A stretch of DNA of 64,000 bases from positions 983,691 to 1,047,690 of the forward strand of contig NZ_BLJO01000001.1 of NCBI RefSeq assembly GCF_009932555.1. Direction: 5' to 3'. Within the stretch, counting starts at the first letter, position 1. Each line of letters opens with the position of its first letter. The translations under genes were made by a program, and so were the position numbers. The notes below the pieces were generated by a model, which saw only the letters and a list, made by a program, of their open reading frames with translations, had not been told where the DNA came from and searched no databases. Source of the DNA: Steroidobacter agaridevorans (lineage in GTDB: Bacteria; Pseudomonadota; Gammaproteobacteria; Steroidobacterales; Steroidobacteraceae). Below, one piece after another: positions 1 to 64,000 of the stretch.

Positions 1-593
1 AAAGGCGCGGTGTACTTCGCGCGATACTCGACGACGGCGCGATGTTCGGCCTGACACTGACGATACGCCGGCAATTGCGCCCAAGCTTGCAGATAGTCGC
101 GCACGCCCGGCTCGACGTAATTGCCGATGACCGTGAGCGCCGCTGCAATGTTATCCGTCTCGAAATAGATCCGGCGCAGATCGCTGGCGTTGATATCGAC
201 CTCGGGCTCGACTTCCTGCACGGCCCAACCGGGAAAGCAGTCGAGATAGCTCGAAGTGCGATCCTTCTTGAATCCGACCAGAGTAACGTCGGCGGCTCGA
301 CCTGCGACTCGCTCGACACCGGCACGCACGGCATCGCCCCAGCGCTGATCGTCGAAGTAGTCACGGACGGGAAGAAACTCGACCCGTTGCCGCTGTTCGG
401 GAGTCAGCACGGCTTCGAATTGCTGCTTACGCTCCTCCCACGTAAACGGATTGTAAGCGTCGCGCGCACGAAACGCCGAGCCTACGACGATCAGCACTTT
501 GGGCGCGATGTCGAGCGCCGCCTGTAACAAAGTGCCGTGACCTCGCTGCAGGATTTGAAACCGGCCGATGATGACGGCGATGTTCGAGCTCAT
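1..593 (-). CDS. nadM: Bifunctional NMN adenylyltransferase/Nudix hydrolase, N-terminal part (truncated by window edge)
   Basis: Only the first 197 codons are visible; the gene runs off the left end. The start MSSNIAVIIGRFQILQRGHG has the nucleotidyltransferase signature GRFQ followed by an HG of the HxGH-type site. A later DINASDLRRIYFE matches the ISGTKIR-like C-terminal motif of the NMNAT domain. Known two-domain NadM proteins join NMN to ATP to form NAD and carry a C-terminal Nudix domain, which here would lie outside the window. The ATG is 17 bases after the nadE stop, so it is probably the last visible gene of the NAD salvage operon under NrtR control. Confidence 0.85.
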   Translation of the reverse strand, partial: MSSNIAVIIGRFQILQRGHGTLLQAALDIAPKVLIVVGSAFRARDAYNPFTWEERKQQFEAVLTPEQRQRVEFLPVRDYFDDQRWGDAVRAGVERVAGRAADVTLVGFKKDRTSSYLDCFPGWAVQEVEPEVDINASDLRRIYFETDNIAAALTVIGNYVEPGVRDYLQAWAQLPAYRQCQAEHRAVVEYRAKYTAP

Positions 594-610
594 GGACTCT
601 CTATCCGTGA

Positions 611-2317
611 TCAATGCTTCGCGGCAATCGGCATTTGCCGTCCGCTGCCGAACGCCCTCGAGCGCACGCGCAGGATGGGCGGCGCCTGGCGGCGCTTGTA
701 CCTGTTGCGCGCAATCATCCGCTTGATCCGCTCGATGAGCGCTTTGCCTTCGCTCGTCGACGAAGTCTCCAGCACGAACTTCATCGCGGCCTCGCCTTCC
801 TTCTGCGACAAGCGAGTGCCTTCGATGATTGTTTTCAAGATCGGATCCAGCACGTCGTACGGCGGCAAGCTGTCGGTGTCCTTCTGGCCCGGCGCCAGTT
901 CGGCCGAGGGCGGCTTGTCGATGATGGTCGTGGGAATCAGCTCGCGTCCGGCCGCTTCATTGTAATAGCGCGACAGCTCGAACACCTCGGTCTTGTACAG
1001 ATCGCCAATGACGCCGAGGCCGCCATTGGTGTCGCCGTACAGCGTGCAGTAGCCCACGGAGATTTCGCTCTTGTTGCCTGTCGTGATCAACAGATGGCCG
1101 AAGCGATTGGAATACTCCATCAAAATCGTGCCGCGAATGCGCGCCTGCAGATTTTCTTTCGCCAGGCCCACGAGCGGCTCGCCGAATGCCGTGTTGAACT
1201 GACTCGCGTATTGCTCGACCAGCTCGCCGATGGGATGCGTGTACAGCGCAATGCCCAGGTTCTGGCACAGCCGCTCCGAATCCGTGACGCTGCCGGTACT
1301 CGAGTACTGCGAAGGCATGGTGATGGCCACGACATTGTTCGCGCCCAGCGCCTCGACGGCAAGCGCCAGCGTCAGCGCCGAATCGATGCCGCCCGAAGAG
1401 CCGACCACCGCCGTTGAAAATCCACAGCGGCGCGCGTAGTCGCGCAATCCCAGCACCAGCTGCTGGCGATAGAACTCGTTCGTCGACAACCCTTTCGAGT
1501 CGATGGGGGCGAGTTCCTTGCCATTGCGATCCAGGAACTTCGAACGCGAATGCACTTGCAGGAGCATGAGATCGGGCTGGAACCGAGCGCCCTCCATCAC
1601 GACGCCGAGCTTGGGATCGACGGCGAACGAGGCGCCGTCATACACCACTTGATCATGGCCGCCGATCTGATTCACGTACACCAACGGCAAGCCGTGGCGC
1701 GCACTCGCCTTGGAGAAGATCTCATGGCGCATTTCGCGCCGACCGATGCTCGACGGGCTGGCATTGATCGAGACCACCACGTCCGGCGCCGCGTCGGCCA
1801 GCCGGTTGAACGGATTCACGACGTAGTCGCGTTGCTCATCGTTCCAGCCATCTTCGCAGATCATGAAGCCGACGCGCACGTCCTCGATGTCGAGGATCTT
1901 GGCCACGTCGGGGCCCGGCTCGAAATGGCGGCGCTCGTCGAAGATGTTATAGGTGGGCAGCAACTGCTTGTGATACTGCAGCAGGATGGAGCCGTTCTTC
2001 ACCACCAGCACCGAATTGAACAACGGCTTGCCGACGCCGGTGTTGGGCGTCGGCGCGCCTACGACCCAGTGCAGATCCGGCAAATCCTTGGTTGCAACGA
2101 GCAGGTCTTCGATACCCTTCGCCAAGCGCCGCTGAAAGTCCGGATCCTCGAGCAGATCGGCGGGGTAATAAGCAGTGAGCGACAGTTCGGGAAACGCTAC
2201 GAGTTTCGCGCCCTCGGCATGCGCTCGCTGCGCGGCTGCAACCATCAACGCCAGGTTGCCGTCGATGTCGCCGATCGTCGGATTGATCTGGGCAAGCGCG
2301 ATAGTGAGCGTGGGCAT
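611..2317 (-). CDS. nadE: Glutamine-dependent NAD+ synthetase
   Basis: A 568-residue two-domain enzyme that amidates deamido-NAD to NAD, using ammonia released from glutamine. The N-terminal nitrilase-type glutaminase domain shows the Glu-Lys-Cys triad (E44 in FPELSL, K117 in YHKQLL, C154 in MICEDGW). The C-terminal synthetase domain has the ATP pyrophosphatase loop SSGGIDSA near residue 302. I prefer ATG at 2317 over the TTG two codons upstream, because the ATG follows directly after the pncB TGA stop (2320-2322), as expected for coupled translation. Length and domain order match bacterial glutamine-dependent NadE. Confidence 0.95.
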   Translation of the reverse strand: MPTLTIALAQINPTIGDIDGNLALMVAAAQRAHAEGAKLVAFPELSLTAYYPADLLEDPDFQRRLAKGIEDLLVATKDLPDLHWVVGAPTPNTGVGKPLFNSVLVVKNGSILLQYHKQLLPTYNIFDERRHFEPGPDVAKILDIEDVRVGFMICEDGWNDEQRDYVVNPFNRLADAAPDVVVSINASPSSIGRREMRHEIFSKASARHGLPLVYVNQIGGHDQVVYDGASFAVDPKLGVVMEGARFQPDLMLLQVHSRSKFLDRNGKELAPIDSKGLSTNEFYRQQLVLGLRDYARRCGFSTAVVGSSGGIDSALTLALAVEALGANNVVAITMPSQYSSTGSVTDSERLCQNLGIALYTHPIGELVEQYASQFNTAFGEPLVGLAKENLQARIRGTILMEYSNRFGHLLITTGNKSEISVGYCTLYGDTNGGLGVIGDLYKTEVFELSRYYNEAAGRELIPTTIIDKPPSAELAPGQKDTDSLPPYDVLDPILKTIIEGTRLSQKEGEAAMKFVLETSSTSEGKALIERIKRMIARNRYKRRQAPPILRVRSRAFGSGRQMPIAAKH

Positions 2318-2319
2318 GG

Positions 2320-3591
2320 TCAAGCCGCCTGTTTGAAGACCTGGCGAAGATAGGCGAGGAACGTTTCATCCGAGCACAATGTCTTGCCCGGCGTGTCGGA
2401 GAGCTTGGCGACCGGCTGGCCGTTGCATTCCGTCAGCTTCATCACGATGTTCAGCGCCGGCACGCCCATGTCGTTGGAAAGATCGGTGCCGATGCCGAAG
2501 CCGCATTGCACCCGGTCCGAAAAATGGTCGTACAGCCGCAGCGCCTTCGGGATGTTGAGGCCATCGGAAAACACCAGGCGCTTGGTGTGCGCATCGATGC
2601 GCAGGCGCTGATAGTGAGCCAGCGCTTTTTCGCCCCACACCACCGGATCGCCGGAATCGTGGCGCAGGCCGTCGAATAGTTTCGCGAAGTACAGATCGAA
2701 GTCGGAAAGGAACGCGTCCATGCCGACCACATCGGTCAACGCCACGCCGAGATCGCCGCGATATTCGTGAACCCAGGCCTCCAGGGCTTCCTTCTGGAAA
2801 TTCCTCAACTGCACGCCCACGGCCTGGAAGGTCTGCAGATATTCGTGCGCCATGGTGCCGATGGCCGAGAGCCCATACTTCTTCGCGAGATACACATTCG
2901 ATGTGCCCCTGAAGTACTGCGGCACTTCGCGCGCGAGGGTCGCGACCATTTCTTCGTGCCAGTCGCGCGAGAATCGGCGCCGTGTGCCGAAGTCGAAGAA
3001 CTGAAACGGATGCCGGATCGTATGCAACGCGCCGCCGGCCATCGGTGCGCTCGTGCCATTCGCGAACTTCAACACGTTGGGCGCGGTCACTTCCGCCACC
3101 GGGCTCTGAGTTCGGAAATCGCGCAGCATGAGGATTTTCTCCGCCAGCCGCTTGCGTCCCTCCTCCATCGCTTCGGGCGTCGCGTAACGCCGGAAGTACA
3201 GCTCATTGATGATGGACAGCACGAAGATCTCGAAGCCCATCACATGAATCTGCGGACCGCGCGCCACGACCGTGAGGGTATCGCCTTCGGTGCTCACCGT
3301 GATGTAGCGCCGCTGGAAATGGAAGATGCGCAGGAAGTCGATGAAGTCGCTCTTGAAGAACGACTTGGTCGCGAGATAGTCGAGCTCTTCCTCGGTGTAC
3401 GTCAGCGTGCACAGATGCTCGATCTGCGCTTCGACCTCCGCTTGCAGGCTTGCGAGCGGATACTCAGGGGTGTTGCGGCAGACAAAACTGTAGACCGCCT
3501 GATTGGCCGGAAACCGATGCAACATCGGCGACAGCATGGTCAATTTGTATAAGTCGGTGTCGAGCAGCGAGCGGATGATGGGGGTAAACAT
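2320..3591 (-). CDS. pncB: Nicotinate phosphoribosyltransferase
   Basis: A 423-residue cytoplasmic enzyme converting nicotinate and PRPP to nicotinate mononucleotide. The N-terminus [19 protein letters not shown] is the classic family start ([12 protein letters not shown]). FSDGLN and [11 protein letters not shown] near the C-terminus are the conserved phosphoribosyl-binding region. An in-frame GTG at 3624 would extend the protein by 11 residues into the upstream pncA gene, so I chose the internal ATG at 3591, 13 bases after the pncA stop. No strong Shine-Dalgarno is visible, so coupling to pncA translation is likely. Confidence 0.94.
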
Positions 3592-3604
3592 AGGAGTCGC
3601 CAGC

Positions 3605-4414
3605 TTAGTTCCTGGGGATTTCACTCAGCGCTTGCACACTGGTCATGGCCCGGGCGCCGCGCGCCAGGGCTCCGTCGATGCAGGCCTTGCCGTTCGATTC
3701 GAAGCCGGTGACGGAGCTCATGCAATCCTCCAGCAACACCACGCGGCCGATCTCCTCATCCGAGAACGACTCGAACAGGTGCTCGAGTGTCGCCGCCACG
3801 CAGTGGCTGGCGGCTTCTCCCGCTACAAACAGCACTCCCGAGTTGGGCCGGCACTTCTCGATCAACTCGTGATTGGTCAGAGTGCGCGGATCGTCCGCCC
3901 TTGGCACTTCAGCGCGCACCGCGCTGTATTGCTCCGTCAGCGGATTCTGGCCTTTCAGCACCTTGAACGCTCCGCGTTGGACCTGCGTTTCCCACTCGCC
4001 GACCGCCTCGAGCACGGCGCCATGAATGTTGTGACCCCAGGCGCCGATCACACAGTGCACCGGCCAGACCATCAACTTATACCGTCCCTGCGACTCCAAG
4101 GCTTGCAGATAATTCAGGACTTGCGGGAGCAACGATGAGTCGATCGGCGCGTACTCGCCAGCGGCGGCTTGCGCATGCGTAATTTGCGTAAAGGGCGCCA
4201 CGGGCTCGCCATCGGCGCGCTTCCAGAACGTGGGACGCTCAATGGCGACGCTCGGGTGCGAATCCAGCGTCACGACCACTTCGCCAAGCCGGCCGCGGGC
4301 TTCGCGAACGAAGCCGGCCAGACGCTGCATATCCTCGCCGGCGCCGGGCACGAACAGCGTTCCCTGCCGGTCACAAAAGTCATTCTGGGGATCGATGATT
4401 AACAATGTGTTCAT
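3605..4414 (-). CDS. pncA: Nicotinamidase (isochorismatase fold)
   Basis: A 269-residue hydrolase converting nicotinamide to nicotinate, which feeds the downstream pncB product. Catalytic D8 lies in IIDPQNDF, the metal ligands D51 and H53 in TLDSHP, the family motif WPVHC at 117-121, and the nucleophile C205 in [11 protein letters not shown] at 4414 is preceded by a good GGAG at suitable spacing, whereas upstream in-frame codons lack one. It is the first gene of the pncA-pncB-nadE-nadM operon, which is divergent from nrtR and has the NrtR palindrome 34 bases upstream of its start. Confidence 0.92.
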
Positions 4415-4447
4415 GTGTGCTCCAGCCAGTGGCGCCATCCTAGCGCT

Positions 4448-4469
4448 GTTAGTGCATAACTGCACTAAC
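4448..4469. promoter_or_regulatory. NrtR operator palindrome
   Basis: A perfect inverted repeat: GTTAGTGCA (4448-4456), a four-base spacer, and TGCACTAAC (4461-4469). It lies between the divergent pncA and nrtR genes. NrtR family operators characteristically have TTAGT/ACTAA-type dyad ends, so this fits well. A second half site GCACTAAC (4538-4545) sits just upstream of the nrtR start and may mediate autoregulation; its left arm is degenerate. Confidence 0.85.
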
Positions 4470-4559
4470 TATTTGAGGGATGCCACCGCGTTTCGCCTGA
4501 GGCAACTGCCGCCGTGTGCTATGTTAAGGACCGTCACGCACTAACTGACATAGCGCCCC

Positions 4560-5270
4560 ATGGCCGACTCGAAAACCAGCCCGCCGACCGCCTACGAGCA
4601 GCCCATCGTGACGGTGGACATCGTGCTGCTCACTTTAAAGGAGAATGAGCTGTGCGCGGCCCTGTTACAGCGACCCCGGCCGCCGCATCTTGGGGAATGG
4701 ACCCTGCCCGGCGGCTTCGTTCACACCGACACGGATGAGGATGCCCTGGCGGCGGCCACCCGGATTCTCAAGACCAAGGCCGGCGTCGAGAGTCCCTATC
4801 TGGAGCAGTTGCAGACCTTTGCCAGCCGGCATCGCGACAGCCGCGGCTGGTCGGTTTCCATCGCTCATTACGCGCTGGTGCCCCACCAAACGTTATCCGC
4901 CGAAGGCGGCGATGCTTCGCCTCTCAAGTGGCGGGCCGTGGATTCGATTCGCTCCCTGCCCTTCGACCACCGCGACATTCTGCGTGCGGCAGTGGATCGA
5001 GTGCGCTCCAAGACGGACTACTCGTCCCTGCCCGTCCATTTGATGCCGCCGACCTTCACGTTGAGCGAATTGCAGAAGGTGTATGAGACGCTGCTGGACA
5101 CCGAGCTGGATAAGCGCAGCTTCCGCCGGCGCATCGAGGAGCTCGATGTCGTCGAGCCCGCGCCGAATCCGCCTGCCACGCGCGGTGCTCATCGTCCCGC
5201 GCAGATGTATCGCCTGAAACGAAAGGCCTCCAACGCCGTCGCTACGGCGGACCGCAATCTGACGCGATAA
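4560..5270 (+). CDS. nrtR: NrtR family NAD-metabolism transcriptional regulator
   Basis: A 236-residue protein with an N-terminal Nudix-like domain (about 1-150) and a C-terminal winged helix (about 155-225, FTLSELQKVYETLL and SFRRRIEEL). The Nudix box region starts GGFVHTDTDEDALAAATRIL and lacks the REXXEE catalytic glutamates, as in NrtR regulators that bind ADP-ribose rather than hydrolyse it. Its position divergent from a complete NAD salvage operon, next to a perfect palindrome, supports its role as the local repressor. Confidence 0.92.
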   Translation: MADSKTSPPTAYEQPIVTVDIVLLTLKENELCAALLQRPRPPHLGEWTLPGGFVHTDTDEDALAAATRILKTKAGVESPYLEQLQTFASRHRDSRGWSVSIAHYALVPHQTLSAEGGDASPLKWRAVDSIRSLPFDHRDILRAAVDRVRSKTDYSSLPVHLMPPTFTLSELQKVYETLLDTELDKRSFRRRIEELDVVEPAPNPPATRGAHRPAQMYRLKRKASNAVATADRNLTR

Positions 5271-5352
5271 ACGCAACAATCGGAGCGCGCCGGGAGCAAC
5301 GATCGAGTATTGAGAGACTTGCGGATCTCAGGCGAGTACGGAGGGCCGAGCT

Positions 5353-5781
5353 ATGCAGTCGATGTGGCGCATCTGTTTGCTGCTCGCCCTCGGCACGTCA
5401 ATGACGGACGCTCCCCTCCGCTACGATCTCACCGCCGAAACCAGCATGCCCCACCTGGAGGAAAACCTCAGGTACACCATCGAGCGCAGTCAGCGCTGCC
5501 TGGGTCGCGACGATCTTGCGTCGGCGTTTCCGGTTCTCCATCACCCGTCGCTCGCCGGCTGCCAGCTGCGCGAGCAGAGCCATGACGAGAACACGTTTTC
5601 ATATCAGCTGGTTTGTCACCGCGCCTCCGGCACCACGGGCCAGGCAACATGGCATGTGGAAGAACACCTCATCCGAGGCACGCTCGATGTAAAGCTGGGG
5701 GGCAAAAACATGACGTTCTCTCAGCGTGTCACCGGCCGTGCCATGGGCCAGTGCTCCTCGATGGGCGAAGGGCCCGTTTAA
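5353..5781 (+). CDS. DUF3617 family secreted protein
   Basis: A 142-residue protein with an N-terminal hydrophobic signal (MQSMWRICLLLALG). The mature part has the paired cysteines and the C-terminal W..EEHLIRGTLDVKLGGKNMTF pattern seen in DUF3617 proteins, which are small periplasmic proteins of unknown function common in proteobacteria. A GAGGG precedes the ATG. It stands alone between nrtR and the GH15 gene; nothing in the neighbourhood suggests a role. Confidence 0.75.
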   Translation: MQSMWRICLLLALGTSMTDAPLRYDLTAETSMPHLEENLRYTIERSQRCLGRDDLASAFPVLHHPSLAGCQLREQSHDENTFSYQLVCHRASGTTGQATWHVEEHLIRGTLDVKLGGKNMTFSQRVTGRAMGQCSSMGEGPV

Positions 5782-5821
5782 GTACAGTTGAACGACAGCG
5801 CGCTCTCATCCATTAGGGTCT

Positions 5822-7672
5822 GTGACCGATGCTTCAGAGATGCGCGTCATGCCGGGCCGGATTGAAGATTATGCATTGATCGGCGACCTCGAAACCGCCG
5901 CGCTGGTCGGGCGCGATGGCTCCATCGACTGGTTGTGCTGGCCGCGCTTCGATTCGGATGCCTGCTTCGCCGCACTGCTTGGCGATGCGAGACACGGGCG
6001 CTGGCTGCTATGCGCCGCGGACTCCGGCGTCAAAGTCAGCCGGCGCTATCGTGAGAACACGCTCATTCTCGAAACGAGACTGGAGAGCGACGCCGGCGCG
6101 GCCACCATCATCGACTTCATGCCGCCACGAGGGAACGCGTCGGATGTCATTCGCCTGGTCATCGGCGAACGCGGCGAGCTCGCGCTTTATACCGAGCTGG
6201 TGATTCGATTCGGCTATGGAGCCGTCGTTCCCTGGGTGACGCACGTGGCTCCGGAACAATGGCAGGCGATCGCCGGCCCGGACATGCTCCAGTTGCATTC
6301 CGACATCCCGATGAAGGGCGAGAATCTGAAGTCGGTGTGCCGCTTCACCATCAAAGCGGGAGAGCGCGTCTCGTTCGTGCTCGCTCATTGCCCTTCGCAT
6401 CTGCCGCCGCCCAAGAAACCGGACATCGATTGCGCACTGGCCGACACCGAGCACTTCTGGCGCGAATGGGTTGCGAAGGGACAGCACGAGCAGCCGTTGA
6501 CCGATGCCGCGACCCGATCGCTCATTACCCTGCGCGCCTTGATCTACAGCCCGACCGGCGGAATCGTCGCAGCGCCGACCACGTCGCTGCCCGAAAAGAT
6601 CGGCGGCGTGCGTAACTGGGACTATCGGCTCTGCTGGCTGCGCGATGCTACGTTGACGCTGCTGGCCTTCATGAATGCCGGTCATTTCGAAGAAGCGGAC
6701 GCCTGGCGACATTGGCTGTTGCGCGCCATCGCCGGCAGTCCGGACCAGGTGCAGATCATGTACGGCATTGCCGGCGAGCGTCGACTCACCGAATGGGAAG
6801 TGTCCTGGCTGCCCGGCTACGAAAACTCCGCGCCCGTGCGCATCGGCAATGCCGCCTACTCGCAGTTGCAGATCGATGTGTTCGGCGAAGTCATGGACGT
6901 GCTCCACCAGGCACGCAAAGGCGGCATCGCGACCACGGAAACTGGCTGGAACCTGCAGTGCCAGCTGCTTTCACATCTGGCCAAGATCTGGGAGCAGCCG
7001 GACTACGGCATTTGGGAAGTGCGCGGTCCGCCGCGACACTTCACCTACTCCAAAGTCATGGCCTGGGTCGCCTTCGACCGCGCCATCAAGGATGCGCAGC
7101 GTTACGAGCTCGATGCGCCGCTCACCGAATGGTCCACCCTTCGCGATCGCATTCATCGGCATGTATGCGAACGAGGTTACGACTCGAAGCGCAATTGTTT
7201 CGTGCAGTCTTACGGTTCCAGTGCTTTGGACGCGAGCCTGCTGCTGATTGCACAGCTCGGTTTCCTGCCTGCCGACGACGAGCGCTATCTCGGCACGGTG
7301 CGGGCTATCGAAGCCAGCCTGCTGAGCGATGGCTTCGTCAAACGCTATGACACGCAAATCACCGACGACGGCCTGCCGCCCGGCGAAGGTGTGTTTCTTC
7401 CTTGCAGCTTCTGGCTCGCCGATGCCTATGTCATGTGCGGTCGACTCGGCGAGGCTCAGGCCTTGTTCGATCGCTTGCTGGCGCTGAGCAACGATGTGGG
7501 CCTGCTGGCGGAAGAGTACGATCCGGCAACGCAGCGACTGGTCGGCAACTTTCCCCAGGCGTTCTCCCACCTGTCGCTGGTCGCAACGGCCTGCAACCTG
7601 GCGCACGCCAAGAAGCCGGCCGAACAACGCTCAGAGCGCCGCTGCCCTCAGGACTCCAGCGCCCGGCGCTGA
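5822..7672 (+). CDS. Glycoside hydrolase family 15 protein (glucoamylase/trehalase-like)
   Basis: A 616-residue cytoplasmic enzyme with no signal peptide. The N-terminal beta-sandwich begins IEDYALIGDLETAALVGRDG, typical of bacterial GH15. The (alpha/alpha)6 barrel has the hallmark GGVRNWDYRLCWLRDA and, near the C-terminus, GEGVFLPCSFWLADAY with the second catalytic glutamate. Members hydrolyse alpha-glucans or trehalose; substrate cannot be read from sequence. The chosen GTG at 5822 has AGGGTC just upstream; an ATG six codons downstream is the alternative. Confidence 0.9.
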   Translation: MTDASEMRVMPGRIEDYALIGDLETAALVGRDGSIDWLCWPRFDSDACFAALLGDARHGRWLLCAADSGVKVSRRYRENTLILETRLESDAGAATIIDFMPPRGNASDVIRLVIGERGELALYTELVIRFGYGAVVPWVTHVAPEQWQAIAGPDMLQLHSDIPMKGENLKSVCRFTIKAGERVSFVLAHCPSHLPPPKKPDIDCALADTEHFWREWVAKGQHEQPLTDAATRSLITLRALIYSPTGGIVAAPTTSLPEKIGGVRNWDYRLCWLRDATLTLLAFMNAGHFEEADAWRHWLLRAIAGSPDQVQIMYGIAGERRLTEWEVSWLPGYENSAPVRIGNAAYSQLQIDVFGEVMDVLHQARKGGIATTETGWNLQCQLLSHLAKIWEQPDYGIWEVRGPPRHFTYSKVMAWVAFDRAIKDAQRYELDAPLTEWSTLRDRIHRHVCERGYDSKRNCFVQSYGSSALDASLLLIAQLGFLPADDERYLGTVRAIEASLLSDGFVKRYDTQITDDGLPPGEGVFLPCSFWLADAYVMCGRLGEAQALFDRLLALSNDVGLLAEEYDPATQRLVGNFPQAFSHLSLVATACNLAHAKKPAEQRSERRCPQDSSARR

Positions 7673-7766
7673 GCGTGCGCTGAGGCTCGAAAAAATCGGG
7701 CACATTCGTCGGACTCGCTGCGTCTAATGAGTGCACTCCTCTCGTGCACACCGCAGGGAGACCGAA

Positions 7767-9122
7767 ATGAAATTCCTGTCGACGACCTGCGCGGTCCTGG
7801 CCGCCGCGGGATTTCTGGCCATTGCGATGCAACCTGCGAACGCCGAGGAAACATCCGACACTCGAGCGTTGTCCCGCACCGATCTGAAAAATCTTCAGTT
7901 CGCGCTCGAACAAATCAAACACGGCAGACAGATCTTTCGCTACGACACGTTCGGCGACGAAGCCTTCTGGGGCGACGCATTGCGCTTGCATACGGCAATT
8001 GCGGGCAGCGCCAACGGTGGGGTCGGCGCCGGACTGAGTCCAAAGGCGGCGCTTGCAGTTGGATTGAAGGTCGATGTCGAGGCGCTGCCGCCAGCTTTAC
8101 GCGCCGATTTGCAGAAGAAACAAGTCGATCTCGACTCTCCCGCGACGACGCTCGCCTTGTTGCAGCTCGACGCCGTGGTCGGCGTGCGTGGTTTGTTCGA
8201 TGACAGCGGCCGTCGTCTGCAATCGGTGGGTATTACCTGCGCGCTCTGCCATTCGACGGTGGACGATTCGTTTGCTCCCGGTATCGGCCGGCGGCTGGAT
8301 GGTTGGGCGGCCCGCGATCTGAATGTCGGCGAGATCATTGCGCTCGCTCCCAACGTGCAACCGCTCGTTGACTTGCTGCGCATTGCCATTCCCTCGATCG
8401 ACGCCGCGACCGTGCGTACCGTGTTGCGCAGCTGGGGCCCCGGCAAGTTCGATGCTGAGTTGCTCATGGACGGCAAAGCCGTTCGCCCCGACGGCAAACC
8501 GGCGGCGACGTTGATACCGCCGGCTTTTGGCTTGGCGGGAGTGAATCTGCACACCTGGACCGGCTGGGGCTCGGTGACCCATTGGAACGGCTTCGTCGCC
8601 AACCTGGAGATGCAGGGCCAGGGAACCTTCTTCGATCCACGCTTGAACGACTCAGCGAAGTTTCCTATCGCTGCGGAGGCTGGCTTCGGCGACGTGCGGC
8701 GCACGCCCGATCTCGTCACGCCGAAGCTCGCGCCGCTGCACTTCTATCAACTCAGCCTGCCCGCACCGCGCCCGCCCCGTGGCAGCTTCGATGCCGCTGC
8801 GGCCAAGCGTGGCAAAGCCTTGTTCGAAGGCAGAGCCGATTGCTCCCGATGCCACGTTCCGCCGATTTTCACTGAGCCCGGCTGGAATATGCATACGCCC
8901 GACGAGATCGGCATCGACAGTTTCCAAGCCGATCGCTCGCCGGATGAGCGCTATCGCACAGCGCCTCTGAAGGGCCTGTGGACTCATGGCAAAGGCGGCT
9001 ACTACCACGACGGGCGCTTCGCCAGGCTGGAAGACGTCATCGATCACTACGACGATTTGTTGAGTCTGTCGCTCTCGAGCAGTGAGCGAGCCGACCTGGT
9101 GGAATATTTGAAGTCGTTGTAG
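7767..9122 (+). CDS. Diheme cytochrome c, MauG/cytochrome c peroxidase-like
   Basis: A 451-residue exported protein. Residues 1-26 form a signal peptide ending ANA-EE. Two c-type heme sites are visible: C158-A-L-C-H162 and C359-S-R-C-H363. The C-terminal GLWTHGKGGYYHDGRFA and ERADLVEYLKSL resemble the MauG/CCP family end. It probably acts as a periplasmic electron carrier or peroxidase-like oxidoreductase. The ATG at 7767 has a clear GGGAG; the longer reading from 7731 has no such support and would bury the signal peptide. Confidence 0.85.
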   Translation: MKFLSTTCAVLAAAGFLAIAMQPANAEETSDTRALSRTDLKNLQFALEQIKHGRQIFRYDTFGDEAFWGDALRLHTAIAGSANGGVGAGLSPKAALAVGLKVDVEALPPALRADLQKKQVDLDSPATTLALLQLDAVVGVRGLFDDSGRRLQSVGITCALCHSTVDDSFAPGIGRRLDGWAARDLNVGEIIALAPNVQPLVDLLRIAIPSIDAATVRTVLRSWGPGKFDAELLMDGKAVRPDGKPAATLIPPAFGLAGVNLHTWTGWGSVTHWNGFVANLEMQGQGTFFDPRLNDSAKFPIAAEAGFGDVRRTPDLVTPKLAPLHFYQLSLPAPRPPRGSFDAAAAKRGKALFEGRADCSRCHVPPIFTEPGWNMHTPDEIGIDSFQADRSPDERYRTAPLKGLWTHGKGGYYHDGRFARLEDVIDHYDDLLSLSLSSSERADLVEYLKSL

Positions 9123-9216
9123 GGCGTCGGGCGCCTGTGAATCGTGAACTCCATCACGGCTGCGTTTGACGACGCTTGAGAACGTAGCGTTTGGTCGAAC
9201 GCAGCGCACGGACGCA

Positions 9217-10635
9217 ATGACAATGCCGTGGAAGCAGATTGGCAGGGGGATATTGAAGGGGTTGGGCTGGCTGACCGGCGGCGCACTGGCGCTGGTCGCC
9301 AGCTGCTACATCGCATTGTTACTGATCAATCTGCGAGATCAGCCGCCGTCCGAATTCGCACTGCGCCTGGAAGATATCTATCGGAACCGACCCGCGGTTG
9401 CCGACGCGGACAACGGCTACATCTATGTCATGGGATTCTCGGCGGCGCCGGAAGCCGATCCGCATGAGATGGGGCTGCAACGCGTTGCGTGGCTGCGGCA
9501 TCGAGCCGAACATCCGGAAGATCAGAGCCCGTCCGATCCCCTGCCGGGCGAGTATCAATCGCCTCAGTTGCCTGCCTTTGAAAAAATTCGTGACGCTTGC
9601 GGGTGGGGCGCGAATAGTTGCGACCGCGCGCTCGCGGAAAGCGACGCCACCCTGCCCGAGTGGCTCCCTGCCGAACAATGGCGAGTGGATCGTTATCGCA
9701 CGCTGTTGGCACGGCCTGGCTGGCTGGAAACATTGCCTCCGGACGTGATGATGCCACTGCCTGCTTACGCACCGGTGCTGGACGCTCAAAGACTGTTGCT
9801 CGTCAAGGCCCACTCCCTCGCTGGTCAGCAGGACGCCGACGGTGTCCGCGAGATTCTCGAACGGGATGTGCATTTCTGGCGAGGGGTCCTGACCGACTCG
9901 GACATCCTGATCTCGAGAATGATTGCCGTGGCGGCGCTGAGTCGCCACTTCAGCATGGGCAATCTGGCGTTACGGCGACTGCCACCCGAAATGCAGTGGG
10001 CCGCGATGCCCGAGGCATGGCGAGCTCCGTTCACGGCGGACGAGTTGTCGTGGCATCGCTGTTTTGCCGGTGAATGGCTTTACGCTCGGAGCGTGCTGAG
10101 TCAAATCGCGACGGGGCCCGCGGCGGCCGAAGCCGCACTCCATGGAGAGAATTACGGTTTCCTGACCCGACTGCAGGATCTGGCCATAGAGCCGCTGTTT
10201 CAGCTGCAGGACACCACCAATCAAAGCGCCGAAATGCTGGTTCGCGCGGCCGACGCCTTGCAAGTGCCGATCGAGCAATTCACCGAGGCGCGGACATCGG
10301 CGGCGGAAATATTTTCATCCTCTGCCGCGAGAGTAGGCACCGTTGCAAACCTATACAACCCGGTAGGCGATATGTTGGCAAGCGTCGCCAGCGGCAGCTA
10401 TGACTCCTATCCTCCACGAGTTGCCGATGTGGAAGGCGCCCGCCGCGCAGCGGTGCTAGCTACAGAGTTAAGAAGTCGCAAGGTGGACGTAGCAAACATC
10501 CGCGCCGAGATCGAGGCGAGCGCTCTTCGCATGCCCTATACCGGCGCGCCGTTCGTCTGGGATTCCAAGGCACAGGCCATCCTGTTCATCGGACTGGTAC
10601 CCGGCGAACGCGGCCAGCATTCATTCAAGTATTGA
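9217..10635 (+). CDS. Membrane-anchored protein of unknown function
   Basis: A 472-residue protein I do not recognise. The N-terminus is basic, followed by one hydrophobic segment at about residues 14-37, so it is likely a type II anchored protein with a large periplasmic domain. That domain is mostly alpha-helical in composition, rich in Trp, Arg and Leu, with no repeats or metal motifs. ATG at 9217 was chosen because it places the anchor at the very N-terminus; an in-frame start at 9166 is possible. It follows the diheme cytochrome by 95 bases, but there is no direct link. Confidence 0.7.
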   Translation: MTMPWKQIGRGILKGLGWLTGGALALVASCYIALLLINLRDQPPSEFALRLEDIYRNRPAVADADNGYIYVMGFSAAPEADPHEMGLQRVAWLRHRAEHPEDQSPSDPLPGEYQSPQLPAFEKIRDACGWGANSCDRALAESDATLPEWLPAEQWRVDRYRTLLARPGWLETLPPDVMMPLPAYAPVLDAQRLLLVKAHSLAGQQDADGVREILERDVHFWRGVLTDSDILISRMIAVAALSRHFSMGNLALRRLPPEMQWAAMPEAWRAPFTADELSWHRCFAGEWLYARSVLSQIATGPAAAEAALHGENYGFLTRLQDLAIEPLFQLQDTTNQSAEMLVRAADALQVPIEQFTEARTSAAEIFSSSAARVGTVANLYNPVGDMLASVASGSYDSYPPRVADVEGARRAAVLATELRSRKVDVANIRAEIEASALRMPYTGAPFVWDSKAQAILFIGLVPGERGQHSFKY

Positions 10636-10643
10636 TCGCATAA

Positions 10644-10670
10644 GACGCGCCAACCGAGCGCCGGCGCGTC
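10644..10670. terminator. Convergent hairpin terminator
   Basis: GACGCGCC (10644-10651) pairs with GGCGCGTC (10663-10670) across an 11-base loop. It lies in the 47-base gap between the convergent genes ending at 10635 and 10683. There is no strong T-run, so efficiency is uncertain. Confidence 0.5.
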
Positions 10671-10682
10671 CCGGCTTTGAGC

Positions 10683-11138
10683 TCAGTGCCAGTTGCCGAT
10701 CTTCACATCGTTCGGGCTGGGCCGGCCGTGGCCCGTTTCGATCAGCGACTTCAGGCTCTGCAGGAACACGCCCCACTTGGTCGAGCAGTGATACATGAAT
10801 TCGGCGGGCTCCCGCCAGCCCTCGTGCTTGAACAGCACGATGGCGAAATCGTCTTCCTGCTTCAGCTCGAAGCGCACCTGCGTGCCGACCCACTCCGGCG
10901 GCCCCTTCACCACTTCCCAGACCACTCGCGTGTCGGGCCGCAACTCGACGATCTTCATGTCGAAGACGCCGAGCTCGCGGCCGTTGTCGGTGAAGCGAAA
11001 CTTCATCGTCCCGCCGGCCTGGCGATCGCCGGTCGTCTCGGTGGTCCACCACCCCGCCACGCCTTCGGGCGTCGCGAGCGCCTGATAAACCTTGCCGAGC
11101 GGCGCCTTCATACCCACCCGATGCAGTATGTCGAACAT
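10683..11138 (-). CDS. SRPBCC (START-like, AHSA1/polyketide cyclase) domain protein
   Basis: A 151-residue single-domain protein. It begins MFDILHRVGMKAPLGKVYQAL with ATPEGVAGWWT next, the usual AHSA1-type start, and has alternating strands around KFRFTDNGRELGVFDMKIVEL. Such helix-grip folds bind hydrophobic ligands; the ligand here is unknown. AGGAG lies at ideal distance from ATG 11138, so the longer frame from 11252 is not used. It stands alone, convergent to the upstream plus-strand gene. Confidence 0.85.
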   Translation of the reverse strand: MFDILHRVGMKAPLGKVYQALATPEGVAGWWTTETTGDRQAGGTMKFRFTDNGRELGVFDMKIVELRPDTRVVWEVVKGPPEWVGTQVRFELKQEDDFAIVLFKHEGWREPAEFMYHCSTKWGVFLQSLKSLIETGHGRPSPNDVKIGNWH

Positions 11139-11336
11139 GACTGTGCTCCTTGAAAACCCTGAGATCGGACGGAGCACAGTGTGGTCGAGAAACCGCTTCG
11201 AGCGAGAGTTACAAGTGCGGCGCGATTCGGTCCGGCCATTCATCGCATTCATGACACCCGATGCAGGTTCTGCATTGGAGTGGCTCTCGACGCAACGTTA
11301 GGCTTCGCGTGACACAAACATTCGGCGAGGCTATGT

Positions 11337-12353
11337 ATGCGCTTCCTTGCATTCGAGCGTCCAGGCGTTCTGGGATGGCGTGAGACGAGCGCGCCGAAGT
11401 TGTCGTCGGATCTCGAAGCCATCGTTGCTCCGATGGTCGTCGGTAGATGTGACCTCGATGTGGGATTCGTGCGCGGCGTGGCGCCGATCGCGGCAGGCAG
11501 CGCGCTGGGCCACGAGTGCATCGCCCGCGTGATCGACGTTGGCTCGCACGTAAGAACAGTGAAACCCGGCGATCTCGTGCTGGTATCGGCCCAGATCTGC
11601 TGTGGCTATTGTCGAAGCTGCAAACGCGGCCACACCGGACGATGCGAATCCGTTCCGTTCGCTGCTTCTTACGGCATGGGGCGCCCTGGGGATTTCGGTG
11701 GCGCACTCGCCGACTTGTTACGCGTGCCCTATGCCGATGCAATGCTGGTTCCGTTACCGAAAGGGCTCGATCCTGTCGCGACTATCGGCGCGGCAGACAT
11801 GGCACTCGATGCGTGGCGTGCTGTTGGCCCCGCACTCAACGAGCGGCCCGAAGCGGCAGTGCTCGTCGTCGGCGGGCTCGCATCGGTCATCGGCCTCTAC
11901 GCCGCTGGCATCGCAGTATCGATGGGCGCAAGCGAAGTCGTTTACTGGGACGCCGACGAGCAACGTCGGCGCGTAGCCGCCGAGTTGGGCGCAACTGCTT
12001 TGGATATGACGAGCGCCCTGCCCCGCTCCTTTGGCATCGTCATCGATGCTGGAGGAACTGTCGATGGCCTCCAGCGAGCACTGGCCGCGGCCGAGCCGGA
12101 AGCGCTCTTCACTAGCGTCGTCATCTATTTCGACAACGCGACACCGCTGCCGCTACGAGATATGTATCTCAAAGGAATCACGCTCCGAACCGGCCGGCCC
12201 AATGTCCGGCCGCAGATGGAAAACGTGCTCCGGCTGTGTCACGGCGGAAGCTTTCGTCCTAGCGACGTTCCGACGACCCTCTTCGACTTCGATCGCGCCG
12301 ATGAAGCGTGGCTGTCGACGGACTTGCGGGTCGCAGTGACGCGTGACGCCTGA
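11337..12353 (+). CDS. Zinc-dependent medium-chain alcohol dehydrogenase family protein
   Basis: A 338-residue MDR protein. GRCDLD near residue 37 and GHECIARV supply the catalytic-zinc Cys and His-Glu pair. The structural zinc lobe is visible as C-C-G-Y-C-R-S-C followed by GHTGRC. The nucleotide-binding fold has a VVGGLASVIGLYA in place of the canonical GxGxxG, so cofactor binding may be modified. The substrate is unknown. No clear Shine-Dalgarno precedes ATG 11337. It is separated from neighbours and convergent with the gene ending at 12357. Confidence 0.8.
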   Translation: MRFLAFERPGVLGWRETSAPKLSSDLEAIVAPMVVGRCDLDVGFVRGVAPIAAGSALGHECIARVIDVGSHVRTVKPGDLVLVSAQICCGYCRSCKRGHTGRCESVPFAASYGMGRPGDFGGALADLLRVPYADAMLVPLPKGLDPVATIGAADMALDAWRAVGPALNERPEAAVLVVGGLASVIGLYAAGIAVSMGASEVVYWDADEQRRRVAAELGATALDMTSALPRSFGIVIDAGGTVDGLQRALAAAEPEALFTSVVIYFDNATPLPLRDMYLKGITLRTGRPNVRPQMENVLRLCHGGSFRPSDVPTTLFDFDRADEAWLSTDLRVAVTRDA

Positions 12354-12356
12354 GCC

Positions 12357-14531
12357 TCAATAGCCGAACACGTGGAAGTCATCGAACTGCCCGAGCGCCT
12401 TGTAGGTCAGCAGCGCCGCTCCGCCCAGGTTCCCCGCCGAGGGCAAGCTCGGATCGGTCGCTTCTAGCACCGGGTTGTTGTTGACGTAGGCGACCAGTTT
12501 CTGATCGATGATTTCCAGCCGCAGCTGGTACCAGGTGTTCAACGTCACCGGCAACGAAGCGCTGTCGAGCGTCTGGGGAACGCCATTCACCAACTTGCGC
12601 AACAGGATCGTGTTGCTGCCGCGAACGGTGATGTAGTGGTAGTTCTGCGCGTCTTTGTATCGAAGCGCGAGGCCGAACCAACGATCCGCACCGTCGAACT
12701 GCGTGGCCCTGGCGCGAACGCTCGCGGCGGTCCCGTTGTAGTGCAGGCTTCCGGCGGCCACTGCGTGACTGGTGTTGCTCGTGGTTGCATTGGAAATGAC
12801 CTGCGAACCATTGACAGTAACGACTTGCCAGCCATTCGCGCCGGCGACGTTCGGATCGCCCGTTTCAAAACCCGTGCTGAAATGCACGGCGCCAGGATTG
12901 CCGCCGAACGTGATGTTGTCGATGTCGGCTCGCGCCTTGTACATCATGACGCCCGAATATCCTTGCAGCAGCGAGTTGTCGGTCACGTCGAACAGCAATC
13001 GGTCGTCGGCGAAGACTCGCAGGCGCGCGGCGTTCGCTTCGAGACGAAGGTTGTAGCCGCGATTCACCGCTACCGACATCGACGCCGACGCAAGCGTCTG
13101 CACCACGCCGCCGACGATCTTCTTCAGCTGGATCTGCTGCGAGGAGCGTACGGTGATGTAGTAGTGATTGTTGGCATCGGTGTAGCGCACGGCGAGGCCG
13201 AACCACCGATCGGCACCGTTGAAGGCCCTGGGCACGATGTAGCCGTGCACCGACTGGTTGCGACCGTAGCTGCCGGTGAACATCGAGGTGGCATTGCCGG
13301 CGTAATCGCTCTGACGATAGACCCGCGTAGCACCGCTCGTCACGACAGAGAAATTGCCACTGAGCGCGTTCCAGCCCGAGGCTTGCCCACTCTCGAAGTC
13401 GACCGGCTGCAGGAATGTTTCCTGCGGATCCTCCGGTACATCGAATACATAGGCAGCAGGCTCATCCTGTTGCAGGCGATTGGAAACGATACGTCGTCCG
13501 CTCAACCGGGACCGACCGAGCTGCTGGCCGTCGCTGGCAACCAGCCTCGCAACCGCAGGCCAATTGCCGACACTCGCTCGCTCGCGCACCAGCTCGCCAC
13601 GTGCGACCAATGCCCCGTCGATATCTGCATCTCCTTCGACCGCGAGGTCGCCCGGGACCGGCACCCATTCTCCGCCGGCGCTTCGTTCGTACACAGCGCC
13701 GCCGATGACGGCGGCATTGCCGGAGATTTTCAGGTTCCGATTGATGTTACCGGTCAAAGTGCTGACCGTGGCGGTGCTCCAGTCGCCGCTCGCGGGACGC
13801 GAATAGATATATACCGCCTCCGGCAGTTCCGGGTCGGTCAGGTTGTCGCCGGGGCTCCAGTGGATGGCATGATTCGTCGTCACATCGACATTGGGGCCCA
13901 TGTAGTTGCTGCCACCGGCGTTGCCGCCGTTCGCAAACGTGGCGATCTGCGTCCACGCGCCGTTCTGTCGTTGAAAGAGGCGCATGCCATGAGGCGTATT
14001 GCTGCTCACGCCGATGATGCCGTTTTCGATCGCGACCGAGATGCCGAAGCCAGGACCGTTCAACGAGGTTGAGTTGACCCAGCTCGAACCGGAGTATTCA
14101 TAGACATGCGCGGCCGACCAGTACGGCGCGCCGACGACGATGACGTTGCCTTCGAGCGCGACCGAGTAACCATACAACCCCGACTGGCCGATGGGTGCAT
14201 TGGGAACCAGCTTCGCGGTTTGATGCCATACCCCGGCGGCGTCTCGTTCGAAAACATAGGCGGCGGCGCCGATCTCTTCCGGCGTCGTGTCCATGATGAA
14301 GGAGCCTTGGTTCGCTGTGACGACGGCGCGGTCGCCGTCGATGGCCACGGCGCGGCCGAATCCGCCTTCCGGGGCTCCGCCGATGGGAGTCAGCTTTGCG
14401 GATTCCAGAAATGCGGGCAGATCGGCCCGCGCGGGAGGTGATATCGAGAGCGCCAGCAGGGCCACACTGGCAAATATACAAAGCAGGCCATGGATCGACT
14501 GACGTGAAGACCGGAACGCTTCGTCGCGCAT
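12357..14531 (-). CDS. Secreted protein with FG-GAP-like N-terminal part and two laminin-G/DUF1080-like domains
   Basis: A 724-residue exported protein. A signal peptide (IHGLLCIFASVALLALSIS) ends near residue 36. The N-terminal part (about 40-380) has propeller-like repeats (GGFGRAVAIDGDRAVV, YGYSVALEGNVIVVGAP, FGISVAIENGIIGV). The C-terminal half holds two related copies of about 170 residues, each with GADRWFGLA(V/L)RY, YYITVR or YHYITVR, and a similar ending. Such jelly-roll units often bind carbohydrate. ATG 14531 has GGGGATG upstream and places the signal at the N-terminus. It lies downstream of the PL11 lyase, 147 bases from its stop, in the same direction. Confidence 0.7.
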   Translation of the reverse strand: MRDEAFRSSRQSIHGLLCIFASVALLALSISPPARADLPAFLESAKLTPIGGAPEGGFGRAVAIDGDRAVVTANQGSFIMDTTPEEIGAAAYVFERDAAGVWHQTAKLVPNAPIGQSGLYGYSVALEGNVIVVGAPYWSAAHVYEYSGSSWVNSTSLNGPGFGISVAIENGIIGVSSNTPHGMRLFQRQNGAWTQIATFANGGNAGGSNYMGPNVDVTTNHAIHWSPGDNLTDPELPEAVYIYSRPASGDWSTATVSTLTGNINRNLKISGNAAVIGGAVYERSAGGEWVPVPGDLAVEGDADIDGALVARGELVRERASVGNWPAVARLVASDGQQLGRSRLSGRRIVSNRLQQDEPAAYVFDVPEDPQETFLQPVDFESGQASGWNALSGNFSVVTSGATRVYRQSDYAGNATSMFTGSYGRNQSVHGYIVPRAFNGADRWFGLAVRYTDANNHYYITVRSSQQIQLKKIVGGVVQTLASASMSVAVNRGYNLRLEANAARLRVFADDRLLFDVTDNSLLQGYSGVMMYKARADIDNITFGGNPGAVHFSTGFETGDPNVAGANGWQVVTVNGSQVISNATTSNTSHAVAAGSLHYNGTAASVRARATQFDGADRWFGLALRYKDAQNYHYITVRGSNTILLRKLVNGVPQTLDSASLPVTLNTWYQLRLEIIDQKLVAYVNNNPVLEATDPSLPSAGNLGGAALLTYKALGQFDDFHVFGY

Positions 14532-14678
14532 ACTGCATCCCCGTGCAGGAAGACCAGGTCGGGCCAGCTTCGTCGCCCTGCCTGCGAACGTCATCGCGGC
14601 AGGTACGAAACAATTCCCGACGGCGCGTGCGGGTTCCAGGCTCGCGCCGCGTTTCGAGCGACGCGAGCCTGATGTTAC

Positions 14679-16622
14679 TTACCTCCGAGGCCGCGGAAAG
14701 TACAGCCGGGCTGCCGGCGGCAACTTCATGTCTGTCCCCAGGAAGAAGCCGGGATGCGGCGGCTGGTTATAAGCAACGTTTTGCCAGGCCACGGCCAAAC
14801 GATACGTCGGATCGTGCATGAGCGTGCGCAGCTTATATTCGGTCGGCGCGGTGGTCGTGTAGATGCGCAGCTCGCTGCTATCCTGCGAGCGCCAGAGCGC
14901 CTCTTCACGCCAATCGCCGAGAATATCGGCTTGCAACGCCGGCGTTCCCTTGGTGCCGTTGTTGGAATAGGTGCCGGCGGCGACCAGAATGGGCACTGAA
15001 ACGCTGTTCAGATAATCCCATTTGTCGATGCGTCCGACACCCGCGCCCGCCACGGAATCGTAAGTGTGATCGAGCAGCTCGCGCGACAGATCGCCATCCC
15101 ACCAGATGCCGAAGTTGATGCTCGAAGGAACTCCCGTGAGCGGATCGCCCGTCGCGGTGTGTAGTCCGCCGCCTGCGCTGGACCACATCTCCTCACCAGG
15201 ATGCGTCGGGTCGATGTCGGCTGACATTCCGCGGCCCGTGTCCGCCGCTGTGAGCTTGCCCCAGAGGATTGCGCCGGTCGCGGCATCCCAGGAAGCGAGT
15301 CCGTAAGGCGACGATCTCGACTCCATGACTTTGAACACTTCCAACCCGGGTCGATTGGGATCGAGGTCGCCGACATGTAACGCATCGCCGTGGCCAAGCG
15401 CGGTGTTGTACAGCGCCGTGCCGTCGTCGTCGATAGTCATGGCGCCGAACACGATCTCGTCCTTGCCATCGTTGTCTACATCGGCCACCGACAGCTGATG
15501 ATTGCCTTGGCCTCGATATTCCGCGCCTGAAATGTCCGAGTCGAAGACCCAGCGCTGCGTGAGCTCGCCATGTTTCCAATCCCACGCCACGATGACTGTG
15601 CGCGTGTAGTAACCGCGGCTCATGATCAGACTCGGATGCCGGCCATCGAGATACGCCACGCCGCCCAAGAAGCGATCGACGCGGTTGCCGTAATTATCGC
15701 CCCACGATTCGACGGTCCCGCGCGCCGGAACGTAGTCGATGGTGGCCAGCGCTTTGCCAGTGGCGCCATCGAGCATCGTCAGATATTCCGGACCGCTGAG
15801 CACGTAGCCCGCGGTGTTTCTATAGTCCGCGGCGGGATCGCCGATGACCGTGCCTCGGGCGTCAGTGGAGCCGTCGGCGGTCTTCATCGCGACTTCGGCT
15901 TTGCCGTCGCCGTCGAAGTCGTACACCATGAACTGGGTGTAGTGCGCCCCGGCTCGAATGTTTCTTCCCAGCGAGATGCGCCAGAGCAGCGTGCCATCGA
16001 GCTTGTAGGCGTCGAAGAAGACTTCGCCGGTATAGCCGCTTTGCGAGTTGTCCTTCTGATTCGAAGGATCCCACTTCAGCACGATCTCGTATTCGCCGTC
16101 GCCATCCAGGTCGCCCACACTCGCGTCGTTGGCGCGATAGGTGTACGCCTCGCCTGCCGGCGTCACACCGTCGGCCGGCCGCTGCAATGGAATCGGAAGA
16201 TACGAACCTGCCCAGACTTCGGCGGAATCCGCCCTGCCGCGCCGTCCTTGCGTCACCGCCTCGAACAACGCTGCCAGCGGTTGCTCCCGGCCATCGAACA
16301 CACGACGGACTGTATAAATCGAATCCGTCGTCCCTGCGGGATCCAAATAGTTCGTCGTCGAAGTGAGCGGCTTGCGATTGAGCTTTCTACCGTTGCGATA
16401 GAGGTTGAACCCCGCGTCGTACGATTCGCTGCCAAGCAATCGCCAGCTTAGAAACACTCCTCCATCCGTCTTCACCGCCACCAGTCCGCGATCCAGAAAC
16501 TCCGCCTGCCTGGCGGGCAACCGACTGGGGCTGTCGGTCTCCGCCCCTGCGTGAACAATCGGCAGCAACATTCCAATGCAGCCAGCGGCAATCCCCCGCC
16601 GCCATCCTTTCAGCTGGTCCAT
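14679..16622 (-). CDS. Rhamnogalacturonan lyase, polysaccharide lyase family 11
   Basis: A 647-residue secreted enzyme with a signal peptide ending near GAETDS. It has the PL11 layout: a fibronectin-like start (LDRGLVAVKTDGGVFLSWRLLG), then an eight-bladed propeller with calcium-binding DxDGDG loops (VGDLDGDGEYEIVLKW, YDFDGDGKAEVAMKTADG, SVADVDNDGKDEIVFG). PL11 enzymes cleave the rhamnose-galacturonate backbone of pectin. AAGGAG lies seven bases before ATG 16622. It suggests growth on plant cell wall. A short GCGGC-tttc-GCCGC hairpin (16643-16656) is in its leader. Confidence 0.92.
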   Translation of the reverse strand: MDQLKGWRRGIAAGCIGMLLPIVHAGAETDSPSRLPARQAEFLDRGLVAVKTDGGVFLSWRLLGSESYDAGFNLYRNGRKLNRKPLTSTTNYLDPAGTTDSIYTVRRVFDGREQPLAALFEAVTQGRRGRADSAEVWAGSYLPIPLQRPADGVTPAGEAYTYRANDASVGDLDGDGEYEIVLKWDPSNQKDNSQSGYTGEVFFDAYKLDGTLLWRISLGRNIRAGAHYTQFMVYDFDGDGKAEVAMKTADGSTDARGTVIGDPAADYRNTAGYVLSGPEYLTMLDGATGKALATIDYVPARGTVESWGDNYGNRVDRFLGGVAYLDGRHPSLIMSRGYYTRTVIVAWDWKHGELTQRWVFDSDISGAEYRGQGNHQLSVADVDNDGKDEIVFGAMTIDDDGTALYNTALGHGDALHVGDLDPNRPGLEVFKVMESRSSPYGLASWDAATGAILWGKLTAADTGRGMSADIDPTHPGEEMWSSAGGGLHTATGDPLTGVPSSINFGIWWDGDLSRELLDHTYDSVAGAGVGRIDKWDYLNSVSVPILVAAGTYSNNGTKGTPALQADILGDWREEALWRSQDSSELRIYTTTAPTEYKLRTLMHDPTYRLAVAWQNVAYNQPPHPGFFLGTDMKLPPAARLYFPRPRR

Positions 16623-16697
16623 CGAGCACTCCTTATATATGAGCGGCTTTCGCCGCCCGGATGACGCCCCCTAATCGGATTTGCTCGAATCTGCTCT

Positions 16698-16934
16698 CTA
16701 TTGATTATTTTTGCAACCGGCGGCCACCCCCATCAGCGAGATCCCATGCAGACCCGCCTTGTTTCGAATGGCCGACTCGCTGCGCCCCAGTGCCGAAGCG
16801 ATGTCGCTGACCGGGGCGCCGATCGCCGCCAGCTCGCGAAGACGGCGGAGCGCATCGGCAGTCCAGGGATTCCGACGGCGCGCAGGGAGCCCGTGCCGCG
16901 AGGAACGGCACACGGAAAAAACGAGCGGGCGCAC
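16698..16934 (-). CDS. Small HTH-like protein
   Basis: A 78-residue basic protein. The core NPWTADALRRLRELAAIGAP followed by SDIASALGRSESAIRNKA looks like a helix-turn-helix of the SANT/GcrA-like kind found in small proteobacterial proteins. The GTG at 16934 lies five bases past the iolA stop with no clear ribosome site; GTG codons further in are alternatives. It may be cotranscribed with iolA. Function unknown. Confidence 0.5.
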   Translation of the reverse strand: MRPLVFSVCRSSRHGLPARRRNPWTADALRRLRELAAIGAPVSDIASALGRSESAIRNKAGLHGISLMGVAAGCKNNQ

Positions 16935-16939
16935 GCGAG

Positions 16940-18466
16940 CTACTTCATGACCGGCATGACGTACTCGGCGACGCTGCGAATTCCTGTCGGCCAGCGAGCC
17001 GTCATCGTTTTCATGCGAGTGTAGAAACGCACGCCATCCGGACCGTGCACGTGCAAGTCGCCGAACAGGGAACGTTTCCAGCCACCGAAGCTGTGAAACG
17101 CCATGGGCACCGGGATGGGCACATTGACGCCCACCATGCCCGCCTGCACCTGGTGACAGAAAGTTCGCGCAGCGTCGCCATCATTGGTGTAGATCGACGT
17201 GCCGTTGCCGAACTCGTGTTCCTCGATGAGCTTGAGCGCGCTGGCCAGATCCGGCACGCGCACGATGGCGAGCACCGGACCGAAGATCTCTTCCTTGTAA
17301 ACGCGCATGTGGGTCTTCACGTGATCCAGCAGAGTCGCGCCGAGATAGAAACCTTGCTCGTGCCCGGGCACGGATTGAGAACGACCATCCACCACCAGGG
17401 TCGCCCCTTCCTGCACACCGATATCGATGTAGCCGCGCACCCGCTCCATGTGCTCGCGAGTAACGAGCGGCCCCATCTCCACTGCGCTATCGGCGCCATT
17501 TCCGATCTTGAGCGCGGCAATCATCGGCCTGAGCTCTTCGACCAGCCGATCGCCGGCGTTACCCACCGCGACTGCCACCGAGATCGCCATGCATCGCTCG
17601 CCCGCCGATCCGAAGGCCGCACCCATCAATGCCTGCGCAACCAGCTTTGGATTGGCATCCGGCATGACGACCATATGGTTCTTCGCGCCGCCGAGCGCCT
17701 GCACCCGCTTGCCATGCCGGGCGGCCGTTTCGTAGATGTGTTGAGCAATGGGTGTCGAGCCGACGAAACTCACTGCCGCGACATCCGGATGACTCAGCAG
17801 CGCGTCGACCGATTCGCGATCGCCATTCACGACGTTGAAGACTCCTGCGGGCAAGCCGGCTTCGCTCAACAACTGCGCCATACGCAGCGCGCACGACGGA
17901 TCCTTCTCGGAAGGCTTGAGCACGAACGTGTTACCGCATGCCAGCGCGATAGGAAACATCCACAGCGGCACCATCGCTGGAAAATTGAACGGCGTGATGC
18001 CGGCGCAGACGCCGACCGGCTGGCGCAGCGACCAGCTGTCGATGGCGCGGCCGACATCGTCGGAAAACTCGCCCTTGAGCAGATGAGGAATGCCGCAGGC
18101 GAACTCCACGACCTCGAGCCCCCGGCTCACTTCGCCGCGCGCGTCCGATTGAACCTTGCCATGCTCGCTCGTAATGATGGCGGCCAGCTCGTCGATGTGG
18201 GCTTCCATCAATGCTTTGAAGCGGAACATCACGCGCGCACGCTGCACCGGCGGCGTGGCGGCCCACGATGGCAAAGCTTTGCGCGCAGCCGCGATTGCCA
18301 TTTGCGTCTCTTGCGTCGACGCGAAGCTCACACGCGCCGACACCTGCCCTGTCGCAGGGTTGAAAACCTGGCCGAATCGGCCGCTCGCGCCGGCACGCAG
18401 ATTGCCGTCGACAAAATGACTCAAGGTCCGCAGGCCGTCCGCGGACGTCGCAACTTGCATGTTCAT
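16940..18466 (-). CDS. iolA: CoA-acylating methylmalonate-semialdehyde dehydrogenase
   Basis: A 508-residue aldehyde dehydrogenase of the MmsA/IolA group. It converts malonate semialdehyde (the last iol intermediate) to acetyl-CoA, or methylmalonate semialdehyde to propionyl-CoA. The nucleophile C292 sits in GSAGERCMA, and family motifs [14 protein letters not shown] and [12 protein letters not shown] are present. AGGAG precedes ATG 18466. It is the fourth gene of an operon with an OPA transporter, PfkB kinase and phosphoesterase, divergent from a phytase, rather than with iolBCDE. This supports inositol catabolism over valine breakdown. Confidence 0.92.
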
Positions 18467-18485
18467 GGAAACTCCTGGAGAACGA

Positions 18486-19781
18486 CTACGACGCTACGTG
18501 GCGCCGGCGTGCAAACGATTGTTCGAAAGTGACGCGTGACCCGCCGGAGCCGTCCGTGGGCACCTCGATGATCTTCACCGTCGCTTTGTCGCCTTCGATG
18601 CTCAGATGCGCGAAGCCCCAGGTCAGCCCCTTGGCATAGAGCGTGCGCAACTGCGGATAGCTGGCGAGCTGATTGCGAATGAACGCGCTATTGGTCGGGC
18701 GCATCTTCGCAGCGCTGCCCGAGACGACCTGCGGCAACGGATCGCTCGCGCCCGTGTCGGTCTGCGAGCAATCGTCGGTGTGCACTTCCATCGTGTGCTC
18801 GTGACCGGCGAGATAGAAGTCGGCATAGCGACACAATGTCGGCAGGATGAGCCGCCGCAACGCATGTGCCTGCTCGAATTTGCTGCCCGCCCCGGACCAC
18901 AGCGGGTGATGGCCGATGACTATTTTCCAGCGCGCCTTGGAATTGCGCAGCGAATCTTCCAGCCACGCGACCATGTTGCGCTCGGCATCGGTTTGCGGGA
19001 CCGCCCACTTCGATAGCTTCTCGCGCTTCTGACTGCGCACCTCGCTCGCATCGTCCGCGAGCGTCGCCTTGTAAACGGTGGTGCCCGCGAGCAGCACTTC
19101 CGTGTCGATGGCAAACACCTCCACGTCGCCATGAGCCGCCGGCGGCTGTACGCGATAGAACAGCCCGTTCATATAGAACGGCCGCGTCTGCTCGAGGAAC
19201 TGGACCTGAGCCATCGCGCCCTCGCGGGAAGTCCGCCAATCGTGATTGCCCAGCACCGAATAGATACGAAAGTCGTCGTGCCTGCGCCCCAGACCCGCGA
19301 ACGGCGTCACGAACAAGTCACGAAACCGCTGCGTGTCGCGCCCGTCGACGTTGGCCGTCGCACCGTCAGGATAGATGTTATCTCCCAGCATCACCCCGAA
19401 GTCGCAGTCCGCCGCGCCGGCGCAGTACGCTTGCATGGCATTCGCAACCGGCTCGAGTCCGCTGGCAGTGATCATGCTGCCGTTACGCGGCAGACGATAC
19501 ATCGGCGAATAAGCGAGCTCGTCGATGGGCCGTTTGTCCTCGATCCAGTCGCGCCGCTCCTTGGCCTTGAAGTTCTCTTCGGTCACGACGATCTCGTAGT
19601 CCTCGGCTTCGAGATAGTCGTAGTGATAGCCGCTGTCGCCGAACACCAGGATCGAAACATCGGTCGCCGCCTGCACCGCTGGCTTCGCGGGGTCTACGTC
19701 GACGGACCTGCAGGAGAGCAGCGTCGCGCTCAGCAGCAGCGCAATGGTCGATAACCAGAGCGAGCTCTTCGATAGCTTCAC
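18486..19781 (-). CDS. Metallophosphoesterase (purple acid phosphatase-like) lipoprotein
   Basis: A 431-residue putative lipoprotein: a lipobox LLSC puts the lipidated Cys at 24. The calcineurin-like metal motifs appear in order: FGDSG, MLGDN, LGNHDW, IGHHP and AGHEH. The GTG at 19781 has GGAGG eight bases upstream and overlaps the kinase stop in GTGA, so translation is coupled. Between an OPA transporter/kinase pair and iolA, a phosphate-removing role on lower inositol phosphates at the membrane is a reasonable inference; the actual substrate is not shown. Confidence 0.82.
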
Positions 19782-20659
19782 GAGTACTGCCTCCGGATCA
19801 ACTCTTCCACGTCCGCACGTGTACGACGGATCGGCCCTTCCGCCTCGAGCTTCAGGCTGGTCAGCGCTGCGGCCCATGTGGTCGCCTGCTGCGGTGTCAT
19901 CTGCAGGCGGCCGGAAAGATAGGAGCCGACGCAGGTGTCACCGCGACCGCTGCGCCCCCGCAGCTCCTCCGGCCGGAACGGCTGCTCGAAATACTCGCCG
20001 TTCGCCAGCACGAGCAAGCCGTCCTTGTGCGTCAGCACGATTTCCTTGGGACCGTACGAGGCAAGCTTGCGGGCCGCGACCCGGATGTCCGACTGGCCCG
20101 TGAGAAATTCCGCTTCCACCGCGTCGGTCTTGAGCACGTCGACCAGCGACAGCACTTCTGACATTTCCGGCCAGCCTTGATACGTCAGCTTGCCTTCAGG
20201 CGTGACGATGCGAACGAACCCTTGCACGTCGACCCCAAGCAACCTCGCGCGCTCGCGAATCGTCTTCACCACCGGCAGCGACACTTCGCCGCGAATGGAC
20301 GCGCTGATGAGGATTGCCTCGGCGCGCACGCTGGCAACGTCCTCGATCTGAAAGGGATCGGCAATGTCGGTGACCGTCAGAATGCGCTCGTCGACGTTGG
20401 CCGTCGGATATTCCAGCCGCATGACCGTGGACCGCGCCGAGTCTCGCACCATCACTTCCACGCCCGCTTCTTTCAACAGCCGGGTGGACTCGATGTCCTC
20501 CCTCGCGAGCCGAGTGACGGCGCCGACGCGTTGATCCAGCAAGCGCGCGGCGTGTGCCGAATAGCTATAGCCGCCGCCATGAACCTGACGAGTGCCGGCG
20601 CGCGTGACGATAGTGTCCTTGGTGTATGCGCCGATAGAAACAAAGTCGAACGTGTGCAA
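19778..20659 (-). CDS. PfkB family carbohydrate kinase
   Basis: A 293-residue ribokinase-fold kinase. Its N-terminus FDFVSIGAYTKDTIV and GGGYSYSAHAARLL fits the substrate-binding start. The catalytic anion hole is GRGDTCVGSYL instead of the usual GAGD, with the catalytic Asp kept. It is distinct from the separate IolC kinase at 33025. Archaeal and plant myo-inositol 3-kinases belong to this superfamily, so an inositol kinase is possible, but a sugar or nucleoside kinase cannot be excluded. Second gene of the operon, 22 bases after the transporter. Confidence 0.8.
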   Translation of the reverse strand: MHTFDFVSIGAYTKDTIVTRAGTRQVHGGGYSYSAHAARLLDQRVGAVTRLAREDIESTRLLKEAGVEVMVRDSARSTVMRLEYPTANVDERILTVTDIADPFQIEDVASVRAEAILISASIRGEVSLPVVKTIRERARLLGVDVQGFVRIVTPEGKLTYQGWPEMSEVLSLVDVLKTDAVEAEFLTGQSDIRVAARKLASYGPKEIVLTHKDGLLVLANGEYFEQPFRPEELRGRSGRGDTCVGSYLSGRLQMTPQQATTWAAALTSLKLEAEGPIRRTRADVEELIRRQYS

Positions 20660-20681
20660 GAGAATGTCCCCCCGATGAATC

Positions 20682-22079
20682 TCAATCGTGCAACTTCACG
20701 CGCCACAGACAGGCGGCCAGCAGCATCGACAACAACGACGAGCCGAGCCAGAACCAGATGACCGTGCTGAAGTCATAAGTGCGGACGCCATCGACGACGG
20801 TCATGCCGCGCTCGATCAGATGCCCGCTGACGTTTTCCTGGATGGCCGCGCCCAGATAACTGAAGATGCCGATCAAGCCCATGGCGGCGCCGGCGACCCG
20901 CTTCGGACAGATGTCGACCGCGAACAATCCACCGAGCGCCGTGACCAGGCCGGTCAGGCCGATGCCAAACAGCACCATGCCGACAATCAGCACGGAGGTG
21001 TTCGCGGGCCCGAAGAAGATCAACACCAGGCCCGCGAGTTCGACGATGGCGAACACCAGGTTGGTCGGCGGCCTGCGCGCGTGGAAGACCTTGTCGGACA
21101 CGAATCCATACGAGATCGCGCCGACCATGCCTGCGATCGTGCTGATCATCAGCAACGTGCCGGCCATGGTCAGCGAATAGCCGCGCGCCTCCTGCAAATA
21201 GAGCACGCCCCACGAGTTGATGGCGTAGCGCGTGATGTAAATGGTCGAGCTGGCCAGCGCGAGTATCCAGATGGGCGCGATCTTCACGATCGACAGCTGT
21301 GTGGCGAAGGTGCTTTGCTGTTGCGTGCTCACCTGGGCGTAGTGATCGTTGCGCCAGTCGGCAACAGTCGGCAAGCCCAAGGTGCGCGGCCGATCCTGCA
21401 CGAAGCGGTACGCCACCGCAGCCATGACGATGCCAATCAGGCCCGGCACCCAGAATCCCCATCGCCAGCCGAGTACCGCGACCACTGCGCCAACCACTAG
21501 AAACGTCAGTCCCTCGCCGATGGAGTGCGCAGTGCTCCACAAACCGTAGACCCGGCCACGCTCGCGATTGCTGAACCAGGCGGTGATGGCGACCACGCTG
21601 GACGGCGCGCCGAAGCTCTGGAACCAGCCATTCAGTCCCCACAGCAGCACCGACAATGCAACCGTGGTGGAAAAACCCATCCCCACGTTGCACAGCGCGG
21701 TCAACAAAAAGCCCAACGCCAGAAATCGTTTGATGTTGGCGTGATCGGCGAGAAAGCCGTTGGTCAGCTTGCCGATGGCATAGGCATAAAAGAGCGCGGA
21801 ACCGATCATGCCCAGCTCGGCAGGACCGAACACGCCGGCATCGATGAGCGGCTTCTTCACGACGCCGAGCGCCAATCGGCACGTATAGATCACACCGTAG
21901 CAAAGCGTGATCGCGACCATCACTCGCACGCGGTGATAGCGAAACAAGGTGTCGACTGCGGCGGAATCCTGGAGCACGGGACGGTCCGCGCCGGTCGCGA
22001 AGAACTTCAGCAATGAGCCCAATGCCGAAGCCCTCCCCGCCAGTCGCAGACCTTCGATCTCCGGTTCGCCAGCGCTCAC
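20682..22079 (-). CDS. Organophosphate:phosphate antiporter (OPA) family MFS transporter
   Basis: A 465-residue, roughly 12-segment inner-membrane protein. The segment starting ITLCYGVIYTCRLALGVVKK resembles the GlpT/UhpT/UhpC opening helices, and GWFQSFGAPSSVVAITAWF is the OPA signature region. Family members exchange organic phosphates (glycerol-3-P, hexose-6-P) for phosphate. Here it heads the kinase-phosphoesterase-iolA operon and is divergent from a phytase, suggesting import of inositol monophosphates or similar esters; this is an inference. GTG 22079 follows a GGGGGAAG sequence. Confidence 0.85.
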   Translation of the reverse strand: MSAGEPEIEGLRLAGRASALGSLLKFFATGADRPVLQDSAAVDTLFRYHRVRVMVAITLCYGVIYTCRLALGVVKKPLIDAGVFGPAELGMIGSALFYAYAIGKLTNGFLADHANIKRFLALGFLLTALCNVGMGFSTTVALSVLLWGLNGWFQSFGAPSSVVAITAWFSNRERGRVYGLWSTAHSIGEGLTFLVVGAVVAVLGWRWGFWVPGLIGIVMAAVAYRFVQDRPRTLGLPTVADWRNDHYAQVSTQQQSTFATQLSIVKIAPIWILALASSTIYITRYAINSWGVLYLQEARGYSLTMAGTLLMISTIAGMVGAISYGFVSDKVFHARRPPTNLVFAIVELAGLVLIFFGPANTSVLIVGMVLFGIGLTGLVTALGGLFAVDICPKRVAGAAMGLIGIFSYLGAAIQENVSGHLIERGMTVVDGVRTYDFSTVIWFWLGSSLLSMLLAACLWRVKLHD

Positions 22080-22105
22080 CCACTTCCCCCGTCAATGCCG
22101 ATGAT

Positions 22106-22151
22106 TGAAATTTGATTTCCATTAGCTTAAAACAATGGAAAAAATATTCCA
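22106..22151. promoter_or_regulatory. Tandem operator pair between the OPA operon and phytase
   Basis: Two 16-bp dyads: TGAAATTTGATTTCCA (22106-22121) and TGGAAAAAATATTCCA (22136-22151), starts exactly 30 bp apart. The second has perfect arms TGGAA/TTCCA around six bases. They lie in the divergent gap between the transporter GTG (22079) and the phytase ATG (22187), close enough to control both. The same pair geometry recurs at 28216/28246 and 35855/35885. The likely binder is the RpiR-type regulator at 28351 (inference). Confidence 0.75.
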
Positions 22152-22186
22152 AGCCCAATCGCCGGCATTCCATCAAGAGAGACGCC

Positions 22187-24211
22187 ATGAAATACCCTCC
22201 GCTTTTGACCGCCCTCGCCCTTGGCCTGTTGGCATGGCAGGCGCAGTCTTCGACACAACAGAATCCAGCCATCAGCGTGCCGGTGGACCGAACCACGCAG
22301 CCCACCTCCCATAAGTTCGCGCTCGATGCCGCCGTGTGGCGGGATCCGGCGCAACCCGCGAATAGCCTGTTGATCGTGGCGGCCGGTGAAGGCGGCCTGG
22401 AAATTCACGATCTGGCTGGGCAGCGAGTCGCGGCCTTCGCTGAGGTCGAAGTCGGATTCGTCGAGGTACCGGACCGATCGAGCTTGCCGCAGGGCCTGAA
22501 CAAGCTCGTACTAGTGAGTGACCAACGCGCCGGCGCCGTTCGAGCCTTCCGCTTCGATGCAGGCACTCGCAAGTTGCAGGAAGTCGCTCCGCAGCCGCTG
22601 CGCATTGACGATGAGATTACCGGCCTGTGCTCGTATGTGAGCCCACTGACGAACAAGCTTTACGCGTTCGTCTCGACCGGTCAGGGTCAATTCGAACAGT
22701 GGGAGTTGTTTTCCCAGGCACAGCAGGTTGCCGGGCGCATGGTGCGCAGGATCGCGGCAGGCAAAGGCGTCGGTCATTGCGCAGTCGACGATGCTCGCCG
22801 TCGCGTCTATTTCAGCGAAGAGTCGGTCGGCGTGTGGAGTATCGCAGCGGAACCTGAATCGGATACGGCACGCGAAGCCGTCGACCTCGTCGCGCCACGC
22901 GGCGGGCTGAGCGAAGAAGTCAAAGGCATTGCCGTCCATCCTGCTTCCGGGACGACGCTGTTGTTAGCACGCGATGCCGATGGCTTTGTCGCCTATTCGT
23001 TGCCCGATAGCGAGCCGCGGCGAGTCCAGCTGGGCGCGCCCAAGCAGATTGGCGACGCGGAAGGATTGACGATCGCCGCCGAGCCGCTCGGAGGTGCATT
23101 TCCCAATGGCGTGCTGATCGTCGCCGATGAAGACGCCGGCGATTACAAGCTGGTGTCGTTGAGCGCGCTCACGAAATCGCTGGATTTACCGACGGCGCAG
23201 AACGCCGCTGCGGCCAGCGAGTTCATTCCAGGCGCAGTGGCGCCGGCCGTGGAGAGCGAGCCGGTGGCCAGCTTCGGCGATGCCGCCGACGATCCGGCGA
23301 TCTGGGTGGATCGTCAGGCCCCCAGCCGCAGCGTCGTGATCGCGACAGACAAGAAACTGGGCCTCAATGTTTATGACCTGGATGGCAAGTTGATCCACAG
23401 TGTGCCGGACGGTCGCATGAACAACGTCGACGTGCGCGACGGCTTCACCTTCGGCGGACGCCCCATCACGCTCGTGGCCGCAACCAATCGAACGCGCAAA
23501 TCCATCAGCTTGTATCGCTACGATGCCCAGGCGCGGCAGCTGCAGGCCTTGCCCGGCGGCGATCTGGCGACCGGCTTCGACGATCCATACGGTCTGTGCA
23601 TGTATCGAAGCGCGAAGAATGGCGCCTACTACGTCTTTGCCAACGACAGCGCCGACGGCCGTATTCGCCAATGGCGGGTCTCAGCCAAAGCCGGAAAGAT
23701 CGCTGGCGAGCTGGTGCGCGAGATCGAGGTCGGCTCGCAGGCCGAAGGTTGCGCGGCAGACGACGAGCTCGGTCATCTGTATGTCGCGGAAGAAGACGTG
23801 GCGCTTTGGAAATATTCCGCCGAGCCGCGGGACGGCTCACGTCGCACGTCCATCGACACTGTCGAGAAAGGCCGCCTGACGGATGATATCGAAGGCCTGT
23901 CGATCTACTACGGCGCGAATGGCGCCGGTTATCTGGTCGTATCGAATCAGGGTGAAGACAATTACGCCGTGTATCGTCGCGAAGGTAACAACGAGTACCT
24001 CGGCAAGTTCGCTGTAGTCGCGAACAGTGAAGCCGGCATCGACGGCGCCTCCGAAACGGATGGGTTGGATATCGTGAGCGCGCCGCTGGGCGAGCGCTTT
24101 CCGGAAGGCTTGCTGGTCGTGCAGGATGGTCGCAACCTGATGCCGGCGGAACGCCAGAACTTCAAGTACGTGTCCTGGAAGGATGCGCTGCGCTCGCTGC
24201 GCAAGGAATAA
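22187..24211 (+). CDS. Dual-domain beta-propeller phytase
   Basis: A 674-residue exported protein with a short signal (MKYPPLLTALALGLLAWQAQ). It contains two phytase (3-phytase) units. Unit 1 (about 35-340) is degenerate: its start reads LDAAVWRDPAQPANSLLIVA. Unit 2 (about 360-674) has the canonical DDPAIWVDRQAPSRSVVIAT, MNNVDVRDGF, DDPYGLCMY and QAEGCAADDELGHLYVAEED. BPPs remove phosphates from calcium-phytate. Known dual-domain BPPs have an incomplete N-terminal unit that helps release extra phosphate. ATG 22187 keeps the signal at the N-terminus; GAGAG lies just upstream. Confidence 0.9.
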   Translation: MKYPPLLTALALGLLAWQAQSSTQQNPAISVPVDRTTQPTSHKFALDAAVWRDPAQPANSLLIVAAGEGGLEIHDLAGQRVAAFAEVEVGFVEVPDRSSLPQGLNKLVLVSDQRAGAVRAFRFDAGTRKLQEVAPQPLRIDDEITGLCSYVSPLTNKLYAFVSTGQGQFEQWELFSQAQQVAGRMVRRIAAGKGVGHCAVDDARRRVYFSEESVGVWSIAAEPESDTAREAVDLVAPRGGLSEEVKGIAVHPASGTTLLLARDADGFVAYSLPDSEPRRVQLGAPKQIGDAEGLTIAAEPLGGAFPNGVLIVADEDAGDYKLVSLSALTKSLDLPTAQNAAAASEFIPGAVAPAVESEPVASFGDAADDPAIWVDRQAPSRSVVIATDKKLGLNVYDLDGKLIHSVPDGRMNNVDVRDGFTFGGRPITLVAATNRTRKSISLYRYDAQARQLQALPGGDLATGFDDPYGLCMYRSAKNGAYYVFANDSADGRIRQWRVSAKAGKIAGELVREIEVGSQAEGCAADDELGHLYVAEEDVALWKYSAEPRDGSRRTSIDTVEKGRLTDDIEGLSIYYGANGAGYLVVSNQGEDNYAVYRREGNNEYLGKFAVVANSEAGIDGASETDGLDIVSAPLGERFPEGLLVVQDGRNLMPAERQNFKYVSWKDALRSLRKE

Positions 24212-24223
24212 CGAGCAAGAAAA

Positions 24224-24247
24224 AGGCGCGCCCGCGAGGGCGCGCCT
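24224..24247. terminator. Bidirectional hairpin terminator between convergent phytase genes
   Basis: AGGCGCGCC (24224-24232), loop of six, GGCGCGCCT (24239-24247): a perfect nine-bp stem. It is preceded by AAAAA, which gives a U-run on the minus-strand transcript. It separates the two convergent phytase genes ending at 24211 and 24265. Confidence 0.8.
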
Positions 24248-24264
24248 GACTCGGCCTCGAGCAA

Positions 24265-25599
24265 TCAATCCAGATCGCGAATGTCGTGCTCGTCGTCGAC
24301 GATCAGGTCGAGCTGATCGGCAATGTCCTCCCACTGCACGAACTTGAAGTTGGTGTTCTCGATGGCCTCGCCTTCCGGATCCAGGATGTCCGGGGTGTTG
24401 CCGCCATCCATGGCCACGAACAAACCGTCGTCGAACGGGGCGCCGAAGTCGGCATTGCTGACGCCGATGCCGTCGGTTTCCTGCGTGCCGTCGACCATGC
24501 CGTCCACGATGGAGAATCGGCCGACGTAGTCGTTGTCTTCGCGGTCATACACCAAGTACTCGTTGTTACCCTGACTCGAGACGATCACATAACCCTCTTC
24601 GTCGTCCGCTTCGTACAACGTCACGCCTTCGACGTCGCGGGTCAGCCGTCCGCCGTACCCTGGATCCTGCTGCGTCTGGTATTCGCACACATACTCTTCT
24701 TCATCAGGATCCCAGGTGCGCGTGTACGGCGTGCCATACGTGTCGACCTTGTCGATCAGCTGCAGGTTGGCGCCGGGATTGTCGATGGTCGTACGCCACA
24801 GTCCGACGGCTTCCTGACCGATGTAAACGTAGCCGCGATCCCGATCGATGACCGTACCTTCCGCCATCGGCGTCGGCCCGTCCTCATCCTGACAAGGCGC
24901 CCACTGCTGGCCATTGGGCAAAGTGAACTGCGATGGCAAGTTGAAACGCACCAACGGCGCGTAGCCGACTTTGCCGCCGCCGGCGTCGTACAAACGGAAC
25001 TTGGCGGCCTGCGAGCGATCGTTGCGCGTGACGAAAGCGATGGTCTGACCGTTCTCCAGCTTAGCGGTGCCAATGCCCATCGCCGTCAGCTCATCGTTCA
25101 CTTCGCCCTGGTTGGCGGCGAAGACGAACGGCAAGCCGGCCTTGGTCACTTCGGTCAGCGGCACGGCCGCATCGGAACCGCTCTTGTTGATTTCAAAGAT
25201 GGCCAGCCGATCGAAGCCGCGGTCGGTGGCAACCGCCAGATCCACGGTGCGCGAGCCGAGCTTGAATCCGTACACCAGGTCGACGTTGTTGAAGCGCTGA
25301 CGGGGATAGTCGGGATTGGCGTGCGGCAGCCCGGCGATGTGTTGCAACAGCTGGCCCTGCAGGTTGTAAACATCGATGCCGCCTTCTTTCAAGGTGGCGA
25401 CGATCAGACTCTTGTGCTGGCGATCTTCGTTGGGATGCACCCAGATCGCCGGATCGTCGGCGTTCGCAAGATGCTCGCCATCGTCGTAGTCGAGCGACGG
25501 CGGAGTTTCACGAACGGCCTGGACTTGCGCGCTGTGAGCGAGCCCGGCGGACAACGCACCGAGCACGGCAAGCGCGAGGACGGAATGCACTTTCGACAT
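24265..25599 (-). CDS. Single-domain beta-propeller phytase
   Basis: A 444-residue exported phytase. Signal peptide MSKVHSVLALAVLGALSAGLAHSA. The propeller start has NADDPAIWVHPNEDRQHKSL, then FNNVDLVYGF, acidic QDEDGPTPMAEGTVIDRDRG, YVYIGQEAVGLW and RDVEGVTLYEADDEEGY, all BPP landmarks with calcium-binding acidic residues. AAGGAGGG is ideally placed before ATG 25599. It lies 89 bases after the TonB receptor stop in the same direction, a receptor-phytase pairing described for other BPP genes. The C-terminal tail is very acidic (VDDEHDIRDLD). Confidence 0.93.
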   Translation of the reverse strand: MSKVHSVLALAVLGALSAGLAHSAQVQAVRETPPSLDYDDGEHLANADDPAIWVHPNEDRQHKSLIVATLKEGGIDVYNLQGQLLQHIAGLPHANPDYPRQRFNNVDLVYGFKLGSRTVDLAVATDRGFDRLAIFEINKSGSDAAVPLTEVTKAGLPFVFAANQGEVNDELTAMGIGTAKLENGQTIAFVTRNDRSQAAKFRLYDAGGGKVGYAPLVRFNLPSQFTLPNGQQWAPCQDEDGPTPMAEGTVIDRDRGYVYIGQEAVGLWRTTIDNPGANLQLIDKVDTYGTPYTRTWDPDEEEYVCEYQTQQDPGYGGRLTRDVEGVTLYEADDEEGYVIVSSQGNNEYLVYDREDNDYVGRFSIVDGMVDGTQETDGIGVSNADFGAPFDDGLFVAMDGGNTPDILDPEGEAIENTNFKFVQWEDIADQLDLIVDDEHDIRDLD

Positions 25600-25634
25600 G
25601 GAACCCTCCTTTGGGTGTGACAACAGGGCATCGA

Positions 25635-25656
25635 GGCGCTCGCGGATGCGAGCGCC
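25635..25656. other. Intercistronic stem-loop between TonB receptor and phytase
   Basis: GGCGCTCGC (25635-25643) and GCGAGCGCC (25648-25656) form a perfect nine-bp stem with a four-base loop in the 89-base gap. No T-run follows on the minus strand, so an RNA-processing or stabilising element that sets different receptor and phytase levels is more likely than a terminator. Confidence 0.55.
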
Positions 25657-25688
25657 GTCCATCGACGTGCGGTGGGAAAACGATCAGC

Positions 25689-28133
25689 TCAGAAGGTGCT
25701 GCGGAACGTGAGAATGATCCACGGATCCGACTCTTCCTGATCGATCTCGGAGCTGACCGGAGTGCGCGCGTTGTACTGCGCGGCCGATTCGTAGATGCGA
25801 GTCACATCCTTGCGCTTGGCGTCGAGCAGGTTCTGCGCGGCCACGCGCACGACATAGCGCTCCGCGAACGTTTTCTCGAGGAACACTTCGAGGTTGCCCT
25901 CGAAAGTCACATCGGCGACCTCCTTGGTGGCGGCGCCCGAATCGACCCATTCTTCGGCCGCACCGCGCTTCTGATAGCTCGAACCCCAGGTGAGCGCCCA
26001 GCTCTCGATCAGGTGGTCGAAGCCGACGTTATAGATGTAGTCCGGCTGCATGGAGAAGCGCCGGTCGATGGGGAAGTTGCTGTTGGCGTCGCGGATCTCG
26101 GAGTGCACGTACGTGTAATTGGCGAACACGTGGAAATTCGGCGCTCCGATCACCTCCAGCGGATAGCTCAGATCGAACTCGACGCCGTAGATCGTGCCCT
26201 TGTTCGGATTGTTCACATACTGCGTGGCTTCGATCTCGTCATCGATCTGCGCCTGGAAGATGGCGTTCACCTCGTCGCCGACGCCGTTCAGCTCGATCTT
26301 GTTCTCGATGCGCCGGTAGAACGCGTTGACGCCGAGCACCGCGTCCTCGGCGTTCAAGCGCAGGTCGAAGCCGCCGTCGAGTCCGAGCGCGGTTTCCTGA
26401 TCCAGGGTCGGATTGCCCAGCACGCTCTCGTCTTCGTCGAGCAGCAGCGTCGGATTGAGCTCGTCGAAGCTCGGACGGCGCACGGTGCGCGCCGCCGACA
26501 GTCTCAGCTGCAGCGAATCGGTCGCGTCCCAGCGGATATGCGCGGTCGGGTTCAGCTCGAAGTAGTCGTTGTCGACCGCGATCTGATTGCCCTCCACGTT
26601 CAATCCCAGCGAGCTGAGCGCGGCGGCCGCATCGGCCACGGGCCCGGCGACGGTCGACGTGATTTCCAGGTTGGTCTGCTCGCCACGCACGCCGAGCTCG
26701 AGCTTGGTGCTGTCGGTGAGATCGACGCCCCATTGCACGAAGCCGGCGATGCGCTCGTCGTCGACGTTGAAAATACTGAACAGGTCATCGAGCGTGACCA
26801 GCTGGCCGTCGTCGAGCTCCTGCACGTTGAAGCTGTAATCGCGCTTCTTCAGCACGTAGTCGAGGCCGACGCTCAGGGTCGCAGCGGTGAACTTCCATTT
26901 GAACTTGCCGCCCGCCTTGGCCTCGGAGTCCTCGCTGTCCTCGTTCTCGATGCTGTCGATGTTGTCGAACACGTCGATCTCGTGACCGAACTGGGTGCTG
27001 TTGGCGCGGAACTGCTGATTCAACTGCGGATCGTTGAATGAAGACAGGAACGGCAGGATGTCGTCGCCGGAACTCAGGCCGACGCTGGCGAAGTCGAAAT
27101 CCATGTCGACCAGGTAATTGGTTTCCTTCGCTTCGCCCTCGGTGCGGTCGTAGCTCGCCGAGACTTCCCAGGAGTTGCCGCCATCGGTGGGCGCGGTGAA
27201 CGTGGCGGCCAGCATCCAGTTGCGCTCACGGAATGCATCGGTCTGATTGGTCTGCTCGGCGCCCGAGTCCAGGTCGCCGTCGTCGTCTTCGGCCTCGAAG
27301 GCGCGCTCGAACTCGTGCTCGACCCGGTCGGTGTCCACGAACAGCGAGTTGAACTGCAGCTCCTGGCCGCCGTCGAGCTTGAATGCCAGGTCGCCGGTCC
27401 AGGCGATGTCGCGGGTGTCGCGCTCGTCCGGCTCGATGGTGGTCTTGAATTCCGGCTCGGCGTTGCCTTCGCCATCCAGCACGCGCTCGACGGAATACAC
27501 CTGCTTGCGATTGAAGCGCTCCTGATAATTGAGCGAAGTGCCCCACTGGACCGCGTCGTTGGTGTGCCCGTACGAGACGAACGCGCTGGGCCGGGTCTCG
27601 CCGTCGATGTAGTAGCCGCCGAGTCGATAGATGCCGCCGTTGAATTCGGCGCCTTCCTTGAGAATGATGTTCAGCGTGCCGCCGATGCCCTGGCTGTCCA
27701 TGTCGCTGGTGGGGCTGCGGATGATTTCGACCCGCTCGACCAGCTCGGCCGGAATGCGATCCACCAGCACGGTGTTGTCATTGCCCGAGCCGGAGATGCG
27801 GCGGCCGTTGATCAGGATCTGGGTGTACTCCGAGCCGATGCCGCGCAACGACGGCGCCGCGTACTCGCCAACGTCGTCGCTGAACGTCACGCCCGGCACG
27901 CGCTTCATCATTTCGCCGACCGACAGCGGCTCGAAGCGCTGGAAATACTCTTCGGAATAAGTGAGCACCGGCTCGGCCAGCTCGGTGCGCTCGCGCGCAT
28001 TGACGCGCTTGGCGAGCACTTCGATGAACTCCAGGGTGTCTTCCTTGGCCGGTTCGGCAGCATTGGCTGCCGCCGTCGCCAGAGTAATCGACACCGCGCT
28101 CGCCAGGACGCTCCCCTGCTTTAACCGTCTCAT
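25689..28133 (-). CDS. TonB-dependent outer-membrane receptor (probable phytate/inositol-phosphate receptor)
   Basis: An 814-residue receptor. Signal peptide ends ATAAANAA. The plug domain starts near FIEVLAKR and includes RVPGVTFSDD, SLRGIGSEYTQILINGRR and VERVEIIRSPTSDMDSQGIG. The barrel ends in ILTFRSTF with the terminal Phe needed for assembly. Two unusually acidic stretches occur at about residues 279-293 (EAEDDDGDLDSG) and 387-406 (DNIDSIENEDSEDSEA), probably surface loops. GGGGGAAAG lies before ATG 28133. With the phytase downstream and an operator pair upstream, uptake of phytate or its partial products is the best inference. Confidence 0.87.
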   Translation of the reverse strand: MRRLKQGSVLASAVSITLATAAANAAEPAKEDTLEFIEVLAKRVNARERTELAEPVLTYSEEYFQRFEPLSVGEMMKRVPGVTFSDDVGEYAAPSLRGIGSEYTQILINGRRISGSGNDNTVLVDRIPAELVERVEIIRSPTSDMDSQGIGGTLNIILKEGAEFNGGIYRLGGYYIDGETRPSAFVSYGHTNDAVQWGTSLNYQERFNRKQVYSVERVLDGEGNAEPEFKTTIEPDERDTRDIAWTGDLAFKLDGGQELQFNSLFVDTDRVEHEFERAFEAEDDDGDLDSGAEQTNQTDAFRERNWMLAATFTAPTDGGNSWEVSASYDRTEGEAKETNYLVDMDFDFASVGLSSGDDILPFLSSFNDPQLNQQFRANSTQFGHEIDVFDNIDSIENEDSEDSEAKAGGKFKWKFTAATLSVGLDYVLKKRDYSFNVQELDDGQLVTLDDLFSIFNVDDERIAGFVQWGVDLTDSTKLELGVRGEQTNLEITSTVAGPVADAAAALSSLGLNVEGNQIAVDNDYFELNPTAHIRWDATDSLQLRLSAARTVRRPSFDELNPTLLLDEDESVLGNPTLDQETALGLDGGFDLRLNAEDAVLGVNAFYRRIENKIELNGVGDEVNAIFQAQIDDEIEATQYVNNPNKGTIYGVEFDLSYPLEVIGAPNFHVFANYTYVHSEIRDANSNFPIDRRFSMQPDYIYNVGFDHLIESWALTWGSSYQKRGAAEEWVDSGAATKEVADVTFEGNLEVFLEKTFAERYVVRVAAQNLLDAKRKDVTRIYESAAQYNARTPVSSEIDQEESDPWIILTFRSTF

Positions 28134-28215
28134 CGCTTTCCCCCTGGACGCTCGACGCGTCTCTGAATCGTGCATGAGTTGTAGTTCCGCACTCGAGTGC
28201 AGCTGGTCGAGAGTC

Positions 28216-28261
28216 TAGAACGAACATTTCATTGAACGCAACTAGTGAAATAAAAATTCCA
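28216..28261. promoter_or_regulatory. Tandem operator pair between TonB receptor and RpiR regulator
   Basis: TAGAACGAACATTTCA (28216-28231) and TGAAATAAAAATTCCA (28246-28261), starts exactly 30 bp apart. Both fit TGRAA-N6-TTYCA with one mismatch in the first. They lie in the 217-base divergent gap between the receptor ATG (28133) and the regulator ATG (28351). A TATAGT -10-like sequence (28267-28272) follows directly on the plus strand, so binding could repress the regulator's own promoter. The gap is otherwise AT-richer than the surroundings and carries no other visible feature. Confidence 0.75.
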
Positions 28262-28350
28262 GATGCTATAGTTGCGCCACGCTGCGGCCGCCGGTCCTGA
28301 AGAGCTGCATAGAATATTTATTGCAGCGACCGTATGATTTGGGAATTTCC

Positions 28351-29220
28351 ATGACACTCAGAGAATTAGCCGTGGCGAGCAGCGCAAAAACACTCGAGAC
28401 CCTGCGGGGCGACATCGTGCGCCGGTACGAGGAGCTCAGTCCCCGACTGCAGCAGGTCGCCAAGTACGTGTTGGAAAATCCGAACGACATGGCGCTGCAG
28501 ACCCTGGCGGTCATCGCCGAGCGCTGCGAAGTCCAGCCCTCCACCATCGTGCGCTTCGCCAAAACCTTCGGTTACGAAGGCGCGAGCGATATGCAGGAGC
28601 TGTTCAAGGACGAGATGCTTACCCAAGCGCCGAGCCCCAGTTACGCCGAGCGCATCCGGCAGTTCTCGCGCCGTGCAGGCGCCGCGGGCGCGCTTGCTCC
28701 CCAGGATGTGATGCACGAGTTCGCGGACAGCAACATCCTCGCATTGGAGCATTTGAAGAGCAGCGTCCGCAAAGCCGACCTGGAGCGGGCGGTGGAAATG
28801 ATCGCCGGGGCGAGCGCGGTCTACATCGTCGGCCTGCGACGCTCCTTTCCGGTTGCCTCCTATCTTGCCTATGCCCTGCGCCACGTCGACAAGCGCGCTT
28901 ACTTGCTCGACGGCGTGGCCGGCATGCTGGCCGAACAAAGCACCATGCTCACGTCGAAGGATTTGCTGATCGCCATCAGCTTCCAGCCCTACGCGGCGGA
29001 AACCGTGGAGATCGTCGGCTCCACGCGTGAGCAGAAGGCCAGGATCATCGCCATCACCGACAGTCGCTTGAGCCCGATCGCGGCCGCCTCGGACCTGGTG
29101 TTCGAGATCAAGGACGCGGAGGTGCGTCAGTTCCGTTCATTGACCGCGTCGCTGTGCCTCGCGCAGTCGCTGGTCATCAGTTATGCATTCGACATGGAAA
29201 AACGTGGCCGCGTACGCTGA
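28351..29220 (+). CDS. iolR: MurR/RpiR family transcriptional regulator, probable inositol regulator
   Basis: A 289-residue regulator. The N-terminal HTH (about 20-90) contains LSPRLQQVAKYVLENPNDMA and CEVQPSTIVRFAKTFGY. The C-terminal SIS domain (about 125-265) has ASAVYIVGLRRSFPVASYLAY and LLIAISFQPYAAETVEIV, the sugar-phosphate binding fold. The rhizobial IolR belongs to the same family. ATG 28351 gives the usual length; a TTG at 28321 would extend it by ten residues. It is followed 27 bases later by iolG and flanked by an operator pair, so it is the natural candidate for the locus repressor. Confidence 0.85.
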   Translation: MTLRELAVASSAKTLETLRGDIVRRYEELSPRLQQVAKYVLENPNDMALQTLAVIAERCEVQPSTIVRFAKTFGYEGASDMQELFKDEMLTQAPSPSYAERIRQFSRRAGAAGALAPQDVMHEFADSNILALEHLKSSVRKADLERAVEMIAGASAVYIVGLRRSFPVASYLAYALRHVDKRAYLLDGVAGMLAEQSTMLTSKDLLIAISFQPYAAETVEIVGSTREQKARIIAITDSRLSPIAAASDLVFEIKDAEVRQFRSLTASLCLAQSLVISYAFDMEKRGRVR

Positions 29221-29247
29221 GCGAGGCAGCGTCCGTCAGGGGGACAA

Positions 29248-30237
29248 ATGATTCGATTTCTATTGATAGGCGCGGGACGTATCGGTCGTATCCACGCGGA
29301 GAACATAGTGCGCGGGGCGGGCTCCAGTCTGGTGGCCGTCACCGACGCCGATGCACGCGCAGCCGCAGAGCTTGCGAGCAGGTGGTCATGCCGCGCCGTG
29401 AAACCGGATGAAGCCTTGGCGCAAACCGACTTCGACGCCGTGCTCATCGCCAGCTCAACCGACACTCACGCCGATTGGATCGAGCGCTGCGCCGCCGCCG
29501 GCAAGCCGGTGTTCTGCGAAAAGCCGCTCGATCTGGACATCGGTCGGGCCACGCAATGCATGCGCAAGGCTGAAGCGGCCGGCGTCCCGCTGTATCTCGG
29601 CTTCAATCGTCGCTATGACCCCTCCTTTGCGCGACTCAAGCATGAAATCGCCGCAGGGACGATCGGTTCGCTCGAAACGCTGCACATCACCAGCCGCGAT
29701 CCTGCGCCGCCGCCAGTGGACTACGTGCGCCGCTCGGGCGGTTTGTTCCGCGACATGATGATTCACGATCTGGATATGGCGCGCTGGCTGCTGGGCGCCG
29801 AGCCGGTGGAAGTGTTCGCGCGAGGCAGTGCCCTGGTCGATCCGGAGATCGGCGCCGCGGGCGATATCGACACGGCCATGGTGATGTTACGGACGGCGGA
29901 TGGCCGGCTGTGCCAGATCGCGAATAGCAGGCGTTGCAGCTTTGGATACGATCAGCGCATCGAGGCGTTCGGCGCGGCCGGCATGGTCAGCGCCAACAAT
30001 CACACCGCCACCAGCGTGACTGTCGCAGACAAGCAAGGCTACACGACCGAGCCCGCACTGCCCTTCTTCCTGGAACGTTACGCCGATGCGTATCGCCTGG
30101 AGCTGGAGGATTTCATCGGCGCGCTCAACGGCAAGAAGGTCGAGCTTGCAACCGGAGAGGACGGCCGACGTGCACTCCTGCTGGCGGATGCAGCCCAACG
30201 CTCGTTGACGACGGGAGTTGCGGTGGCGCTGAGCTAA
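29248..30237 (+). CDS. iolG: Myo-inositol 2-dehydrogenase
   Basis: A 329-residue Gfo/Idh/MocA oxidoreductase making scyllo-inosose from myo-inositol with NAD. GAGRIGR at 8-14 is the dinucleotide motif, EKP at 91-93 gives catalytic K92, and RDMMIHDLD gives D169 and H173 with the spacing known in IolG. AGGGGG lies just before ATG 29248. It probably forms an operon with the regulator upstream and is convergent with iolE. Confidence 0.93.
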   Translation: MIRFLLIGAGRIGRIHAENIVRGAGSSLVAVTDADARAAAELASRWSCRAVKPDEALAQTDFDAVLIASSTDTHADWIERCAAAGKPVFCEKPLDLDIGRATQCMRKAEAAGVPLYLGFNRRYDPSFARLKHEIAAGTIGSLETLHITSRDPAPPPVDYVRRSGGLFRDMMIHDLDMARWLLGAEPVEVFARGSALVDPEIGAAGDIDTAMVMLRTADGRLCQIANSRRCSFGYDQRIEAFGAAGMVSANNHTATSVTVADKQGYTTEPALPFFLERYADAYRLELEDFIGALNGKKVELATGEDGRRALLLADAAQRSLTTGVAVALS

Positions 30238-30247
30238 GGAAACTGGC

Positions 30248-30274
30248 GCTCCCTCGCCTCGCGAGCGAGGGAGC
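30248..30274. terminator. Bidirectional hairpin terminator between iolG and iolE
   Basis: GCTCCCTCGC (30248-30257), loop of seven, GCGAGGGAGC (30265-30274): a perfect ten-bp stem in the 44-base gap between the convergent genes. The plus-strand trailer is pyrimidine-rich (CTTCTCCTC) without a pure T-run. Confidence 0.75.
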
Positions 30275-30281
30275 CTTCTCC

Positions 30282-31169
30282 TCAAACAAACAGCTCGGTC
30301 GCGAGGCGCGACAGATGCTGATAACCCATCTTCGCGTAGACAATCGGCGTGGCCACCGCCGGATCCTGCTCCGCCTCGACCACCAGCCAGCCGCGATAAC
30401 CGCTGCGAGCCACGGGCTGCAAGACGCTGCGATAGTCGACCATGCCATCGCCAGGCACCGTGAACACACCATCGAGCACTGCATTTAAAAAGCTGGTGTC
30501 TTCATTACGAGCTCGCTCCAGGACCGGCCGGCGTACATCCTTACAATGAACGTGCGCGATGCGCGCCGCATAACGCCCTGCCATTTGCGCGGGATCGCCG
30601 CCTGCATAGGTGAGATGACCGGTATCGAGCAACAGGCCTACGGCATCGCCGGTTGCCTGCATGAGATTGTCGATGTCCGCCGCTGACTGCACGACCGTCC
30701 CCATATGATGGTGATAGGCGAGCCGCAGCCCCGCAGAACGCATCTTCTCCGCAAGCCGGGTCATGCGCTCGCCGAAGCGCTGCCAATCGCCCTTGGTGAG
30801 ATGAGGTCGCTGCGATAACGGGGCTCGCTGATCGCCGTGGGTACAGCGTGAAACTTCGGCGAACACCATCACCTCGCAACCCAACGCGTGCAGCAGTTCG
30901 AAATGCGCGCTCATCGCGTCCCATTCGGCGTCGACATCGCGCTCGAGCAGACGTGCGCTGTACCAGCCGGACACCAATTGCAGATCGTGAGCCTGCAGGA
31001 TCGGCCCGAGTTGAGCGGCAACCCGTGGAAACTTGTTGCCGAGCTCGATGCCCGTGTAACCCGCCTCGCGCGCTTCGCGCAGACAGGTCTCCAGGCTCGT
31101 TTCAGCGCCCAGCGACGGCAGGTCGTCGTTGGTCCACGTCAAGGGATTGATGCCGATGCGAATGTTCAT
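30282..31169 (-). CDS. iolE: Myo-inosose-2 dehydratase
   Basis: A 295-residue xylose-isomerase-like TIM barrel. It dehydrates scyllo-inosose to the diketone acted on by IolD. The start MNIRIGINPLTWTNDDLPSLG is typical of IolE (INPLTWTNDD). Metal-site regions LAYHHHMGTVVQ, LLDTGHLTYAGGDP and HVHCKDVR are present. ATG 31169 lies 23 bases after the iolD stop; the longer frame from 31295 overlaps iolD and is not used. Last gene of iolBCDE. Confidence 0.94.
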   Translation of the reverse strand: MNIRIGINPLTWTNDDLPSLGAETSLETCLREAREAGYTGIELGNKFPRVAAQLGPILQAHDLQLVSGWYSARLLERDVDAEWDAMSAHFELLHALGCEVMVFAEVSRCTHGDQRAPLSQRPHLTKGDWQRFGERMTRLAEKMRSAGLRLAYHHHMGTVVQSAADIDNLMQATGDAVGLLLDTGHLTYAGGDPAQMAGRYAARIAHVHCKDVRRPVLERARNEDTSFLNAVLDGVFTVPGDGMVDYRSVLQPVARSGYRGWLVVEAEQDPAVATPIVYAKMGYQHLSRLATELFV

Positions 31170-31192
31170 GAGTGCCGGTGTCAGTTGCGTTG

Positions 31193-33024
<1,832 letters not shown>

Positions 33025-33028
<4 letters not shown>

Positions 33029-34986
33029 AAGGACTGCTCCGCCAAGGCATCGGAGACTCGTGAGGATAAACGAGCATGGCTCGCGCGCAATGCGCGCCAG
33101 CTGTCGATCAAACGTTGATATCGGTCCGCGATATCGGCGACGACCTGCTCGTCGCTCAGCGCGCCGGCAAACCAGCCTCGCGCCGCCGGATTGAAAATGC
33201 TTCGGCCGACCGCAAACCCTTTGCACACCGGTATGGCCGCCGCGCTTTCGAACGACGCTTGCAGCGCTTCCTCTGGAGCGTCGAGCCCTAGCATCAGCAC
33301 GCCATTACAGTGCGGATCGCGCCGCTCGATGACCTCCGCGATGTTCAGCCAAGCAGCCCGCGATTGCGCCTCCAGCTTCCACCACGCTGGGCGCACGCCG
33401 AGGTTGTAGATACGAGTCAACGCCCGGGCAGTGGTCGCGTCATCCACCGGCAAGCCACGTCCGCTGCAGATGATTTCCAAAAGCAACTCACGATCCTGAG
33501 CGCGAGCGGCGTCGTTCAATGTGCGAATCTGACGTTCCTGCGCGAGACGCAGCTCGATGGGATCGTCCGGATGAAAGAACACCAGGCACTTGATGACGTG
33601 GGCCACCGGCCAGCTCGTCAGATGCAAACCGACGTTATCGGGAGGATCGAACGCCACCGGACGCGAGCCGGGCGTTTCGATCGGACGGCCGATCCAGAAG
33701 CCTTGCGTCGTGAGTCGATTCAAAACAGCCGAGCCGTGACGCGCATCGACAATGACACCCAGATGTTCCCGATCTCGTGTGCCCGCGGCCACACGCTCGA
33801 CGGCACGAGCGATCAGATCTTTGAATTCACCAATGCGCGCCCGCGACGCGCCGTGTTCGTCCGCCAGCTCTTCGAGCTGCCGACGATGATCGAACGCGAG
33901 TACATACAACGATTCTCGCGGCCGGCGAGTCGTCGTGGCTTCATGCACATGCGAGAGCTCGGCATCGAGATCGGGGCGTCGCACGCTCGCAGCCCGACGC
34001 AGAAACTCCTGAAGCTCCAGTGCACTCGGCATGGCCGGGGTGCAGCCGTGTCGTGATACGACCAGCGCCCCGCAGGCATTGCCAAGCCGGGCGCACTCGG
34101 CAAGCGGCCTGCCTCGCAGCCATCCTGAGAGAAAGCCGCTGAGAAAGGCATCGCCTGCGCCAAGCACGTTCAATACTTCGACCGGAAAGCCCGCGATCGT
34201 ATGCAGCTCCGCCAGCGTCGCCGGGACTTCATCGGTAATGACGCTGCATCCCGCCGGCCCGCGTTTGAGCACGATGGTCGCGTGCGTTTTGCGCCGGATC
34301 GCGCGCAAGGACGCAAGCACATCGTCGGAACCGCCGGCGATCCGGATTTCTTCTTCCGTGCCCACCACCAGATCGCAATCGGGCAGCACCCTTTGCAGTG
34401 CCTGGGTCACTTCGGCCGACTCGATGAAACGGGATTCCCCCTGCCCTGCATTCGTCAGTTTCCAAAGCACTGGCCGATAGTCGATGTCGAGGATGACGCG
34501 CGTTCGATTCGCTCGCGCCCAGCGGAACGCCTGTTCGACCGCTGCGCGAGTCCCTGGGGTCGACAGATGCGTGCCCGTGACGGCAACGGCGCGGCTGCCC
34601 GCAATGTATGACTCATCGAAGTCCTGCGCGCACACTCCCATGTCTGCGCAGTTCTCGCGAAAGAAGATATGCGGATAAGCCGCCGGACCTTCGATGCCCA
34701 ACACGACCGACGCGGTGAGACGCGTTGGATCGGTCGCCACATGACTCACATCGACGCCTTCGCGTTGCAAAGCCTCGCGGACGAAACGTCCCATGTGCTC
34801 GTCTCCCACGCGCGTCAACATGGACACACGCAAGCCGAGCCGCGAGGTTCCTGCTGCCAGATTTGCCGAAGATCCGCCCAGATATTTTGCGAAGCTGCGC
34901 ATATCCTCGAGCCGGCCGCCGATCTGCTCGCCGTAGAAATCCACGGCCGCGCGGCCCAGACAAATCAGGTCGAACGTCTTATTCAT
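33025..34986 (-). CDS. iolC: 5-dehydro-2-deoxygluconokinase fused to DUF2090 aldolase-like domain
   Basis: A 653-residue two-domain protein. The N-terminal PfkB kinase (about 1-325) has FDLICLGRAAVDFYGEQIG, LGGSSANLAAGTSRLGL and the active loop NVLGAGDAFLSGFL. The C-terminal domain (about 350-640) begins LYVLAFDHRRQLEELADEHG and has a class I aldolase-like layout (DUF2090). The kinase phosphorylates 5-dehydro-2-deoxygluconate. The fused domain is thought to perform the following aldol cleavage; no separate iolJ is seen here. It overlaps the iolB stop by eight bases. Confidence 0.94.
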
Positions 34987-35800
34987 TGTGGTCCATCTCG
35001 CGCGGGCGCCAGAAAGGAGCGCCGGCTTGCAAAGTCCAGGCATGCTCGGCGGTGAAGTCGGGAATCGTGTAAGGCTGGTCCGGCAGATGGCGGATCACCC
35101 ACGAGTAGTACATGCCATAGCCTGGCGCCGCGCACTGCGCGTGATCCAGGCCGGCGGGAATATGGATGGTGTCGTGCTCCATCACTTTGACGACGTTGTC
35201 GCCCAGCTCCGCATGACCATACCCCTGCGGCTGCGTGAAACGATAGTGATAAATCTCCGGCTGCGGATGATGATGCGGCGGATAGCTCGACCAGCCGCCT
35301 GGAAACGTCACCACTTCGCCGAGCACCAGCTCGACTGCGTCGGGCGAATTGCTCCGATCGAAGATGGTCCGGACGTAGCGCAGCGCCCGATCGCCGACCT
35401 GCCCGCGGCCACGCGGCTCGTTCGGCACGTCCTTCGCAGTGAACACGCGAGCTTCGAATGGCCTGAGATTGGCGCAATCGAACACCATGATCTCGGTATC
35501 GCGTGACGCGTCGAAAGCGATCGTGGCACCGGCGGGAGCATGAACGCAGCTCGCGGATTCATCGAACAACGACTCGCGCGAGAGTTCGAACTCGCGCTGA
35601 CCGACCGTCACCCGCACGCTGCCGCTCATTAACAGCCAGGCCGTTTCGCACGTGATGTGCTGAACGGACCGCTCGCTCCCGGCCAGACGCCAGACGCCGA
35701 TGCCAATCCGAGACGGATTGTCCGGATCCAGCTGACGCGCGATGGCCGTAAATCCCCGGTCGAAGCCGCGTCGATGCGCGGTGATGTGTTCTTTAGTCAT
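34979..35800 (-). CDS. iolB: 5-deoxy-glucuronate isomerase
   Basis: A 273-residue bicupin isomerase converting 5-deoxyglucuronate to 5-dehydro-2-deoxygluconate. The metal-binding cupin motif SSYPPHHHPQPEIYHYRF with a later HIPAGLDHAQCAAPGY is diagnostic. ATG 35800 gives the usual length, though its ribosome site is weak; an in-frame codon at 35830 is possible. It is the first gene of iolBCDE, downstream of the operator pair at 35855. Confidence 0.93.
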   Translation of the reverse strand: MTKEHITAHRRGFDRGFTAIARQLDPDNPSRIGIGVWRLAGSERSVQHITCETAWLLMSGSVRVTVGQREFELSRESLFDESASCVHAPAGATIAFDASRDTEIMVFDCANLRPFEARVFTAKDVPNEPRGRGQVGDRALRYVRTIFDRSNSPDAVELVLGEVVTFPGGWSSYPPHHHPQPEIYHYRFTQPQGYGHAELGDNVVKVMEHDTIHIPAGLDHAQCAAPGYGMYYSWVIRHLPDQPYTIPDFTAEHAWTLQAGAPFWRPREMDHNE

Positions 35801-35854
35801 GCCAGTCGTCGAATGTGCGGCGAGCCACACGCCCCGACCGGTACGCTAACCCAA

Positions 35855-35900
35855 TGGAATGAAAATTTCAATTCATTGGAATAATGGAATTGTAATTCGA
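35855..35900. promoter_or_regulatory. Tandem operator pair upstream of iolBCDE
   Basis: TGGAATGAAAATTTCA (35855-35870) and TGGAATTGTAATTCGA (35885-35900), starts exactly 30 bp apart. The first is embedded in a larger near-palindrome (35851-35879) with CCAAT/ATTGG ends. They lie in the 162-base divergent gap between iolB (ATG 35800) and the M14 peptidase (GTG 35963), so either or both genes may be controlled. Same motif and spacing as at 22106 and 28216. Confidence 0.75.
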
Positions 35901-35962
35901 GACGGGCCGGACCGTGGGCCGGCTGAGTTAAAGTGCGCCCTTTTCGTCGCCAGGAGCCCTCC

Positions 35963-36892
35963 GTGACCACCTCCTCCTCCGCGCCCTATCCCATCGGCAC
36001 ACCCGGCGTTCCCTGGGGCGCTGCCGAGCGCGCGCTGTGGCTATCGCGTCAGGTTCGACATCGCAGTTACCACGACGATGTAGCGAAAGCGGTCGAGCGG
36101 CTGTCCGATCGATTCGATGTCGAGGTGTACGGTCAGCTCGACTATCCGCCGGATCAGTATCGTTTGTTTGCTGTTCGCAGCCGGAGCTGGCGGGATGATG
36201 TTCCGGTCGCGCTCGTGACTGGCGGCGTCCACGGCTACGAAACCAGCGGCGTGCACGGCGCTCTGCAATTCCTGGATCGCCACGCCGCGCAGTATGCGAA
36301 TAAGATCAACTTGCTCGTCGCGCCCTGCGTGAGCCCTTGGGCCTATGAACGCATTCATCGCTGGAACGCGAATGCCATCGATCCCAACCGCTCGTTCCGC
36401 GAGAACAGCCCGGCCGAAGAATCGGCTGCCCTGCTGCGCCTGGTTGCTCCGCTGAAGGGACGCTTTCTATTGCACGTCGATCTGCACGAGACGACCGACA
36501 CCGACGAAAGCGAGTTCCGCCCGGCGCTCGCCGCCCGCGACGGCAAAACGTCCGAGCCCGACCAGATTCCCGACGGTTTCTATCTCGTCGACGACATCGA
36601 GAATCCGCAGCCAGCCTTTCAACAAGCCATCATCGAGGCCGTGAGCAAGGTGACTCACATCGCGCCGGCGGATGCGAACGGCCAGATCATTGGCTCGGAC
36701 GTCGTCGCACCTGGCATCATTCGATACGCCATGCGCCAGCTCGGCCTGTGCGCCGGCATCACGGGAGCGCGCTACACCACGACGACGGAAGTCTATCCCG
36801 ACAGCCCACGCGCCACGCCCCAACAATGCAATGACGCTCAGGTCGCAGCGGCGTGCGCGGCGATCGAGTTTGCGTTGAGGGCGCCTCGCTAG
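35963..36892 (+). CDS. M14 family zinc carboxypeptidase-like protein (AstE/aspartoacylase-type)
   Basis: A 309-residue protein with the M14 zinc set: H and E in GGVHGYETSG, H in LLHVDLHETTD, and the catalytic Glu in TTTEVYPD. No signal peptide. I chose GTG 35963 because AGGAG precedes it at good spacing; another GTG lies ten codons upstream. Its substrate is unknown. It is divergent from iolB across the operator pair, so regulation with the inositol genes is possible but its link to the pathway is not obvious. Its stop codon overlaps that of the convergent ridA-like gene in CTAG. Confidence 0.78.
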   Translation: MTTSSSAPYPIGTPGVPWGAAERALWLSRQVRHRSYHDDVAKAVERLSDRFDVEVYGQLDYPPDQYRLFAVRSRSWRDDVPVALVTGGVHGYETSGVHGALQFLDRHAAQYANKINLLVAPCVSPWAYERIHRWNANAIDPNRSFRENSPAEESAALLRLVAPLKGRFLLHVDLHETTDTDESEFRPALAARDGKTSEPDQIPDGFYLVDDIENPQPAFQQAIIEAVSKVTHIAPADANGQIIGSDVVAPGIIRYAMRQLGLCAGITGARYTTTTEVYPDSPRATPQQCNDAQVAAACAAIEFALRAPR

Positions 36893-37353
36893 TCGACCTC
36901 TAACAGAATCTCCACGACAACAGGCGCGCCGGCTGGCAGGCTCAGTACTCCTGAGACCATGCGTGTCGGCGCTTTTTCGGCGCCGAACACCGTCGCCAGC
37001 AACTCCGAAGCGCCGTCGGCAACTTTGGCGTGATCGCGAAACTCGGCCGTCGCCGCAAGCGAGACCGTCAGCCGGACGATGCGCGTCACTCTGTCGAGCG
37101 AGCCCAAGTGCTGCCGTGCCAGTGCGAGCGCATTGAGCGCGGCCAATCGTGCCGCGCTCCGTCCGTCTTCGATGCCGATGTCATTTCCTATCCGCCCCTG
37201 AAACTTGGGAGCGCCGCCTTCCAATGGCAGCGTCCCGCTCAGGAACAACAAGTTTTCGACTCGTACGGCCGGCACGTAAGCCCCGAGCGGCTGCGGCGCC
37301 ATCGGCAGAGCAATGCCCGATTCTTCGAGCCGTTGTTCGGCACTCCAGTTCAT
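36889..37353 (-). CDS. RidA/YjgF family protein
   Basis: A 154-residue protein. The family core is visible as GAYVPAVRVENLLFLSGTLPL, RLAALNALALARQHLGSL and a C-terminal MVSGVLSLPAGAPVVVEI. RidA enzymes hydrolyse reactive enamine/imine intermediates; in this longer divergent subgroup the substrate is unclear. GAGGAG precedes ATG 37353. It follows the SDR gene by ten bases and likely forms an operon with it. Confidence 0.85.
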   Translation of the reverse strand: MNWSAEQRLEESGIALPMAPQPLGAYVPAVRVENLLFLSGTLPLEGGAPKFQGRIGNDIGIEDGRSAARLAALNALALARQHLGSLDRVTRIVRLTVSLAATAEFRDHAKVADGASELLATVFGAEKAPTRMVSGVLSLPAGAPVVVEILLEVD

Positions 37354-37363
37354 CGAAGTCTCC

Positions 37364-38092
37364 TCACCACTTGCCCACATGCGAGCCGCCGTCGACGTTG
37401 AGCACTTCACCGGTCACCTGGCCCGCCTCGGTGAGATAGAACACGGCTTCGGCGATGTCCTTCGCGGTGCCGATCCGACCCATCGGCGACAGACTCCGCA
37501 GAAAATCCTCCGGCACGCTCGCGAGCAACGGCGTGGCCACCAACCCCGGAGCCACTGCGTTCACTCGAATGCCCTGCTTGGCGTATTCCAGCGCCAGGCT
37601 GCGGGTGATTGCGTTGAGGCCGCCCTTGGTAATCATGGGCACGGACGCACTCAACGCTGCGAGCGGATGATCGGCAATCGACGCCGTGATGCTCACCACA
37701 CTGCCAGCCGACCGCTGCGCGAGCAGCTGTTTGATAACGGCCTGCGTGATGTGAAGGAAGCCCTCCAGGTTGGTGGACGAGAGCGCGCGGAAATCTTCCG
37801 CTGTGTAATCCGTAAACGGCTTCGCGAAAAATATACCCGCATTGTTGACGAGCGCGTCGATCGCGCCGAAGCGGTCGAGGGCAGTCCTGACGATCTTCTC
37901 GGCGGTCGCGGGCAAAGCGATATCGCCATCGACGAGAGCCAGATGGTCGGAGCGTTGCAGCTCGTTTTTCCTGCTGACGTTGCGCGAGTTGGCCACGACG
38001 TTGTAGCCGCGTTCGAGAAACAGATTGGCGATGCCGGCGCCAATCCCCTGAGAGGCCCCGGTCACGATGACGGTCTTGCGTTGGCTGGTCAT
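37364..38092 (-). CDS. SDR family oxidoreductase lacking the usual catalytic tyrosine
   Basis: A 242-residue short-chain dehydrogenase. TGASQGIGAGIA is the cofactor motif, NNAG is present, and the end NVDGGSHVGKW is typical. At the active site the expected YxxxK reads P-M-I-T-K, so the tyrosine position is proline while the lysine is kept. AGGAG precedes ATG 38092. The gene is divergent from a LysR regulator and upstream of the RidA-like gene. A single operator-like dyad lies at 38165. Confidence 0.85.
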   Translation of the reverse strand: MTSQRKTVIVTGASQGIGAGIANLFLERGYNVVANSRNVSRKNELQRSDHLALVDGDIALPATAEKIVRTALDRFGAIDALVNNAGIFFAKPFTDYTAEDFRALSSTNLEGFLHITQAVIKQLLAQRSAGSVVSITASIADHPLAALSASVPMITKGGLNAITRSLALEYAKQGIRVNAVAPGLVATPLLASVPEDFLRSLSPMGRIGTAKDIAEAVFYLTEAGQVTGEVLNVDGGSHVGKW

Positions 38093-38164
38093 TGAAATCT
38101 CCTGACGGGTTGCGAGTGGGGACATTGTCAGGGCGGCCGCGAGCTTTGATTAGATGGGAAGTGC

Positions 38165-38180
38165 TGTAATCTGATTTCCA
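38165..38180. promoter_or_regulatory. Single inositol-type operator candidate in SDR/LysR gap
   Basis: TGTAATCTGATTTCCA has the arms TGTAA/TTCCA six bases apart. It shares the 12-base string TGATTTCCATTA with the site at 22106 including its flank. No second copy occurs 30 bp away, so it may instead belong to the local LysR protein; ATTAGAT (38149-38155) and ATCTGAT (38169-38175) form a rough inverted repeat overlapping it. Confidence 0.45.
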
Positions 38181-38199
38181 TTAATGGCAAAGTCGCGCC

Positions 38200-39099
38200 A
38201 TGGCGGACCTCGACAACATCCTGATCTTCGTGAAGGTGGCTCAGTACGAGAGCATCAGCCGGGCGGCGCGCTCGCTCGGCATGCCGATCTCGACGGTGAG
38301 CCGCCGGCTTTCGGTATTGGAGTCGCAGCTTGGCGCGACGCTATTGAGGCGGACCACGCGCCGCGTGAGCCTGACTGCCCAGGGCCGTGAATACTTCGAT
38401 CAGTGCCAGGAGCCGCTCAATCTTCTACAGGATGCCGAGCGCGTGCTGACCCACGCCCAACAGGAGCCGCAAGGCTTGCTGCGCGTTTCGGTCCCGGTAG
38501 TTTTAGGTCAGCCGGCGTTTCTGGAATTTCTATCGGCGTTCTTGAAGGCGCATCCGCAGATCCGTGTGGATCTGTACATCACCAATGTGTTTCTCGACCT
38601 GGTCGCGGAAAACGTCGACGTCGCGATCCGCTTCGGCGATCTGAAGGATTCGAGCGTGGTCGCGAGCCGGCTGGGCAAGAGCATTCGCTACGTCGTGGCC
38701 GCGCCGGAGTATCTGAAGAACCGCAAGCCACCGAACGAGCCGGCGGAGCTCGAGCAGCACGACTGTGTGATGCTCAATGCGAAGAACAATGAAGCCGCCT
38801 GGAACCTGATCGGCGGCCGTCGCAAGGCTCGCGTGCATGTCTCGGGCTCGATCTCGAGCCGGGATTTCAGTACCGTCAGCACCTTCGTCTATCGCGGTCA
38901 CGGTATCGGCCTGCTGCCCTCCACGTACTGCGATGAACCGATCGCCAAGGGCTCGCTGGTCAGGCTGTTGCCAAAGTGGACTTCGCCGCCCATCCCGGTA
39001 TTCGCGGTCTATCCCGGTCGCAAATTCCTGCCATCGCGGCTGAAACTGTTCCTGGAAGCGCTGATGAAGTGGAAAAGTCCGCTCTGGAGCAGAGATTGA
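38200..39099 (+). CDS. LysR family transcriptional regulator
   Basis: A 299-residue regulator. The N-terminal winged HTH (ILIFVKVAQYESISRAARSL then STVSRRLSVLESQLGATLLRRTTR) and the substrate-binding domain (about 90-299) are complete. The ATG at 38200 matches the usual LysR start. It is divergent from the SDR-RidA pair, the usual arrangement for the genes it controls. Confidence 0.92.
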   Translation: MADLDNILIFVKVAQYESISRAARSLGMPISTVSRRLSVLESQLGATLLRRTTRRVSLTAQGREYFDQCQEPLNLLQDAERVLTHAQQEPQGLLRVSVPVVLGQPAFLEFLSAFLKAHPQIRVDLYITNVFLDLVAENVDVAIRFGDLKDSSVVASRLGKSIRYVVAAPEYLKNRKPPNEPAELEQHDCVMLNAKNNEAAWNLIGGRRKARVHVSGSISSRDFSTVSTFVYRGHGIGLLPSTYCDEPIAKGSLVRLLPKWTSPPIPVFAVYPGRKFLPSRLKLFLEALMKWKSPLWSRD

Positions 39100-39106
39100 T
39101 CTCGCA

Positions 39107-39490
39107 TCACCTGCTGACGATCTCATAGCTCAACGAAGATTTGTCGCTGAGCAAGTCGACGCCGAGCTCGGTCATGACATCGTCGTCGAGCTCGACCAGC
39201 CAGCGCACTTCGATGCTCGCGCCATCGCGAGCGGCGGCATCGAGCAACGTCAACAGCTGCTGCAGACTTCGGGTGCTCGAGCTGTTGACGTATGCGAACT
39301 GCAGCGTCACCGTCGTTTTTCCCGACTGGGCGCCATCGCTCGCATATTCGCGCAGCGCCGACAGAATGGGACGGTAGAACTCCGCAGCGTTCTCCGGATA
39401 AGACTCACCTTGCAGGGTGAGAGCGCGGCTGGCGTAGTCGAAATCCACCAGCGGAGTGAACTGGGTCGCGGCAAGAGTCAGACGTTCCAT
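39107..39490 (-). CDS. siaC: SiaC-like regulatory phosphoprotein (DUF1987)
   Basis: A 127-residue protein. The DUF1987 core FTPLVDFDYASRALTLQGES with FYRPILSALREY and QFAYVNSSSTRSLQQLL is clear. In Pseudomonas SiaC a threonine after the conserved Asn is phosphorylated by SiaB; here the aligned residue after N69 is serine (S70), by my unaided alignment. In known systems unphosphorylated SiaC binds and activates the diguanylate cyclase SiaD, which is absent from this cluster. Last gene of siaA-siaB-siaC, 12 bases after siaB. Confidence 0.88.
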   Translation of the reverse strand: MERLTLAATQFTPLVDFDYASRALTLQGESYPENAAEFYRPILSALREYASDGAQSGKTTVTLQFAYVNSSSTRSLQQLLTLLDAAARDGASIEVRWLVELDDDVMTELGVDLLSDKSSLSYEIVSR

Positions 39491-39502
39491 TTGCCTCTCC
39501 TG

Positions 39503-40063
39503 CTATTGGATGACGGTGTGGATGATGAGTTGCAGCCTGCCGTCATGCGACGGCACCGGCGACAGCTCGAAATCGATGGGTTCGGCGGCGTTGCGCGCGA
39601 TCGTGAGCAAGCCGAGACCCGCGCCGCCATTGGGACTGTCGTCCGCTGCGTACTGCAGATTCGTCAGCCGCAGACGGAATTCGAAACGAATCTGTTCCGG
39701 CGTCAGATCGCGCAGCGCCTGTAGCCGTTGCCGGATTGGCGGTGCGTTGACCGCCGAGATCAAACTTTGCGAGCGCAGATGATAGCGCTGCCCGGCCTCC
39801 CACACGGCGATGGACCCGCAACGAACGATCTTCACGTCCCGTGCGCCTTCCGGCTCGCCGTGATGAATGATGTTGTAGGCCAGCTCGACGAAGCTGGAGA
39901 ATACCTTTCGCGCGCGCTGACTCTCCACATTCAACATGGCCAGCCGTGCCCGCAGCGATTCGCCTGTCGCGCCCACGATGCCGGCGCTCACCGCGCCAGA
40001 GTAACTGAAGATCTCTCGCTCGGACGATTCCGGCGTCATCCGATGTGCAACATTCCAACTCAT
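39503..40063 (-). CDS. siaB: SiaB family protein kinase
   Basis: A 186-residue kinase of the GHKL-like SiaB group (DUF6272). The N-box region is FSSFVELAYNIIHHGE, and a glycine-rich region NGGAGLGLLTIARNAAEP lies near the C-terminus. Known SiaB phosphorylates SiaC. It begins immediately after the siaA stop, consistent with coupled translation. Confidence 0.85.
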   Translation of the reverse strand: MSWNVAHRMTPESSEREIFSYSGAVSAGIVGATGESLRARLAMLNVESQRARKVFSSFVELAYNIIHHGEPEGARDVKIVRCGSIAVWEAGQRYHLRSQSLISAVNAPPIRQRLQALRDLTPEQIRFEFRLRLTNLQYAADDSPNGGAGLGLLTIARNAAEPIDFELSPVPSHDGRLQLIIHTVIQ

Positions 40064-41260
40064 CTAGACCTCAAACATCACTAGCGTCGCATCGTCACGG
40101 CGGCTCTGGGTTCCCTGCCACTGCCGGTAACGTGACAATGTCTCTTCGAAGTTGTCCTGCAGCCCCGCTCCGGTGGCTGCGCCCAAGGACTGCGCGAATC
40201 TCGCTTTGCCGTAAGCGATGGCGCGCGTTTCGCCAATCTGATCGAACAGTCCGTCGGTGGCGAGCGCAACGCGCATGCCCTCCTCCAACGGCGTCTCGCT
40301 GATGGGCCACTCGGTATCGTCGGGCGTGTCGGCGTAACCGACGCCCGGCCGTCCCGCCGGCAAGCACATCCACGAATCATGACCGGCATACGACACGAAC
40401 ACCGGCAGGCGCGCGCCGGCGAATTGCAGCCGGCGGTTGCGTCGATCGATCAGCACCAGCGACGCATCCATTCCATCGTCGGAGCCCTGCTCCGCAGCGC
40501 CATCCATTTGCGCACGTTGGCGCTGTCCCAGCGCGGCGCGTGCACGCCGATTGATGTTCGATAGCAACTCGCTCGGATGCCAGGAATCGACCTCCGCGAT
40601 CGATGCTTCGAGATTCGCGGACATGATCATCGTCATCAGCGCGCCGGGAACGCCGTGTCCTGTGCAATCGAGCACGGCGACAAAGACTCGATCCTGGTCG
40701 CCGCGGCAGAAATAATAGTCGCCACCGACCATGTCTCTGGGCTCCCAGAAGATCCGATGCCGCGGCAGATGTTCGGCGAGATTCTCGTTCGAGGTATGCA
40801 GGAACGCACGCTGAATGCGGCTGGCGTAGCGGACGCCTTCGAGCACCTGACGACTGCGCTCCACCTGCATGTCGGCGAGCACTTGCATCAGCACCGGTCC
40901 GCTGCACGTGCCTCGATATTTGCCATTGGACGTGACGATCACGCCATCTTGCAGCGCTCGTCGCGAATCGCTGGCGGCCACCGCGCCGACGGTGGTGATC
41001 GAATCGCCCTCATCGACCAGCAGCGGCTGCCGATCCATGAATCGCGAGCAGCTCTTGTTGCCGAACAGCTCGTGATGGAACGGGCGGGAGAAGCGTTCCT
41101 GCAGCAGATGACGAGTGATCAACCCGACCGGCCGCTCGTCATCGACGATCGGCAGGATGTCATAAGCGGGATGGCTGGAAAAATAATCGAGCGCCTCGAC
41201 GCAGGTGTGGTGCGGCGTCAACGACGGGCAGGCAATCGCGAGTTGTCCGATACGAACCAT
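40064..41260 (-). CDS. siaA: SiaA-like PP2C/SpoIIE phosphatase with N-terminal CBS domains
   Basis: A 398-residue cytoplasmic protein. The N-terminal 125 residues look like a CBS pair (CVEALDYFSSHPAYDILPIV and VTSNGKYRGTCSG). A linker helix precedes the PP2C domain: MVGGDYYF, LDCTGHGVPGALMT, GMDASLVLIDR, ATDGLFDQIG and RRDDATLV carry the metal aspartates. Known SiaA is membrane-bound with HAMP and dephosphorylates SiaC; here a soluble ligand-sensing module replaces it. ATG 41260 was chosen at the domain start; its ribosome site is weak. Confidence 0.85.
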   Translation of the reverse strand: MVRIGQLAIACPSLTPHHTCVEALDYFSSHPAYDILPIVDDERPVGLITRHLLQERFSRPFHHELFGNKSCSRFMDRQPLLVDEGDSITTVGAVAASDSRRALQDGVIVTSNGKYRGTCSGPVLMQVLADMQVERSRQVLEGVRYASRIQRAFLHTSNENLAEHLPRHRIFWEPRDMVGGDYYFCRGDQDRVFVAVLDCTGHGVPGALMTMIMSANLEASIAEVDSWHPSELLSNINRRARAALGQRQRAQMDGAAEQGSDDGMDASLVLIDRRNRRLQFAGARLPVFVSYAGHDSWMCLPAGRPGVGYADTPDDTEWPISETPLEEGMRVALATDGLFDQIGETRAIAYGKARFAQSLGAATGAGLQDNFEETLSRYRQWQGTQSRRDDATLVMFEV

Positions 41261-41318
41261 TGAACAAACGAGGGTTTGAACACATGACGCGCTATTCTCG
41301 CGAAGGCCCTCACAACGC

Positions 41319-41338
41319 AGTAGGACGCAAGTCCTACT
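41319..41338. promoter_or_regulatory. 20-bp perfect dyad upstream of siaA
   Basis: AGTAGGAC (41319-41326), GCAA, GTCCTACT (41331-41338) lies in the 105-base gap between the TPR gene and siaA. Size and symmetry resemble LuxR-type or other dimer operators; as RNA it would be an eight-bp hairpin. There is no T-run on the minus strand, so terminator function is unlikely. Confidence 0.5.
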
Positions 41339-41365
41339 TTGCCGAGGGTTCACGAGACTGTCACA

Positions 41366-42007
41366 TTACCGGGCCTTCGCCATGAGCTCCATGACCTCAC
41401 GATGCCGCCCTTCGTCGGCCAACTCGCGCCCCGGTCGAGGCGGCGCTTCAGCTGCACGCTGCAGATAGCGCAGGGCGTCGTGACACTCATTGCGATCGCA
41501 AAGGTATTGCGCATAGAAAAAGTTTGGGTCGATGCCATCGGGATTGATCGTCAGCGCCTTCGACAGAAACTGCTGCGCCTTATCGTCGTCCCCGAAACCC
41601 AGCGGAAATCGCGGCACCTTCGAGTACAGGGCGCCAAGACTCGTGTACGCCGAACCCTCCAATGCCTTGTCATCGATCTTGAGCGCGGCCTCGAGCACGG
41701 CGCGAGATTGCTTGGCCAGGCTCAATGCGCCGAGGCCGCCTTTCGCTCCAGCGTAGGTGCTCAGCACGATGCCTTCCCAAATCAACGGCTCGGCACGCTG
41801 CGGATTCTCCGCGGAGAACCGATGAGCCTCGGCGGCCAACGTTTCGAAGGCCCGCACCTTTTCGCGCTTCGCTGCCGTCTGGTAGTTCGCCACGGCCCAC
41901 TGCTGCTGAATACTCGCGAGCTCAGTGTCGAATGGCGTCTGCGCCTGAGCGGCGCATGCAAGTAGGCCGACGAGCGGCACGATGCCGCGCAGGGTGCGAG
42001 CGCTCAT
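41366..42007 (-). CDS. Exported TPR-like protein
   Basis: A 213-residue protein with signal peptide (MSARTLRGIVPLVGLLACAAQAQ). The mature part is helical with TPR-like pairs (RAEPLIWEGIVLSTYAGAKG, KALEGSAYTSLGALYSKVP, ALTINPDGIDPNFFYAQYL). It resembles small periplasmic TPR proteins including the TatT type of TRAP systems, but no transporter is nearby. Its ATG overlaps the SDR stop in ATGA, so it belongs to the operon. Confidence 0.7.
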   Translation of the reverse strand: MSARTLRGIVPLVGLLACAAQAQTPFDTELASIQQQWAVANYQTAAKREKVRAFETLAAEAHRFSAENPQRAEPLIWEGIVLSTYAGAKGGLGALSLAKQSRAVLEAALKIDDKALEGSAYTSLGALYSKVPRFPLGFGDDDKAQQFLSKALTINPDGIDPNFFYAQYLCDRNECHDALRYLQRAAEAPPRPGRELADEGRHREVMELMAKAR

Positions 42008-42822
42008 AGACTTTCTCCCGGCTTGGGGCAGCCCTTGACGAAATGACGAATGGTCGACAGCTTCTGCGCCAACGCCATGTCGACCAGGCGTGGCAGCAGC
42101 GCATTGAGACGCACGAAGAATTTCTCCGGCCAGCCGATGACGGACTCGGCCCTTCCAGCTTGCAACGCCTGCACGATGAATCTCGCCACCTCCACCGGCT
42201 CATCCGAAGCATTGCCCAGCGTCATATTCAGATCGTTGACGAGATCGCTGTTGAACGCGGTTCGGGTCGCACGAGGCGCGAAATAATGAACTTGAATGTC
42301 GGTGTCCGCCAGCTCACGCCGGAGTGCTTCGGAGAATCCGCGGAGGCCGAACTTGGTGGCGCAGTACACGCTATTGCCGGCGAAGCCGATGCTGCCGTAG
42401 ACCGAGCCGACGTTTATGATGTGCGCGCCCTCGCTGCGCTCCAGACAGGGGCTGAGTCGTCGGCACATGTCGATCGGCGCAACCAGGTTGGTGGCAACGG
42501 CCATATCCATCGACTCCGCGGACTGCATCTTCAATAAGGTGAAGTCGTTGACCGCCGCGTTGTTGATGAGAATGTCGACGCCACCCCGCCAACGCGATGC
42601 AAAGTCACAGAGCCTGGCCCGATCCAATGCATTCGTGATGTCGGCGGCAAAGACCGCCGCATGCTCACGCTCGGCATGATGAGCCACGACGGCAGCCAAT
42701 GCGGCATGGTCACGACCGCTCAATAGCACATGCGCGCCTTCGCCCAACAACGCCGCCACGAGAGCGCGCCCGATCCCGCCGCTCGCGCCCGTTATTAGAA
42801 CGCGTTTGCCTATCAAGTTCAT
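42004..42822 (-). CDS. SDR family oxidoreductase
   Basis: A 272-residue short-chain dehydrogenase. TGASGGIGRALV, NNAAVN, the catalytic serine region NVGSVYGSIGF and YCATKFGLRGFSEALRREL (Y-x-x-x-K) are complete. The C-terminal extension with EPVEVARFIVQAL fits acyl-chain-acting SDRs. GGAGGGC precedes ATG 42822, which overlaps the upstream stop in ATGA. In this operon it could reduce a carbonyl on the product of the ligase and oxygenase genes (inference). Confidence 0.87.
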   Translation of the reverse strand: MNLIGKRVLITGASGGIGRALVAALLGEGAHVLLSGRDHAALAAVVAHHAEREHAAVFAADITNALDRARLCDFASRWRGGVDILINNAAVNDFTLLKMQSAESMDMAVATNLVAPIDMCRRLSPCLERSEGAHIINVGSVYGSIGFAGNSVYCATKFGLRGFSEALRRELADTDIQVHYFAPRATRTAFNSDLVNDLNMTLGNASDEPVEVARFIVQALQAGRAESVIGWPEKFFVRLNALLPRLVDMALAQKLSTIRHFVKGCPKPGESL

Positions 42823-43517
42823 ACTGCCCTCCACGCGGTTGGTACCGCAGTCCGCTCCTCCAGTTCCCGAAACACGTTGCCATACAGACGAAACATCGCT
42901 TGCGCGCACCGCTCGACCGCCGTCCTATCCTGTTCTTCATCGAAGCGATTCAAGATTTCGTACAGATCTTGTACGTGCTGCTGATCCAACTGCCCGTGAC
43001 TGCGCAGATAAGTCATCGCCCGATTCGGCAACTGCAACGACGCCTGGATACGATCCGCCGCCGCGCATGCGAGCGCTACGCTGGCGCCTTCGAGCACGAA
43101 CACCATGCCGAAGAAGCCCACCGGATTGCGGCGCGCAGCCGTGTCATACGCATACGCGACCATCGCGTCGGTAGCGATCGAGGGCAGGCTGCGGGCCACA
43201 GTCGACGCATCGCCGCCCGCGGCTTCGATGTCGTTCAGTATCCACTGTTCGTGCCCCTCCTCCTCTTCCGTGTAATGAATGATTTCCTTGCGCAACCAGC
43301 CCAACCGCGCCGGCAGGCGCGAGCCTGCTGCCATCATCAGCGGCACAGTGTGTCGTACGTGATGAAACGCCTGCGTCAAAAAGGCGATGTACTCGTCGCA
43401 CTGAATGTGGCCGGCGAGTGCCCGACGGATGATGGGAGCACTCGTGAGATAGTCGCGCCCGGCTGCGGTTCGCGCCGCGAGCACTTCATGAAACTTCAGG
43501 GAGACGGCTGGTTGCAT
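42819..43517 (-). CDS. Heme-oxygenase-like diiron protein (iron-containing redox enzyme family)
   Basis: A 232-residue all-helical protein of the TenA/PqqC/HDO fold. Potential metal ligands appear as QAFHHVRHTVP, YTEEEEGHEQWILND and LDQQHVQDLYE, with E in FVLEGASVALAC. HDO enzymes such as UndA and BesC oxidise fatty or amino acids. It overlaps the end of the ligase gene by 32 bases and has a weak ribosome site, so translation is likely coupled. Confidence 0.8.
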   Translation of the reverse strand: MQPAVSLKFHEVLAARTAAGRDYLTSAPIIRRALAGHIQCDEYIAFLTQAFHHVRHTVPLMMAAGSRLPARLGWLRKEIIHYTEEEEGHEQWILNDIEAAGGDASTVARSLPSIATDAMVAYAYDTAARRNPVGFFGMVFVLEGASVALACAAADRIQASLQLPNRAMTYLRSHGQLDQQHVQDLYEILNRFDEEQDRTAVERCAQAMFRLYGNVFRELEERTAVPTAWRAV

Positions 43518-44991
43518 GATCGTATAGAGAATCGATGAGCTGGTGAAATCTCGCCGCGATCTCCGCGCGACGCAGCCTTCCGTTGGCGGTCAACAATCGA
43601 TTGTCCAGTGTCGGCGCTTCGGGAAACGAGGTCCAACGGCGAACGCGTGCATAGTCGGGCAAGCGTGAGTTGGCGCGAGCGATGGCGTCATCGATCGAAG
43701 CTTCGTTCGCATTCGGCATGGCGACCACCAATGCGACCGGATGGGGCTTGGCTTCGCCGCTGACCATGGCCTGCGCGATGGCGGGCTCGGCAATCAGCTC
43801 GCTTTCCACCCATTCGGGTGTGACATTGCGGCCCATGCTGGTGATGAACATATTCTTGACGCGGCCACGCACGTAAACAAAGCCGTCGGCGTCAATCTCG
43901 CCGAGATCGCCGGTGCGCATTTCGGAGTCTTGCTGTAGCGGAACACCGAGGTAACCCGCCATGGTCGCCCCGCTCACGCAGATCTCGCCATTTGCATCGA
44001 TACGAACTCTGGCGTGCGGCAAAGGCCGTCCCACACTGTCGACCTTGTCGTGCCTCGGCGTGTTGAGGCACACGACCGAAGCACATTCGCTCAAGCCGTA
44101 GCCCTGGAATACGGGCAGTCCTGCCTGCCGCGCCTGTTGCAACACCTGCGTCGACACGGTGCCGCCGCCGACGGCGATGAACTTGAGAGAGGTCGGCGCG
44201 CGCCACCCGGCGGTAACCGCGTAAACCAGTGCACGCAGCAACTCCGGCACGAGAATCATGCTTTCCGGCAGCGTCGAATCGATGGCTCGCAACAGCAGCG
44301 GCACGTTCAAGCCGCCGTAGCTCACGCCCATCGTGTGAGATGGCCGTACCACCACTTTGGCGCCCATCGTCAGCGGCGCATAGACGCCGGCGATATTCTC
44401 GAGCAGAGTTGCGAGCGGCAGGATGCACAGATGCGTCTGCACCCCCAAGCCGGCCGTCGCCGCAACCAGCGAATCGGTCACCGCTTGAATGGCGCCCTGT
44501 CGCAGACACACGCCTTTGGGCGCTCCGGTGCTGCCGGACGTGTAGGTCACTTTGGCGATATGGGTGGCCCAAGAACTGCTCTGGGGTGAACCGCCGTCGC
44601 GCCGAAGTAACGACAATCCGGTGCGATGAGAAGTGGCTACGCAGTTGAATGCCGGATGCTCACGCGTGATGCGCTTCCCCTCGTCAGTAAGCATCCAGTC
44701 GATCCCGGCATCTGCCAGCACGTGCTCGATCTGCTCGCTGGTGAAAGAGGGCGGCAATGGAACATTCACCGCCTCGCACGCAAGCAGTGCGAGGTCGCTG
44801 AGCACCCAACGCGCACTGTTTTCGGCAAGCAATGCGCAGCGACGCACTCCCATCGATTGGAGCCAACGCCGTTCCCCCGCGACACATCGCTGCACATCGG
44901 CGTAGCTGAGGCGGAGCACCCCATCGTCGATGGCCGGCAACGATCCATCGATGGCGCTCAACATATCCAGCACTGTGGGCGCCATGATCAT
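43486..44991 (-). CDS. AMP-binding acyl-CoA synthetase/acyl-adenylating ligase
   Basis: A 501-residue ANL-family enzyme. Core motifs are VTYTSGSTGAPKGVCL, FQGYGLSECASVV, RTGDLGEIDADGFVYVRGR and KNMFITSMGRNVTPEWVE; near the C-terminus TANGRLRR holds a possible catalytic region though a clear final lysine is not seen. ATG 44991 overlaps the upstream stop in ATGA; ATG 44985 has better Shine-Dalgarno spacing and is the alternative. It would activate a carboxylic acid, probably fatty. Confidence 0.87.
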   Translation of the reverse strand: MIMAPTVLDMLSAIDGSLPAIDDGVLRLSYADVQRCVAGERRWLQSMGVRRCALLAENSARWVLSDLALLACEAVNVPLPPSFTSEQIEHVLADAGIDWMLTDEGKRITREHPAFNCVATSHRTGLSLLRRDGGSPQSSSWATHIAKVTYTSGSTGAPKGVCLRQGAIQAVTDSLVAATAGLGVQTHLCILPLATLLENIAGVYAPLTMGAKVVVRPSHTMGVSYGGLNVPLLLRAIDSTLPESMILVPELLRALVYAVTAGWRAPTSLKFIAVGGGTVSTQVLQQARQAGLPVFQGYGLSECASVVCLNTPRHDKVDSVGRPLPHARVRIDANGEICVSGATMAGYLGVPLQQDSEMRTGDLGEIDADGFVYVRGRVKNMFITSMGRNVTPEWVESELIAEPAIAQAMVSGEAKPHPVALVVAMPNANEASIDDAIARANSRLPDYARVRRWTSFPEAPTLDNRLLTANGRLRRAEIAARFHQLIDSLYDHATSRLPEVS

Positions 44992-45620
44992 TTCCTGTGA
45001 CGACGGCACAAACCCAGCCCGTCCTGGAGAAAGCCTGCCATCACTCGGGGATGACTGTCGTAATAGCGGCCCCAGTCATCTCCCGTGTTGTGCGCACGCG
45101 CCGCAGGAGCCGCGCCCAAATCGAGCAACGGAGCGTGATAACCCGTGAGCAGCTCGCGCAACGTGTCAGTGGCAGTGAACACCATCCACCGATGGCCGCG
45201 ATCCAGCAGAATGCGCGGCAGATCGAGCACCAGGCGTATCGCCGAGCGGCAGTTGCGACCGGCGAGATTGCCCACTTCGACGATCTGCGACCGGCTGACG
45301 TGTTGCCCAAGCGACGACGCGATGGCCTGCTCGATCGGCTCATCCAGGTAACGCTCGAGGAACAACGGCCGATCGGCGGCAGAACGGAAGCCAGCGACGC
45401 TGCACACGACGCCAGTTTCATTGCGCATGGCCAGCAACGTCGGCATGAACGAGCAAACGTGAGCGCCATGCCTCGACACGAATACGTCATGGACGAATCG
45501 CTCCAGCTCATCGCGGCAGGGATCGCCTGCCCGATGCAGCGCGAGTTCATGCCTCTGGCAACGGCGTGGACCACTGATCGGCCGCCGTGCCGGCCCCGCT
45601 GTGACCCGAGATTCCGACAT
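44988..45620 (-). CDS. Thermostable hemolysin family protein
   Basis: A 210-residue protein matching the thermostable hemolysin family (named after Vibrio delta-VPH): FVHDVFVSRHGAHVCSFMPT, ERYLDEPIEQAIA and SQIVEVGNLAGRNCRSAIRL. No signal peptide. I think the fold is GNAT-like, which would make an acyl- or aminoacyl-transfer role more likely than pore formation; this needs checking. GGGGAG precedes ATG 45620. First gene of the ligase-diiron-SDR-TPR operon. Confidence 0.82.
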   Translation of the reverse strand: MSESRVTAGPARRPISGPRRCQRHELALHRAGDPCRDELERFVHDVFVSRHGAHVCSFMPTLLAMRNETGVVCSVAGFRSAADRPLFLERYLDEPIEQAIASSLGQHVSRSQIVEVGNLAGRNCRSAIRLVLDLPRILLDRGHRWMVFTATDTLRELLTGYHAPLLDLGAAPAARAHNTGDDWGRYYDSHPRVMAGFLQDGLGLCRRHRK

Positions 45621-45760
45621 TGGGATCTCCCCTTTTGCACGATTGCCGGTAGGACGCGGCGCGCGGCGCAAATCAATCGGATCGCCGGGTGACAAAGGTT
45701 TTATTTAGTGCGGGCCCAGGCAAAATAGCGGACTGACTCATCGATGGAGCCCGCGGCCCA

Positions 45761-47407
45761 GTGGAAAGCATTACCGTCTCGTTGTTCCTGCTGCTGGCCG
45801 TCGTCCTGAGCGGCTGGCTGCAGCGCGGCCTGCCCTGGTCGGTGCCGCTGCCCATCGTGCAGATCGCGCTCGGAGCGCTGATTGCGCTGGTCGCCAAAGC
45901 CCCGGTGAAGCTCGACCCGGACGTGTTCTTTCTGTTGTTCCTGCCGCCGCTGCTGTTTCTCGACGGCTGGCGCATTCCCAAGGAAGGCTTGTTCCGCGAC
46001 AAGGACACGATTCTCGAACTGGCCGTGGGCCTGGTGATCTTCACCGTCGTCGGCCTCGGATTTCTGATCAACTGGATGATTCCGGCGATGCCCCTGCCGG
46101 TGGCGTTCGCACTGGCCGCCGTCGTTTCGCCGACCGATCCCGTTGCGGTCTCGGCCTTGTCTTCGCGCGCACCGATTCCCAAGCGACTGCTGCACATTCT
46201 GGAGGGCGAGTCGCTGCTCAACGATGCGTCGGGCCTGGTGTGCATGCGCTTTGCGGTCGCGGCCATCATGACCGGCATGTTCTCGCCGCTGACCGCGATC
46301 GGCACGTTCTTATGGCTGGCGCTGGGCGGCATCGCCATCGGCGTGCTCGTCACCTGGGCCATCACCGGCATCAAAGACTGGATCACTCGTCGGCTCGGCG
46401 AGGACAGCGGTTCGCAGATCCTGATCAGCCTGCTCATTCCTTTCGGCGCTTACCTGCTCGCCGAACATCTGCACTGCTCGGGCATTCTGGCCGCCGTTTC
46501 CGCCGGCATCACGATGAGTTACGCGGAATTGACCGGCCGGGCACGCGCCACGACGCGCATGCGTCGCACGGGTGTGTGGGACACCATTCAATTCTCGGTC
46601 AATGGCGTCGTTTTCGTCCTGCTCGGCGAGCAGATGCCCTATCTCATCGAGAGCGCCGCACGGGTCGTGCAGGACGCAGGCCATCACGACCCGCTGTGGC
46701 TCATCGTGTACGTGGTCGCGATCAATGCCGCACTCGCCACGCTTCGGTTTCTTTGGGTGTGGATCTCGTTGCGCTTGACGCTGTTTCGCGCATCGAGGGC
46801 AGGCATCGGCGCCCCGATCAGCCGACCGAGCTTTCGCCTGGTCGCCGCCACTTCACTCGCCGGTGTACGTGGTGCGATCACGTTGGCCGGTGTGTTGACG
46901 CTGCCCTTGTTTCTTCCCGACGGCTCGCCGTTTCCCGCCCGCGACCTGGCCATCTTCCTCGCGGCCGGCGTGATTCTCACGTCACTCGTGGCAGCGACCA
47001 TCGGCTTGCCATTCCTGCTCGGCGGCCTGCAGCTTCCCGCGGAGCCCGCGCATGACGAACAAGAAGACAGCGCGCGAGTCGCCGCAGCCGAAGCGGCCAT
47101 CAAAGCGATCGAGCAGGCTCAACACGAACTGAGTCAGAACCGGGCGGACGCCGATTTGTATGCAGACACCGGCGCGAAGATCATGGATGTGTACCGCGCA
47201 CGCATCAATAGCCAGCCGCGCAGTGTCGAAGAAGCGGAGAAGATGCGACTGATCGGCGAGATCGAACGTCAGCTGCGTCTCGCGGGCCTGCGAGCGGAGC
47301 GAGACGAGCTGTTCCGCCTCGTTCGGGCACGGCAGCTCTCCGACGAGTTGGTCCGCAAATTGGTTCGTGAGATCGATCTGCTCGAAGCGCGACTGACGAC
47401 GAATTAA
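45761..47407 (+). CDS. CPA1 family Na+/H+ antiporter
   Basis: A 548-residue protein with about 12 membrane segments and a C-terminal cytoplasmic coiled-coil tail (about 435-548). Ion-site motifs AAVVSPTDPVAVSAL and LEGESLLNDASGLV are present, as is the conserved TSLAGVRGAITLAGVL. It exports Na+ or K+ for protons. The GTG at 45761 is the only start fitting the first helix. Its TAA stop overlaps that of the convergent efflux gene in TTAA. Confidence 0.9.
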   Translation: MESITVSLFLLLAVVLSGWLQRGLPWSVPLPIVQIALGALIALVAKAPVKLDPDVFFLLFLPPLLFLDGWRIPKEGLFRDKDTILELAVGLVIFTVVGLGFLINWMIPAMPLPVAFALAAVVSPTDPVAVSALSSRAPIPKRLLHILEGESLLNDASGLVCMRFAVAAIMTGMFSPLTAIGTFLWLALGGIAIGVLVTWAITGIKDWITRRLGEDSGSQILISLLIPFGAYLLAEHLHCSGILAAVSAGITMSYAELTGRARATTRMRRTGVWDTIQFSVNGVVFVLLGEQMPYLIESAARVVQDAGHHDPLWLIVYVVAINAALATLRFLWVWISLRLTLFRASRAGIGAPISRPSFRLVAATSLAGVRGAITLAGVLTLPLFLPDGSPFPARDLAIFLAAGVILTSLVAATIGLPFLLGGLQLPAEPAHDEQEDSARVAAAEAAIKAIEQAQHELSQNRADADLYADTGAKIMDVYRARINSQPRSVEEAEKMRLIGEIERQLRLAGLRAERDELFRLVRARQLSDELVRKLVREIDLLEARLTTN

Positions 47408-48831
47408 CTGCCGCTTAGTCCAGAACCGCCGACGGCGAGCAGTAACTCAGCGGTATTCACAAAGCGCTTGGATTGCGCATCCAGCAATCCGAGCCGCGCC
47501 TGCAGACTTTGCCGTTCGGCGTCGAGCACAGTCAGCACGCCGACGTTGCCCGCGCTGTAACTCTTGCGAGCGAGATCGACGCTGGAGCGCGCCGTTTCCA
47601 TCGCCTCGGTCTGAGCCAGCAACAGCTCTTCGTCGTGTCGGGCCGCTTGCAGCAGGTTCGCCACTTGTTCGAACGAATGCAGCACCGTCTGCTGATAATT
47701 CGCGGCGTTCACCTGCACGGCCTGCAACGCCGCCCGGCGCTCGGCCCGCAACGTTCCGCCGTCGAACAACGGTGCTGTGATACCGCTGATCACCCCCCAG
47801 GCGAGGCTCGACGCATCGAACAGATGGCCGGTGCGGGTGGATTGCTGGCTCACATTGCCTGACAGCGTGATCTGCGGATACAAGTTTGCCGTGGCGACAC
47901 CGACAGCCGCGGTGGCCGCATGCAACTGCGACTCGGCCGACAGAATATCCGGCCGACGTCGCACCAGCTCGGAAGGCAAGCTGACCGGCAACTGTTCCGG
48001 CAAGCGCAGATCGCTCGCCGCGGTGAAGTGCGATTGCGCATCCGCCCATTCGCCAGGCGCTTTGCCCAACAACACCGCCAGCGCATGTCGAGCCGTATCC
48101 AATTGCTGCCGCAGCGGAGGAAGCAGCGTCGTATCCTGAGCCAGCTGCGATCGCGCGCTCAGCTCGTCCACCTTCGTCACGATGCCGGCCTGCTGCGCGC
48201 GAGCCACGAGATCGACGTTGGTCCGATCCTCGGCCAGCAGCTCTTCGAGCGCCTGGATCTGCGCTTGCGTGAAGACGATCGTGAAATATTGAACGGCCAC
48301 ATTGCCAGTGAGCGACAACCATGCGGCGTCAAGCTCGTGCTGGTAGTACTCCGCCAGCGCGCGCTGCTGCTCGATCGAGCGAGCGACGCCGCCGTTGTAG
48401 TCGAGCGTGTAGCGAACGTCGGCGCCGATCGCGTAGTAAGTAAACGTCGGCAGCTGGAAGTCACCGAGTGCTTGCGCGCCCAACTGCTGCCGGCCCGCGC
48501 CACCGCCCAGATTCACTTGAGGCAATCGAGTCCCGCTGCGGGCTGCAAGCAATTCCTCTGCCTGCGCCAAAGACGAACGTGCGGCGGCCAACGTAAAGTT
48601 GCCCTCCTTCGCCTGCTGCATGAGCCGGTTCAGCTCCTCGTTCTGGAACAGCGTCCACCAGTCGTTGGGCGGTGTCTGTCCGTAGACCAGTCGCTGCGTT
48701 TGATCGGCAGCCGCCGTGTAACGAGTCACGCTCGGCTCGTCCGGACGTTTGAAATCCGGCCCGACCGCGCATGCGGACAAGGCGACCATCACGCCGGCCG
48801 TCACTAAACTGCGAAACATTCGACTCATCAT
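47404..48831 (-). CDS. NodT family outer-membrane efflux lipoprotein
   Basis: A 475-residue TolC-like protein. Lipobox VALSAC gives lipidated C21. Two outer-membrane efflux halves with long helices (NRLMQQAKEGNFTLAAARSS and ELVRRRPDILSAESQLHAAT) are typical. It is the third gene after marR-emrA-emrB and supplies the outer-membrane channel. ATG at 48831 follows a TTG two codons upstream; the exact start is uncertain. Confidence 0.9.
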   Translation of the reverse strand: MMSRMFRSLVTAGVMVALSACAVGPDFKRPDEPSVTRYTAAADQTQRLVYGQTPPNDWWTLFQNEELNRLMQQAKEGNFTLAAARSSLAQAEELLAARSGTRLPQVNLGGGAGRQQLGAQALGDFQLPTFTYYAIGADVRYTLDYNGGVARSIEQQRALAEYYQHELDAAWLSLTGNVAVQYFTIVFTQAQIQALEELLAEDRTNVDLVARAQQAGIVTKVDELSARSQLAQDTTLLPPLRQQLDTARHALAVLLGKAPGEWADAQSHFTAASDLRLPEQLPVSLPSELVRRRPDILSAESQLHAATAAVGVATANLYPQITLSGNVSQQSTRTGHLFDASSLAWGVISGITAPLFDGGTLRAERRAALQAVQVNAANYQQTVLHSFEQVANLLQAARHDEELLLAQTEAMETARSSVDLARKSYSAGNVGVLTVLDAERQSLQARLGLLDAQSKRFVNTAELLLAVGGSGLSGS

Positions 48832-48842
48832 CTCGTTCAACT

Positions 48843-50372
48843 CTAATCGGCGTGCACCACTGGCGCCGACGCACCGCGAGCGCGACGCAGGAAAAAGACC
48901 AGCGGCGTCACGGCCAGCGTCATGATCAACAGCAGCTTGAAATCATTGATATAGGCGATGAGCGTGGCCTGATGCGTCACCACGCCATCGATGCCATGCA
49001 GTCCATGCAACGTGGACGCATCGAACACCGGATGCGTGCGCGTCGCCAGATCGTAGGGCGTGATGTGCTCGACCAGGCGCGCATGCATGAACTGCACATT
49101 GCGAGTCAGCAGCGCGGTGACCATTGCTACGCCGATACTGCTGCCGATGTTTCGGAGCAGATTGAAAATGGCGGTCGCCTCGTTGCGCTGACTCGGCGCG
49201 AGCGTGCCGAACGCAATCGTCGTCAGCGGCACCCAGGTGAATCCCAAGCCGAAGCCTTGAATCACACCGCTCCAGATCACCAGCCGGTCATCCATTTGCG
49301 GCGAGAAGCCGGTCATCAGCCACAGCGACAGCGCCGTGGTCAGCAGACCGAACGTCACCAGGACGCGCGCATCGATCTTGCCGATCACCCGACCCACGAT
49401 GAGCATAGCCGCGAACGTTCCCATGCCGCGCGGCGCGGTGACCAGGCCGATAGTCACGACCGGATAGCCGAACAGTCCCTCCAGCAGCGGCGGCAGCAGC
49501 GCCAGAGTCGCCAGCAGCACGATACCGACGATGAAGATGAAGACCGAGCCCAGCGCGAAATTGCGATCTCTGAACAACGAGGGACTCATGAACGGTTGGC
49601 GCGTCGTCAGGATGTGCACGACAAAGAGATAGAACGCTACCGCGGCGATCACGGCTTCGATGACGATCTCGGTGGAGCTGAACCAGTCGAGCAGCTGCCC
49701 GCGATCGAGCATCAACTGCAGGCTGCCGATAGCGAGACTCAACATCGCGAAGCCAAAGAAATCGAACGGCGTCTTCTTGAGCGGCGTCTCGTGCAGGAAT
49801 CGCGACGCCAGCAGCATCGCAATCACGCCGAACGGAATGTTGATCAGAAACACCCAGCGCCAGCTTTGCGTATCCGTCAGCCAGCCGCCGAGCGCCGGGC
49901 CGAGAATCGGGCCGAGCGTCACGCCCATGGCCCACATGGCCGTTGCCTTGCCATGCTGCTCCCTCGGATACAAATCGAGCAGGATGGCCAGCGACAAGGG
50001 CACCAGCGATGCGCCGGCAACGCCTTGGATGAGGCGATAGATCACCAGCTCCGTCAGGCCGTGCGCCAGGCCGCACATCGCCGAAGCTATGGTGAACAAC
50101 GCGATCGACGACACGAAGATTTTCTTGCGCCCCACCGGCCCGGTCAGCCAGCCCGACAGCGGCGTCATGATGGCGGCGCCCACGATGTACGACGTGAGCA
50201 CCCAACCCATCTGCTCCTGGGTCGCCGACAGCGTGCCTTGAATCTTCGGCAAGGCGACGTTGGCGATGGTAGTGTCCAGCGCCTGCATGACCGAGCCGAG
50301 CATCACTGCCAGGACGATCGAGCCGCGATGACGCAGCTCGTCGGCGCTTGCTGTGGGCAGCGAATCGCTCAT
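48843..50372 (-). CDS. emrB: DHA2 (14-TMS) MFS multidrug exporter, EmrB-like
   Basis: A 509-residue inner-membrane transporter with the DHA2 signature LGSVMQALDTTIANVALPKI and GWVLTSYIVGAAIMTPLSGWL, and motif A as GPVGRKKIF. It expels drugs or toxic compounds using the proton gradient, with EmrA and the NodT protein. Its ATG overlaps the emrA stop in ATGA. Confidence 0.93.
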   Translation of the reverse strand: MSDSLPTASADELRHRGSIVLAVMLGSVMQALDTTIANVALPKIQGTLSATQEQMGWVLTSYIVGAAIMTPLSGWLTGPVGRKKIFVSSIALFTIASAMCGLAHGLTELVIYRLIQGVAGASLVPLSLAILLDLYPREQHGKATAMWAMGVTLGPILGPALGGWLTDTQSWRWVFLINIPFGVIAMLLASRFLHETPLKKTPFDFFGFAMLSLAIGSLQLMLDRGQLLDWFSSTEIVIEAVIAAVAFYLFVVHILTTRQPFMSPSLFRDRNFALGSVFIFIVGIVLLATLALLPPLLEGLFGYPVVTIGLVTAPRGMGTFAAMLIVGRVIGKIDARVLVTFGLLTTALSLWLMTGFSPQMDDRLVIWSGVIQGFGLGFTWVPLTTIAFGTLAPSQRNEATAIFNLLRNIGSSIGVAMVTALLTRNVQFMHARLVEHITPYDLATRTHPVFDASTLHGLHGIDGVVTHQATLIAYINDFKLLLIMTLAVTPLVFFLRRARGASAPVVHAD

Positions 50373-51490
50373 TGAGAGATCGCCGCCACCGTTTCAGCTG
50401 CAGTGTCGGAGCGCAAGCCGAACAACGTGCGCTGGCGACGAGTATCCACTTCGACATTGGCGCTCAAGCCAGCACGCAGCGGAACGTCCGCGGCCGTCTT
50501 CAACTCCAGTCGCACCGGCAAACGCTGCACGACCTTCACCCAGTTGCCCGAGGCGTTTTCGGCGGGCAACAGCGAGAACTCCGCGCCAGTGCCCGGGCTC
50601 ACGCTAACCACCGTGGCTGCCAGCTTGTGACCCGGATAGGCATCGATGAGCACTTCGGCCTGCTGCCCCGGCGCCATGTGCGTCAGCTGCACTTCCTTGA
50701 AGTTCGCTTCGATCCAGACGTTCTGTGAGGATACGAGCGCGAACGCGGGAGTCGCGGCGTTGAGATAATCGCCCACCTGCAACTGCTCGACCTTGGTGAC
50801 GATGCCGGCCGCCGGAGCGGTGACCGTCGTATAAGAAAGATTCAACTTGGCGCGATCCAGCGCAGCCTGCGCCTGCTGCACCGTTGGATGATTGTCGATC
50901 GCGATGTCTGGATCGCCGCCGAGCCGCGCAAGCACCGCGGTGATCTGCTCACGAGCAGCCTCGAGTTCCTGGCGGGCTGCATCGCGCGCGACCTGCGCCT
51001 TCTCAACCTGTGCCTGCGAAGAGATGCCCGGCTCGAGCAAGCCCTGCTGCCGCGCCAGCTCTTTCATCTGATAGTCGAGCGTCGACTGCGCGGACGAGCG
51101 ATCGGCCAGACGTTGCCGATAGGTAGCCTTGAGAGATTCGACTTCCAACTTCGCCGACGCCAGTCGCGCCTGCGCCTCGTCCACGGCGATCAGAAACGGC
51201 CGATCGTCGAGACGGAACAGCAGATCGCCCTTGCTCACCTGCTGGTTGTCGCGGATGGCCAGCTCGCTGACGCGACCGGCGACGTTGGCGCTGATGGAAA
51301 CCTGCGCGGCGCGCACGTAAGCATCGTCGGTGGACTCGTAGCGCCCACCCGTCACATAGAAATAAGCGGCAGCGGCCACCACCAGCAGCGGGCCGCCAAT
51401 CATCAATGGACGGCGCAGCTTGCTGGGGGCCGGTTCATTCGAAGCGGAGTCGGACACGGAATCGTCGCTCATCGGTTGCGGGGAACTCAT
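50369..51490 (-). CDS. emrA: HlyD family membrane-fusion protein, EmrA-like
   Basis: A 373-residue adaptor with one N-terminal membrane segment (MIGGPLLVVAAAAYFYVTGG), split biotinyl-lipoyl halves (ISANVAGRVSELAIRDNQQV and TTVTAPAAGIVTKVEQLQVG), a long coiled coil and a beta-barrel domain. ATG 51490 overlaps the marR stop in ATGA. It links EmrB to the outer-membrane channel. Confidence 0.93.
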   Translation of the reverse strand: MSSPQPMSDDSVSDSASNEPAPSKLRRPLMIGGPLLVVAAAAYFYVTGGRYESTDDAYVRAAQVSISANVAGRVSELAIRDNQQVSKGDLLFRLDDRPFLIAVDEAQARLASAKLEVESLKATYRQRLADRSSAQSTLDYQMKELARQQGLLEPGISSQAQVEKAQVARDAARQELEAAREQITAVLARLGGDPDIAIDNHPTVQQAQAALDRAKLNLSYTTVTAPAAGIVTKVEQLQVGDYLNAATPAFALVSSQNVWIEANFKEVQLTHMAPGQQAEVLIDAYPGHKLAATVVSVSPGTGAEFSLLPAENASGNWVKVVQRLPVRLELKTAADVPLRAGLSANVEVDTRRQRTLFGLRSDTAAETVAAISQ

Positions 51491-51924
51491 GAAATCACTT
51501 TGGTGGCCAGCAGGTTCTGGTACACGTGCTCGAGCAGGCCCATCAGTTGATTGCGCTGCTCGCCACTCAGACCGGCCAGCGCTTCGGCGCGCATCTGCGC
51601 GGACAACCTGTCGATCTGTTCCAGAACCGGTTTCGCGCCGGCAGTCACATACAGCGTGCGGGCACGGCGATCGTTGGGGTCGGGGCGCCGCTCCACCCAG
51701 CCATCGCTTTCCATGCGATCGAGGATGCGCACCAGCGTCATCGGCTCGATCTCGGCCAGCTCGGCCAGCCGCTTCTGGCTGATGCCCTCGTTGCGCGACA
51801 GCTGAAACAGCGCCTTGCATTGAGGCAGCGTCAGCGACAGCTCCTGGGCCAGCGCTTCGAAGCGCTTGGTGTACAGGCGCTCGATGTTCTTCAGGATGAA
51901 CCCGAAGTTTCGCATGCGATCCAC
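51487..51924 (-). CDS. MarR family transcriptional regulator
   Basis: A 145-residue winged-helix regulator: LTLPQCKALFQLSRNEGISQ, RLAELAEIEPMTLVRILDRM and the wing RRPDPNDRRARTLYVT. GTG 51924 has GGAG at proper spacing; ATG 51915 is the alternative. It heads the efflux operon and probably represses it until a toxic ligand binds. Confidence 0.92.
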   Translation of the reverse strand: MDRMRNFGFILKNIERLYTKRFEALAQELSLTLPQCKALFQLSRNEGISQKRLAELAEIEPMTLVRILDRMESDGWVERRPDPNDRRARTLYVTAGAKPVLEQIDRLSAQMRAEALAGLSGEQRNQLMGLLEHVYQNLLATKVIS

Positions 51925-51973
51925 GGCGACTCCGCAATGGGGAGGGGGTGAGCCGCCCGATCCCAGGCGACTG

Positions 51974-52012
51974 GATAGTCAACAGACTATATAGTCATCA
52001 CTGAGATAGTAT
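51974..52012. promoter_or_regulatory. Probable MarR operator cluster
   Basis: A perfect 12-bp palindrome GACTATATAGTC (51985-51996) is flanked by GATAGTC (51974-51980) and GATAGTATC (52004-52012). The 120-base gap upstream of marR is AT-rich here against GC-rich surroundings, so promoter and operator overlap is likely. Confidence 0.6.
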
Positions 52013-52044
52013 CAAGTGTTATTATAATAATCGTGAGGTATTTC

Positions 52045-53625
52045 TCAGGACTTCAGGCCCAGCACGCCAGGATTCATGCGGCCCTTGGGATCCAGCAGCC
52101 CTTTCAATCCTCGAATCAGCGCCGCGGGCCCTGGATTCAGCGCGTCGAGATAGGGATATGCCCGACCGATCTGGTTCGACGCCGCGCCGACCTGCCGGAA
52201 CAGATCGATCGTGTCCTCGCGCAGCGCTGCGACCAGCGCTCGCGCGGGTGGGTTTGCCTGCGGCGGCGAGTAGCCTTTCAACACCTCCGCATCCACCTTG
52301 GTCACGTGCATGGGCAACCACTCATCCTTCCAATGGAACACAGACTCGAAGCTGAAGCTGTGGTTACCCAGCGCGGACAATAGATAAGTGACGCTGACTC
52401 CCTTCTGCGCCATCTCGGACGAGCGCCGCGCCATCAATTGGCGATGCGCTTCGATCAACGCCGCAGCCTCTGAATGAGCCACCTTCGCGTTGAGCGCAGC
52501 CCAGCGCGCGCCGCCCTGACCGAGTACAGCATTCAGATTCGCAAATGGCTCTGCTCGCGCGATTCTAGGCACGGTGGCAGCAATGGAAATTCCGCGCTGG
52601 CTGGCAGCGAGCTTGCGAGCAAGCGCTTGATCCGCAGCAACGGCCGCTGTGCTCGACCCCGCCATCACACAATGCAATGTATATGTCCCTGGAGGGGCGA
52701 CCGCGCACCCTCCCCGTGCCAGGTCGATCAGCGCACGCAGAGCCGCGACGCCACCACCTGCCGACTGCACCACTGACCTTAGCGCTGAAATCGCTGCACC
52801 GACGCCCTGCTGATTCTGCTGGGACTTGGCGATCGCATCCGAGTCGAGCACGAACGCATCTTCCGCGATTCCTGCGCGCGCAATTTCGGACAGAGCAAGC
52901 GCGGCGTCCTCGAACGCTTCAAAGGCGAAGGACGCATAACCTGTCGCAGCGGGAGCCCGGATCAGACGCAACGAAGCCTGCGTCTTGATGCCCAGTGAAC
53001 CGCCGTCGTGAAGAAACAGTCCGGTGAGATCCGGACCGAAGTTGCGGAACACGGGCTTGGCGGCGTTGCGTAGTGCCCATTGTCCGGTGTGCATCAGTCC
53101 GCCATCTGAAACAGCGACTTCCAGGCCGAGCACGATGTCCGCGGCCGAGCCATAACGCGCGCTGCCAAAGAACAATGCGCCGTGACTCAATCCGCCGCCG
53201 ACCGTCGCACCGGCTCCCGAGAACGTACCGAAGAACGGCAGACGCAAGCCTTGCGGTTTGAGCGCTTCGTAGAGCTGCTTCCAGGTAACTCCCGCTTCGG
53301 CGACGACAAACATATCCTGCGCCGATATTTCCCGAATCCGGTTCAGCGCCGACAAGTCGAAGAGCACGGAGTCTTCGACGCCGCAGGTATATCCGCCCGT
53401 GTAACTGAGTCCACCGCCTCGAGGAATGACAGCGTAGCCATGCGATGTTGTGGCACCGACTGCGCGCGCAACAGCATCCGCTGAAGGCGGCTTCACAACA
53501 GCGACGGGCAGCGGGCCGCTCGAGTAAAGATCCGACGCCGCGAGCTGCCGCGCCGGCTCATCCGTTCTAACTGCGTCCGCTCCAGCCGCCTCTTGCAGCG
53601 CTCGGATCAGCGGATCGTGCGACAT
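52045..53625 (-). CDS. FAD-linked oxidase (GlcD/PCMH-type)
   Basis: A 526-residue flavoprotein. The PCMH-type FAD domain (about 35-215) has AVVKPPSADAVARAV, VIPRGGGLSYTGGY and FGTFSGAGATVGGGLSHGAL; the C-terminal FAD-oxidase domain ends DPKGRMNPGVLG, as in D-lactate/glycolate oxidases and vanillyl-alcohol-oxidase relatives. ATG 53625 overlaps the upstream stop in TGATG. It is the last gene of a VOC-membrane protein-oxidase operon. Substrate unknown. Confidence 0.85.
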   Translation of the reverse strand: MSHDPLIRALQEAAGADAVRTDEPARQLAASDLYSSGPLPVAVVKPPSADAVARAVGATTSHGYAVIPRGGGLSYTGGYTCGVEDSVLFDLSALNRIREISAQDMFVVAEAGVTWKQLYEALKPQGLRLPFFGTFSGAGATVGGGLSHGALFFGSARYGSAADIVLGLEVAVSDGGLMHTGQWALRNAAKPVFRNFGPDLTGLFLHDGGSLGIKTQASLRLIRAPAATGYASFAFEAFEDAALALSEIARAGIAEDAFVLDSDAIAKSQQNQQGVGAAISALRSVVQSAGGGVAALRALIDLARGGCAVAPPGTYTLHCVMAGSSTAAVAADQALARKLAASQRGISIAATVPRIARAEPFANLNAVLGQGGARWAALNAKVAHSEAAALIEAHRQLMARRSSEMAQKGVSVTYLLSALGNHSFSFESVFHWKDEWLPMHVTKVDAEVLKGYSPPQANPPARALVAALREDTIDLFRQVGAASNQIGRAYPYLDALNPGPAALIRGLKGLLDPKGRMNPGVLGLKS

Positions 53626-54287
53626 CACATCGGCTTCCACACGCTGACAACCACCAGCGCTGCGATGAACACCCATAGCAGCACGAGCACAGACGTCGCT
53701 TGCACGTAGGTCTTGCGGATCACCGCGTTCGTATGGTCGTTCGGACCTTCTCGGGCCATCACCGCCCACGTGCGGAAGTGAGAGATCAACGCGAGCCGAA
53801 TGCCGACGCCGCAGGCCATCACGCATGCGAACAGCCCGAGTTTGAGGCGCAACCAGAAAGGCATGCTCCAACCGCCGCCGATCAGATGCAAACCGATCGC
53901 TACGAGCACCGCCATGAGCACGTAACGTGAGCCACGATCGAATGTCGCCAGACTCTTGCCGGTCGGGCTGTGGCGCAAGCGATGAGTGACTTCAACGTAG
54001 ATCAGCCACGCAACCGCGAAGATCCCAATCACCCTGGCCGTGGCCGCGCCGCCAGGAACGTAGCCGTAGAGCGCGGCCAGCGAAAAGCCAAGGCCGAACT
54101 GCAGCACCAACGCATAGCGCACGTGTTGATCGACGGTCATCACGTGATCCATCAACCGATCGCGCTCGGCGAAGGGACTCTGTGCGCTATAGGAAACATA
54201 GCGAAAAGTGCTGTTGATAACGAGCTCGGAGCCGAGCCAGTAGCCGAGCACCGCAATGTGCGCGACCATCAGGACGTGCAGCAACAT
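53625..54287 (-). CDS. Integral membrane protein of unknown function
   Basis: A 220-residue protein with about five to six hydrophobic segments, beginning MLLHVLMVAHIAVLGYWLGS. A conserved-looking His-rich region (DHVMTVDQHVRYALVLQFG) and a late EVTHRLRHSP could bind heme or metal, as in some CopD/cytochrome b-like proteins, but I cannot assign a family. It lies three bases after the VOC gene and overlaps the oxidase start, so it may be its membrane partner. Confidence 0.65.
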   Translation of the reverse strand: MLLHVLMVAHIAVLGYWLGSELVINSTFRYVSYSAQSPFAERDRLMDHVMTVDQHVRYALVLQFGLGFSLAALYGYVPGGAATARVIGIFAVAWLIYVEVTHRLRHSPTGKSLATFDRGSRYVLMAVLVAIGLHLIGGGWSMPFWLRLKLGLFACVMACGVGIRLALISHFRTWAVMAREGPNDHTNAVIRKTYVQATSVLVLLWVFIAALVVVSVWKPM

Positions 54288-54290
54288 CGC

Positions 54291-54776
54291 TCAGGCTCCT
54301 GCCGGCAGCGGATCGATCTGCATCAGGCTGATCAATTGCCCATCCGGATCGTAGACGATCATTTCGCGATACAAGCCTGCGGGTGAGCGTTCGCTGGCCT
54401 GGCGTTTGGGATAACGCACGGGCGGCGTGAGGAACTTCGCCCCCGCCGCTGCCAGCCTGGCATGCACCGTGTCGAACTCGGTCGTGGTCAGCACGAGCGC
54501 CGTTTGACCACGTGCGATGCCCTGCGAGGGAGCCGCCACGTCTGCAAGCGGAACACCGCTGATCTCGAACAGACCGACCACGACTTCCGCCGATGCAGTG
54601 GGCGCCAGCAGCACGATGCGCATCCGGCACGCCGGCAACTGCAGCAAGGCGCCCGCGGCCGGCCCTTCGATCACCTTGTCCTCGACCGCCACCATCCCGA
54701 GCAAATCCCGGTAGAAAGCGAGCGACCTCTCCAAGTGGCGACAGAAAATACTGACGCGCGCAAAGCCTACGCTCAT
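54291..54776 (-). CDS. VOC family (glyoxalase/dioxygenase fold) protein
   Basis: A 161-residue protein with paired beta-alpha-beta-beta-beta units: FARVSIFCRHLERSLAFYRD then LLGM, and a second half ending MIVYDPDGQLISLMQ. Metal ligands are only partly recognisable. The ATG at 54776 fits the fold start; the frame reaches upstream to 54833 inside the TTGTCCGGACAA palindrome, which is not coding. It is divergent from the LysR gene, so the palindrome may control both. Confidence 0.78.
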   Translation of the reverse strand: MSVGFARVSIFCRHLERSLAFYRDLLGMVAVEDKVIEGPAAGALLQLPACRMRIVLLAPTASAEVVVGLFEISGVPLADVAAPSQGIARGQTALVLTTTEFDTVHARLAAAGAKFLTPPVRYPKRQASERSPAGLYREMIVYDPDGQLISLMQIDPLPAGA

Positions 54777-54821
54777 GCCATCACCCCACACCTTCGACGG
54801 ACCGACTATAATGCCAATAAT

Positions 54822-54833
54822 TTGTCCGGACAA
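54822..54833. promoter_or_regulatory. TTGTCCGGACAA palindrome, site 1 (VOC/LysR gap)
   Basis: A perfect 12-bp palindrome located 5 bases before the LysR ATG (54839) and 45 bases upstream of the divergent VOC start. Identical copies occur at 57063 and 62191. At this position it would block LysR expression, as in autorepression. It fits both the T-N11-A LysR rule (with the preceding T) and the TNGT-N-ACNA pattern of FadR-type GntR proteins. Confidence 0.7.
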
Positions 54834-54838
54834 CTTCG

Positions 54839-55744
54839 ATGGAACTGCGACAGCTGCGCTATTTCATTGCCATCATCGAGCACGGCGGCTTTTCTCGCGC
54901 GGCCAGCGAGCTCGGCCGCACGCAGCAGGCGCTGAGCAAGGCCATGCACGCGCTCGAGGAAGAGCTGGGCGTGCGGCTGCTGGATCGCAATTCCCAGATC
55001 GCCTCGCCGACGGCCTTCGGCAAGCTGTTGCTGGAACATGGGCGGGCGATCGAGAGCGAAGCCCGCTCGTTTCGCACCAAGCTGAGCCAATTGCTGGAAG
55101 CCGAAGCCGGCGCGTTGCGCTTGGGCACGGGCCCCTCCGCGGCCGGTGGCCTCGTGGCGCAGGCGGTGCTCGATCTGCAGCGAACGCGCCCTCGCATTCG
55201 TCTCGATGTCGTCAGCGGCGTTCACGCTGAGCTGGTGGCCGGTCTGCAGCAGGGTCGGATCGACCTGGCGGTCTGTGTGGAGACCGACAGCTTGGATGCG
55301 GGCAATCTGGTGCGTGAAACCTTGGGCGAGGACGAATACGTCATCGTCTGCGGCTCCTCGCATCCGTTGGCGAAACGACGCGAGATCTCGGTCGCCGATC
55401 TGACTGACGTGCGCTGGATCGTCGGACGCAAGCTTGGCGATGTCGAGCTGGCATGGGCGGCGCTATTCGACGAAGCGGGCCTCGCCCGACCGAAGCCCGC
55501 CATTGAAACGAACTCGTTGGAATTCTGTCGCGCAGCCTTGCGCGATGGCGAACACCTGAGCGTGCTGACACGCAGCCTGATCGCAGACGAGTTGCGCTCG
55601 GGAGAACTGCGCGCGTTGGCGGTTGCCCAGGCGGCATGGCGCCGGCCCATCGTTCTCCTCTATCGACGCAGCGATCTGCTGGTGCCCGCGATGCTGGCGG
55701 TCATCGACGCGCTTTACATTGCCGCGCGCAGCAACGTCGAATGA
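54839..55744 (+). CDS. LysR family transcriptional regulator
   Basis: A 301-residue regulator. It starts MELRQLRYFIAIIEHGGFSR, then TQQALSKAMHALEEELGVRLL; the substrate domain covers about 90-295. It is flanked by a VOC-membrane protein-oxidase operon and by the nitrilase-fold, TonB receptor and dehydrogenase genes, and is the only regulator in this block. Confidence 0.92.
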   Translation: MELRQLRYFIAIIEHGGFSRAASELGRTQQALSKAMHALEEELGVRLLDRNSQIASPTAFGKLLLEHGRAIESEARSFRTKLSQLLEAEAGALRLGTGPSAAGGLVAQAVLDLQRTRPRIRLDVVSGVHAELVAGLQQGRIDLAVCVETDSLDAGNLVRETLGEDEYVIVCGSSHPLAKRREISVADLTDVRWIVGRKLGDVELAWAALFDEAGLARPKPAIETNSLEFCRAALRDGEHLSVLTRSLIADELRSGELRALAVAQAAWRRPIVLLYRRSDLLVPAMLAVIDALYIAARSNVE

Positions 55745-55760
55745 CACGCCAGCACGCGTG

Positions 55761-56924
55761 CTACTTGCGGCCCATACGCTGCTTCGCGAGGCCCCCCGCT
55801 TCCTGATAATTGTTGGGCAACCGCTCGAGAAACGCGTTGGGCTGAAACGAGGGCTGGTACTGCTGGAACACGGGTAACAGCAGCGCCATTGGAAATTCCG
55901 CGGGAGCGCGTGTGTTGCGGAAATCAGCAATGGGCACACGCGCCGTGGCGATGTCTTCGTGATGGCTCGTGGTCTTCGCAAGCGGCACGCCGCGCGGATC
56001 GACGATGACTGTGCCTTCGTCTCGCGCGCCCACCGATTCGGTGAAGCCTGGATTATCCGGCGACACCGAGTTGCTCACACCGATGGTGTAGGTGCGCGTC
56101 ATGCGCGCGGACTGAACTGCCGTTTCGGCATTCGATGCGCCGGTGACAGTGAGAATCATGATCTCGGCGCCCTTCAACGCAAGCGCCTGGTACAGCATTG
56201 GCTCCATGCCCACTGCCGTCATCGCGATGTTGCCGATGTCGGTGCGCGCGATCGGCAACGTCGCGTCCCAGCCGTACATCTCCACGTAACGATCCAGCAC
56301 ATCGTAAACGGTGGTCCCGATGAGGCCGATGCCGCCGAACGAGCCGAGAATATTGCGCGCCTTCCATTGCTTGCTGACGATATTGCCGTCCGGACCGACG
56401 ATGACCGACATGTTGATCACATGATTCGGCCAATCCTTGTCGCGCGCGTAACAGCCGAACGCGATGTAGCAACCATAACGCCTGGCGCGCTCGCCGATGA
56501 CTTCAGATTCGGGCCCTGGCAGATCGAATGCAATCTTGTTGAGCTCGGCGCGATTCCAGGGCTGAAACCCCTGGATCGGAAATTCGTGCAGGCAGATCAG
56601 GTCCTGCTTCGCACCCCACAGGCGCTGGCCGCCCCACTCCTCGCCCGAGCCCTGGGCATAGTCGATCAGCTTGGTCACATGATCGAGGCTGCGCTTCATC
56701 GTCGCATCCCGATTCTTCACGTCGACCGACATCAGGCGCGACTGGATGGCTGAGACATTGATCGCGTCCTGCCGCAGCGGCGCTTTCGCGTATTCGCCTC
56801 GCTTCATCACCGAAGGCTCGCCGCTCGCTGTCTTCGTCGACTGAGCCGCGAACGCGGAGGAAGCGGTCAGTGCACTCACACTGGCGATGCCGGCGCCGGC
56901 CAGCACGTCGCGACGCGAAACCAT
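55761..56924 (-). CDS. Nitrilase-superfamily protein with Tat-like signal and no catalytic cysteine
   Basis: A 387-residue protein. The N-terminus MVSRRDVLAGAGIASVSALT has a twin-arginine pattern and cleaves near AFAA. The carbon-nitrogen hydrolase fold shows the Glu in LICLHEFPIQGF and the Lys in VSKQWKARNIL. Where the nucleophile Cys belongs (usually xICYDxMFPE), the sequence is IAMTAVGMEPMLYQALALKG, placing threonine at that site. GGGGAG precedes ATG 56924. It is divergent from the TonB receptor and could be a binding protein or an enzyme using Thr; I cannot tell. Confidence 0.82.
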   Translation of the reverse strand: MVSRRDVLAGAGIASVSALTASSAFAAQSTKTASGEPSVMKRGEYAKAPLRQDAINVSAIQSRLMSVDVKNRDATMKRSLDHVTKLIDYAQGSGEEWGGQRLWGAKQDLICLHEFPIQGFQPWNRAELNKIAFDLPGPESEVIGERARRYGCYIAFGCYARDKDWPNHVINMSVIVGPDGNIVSKQWKARNILGSFGGIGLIGTTVYDVLDRYVEMYGWDATLPIARTDIGNIAMTAVGMEPMLYQALALKGAEIMILTVTGASNAETAVQSARMTRTYTIGVSNSVSPDNPGFTESVGARDEGTVIVDPRGVPLAKTTSHHEDIATARVPIADFRNTRAPAEFPMALLLPVFQQYQPSFQPNAFLERLPNNYQEAGGLAKQRMGRK

Positions 56925-57062
56925 TGTCGTTCTCCCCTGATCGGATCGCCGGACACTAGCACCGAACCTGCGCGCCATTGAAACAACTCCGCGTTGTGGG
57001 GCCGCCTTTGGAGTTGTTGGACAGCTTTTCCAGCTCGTCGCTAGGCTCGACCCGCTCGAAAA

Positions 57063-57074
57063 TTGTCCGGACAA
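57063..57074. promoter_or_regulatory. TTGTCCGGACAA palindrome, site 2 (TonB receptor promoter)
   Basis: Identical perfect 12-bp palindrome in the 173-base gap between the nitrilase-fold gene and the TonB receptor, ending 23 bases before the receptor ATG (57098). It probably overlaps the transcription start or -10 region of the receptor gene. The rest of the gap shows no other repeat. Confidence 0.75.
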
Positions 57075-57097
57075 AAAACAGGGAGCCCCCGCCGTTC

Positions 57098-59620
57098 ATG
57101 AAAACCAGAAATCCGCTGTACCTATCGTGCCTGTTGCCGCTGGCCGCGACGCCAGTGCTGGCGCAGGACCAGGATCAGACCGAAGCGGTGACCATCACCG
57201 AGATCGTCGTGACCGCGCGCCGTGCCGAAGAGAGCTTGCAGAAGGTGCCACTGTCCATCACCGCGCTCGGCGCCAACGATCTGCAGGCCGCCGGCATTTC
57301 TTCGGTCGAGGAAATCGCGGCGCTGACGCCGGGCTTCTCGTTCCGCAACGGCTTCGGACGCGGCTTCGAGCGTCCTGTGATTCGCGGCATGGCCAACATC
57401 AGCGGCTCCGCCAACGCGTCGTTCTTCATCGACGGCATCTACGTCAACGGTCCGATCAGCGGCTACAACATCGACAACCTGGAGCGCGTCGAGATCATTC
57501 GCGGCCCGCAATCGGCGCTGTTCGGCCGCAGCACTTTCGCCGGCGCCATCAACTACGTGACCCGCAAACCGACCGATGAATTCGAAGGTCGCATCGAGGC
57601 CACGACCGGGAATTACAATCGGCAGAACGTTTCTTTCTGGGCCAGCGGACCGATCGTCGAAGGCGCGCTGCGCTTCCAGGTCAATGGCAACTACTACAAC
57701 CGTGACGGTCAATACCTGAACCTCGCCTCCGGCGAGAAAGACATCGGCGGCGAACGCACGAAGTCCTTCGGCACGACGCTCAGCTGGACGCCAGTCGAAT
57801 GGTTCGACGCGACGCTGCGCGCGAACTACGCACTGAACGACGACGAACAACCGGCCATCGTCCGCCTCGGCGGCCCGGGCACCGGCTTCTCTGCAGACGA
57901 AGTACGCAACTGTTATCGGCCGACCGCGGGCACACGCCGTCGCGGCTATTTCTGCGGAGATGCGCCGACACCTGACCACGTATGGATCAACACCCGCGAG
58001 TTCGACGCCGCCGGCATCGAGCAAGGTCAGCAAACGAAGCTGTTCCGCTCCAGCCTGGTGATGAATGCTTACGTGAGCGACTACACCTTCACGTCGACGA
58101 CGAGTTGGGATCGCATCACTGACAGCCTCGCTTCCGACCAGGATTACAGCGCGGCGCGCGGCTTTGGCGGTGCGTTCGAGACATTGAGCGAGACCGGCCA
58201 GGACGTCTGGAGCCAGGAGCTACGTGTGGCTTCTCCTCGCAACGGACGGCTGCGCTGGCAAGGCGGCCTCTACACTTACGAGAGCAATCCGGACACGACG
58301 GCGCTCGCCGCCAATCTCGTCGCCAATCCGGTCGCCGGTCTGCCCGACCTGCCCGCGGTGTTCGCGACCCAGGCCGTGGATTCGAGCACCAAGAACGAAG
58401 CGGTGTTCGCGATGGTCGAGTTCGACGTGCTCGATCGGCTCACATTGACCGCCGAAGGACGATACGCCAAAGACACGATCCACACTGGCGGCAGCTCGGT
58501 GTTCACCAAGTCTGCCAACACGGGATTCATTCCGGGCAGCTACTCGGCGAACTGCGTCGCAACCAACACGCCGAACGCGGCAAATCCAAACCGGCAGACG
58601 CTCACGTGCACCAATCCCTACCTGAGCGATGTTTCGTTCACGAACTTCCTGCCCCGCTTCACCGCGACCTGGGTGAGCTCCGATTCGATGACGTACTACG
58701 CGCAGTACGCCAAGGGCAACAAGCCGGGCGGCTTCAACGCGGACTCGCAGAACGCACGCATCCAACCGACGGATCGTGACAATCTGCGTACGCTGGGCCT
58801 GCAATCGTTCGAAGAAGAGGAAGCCGACAGCTATGAGCTCGGCCTGAAGAGCTTGTTGCTGGATCGACGCGTTCAGTTCAACACGGCGCTCTACTTCATC
58901 GACTGGACCAACCAGCAACTGACGCAGACCGCGCCGGTCGCGGAAGAAGGTCGTGCGGTGGGCAGCACCGTGCCGCCTCAGTTCCTCACTTCTTACACCG
59001 CCAACCTCGGCAAGTCGGAGATCCGCGGCGTCGAGATGGAGATGCTCGCTGCGCTCGGACAGCACTGGGACCTGCGTCTCACGTACGCCTACCAGGATGC
59101 GGAGATCAAACGCTATGTCAGCTCGGATCAGTCGGACCTGATCTTCGCGGGTCCGTACACGGGATGCGTCGCCGGCTCGCAGTGCTATGCGGACTATCTC
59201 GCCGCCGGCGACCTCTCAGGCAAGGCTCTGCCGCGCGTGCCGAAGCATCTCGCTTCGGCTTCGTTATCAGCCAGCTATCCGCTTGGCGCCTGGGGCACGC
59301 TCTCGTGGCGCGCGGATTACAGCTACGAGTCGAGTCGCTTCGTGCAGGTCGACAATCTCATGGAAAGCGGCGATTCCAACCTCGTGAACATGCGATTGGG
59401 TTTGGATGTCGGCGCGTGGAACGTCACTGCGTGGGTGGAAAACCTCACCGACGACGACACCTCGGTGGATACGATCCGCACCGTCGATCCGGCGATCTTC
59501 CTGACCGTGCCGGTACAACCTCCGCTGCCCGGCACACTGACTGCGACCAACGCTCGTGACTTTGGCGTGACCTTGCCGCTCAAGCGGATGTACGGCGTGA
59601 CGCTGAGTTACAAGTTCTGA
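57098..59620 (+). CDS. TonB-dependent receptor
   Basis: An 840-residue receptor. Signal peptide ends PVLAQD. A TonB box-like VTITEIVVTARR follows, then the plug domain (SLQKVPLSITALGANDLQ, RPVIRGMANISGSANASFFI, VEIIRGPQSALFGRSTFAGA) and a barrel ending MYGVTLSYKF with terminal Phe. The IdeA/FyuA-like plug type is common in receptors for plant or steroid compounds; the ligand is unknown. ATG 57098 fits the signal; GGGAG is 14 bases upstream. The flavoprotein dehydrogenase follows after a hairpin. Confidence 0.92.
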   Translation: MKTRNPLYLSCLLPLAATPVLAQDQDQTEAVTITEIVVTARRAEESLQKVPLSITALGANDLQAAGISSVEEIAALTPGFSFRNGFGRGFERPVIRGMANISGSANASFFIDGIYVNGPISGYNIDNLERVEIIRGPQSALFGRSTFAGAINYVTRKPTDEFEGRIEATTGNYNRQNVSFWASGPIVEGALRFQVNGNYYNRDGQYLNLASGEKDIGGERTKSFGTTLSWTPVEWFDATLRANYALNDDEQPAIVRLGGPGTGFSADEVRNCYRPTAGTRRRGYFCGDAPTPDHVWINTREFDAAGIEQGQQTKLFRSSLVMNAYVSDYTFTSTTSWDRITDSLASDQDYSAARGFGGAFETLSETGQDVWSQELRVASPRNGRLRWQGGLYTYESNPDTTALAANLVANPVAGLPDLPAVFATQAVDSSTKNEAVFAMVEFDVLDRLTLTAEGRYAKDTIHTGGSSVFTKSANTGFIPGSYSANCVATNTPNAANPNRQTLTCTNPYLSDVSFTNFLPRFTATWVSSDSMTYYAQYAKGNKPGGFNADSQNARIQPTDRDNLRTLGLQSFEEEEADSYELGLKSLLLDRRVQFNTALYFIDWTNQQLTQTAPVAEEGRAVGSTVPPQFLTSYTANLGKSEIRGVEMEMLAALGQHWDLRLTYAYQDAEIKRYVSSDQSDLIFAGPYTGCVAGSQCYADYLAAGDLSGKALPRVPKHLASASLSASYPLGAWGTLSWRADYSYESSRFVQVDNLMESGDSNLVNMRLGLDVGAWNVTAWVENLTDDDTSVDTIRTVDPAIFLTVPVQPPLPGTLTATNARDFGVTLPLKRMYGVTLSYKF

Positions 59621-59649
59621 CTGTGACTGCGGAAAAGTAGTTGTTTGTG

Positions 59650-59679
59650 CGCGCGATGCACGGTTCTTAGCATCGCGCG
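59650..59679 (+). terminator. Intergenic hairpin after the TonB receptor
   Basis: CGCGCGATGC (59650-59659), loop of ten, GCATCGCGCG (59670-59679), a perfect ten-bp stem followed by GTTCC and a T-rich TTATTTTTT. It is a good intrinsic terminator. It lies between the receptor and the flavoprotein gene in the same direction, so partial read-through may lower expression of the downstream gene. Confidence 0.8.
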
Positions 59680-59707
59680 GTTCCTTATTTTTTAGACGAG
59701 AGTAACG

Positions 59708-61216
59708 ATGGCAAGTCTCGCAAGCGTCCGGGAATGGCACGATGAAACCGATGTACTGGTGTGCGGCTTCGGCATGGCCGGCTCCGCGGCCGCCATCGAA
59801 GCTCACGACAGCGATCCAACGGCGGATGTGCTGTTGATAGAAAAAATGCCGGAGCCCCTGGCCGGCGGCAACGCCCGCGTGTCCGGCCAATCGCTGCTGA
59901 TCTCCAAGGACGTCGAGGCGCTGAAGAGTTATCAGCGTGCGATGAGCGCAGCGAATCCGATTCCGGAGGACATGCTCGACGCATGGGCTCAACGCATGGT
60001 CGCGCTCGAGCCTTACATCGAAGCGCGGGCGAAGGAAGTCGGCGCTCAATACATTCACGGCGTCGGCTGGTCGGAGCGTGCGGCAGTATTGGAATATCCC
60101 GAATTCGGCGCGGCCTCGGCGGTCGCGCACACCGCGACCATTCTGCCGGCCCCGAGCGGCGTCTGGCTCGCCTTCAAAGCGAACGTCGAAAAGCGCAAGC
60201 GCATCCGCCGCAGCTTTCAAACCGCCCTCGTCGATCTGATTCAGGACCCGGACACGCTCGAGATCTTCGGCGCGGTCGTGTCACAAGACGGCGTTCGCAA
60301 GAACATCAAAGCTCGACGTGGCGTGGTGATGTGCACCGGCGGCTTCGAGAACAATCTGGACATGCAGCGCAATTACTTCGGCCTGTCCGAAGCCTATCCG
60401 CTGGGCACACCCGGCAACACCGGCGACGGCATCAAGATTCTGCAGAAGGCCGGCGCGGATCTGTGGCATTTGCGCAATCAAGGTCAGTCCGGCGGCGTGT
60501 GGCCCGGCTTCCGGTATCCACAGCACCCCACCGTGTTTCTACGCCAGCTGTTCTGGCAGAGCTTCAGCTGGATCGACGTTGGCGCCGACAGCCGTCGCTT
60601 CATCGACGAGACCTACGAGTGGCAGATCACGCACTACAAACAGAAAGTGCAGGGCCAATGGATCGACACGCCCCATCAGCGCGTCATGCCCATGCACATG
60701 ATCTTCGATGAGACCACGCGCCAGTACAATTGCCTGGTGACCAGCGTGATGACCTGGAACACGGTGGTCGAGAAGTACTCCTGGAGCGACGACAACGCCG
60801 CCGAGGTGGCGAACGGCTGGATCGTCAAGGCCGACTCCATCGAAGAGCTGGCGCGCAAGACTGGACGCGATCCCGCAGTGCTCGCCGACACGGTGAAGCG
60901 TTACAACGCCGGCTGCGCCCGCGGCGAAGATGAAGAATTTGGGCGCAACCCGGCCACGCTGCAACCGATTGCCAAACCGCCCTTCTATGCCATTGCCATG
61001 GTGCCGGCCATCGTCTGCACCGGCGGCGGTGCGCGTCGGAACATCGAATCCGAAGTGCTGGATCATTGCGGCAAGGCGATCCCGCGCTTGTACGAGGCGG
61101 GCGAGCTCGGGTCGATGTTCTCGAACCTGTATCAGAACGGCTCGTATCTCACCGAAGCCATGATCTCGGGCCGAGCCGCGGGCCGTAACGCGGCTGGACT
61201 GCGAGCGTGGGGTTGA
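59708..61216 (+). CDS. FAD-dependent dehydrogenase of the FAD_binding_2 (fumarate reductase/ketosteroid dehydrogenase) family
   Basis: A 502-residue flavoprotein. The dinucleotide motif DVLVCGFGMAGSAAAIEA lies at 15-32, and GGNARVSGQSLLIS and the C-terminal EAGELGSMFSNLYQNGSYLT match the family. Members include fumarate reductase, tricarballylate and 3-ketosteroid dehydrogenases; the exact substrate is not visible. A signal peptide is absent. It starts seven bases after the GACGAG/ATG boundary region following the hairpin, and shares the TonB receptor neighbourhood. Confidence 0.85.
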   Translation: MASLASVREWHDETDVLVCGFGMAGSAAAIEAHDSDPTADVLLIEKMPEPLAGGNARVSGQSLLISKDVEALKSYQRAMSAANPIPEDMLDAWAQRMVALEPYIEARAKEVGAQYIHGVGWSERAAVLEYPEFGAASAVAHTATILPAPSGVWLAFKANVEKRKRIRRSFQTALVDLIQDPDTLEIFGAVVSQDGVRKNIKARRGVVMCTGGFENNLDMQRNYFGLSEAYPLGTPGNTGDGIKILQKAGADLWHLRNQGQSGGVWPGFRYPQHPTVFLRQLFWQSFSWIDVGADSRRFIDETYEWQITHYKQKVQGQWIDTPHQRVMPMHMIFDETTRQYNCLVTSVMTWNTVVEKYSWSDDNAAEVANGWIVKADSIEELARKTGRDPAVLADTVKRYNAGCARGEDEEFGRNPATLQPIAKPPFYAIAMVPAIVCTGGGARRNIESEVLDHCGKAIPRLYEAGELGSMFSNLYQNGSYLTEAMISGRAAGRNAAGLRAWG

Positions 61217-61220
61217 TCCG

Positions 61221-61412
61221 ATGCGTGTCGTAACACCTGCAATGAAGCTCGACGTGCGCATCGATGATGCCACCGCGAATCAAGGGCTGCTGAAACTGTC
61301 CGGCCTCGCCGGCATCCTGCCGTGCGAAGTCACATTGACGCCGGCGGAGCTGCGCCGGCTGCTTCTTCGTGTACTGCGCCCCAGGACGCTCGCATTGCTG
61401 TTGAAGAAGTGA
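61221..61412 (+). CDS. Small protein of unknown function
   Basis: A 63-residue protein starting four bases after the flavoprotein stop, so cotranslated. Residues 9-56 read as an alpha/beta unit (KLDVRIDDATANQGLLKLSG, TPAELRRLLLRVLRP). It is basic at the C-terminus. No family recognised; it may be an accessory of the dehydrogenase. Confidence 0.6.
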   Translation: MRVVTPAMKLDVRIDDATANQGLLKLSGLAGILPCEVTLTPAELRRLLLRVLRPRTLALLLKK

Positions 61413-61430
61413 TGGGCCCGCAGTGCGCGC

Positions 61431-62165
61431 TCAAGTCGCGCACTGCGTACTCTCATAGGAAACGAGCTCGTACGCCGTCTGCATGTAGCCCGCCACCGCT
61501 GCCTTGAGCAACACATAGTCGCCGTCGGCGGTACACCAAAGATCGTACGCCGGATGTTCGAGCGGCAGACCGGGCACATCGACGATCCGGAAATGAAGCG
61601 CGTCGAACGTCCCCGCGACAACCGTCACGCGCTCTCGTCCCACGAACTCCAGAGCGAGATCGACAGCGAAGAGCATCGGGCCGGTCGCGCCCCGATGATC
61701 GGGCGATGACAGCAACATGCGCGGGAACACCTGTACGCCAGCGCCTTTGCTCAGGTCGTACAGATTGAGCAAGTAACCGTCGTTGACCATCGCATGATTG
61801 CCGAACGCGACCAGCGGACGGTCGAGGCTCATCGTTTGCGAAAGCCTGCCCTCCGCCGCCGTGAAAGCCTCGCACTCGGCGACGTCGTCGGCAAATCGGA
61901 ACCATGCCGATCCGGTGAACTGCCCGCCCACAGCGATACGAACGAAGCTCTCCTGCGGCCGGCGATCCGCACCGACTCGCAGATTCACGTCGCGCACGAC
62001 AGCGGGCGCGTCGTCGATTTCGCCATGCGCCGCAATCGTCCGGCAGCCATCCGCGTGAATGTCGATGCGAAACGACTCGCGACCGCGCTCCTGTCCCTGC
62101 CGCTCCGGCTTGTTGCTCGTGTAGCGGATCGACCCGGTAATACTGCGCACGACGCCACGACTCAT
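61431..62165 (-). CDS. Protein of unknown function in the TTGTCCGGACAA regulon
   Basis: A 244-residue protein with no signal peptide or membrane segment. It is rich in beta strands (MLFAVDLALEFVGRERVTVV, FRIVDVPGLPLEHPAYDLWC). The composition resembles DUF3108/lipocalin-like barrels, but I cannot assign it. GGAGGTC precedes ATG 62165. The palindrome at 62191 lies 26 bases upstream. It is convergent to the flavoprotein/small-protein genes and likely part of the same catabolic function. Confidence 0.65.
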   Translation of the reverse strand: MSRGVVRSITGSIRYTSNKPERQGQERGRESFRIDIHADGCRTIAAHGEIDDAPAVVRDVNLRVGADRRPQESFVRIAVGGQFTGSAWFRFADDVAECEAFTAAEGRLSQTMSLDRPLVAFGNHAMVNDGYLLNLYDLSKGAGVQVFPRMLLSSPDHRGATGPMLFAVDLALEFVGRERVTVVAGTFDALHFRIVDVPGLPLEHPAYDLWCTADGDYVLLKAAVAGYMQTAYELVSYESTQCAT

Positions 62166-62190
62166 CTCGACCTCCGGCCGGACTGCGAAT

Positions 62191-62202
62191 TTGTCCGGAC
62201 AA
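62191..62202. promoter_or_regulatory. TTGTCCGGACAA palindrome, site 3
   Basis: Third identical copy, 26 bases upstream of the ATG at 62165. The flank AACTTCGA after the palindrome is also shared with site 1 (CAACTTCGA at both places), which strengthens homology beyond the 12 bp. Confidence 0.75.
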
Positions 62203-62253
62203 CTTCGACGGCGCAAACTAGCTCGCCGGCCGGAGGTTGTCAAAGGCGTGGCT

Positions 62254-63378
62254 TCATTGGTCCTGATCGTCGCCGGTCACGACGTTGATGACTCCGTACG
62301 CACCATCGGTCTCATCGTTCGGTCCGGCGGCCCAGAACAGGGAGTTCGTCGGCTGCCCGAGGATGCCGTTGCCGAACTGAATACCCCACAGCCCGTCTAC
62401 CCGGATGGCGCGATTGTTCGCTCCGTGCAGTCTGCCGAGGAATTTGCCGGAGCGCGGCGCGAAGGCGTTGATCGTCCCGTCGCCCAGGTTGCCGATCAGC
62501 AATGCGCCGCCGAAGGCGCCGAAGCTGGCCGGCGCGAGCGCGATTCCCCAAGGAGCATTGAGCGGGCCATGACTGGCGATGCGGCGGATCAGATGCCCTT
62601 GCGGATCGAACACGTCGACGAAGCCCAGACCCGCGCCGGCCTCTTCCTCGTCGCTGCCCGGCTCTTCCTGTTTCGCATAAGTCACATAGATGTCGCCGCC
62701 GATCGCCTGGATGCCGAAAGGCGCGTAGGTGCTCGGCAGCTCCGGATCGGCGAAGTCGCCGGACACGTCGACGGACTTGAACGTGCCGTCGAACACGTCG
62801 ATGCGCGCTTTACTGAAATTGCATGCATATAAGAGATGTGTCGTGCCGTTGCCGCTCAGAGCGAGCCCGGTATAGACCGCGCCCTGCTGCGAATTGTCGA
62901 CCGCCTCGAGGGCGTTCGTGGCGTTCACGTTGGGCGCCCAGCCCGCGAGCGTGCCTTGCTCGGTGGCGAAGATGAATCGCGCCGGTCCCGTGGTCGTTCC
63001 GTCGCTCACGACGAAGTCCGTGCCTCCCGAGAATACGATGCCGGTCGGATTGCCCTCGGCTCCGCCCGGCCCGGGCACCGTCACGACCAGCGATTGCGGC
63101 TGTCCGTTGCCGTCGTACAGCACCGATTTTCCTGCATCCGCCGAGCTCACCCAGACAAAGCCGCTCGGGTTGAAGGCCACGCCCCAGCCATTGATCAGAT
63201 TCGGGTCGGTGAAGTTCGCCGGTATCCCGCCGTTCGAAACCAGCACCTTCGATTCATAGACAGAACGCGCCCGCCCGTTGCCGTCGGCACTATCGTCATG
63301 CGCGATCGCGGGCAAAGCTACGAGGGTGAATGCGGCGCATGCGAAGCATGACCACGGGATGAGTCTTGCGGTGCTCAT
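62254..63378 (-). CDS. TIGR03118 family secreted beta-propeller protein
   Basis: A 374-residue exported protein with signal (MSTARLIPWSCFACAAFTLVALPAIA). Its body starts VLVSNGGIPANFTDPNLING and WGVAFNPSGFVWVSSADAGK, the TIGR03118 start, with later GLALSGNGTTHLLYACNF, PFGIQAIGGDIYVTYA and GALLIGNLGDGTINAF blades. Function is unknown. ATG 63378 has AAAGG at good spacing; ATG 63384 is too close to it. Confidence 0.88.
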   Translation of the reverse strand: MSTARLIPWSCFACAAFTLVALPAIAHDDSADGNGRARSVYESKVLVSNGGIPANFTDPNLINGWGVAFNPSGFVWVSSADAGKSVLYDGNGQPQSLVVTVPGPGGAEGNPTGIVFSGGTDFVVSDGTTTGPARFIFATEQGTLAGWAPNVNATNALEAVDNSQQGAVYTGLALSGNGTTHLLYACNFSKARIDVFDGTFKSVDVSGDFADPELPSTYAPFGIQAIGGDIYVTYAKQEEPGSDEEEAGAGLGFVDVFDPQGHLIRRIASHGPLNAPWGIALAPASFGAFGGALLIGNLGDGTINAFAPRSGKFLGRLHGANNRAIRVDGLWGIQFGNGILGQPTNSLFWAAGPNDETDGAYGVINVVTGDDQDQ

Positions 63379-63491
63379 GAGCATTACCTTTATGGAAGTG
63401 ATAGATCGGGCACGCCGGCGGCGCAACGGCGCGATGGTGAGTACCGCAGGCATAGGCTGGGGTTCATCCCCGGCGGCGCGCTCGTGAACTG

Positions 63492-64000
63492 TCAGAACCG
63501 ATAACCCGCGCCGAGCTCAGCGTGCAAAGCCGGATTGCGGATGCCGATCTCCAGATCGGGATCTCCGCGAGGATGTGCATCGATCCAGCCCAACGAGGCG
63601 GAGACCTCGCCCAATAGATAAAAGTGCGGACCGAGGTCGAGTCTGTGCCCGACTCCCACCAGCACCGCGGCGCCTGCCAGTTCGTAGGGTCCGTCGTAGG
63701 CTGTGCCCGCGATGTTTGCTTCGGCGTGTGTAACGACCGGCCCAACGCCAGCGCGGAAACGCCAGCCACCGGACTCCCAGGCGCGATTGAAACTCACAAT
63801 ATTGAATCCGTGGCTCACCGACAGCGAATCGACACCGTCGGGCGGATTTTTCAGGTACAGCTTGTGATGCAGCAGCTGCAACTCCCATGCGCTGTTGCCC
63901 TGCCAGCGTGAGATGCGCCAGGCGTAGTGAAATGGCGCCTCCAACCCCCTGGTTTCATAGTCTCCCGAGGTGGACAATCGGCCCAATGCGCCCTGTTCGA
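63492..64000 (-). CDS. Outer-membrane barrel-like protein, C-terminal part (truncated by window edge)
   Basis: The reading frame is open to the right edge, so the N-terminus lies outside. About 165 codons visible show amphipathic strands (WELQLLHHKLYLKNPP, SFNRAWESGGWRFRAGVGPV, PHFYLLGEVSASLGWI) and end HAELGAGYRF with terminal Phe, typical of outer-membrane barrels. A TTG at 63986 is the longest visible start but upstream codons also read well. Family not assigned. Confidence 0.65.
   Translation of the reverse strand, partial: EQGALGRLSTSGDYETRGLEAPFHYAWRISRWQGNSAWELQLLHHKLYLKNPPDGVDSLSVSHGFNIVSFNRAWESGGWRFRAGVGPVVTHAEANIAGTAYDGPYELAGAAVLVGVGHRLDLGPHFYLLGEVSASLGWIDAHPRGDPDLEIGIRNPALHAELGAGYRF

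Follow-up and report, generated by a model that had tools for sequence, protein, structure and literature searches.

Three promoter regions in the stretch of DNA analyzed here (the window, 64 kb in full) carry two 16-bp dyads of the form TGRAA-N6-TTYCA whose starts lie 30 bp apart. Which regulator reads these pairs, and what does the constant spacing mean? Our main reading, to which we assign a probability of about 0.8, is that the three pairs are operators of an IolR regulator encoded at 28351..29220, bridged by a tetramer of this protein that represses a phytate-to-inositol regulon.

Paired dyads and their gene neighborhood

The strict dyad has four matches in the window (22106, 22136, 28246, and 35855), compared with 0.15 expected and a maximum of two among 100 shuffles of the 64-kb sequence. 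Two further dyads, TAGAACGAACATTTCA at 28216 and TGGAATTGTAATTCGA at 35885, differ from it by one mismatch each. The preliminary description had called the tandem dyads identical; the pairs and their 30-bp spacing stand, but only four of the six dyads are exact. The half-sites are GGAA or GAAA, with AGAA in one. When the 46-bp double motif is allowed up to three mismatches, it matches the three pair places alone in the window and nothing in 100 shuffles. An apparent asymmetry between inner TGAAA and outer TGGAA half-sites in the first 15 pairs was rejected on a larger set: the third base is G in 33/50 outer and 28/50 inner half-sites of 25 family pairs (p 0.41), and 13 other pairs gave p 0.77.

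Three paired operators are predicted. Operator 1 (22106..22151; dyads 22106-22121 and 22136-22151; score 41.7) separates the operon of an OPA-like transporter (minus strand) from a phytase gene (plus strand). Paired dyads precede the same transporter gene in a near-identical species (G115) and in seven further genomes. Operator 2 (28216..28261; dyads 28216-28231 and 28246-28261; score 43.7) lies between a TonB receptor gene (minus) and rpiR (plus). A weaker third dyad, TAGAATATTTATTGCA, with two mismatches, is found at 28310..28325 (no strand; score 16.3), 94 bp to the right of the first dyad of this pair; it has a counterpart at 11021 in the close relative L024 and is a possible accessory operator. 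Operator 3 (35855..35900; dyads 35855-35870 and 35885-35900; score 34.9) is upstream of iolBCDE (minus), divergent from an AstE/AspA-like gene (plus).

The product of the rpiR gene (28351..29220, plus; ATG assigned from sequence) has the HTH_6 plus SIS architecture of the RpiR family, with both PF01418 (E 2.6e-10) and PF01380 (E 3e-19) above cut-off. The inositol 2-dehydrogenase gene iolG (29248..30237, plus; TIGR04380, 413.7 bits, cut-off 355) is probably co-transcribed with it. The minus strand encodes myo-inosose-2 dehydratase IolE (30282..31295; TIGR04379, 418 bits, cut-off 290), IolD (ORF 31193..33226, true start further downstream; TIGR04377, 943 bits, cut-off 715), a kinase-aldolase fusion IolC (33025..35043; NF047869, 818 bits, cut-off 600), and an IolB-like 5-deoxy-glucuronate isomerase (34979..35830; KduI/IolB PF04962, E 1.8e-50), which scores 95 bits with TIGR04378, under its cut-off of 205. 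With iolA (16940..18466, minus; CoA-acylating methylmalonate-semialdehyde dehydrogenase, TIGR01722, 715 bits, cut-off 448.5), the window holds a myo-inositol catabolic set of iolG, iolB-like, iolC, iolD, iolE, and iolA together with rpiR. The rpiR gene lies near iol genes in most relatives as well. A LysR gene is located at 38200.

Other genes around the pairs encode a PF02333-family phytase (22187..24211, plus; E 4.5e-127 for ORF 22112-24211, with ATG 22187 assigned from sequence), a second phytase-family protein (24265..25662, minus; PF02333, E 2e-52), the TonB-dependent receptor (25689..28175, minus; PF00593 and PF07715), a PfkB-family kinase (19778..20659, minus; PF00294, E 3e-11), and a calcineurin-like metallophosphatase (18486..19877, minus; PF00149, E 1.2e-12). 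Phytases in relatives were called with the second phytase as the query plus Pfam. The MFS transporter (20682..22079, minus; PF07690) had been described as an OPA transporter. OPA-type families are indeed nearest to this UhpC/PgtP/GlpT-like protein, but NF008661 (270 bits), TIGR00881 (248 bits), and TIGR00712 (221 bits) all fall under their curated cut-offs, and we call it OPA-like.

Rarity, pitch, and dependence on rpiR

When the 8.0-Mb genome was searched at E <= 10 using a profile trained in part on the three pairs, these pairs alone were returned, and a hold-out profile built from other species again gave just the same three; both searches scored the best 150 of about 400 first-look candidates, so that weaker sites could be missed. 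A 400-kb control sample, made up of 20 stretches of 20 kb that were taken from two contigs of this genome and exclude the window, contains no strict dyad and 23 dyads with at most one mismatch; its best 30-bp pair scores 7.8, compared with 34.9, 41.7, and 43.7 for the three pairs. By both the profile searches and this control, 30-bp pairs are not common by chance; the preliminary description had named frequent chance pairs as an outcome that would count against it. Its claim that the pairs are confined to the phytase/transporter, TonB receptor/rpiR, and iolBCDE promoters also held genome-wide among the best 150 of about 400 candidates. The explanation that the pairs are chance A+T-rich palindromes in promoters can draw on the A+T-rich inner bases and on many weak dyads in one A+T-rich locus (L121). 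It is refuted by the shuffles (0.00), the 400-kb control, the hold-out genome search, the spacing histogram, and the control spacings, and we give it practically no weight.

The pitch is conserved beyond the window. At 30 family loci, 29/59 close pairs have a pitch of 29-30 bp after removal of nine training pairs, with a null expectation of 0. At 24 other loci from Alpha- and Gammaproteobacteria the figure is 20/66 close dyad pairs (shuffle mean 0.25, largest 2 of 40); 11 of these 24 wider loci have no pair at 29-30 bp. Secondary spacings cluster at 20, 51-52, 58-60, 80-82, 100-101, and 110-113 bp, the classes 20, 60, 80, and 100 coming mainly from one genus (g14) and thus not being independent. 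At 10.5 bp per turn, 30 bp corresponds to 2.86 turns and the 29 bp of other lineages to 2.76. Neither value is an integer number of turns, and the secondary spacings fit a 10-bp repeat more closely than a 10.5-bp one, so that exact same-face geometry was dropped. Of the earlier proposal of binding on one DNA face, the constant spacing survives and the shared face is only approximate; the data favor a fixed pitch over sites that are exactly in phase.

The pairs track the regulator gene, not the inositol pathway. The profile model matches 11/200 family genomes, and ten of these are among the 19 with RpiR; this comparison is partly circular, as seven of the ten supplied sites to the model. We therefore used a training-free pattern scan, requiring two dyads with at most three mismatches together at a spacing of 29-30 bp, and control spacings. 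The scan gave a stronger result for 29-30 bp: 13/16 family genomes with iolD and RpiR have a pair, compared with 0/10 with iolD without RpiR (Fisher 0.0001); at most two mismatches leave 10/16 and 0/10. The three RpiR-bearing genomes without a pair at three mismatches are G054, G194, and G197. Control spacings of 24 and 34-35 bp yielded 0/16 and 0/10 at both thresholds, and 5/16 and 2/16 when four mismatches were allowed. Similarly, the 18 RpiR loci (351 kb) hold 49 dyads scoring at least 15, of which 16 are training dyads, and the ten iol loci lacking RpiR (172 kb) hold none. Lineage is a partial confounder here, because these ten control loci are mostly from genus g18 and G+C-rich (0.61-0.71); all Fisher values are only a guide, because related genomes are not independent.

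A phylum-wide sample points in the same direction. At E <= 0.01, with the own genome excluded, a pair is found in 12/84 RpiR-positive and 6/313 RpiR-negative genomes (Fisher 2.5e-5), where the RpiR search counts IolR together with other RpiR proteins. Under the strict filters of this search and a 30-bp model that penalizes 29-bp pairs, 62/84 RpiR-positive genomes lack a match even at E 0.1, and 25/313 RpiR-negative genomes have one. Two of the RpiR-negative matches, G368 and G541, were inspected, and each shows a single dyad at the matched place, not two. In the comparison across relatives proposed earlier, the pairs follow rpiR, and none occurs at the ten examined iol loci that lack this gene.

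Regulator and mode of binding

The 28351 protein is 48% identical to an Asticcacaulis excentricus (Caulobacteraceae) protein encoded beside iolCDEB and 41% identical to a protein that a Salmonella record labels IolR. Another regulator could in principle bind the dyads, as the genome encodes two more distant RpiR proteins (26% and 20% identity) besides the LysR gene mentioned above. However, genomes with the 28351-type RpiR tend to have the pairs, whereas the ten iol loci that lack RpiR have none; the promoter of rpiR itself carries a pair, both in the window and in several relatives; and the motif matches the one known for Caulobacter IolR (PMC2597717, in excerpt). A different regulator is therefore very improbable.

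A less remote, though still unlikely, explanation is that IolR binds as independent dimers and that the 29-30-bp pitch reflects a promoter constraint, for example, one dyad near -35 and one upstream, rather than protein-protein contact. Lone dyads beside transporter genes (L152 and L153) and upstream of rpiR (L103 and L123) agree with it, as does the right dyad of pair 2, which overlaps a weak promoter-like GTGAAA-16-TATAGT (28245-28272). That site, at chance level, is the only one from a crude sigma-70-like scan over the three pair regions; its failure to detect one at the other two pairs speaks against a promoter constraint, and so does the recurrence of this pitch beside different genes, between divergently transcribed genes, and in arrays of three dyads (30+30). 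The nearly constant spacing in many rpiR-bearing relatives suggests that the repressor contacts DNA at two sites as a single complex.

Under the tetramer reading, for which we infer binding, the tetramer itself, the sign of regulation, the effector, and the transporter substrate, one dimer of the 28351 protein would read one 16-bp dyad. Two dimers would join via their SIS domains into a tetramer that covers both dyads of a 30-bp pair. It would extend across 46 bp, on the promoter or next to it, and so cause repression. In the putative regulon, phytases would attack phytate outside the cell, the TonB receptor and the OPA-like transporter would provide uptake, probably of inositol phosphates, the metallophosphatase and PfkB kinase would handle phosphate, and the iolGBCDEA pathway would complete catabolism. 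If this is true, the published single motif becomes a two-site grammar with high specificity for IolR targets genome-wide, given that the best 150 of about 400 candidates in 8 Mb yielded three sites, each of them at genes for inositol or phytate use. It would also offer an easy system for studying how RpiR tetramers read DNA, and one repressor would tie phytate breakdown, a matter of soil phosphorus, to inositol carbon use.

Comparison with known IolR and RpiR systems

The regulator family and the single motif are already known. According to the excerpted text of PMC2597717, the palindrome GGAA-N6-TTCC lies upstream of iol and transporter genes in Caulobacter, three promoters lose repression when iolR is deleted, and iolC expression goes up when one motif is mutated, whereas mutating the second iolC motif has no effect in complex medium. 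The window dyads upstream of iol genes fit this operator, in agreement with the match to an RpiR-type IolR suggested in the preliminary description; calling the motif rhizobial was too narrow, since the same text describes it in Caulobacter and other Alphaproteobacteria, and here it extends to Gammaproteobacteria. The IolR proteins of Caulobacter crescentus (CC1297) and Sinorhizobium meliloti share with ours the RpiR family with SIS, the adjacency to iol genes, and more than one palindrome copy at iolC. In contrast, the excerpt presents single motifs, with two copies 59 bp apart at iolC, mentions no fixed 30-bp pair, and names an ABC-type transporter, while a phytase, a TonB receptor, and an OPA-like transporter are not among the module genes it lists.

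What appears to be new is the conserved pitch of the pairs, together with the phytate branch. We recognized no description of paired 29-30-bp IolR sites in the literature searched, partly in excerpt (including PMC2597717, PMC12713135, PMC8877191, PMC7239862, PMC9430895, and PMC10783015), the main S. meliloti IolR paper (Kohler 2011) lying outside the literature covered. A broader synthesis, which we put forward tentatively and at somewhat less than even odds, is that the RpiR-type IolR operator throughout Pseudomonadota consists of two, sometimes three, dyads spaced at 29-30 bp and recognized by a tetramer. On this view, the two iolC sites of Caulobacter, with their 59-bp separation, would flank a weak central dyad as the outer members of one array, and in Steroidobacteraceae the regulator would have taken over a complete phytate-scavenging branch, with inositol phosphates imported by the TonB receptor and the OPA-like transporter feeding the iol pathway.

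Other RpiR-family regulators provide parallels for such binding, here as given in the excerpt of PMC12713135, which describes the solved RpiR structures as tetramers. NanR of S. pneumoniae exists as dimers and tetramers in equilibrium, and a phosphosugar effector bridges its tetramer; NanR of V. vulnificus has two adjacent sites. Both differ in serving the sialic acid pathway, and the S. pneumoniae protein moreover acts as an activator, with a DNA target that combines one full site and a degenerate half site. Another parallel is E. coli MurR, a proposed tetramer bridging two adjacent sites. MurR responds to N-acetylmuramate-6-phosphate in another pathway, and the comparison made here concerns the geometry of its sites. 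Its sites are 17 bp apart and span 47 bp, and the window pairs, with dyads 14 bp apart, a 46-bp span, and the 29-30-bp pitch, have the same arrangement of two operators at a fixed pitch spanning about 47 bp.

Paired dyads and their neighboring genes

The window contains three pairs of 16-bp TGRAA-N6-TTYCA dyads, starting at 22106/22136, 28216/28246, and 35855/35885. The preliminary description called them identical dyads exactly 30 bp apart; the 30-bp pitch holds at all three places, but identity does not, since only four of the six dyads match the motif exactly and each of the other two has one mismatch. The double motif with at most three mismatches occurs at no fourth place within the window and is absent from 100 shuffles. 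A lone dyad, TGTAATCTGATTTCCA (38165-38180, score 12.4), is flanked by genes for an SDR and a LysR protein and has no partner at 30 bp; its counterpart in L024, a locus of a close relative, is at 1048.

The first pair separates the transporter-PfkB-phosphatase-iolA genes (minus strand) from a phytase gene (plus strand), the second separates a TonB receptor gene (minus) from rpiR-iolG (plus; the RpiR-family regulator gene, proposed IolR, is at 28351..29220), and the third is upstream of iolBCDE (minus). Besides the transporter gene, the neighbors are two phytase-family genes and genes for a TonB-dependent receptor, RpiR, a PfkB kinase, and a metallophosphatase, together with iolG, iolE, iolD, an aldolase-fused iolC, an iolB-like gene, and iolA.

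The operon at 16940-22079, with a predicted 30-bp operator pair at its promoter, encodes an OPA-like transporter, the PfkB kinase, the metallophosphatase, and IolA. The MFS transporter is nearest to UhpC, PgtP, and GlpT, in each case under the curated cut-off. Both the gene order and the predicted pair are retained in genomes G044, G051, G034, and G101. A dyad weight matrix whose training excluded the window shows that this transporter gene also has a 30-bp pair at its promoter in G115 and in seven other genomes (G060, G044, G051, G034, G014, G079, and G101); tblastn detected no metallophosphatase in G060 or G079, and in G014 the operon is interrupted by a contig end. The operon appears to serve for importing and processing inositol phosphates, its putative substrates.

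In relatives, iolB is preceded by a second Gfo/Idh/MocA-type dehydrogenase gene (L025, 11968-13101; beside iolB in L028 and L027), the L025 protein being nearest to levoglucosan dehydrogenase, under the cut-off. In the window this place is occupied by a divergent AstE/AspA-like gene. At 39503-41353, a DUF6272 protein gene adjoins that of a SpoIIE-type phosphatase with a CBS domain, possibly a partner-switching module.

Rarity of the pairs and co-occurrence with RpiR

The strict dyad is absent from a 400-kb same-genome control (20 stretches of 20 kb), where the top 30-bp pair scores 7.8 versus 34.9-43.7 for the three pairs of the window. When the 8.0-Mb genome was searched with a profile built from 15 pairs (E <= 10), and on both strands with a hold-out profile of nine pairs from other species, the three places of the window alone matched among the best 150 of about 400 first-look candidates, so that very weak sites could escape. 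The hold-out E values were 2.4e-4, 4.5e-4, and 0.048. These searches agree with the preliminary claim that the pairs are confined to the three promoters; genome-wide, such pairs are rare. The genome is a near relative of Peristeroidobacter agariperforans (Gammaproteobacteria, Steroidobacteraceae), whose RpiR is 99% identical.

The paired sites are conserved in relatives. RpiR (E <= 1e-20) is present in 19 of 200 family genomes. The hold-out profile matches 11 of the 200, ten of them RpiR-positive, a partly circular result because seven of these ten had supplied model sites; the eleventh match (G068) is partial, with E 0.05. The fetched loci were also scanned with a plain pattern that needs no training, mismatches being counted over both dyads together. 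Among the 26 of the 200 genomes with iolD, pairs at 29-30 bp with at most three mismatches were found in 13 of 16 with RpiR and 0 of 10 without it (Fisher 0.0001, a guide only, since related genomes are not independent). With at most two mismatches the counts were 10/16 and 0/10, and at the control spacings, 24 and 34-35 bp, neither group had a pair at either threshold. Allowing four mismatches yielded 15/16 versus 0/10, with control spacings then also appearing in 5/16 and 2/16.

By the weight matrix, the 351 kb covering 18 RpiR loci contain 49 dyads scoring >=15 (16 being training dyads), against zero in the 172 kb of the ten iol loci that lack RpiR; most of these ten come from one high-G+C genus, making lineage a partial confounder. 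Several iol operons without RpiR from genus g18 (L161, L163, L165, and L167) lack the dyads; next to iolG they have genes for ABC sugar transporters.

Spacing within and beyond the family

The family set comprises 30 loci, the near-duplicate L024 being excluded; once the nine training pairs are discarded, 29 of its 59 close pairs are at 29-30 bp, in 18 loci, against a null of 0. In genus g18 the weight matrix shows pairs at 29 bp; in genus g14 it shows arrays of three dyads (30+30) at rpiR. Upstream of rpiR, g14 loci L028, L029, L032, and L033 have five-dyad arrays with successive spacings of 30, 30, 80-81, and 20 bp, possibly forming an extended nucleoprotein complex.

Among 398 Pseudomonadota genomes, 85 contain RpiR (E <= 1e-25), the genome under study included. 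With that genome excluded, the hold-out profile matches 12/84 RpiR-positive versus 6/313 RpiR-negative genomes at E <= 0.01, and 22/84 versus 25/313 at E <= 0.1; in 17 of these 22, by count from the result tables, the pair is at most 20 kb from the RpiR gene. We scanned 24 wider RpiR loci: four plasmid loci (Asticcacaulis, Sphingobium, Sphingomonas, and Azospirillum) and 20 phylum loci from the 29 best-scoring, picked ahead of any dyad scan. These loci contain 66 close dyad pairs (9-130 bp), of which 20 are at 29-30 bp (locally shuffled null: mean 0.25, maximum 2 in 40 runs), distributed over 13 loci, nine of the window's class and four of other classes. With the plain pattern (<=3 mismatches) the peak is again at 29-30 bp, where 28 of the 123 pairs with spacings of 16-100 fall. 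Fourteen phylum-search places, model-chosen and hence not evidence for spacing, comprise nine with 30-bp pairs and five with a single dyad; seven of the nine pairs adjoin ABC sugar transporter genes, whose products are 35-38% identical to the Asticcacaulis transporter, a likeness at family level only.

Comparison with known RpiR-type systems

The preliminary description named GGAA-N6-TTCC as a motif proposed for the rhizobial RpiR-type IolR; the available text of Boutte and co-workers (PMC2597717) places it upstream of Caulobacter inositol genes, with three promoters derepressed on deletion of the RpiR-type iolR. According to the same text, 59 bp separate the two Caulobacter iolC motifs, which are located 104 and 45 bp ahead of the start; mutating one raised expression and mutating the other did not. 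In the Pseudomonadota locus L106, iolC is preceded by three dyads, two of them weak (scores 16, 10, and 12), whose spacings of 30 and 29 bp add up to 59 bp. By analogy with this array, we predict a hidden middle dyad at Caulobacter iolC.

At 10.5 bp per turn, 30 and 29 bp correspond to 2.86 and 2.76 turns; hence the suggested placement on the same DNA face fails in its strict version unless the DNA is bent or overtwisted. We infer that IolR binds the pairs, and by analogy a tetramer would bridge two dyads; bridging would cause repression, and a phosphorylated intermediate would relieve it. For MurR, the available text of PMC12713135 proposes a tetramer bridge spanning 47 bp, a size that the 46-bp unit described here fits.
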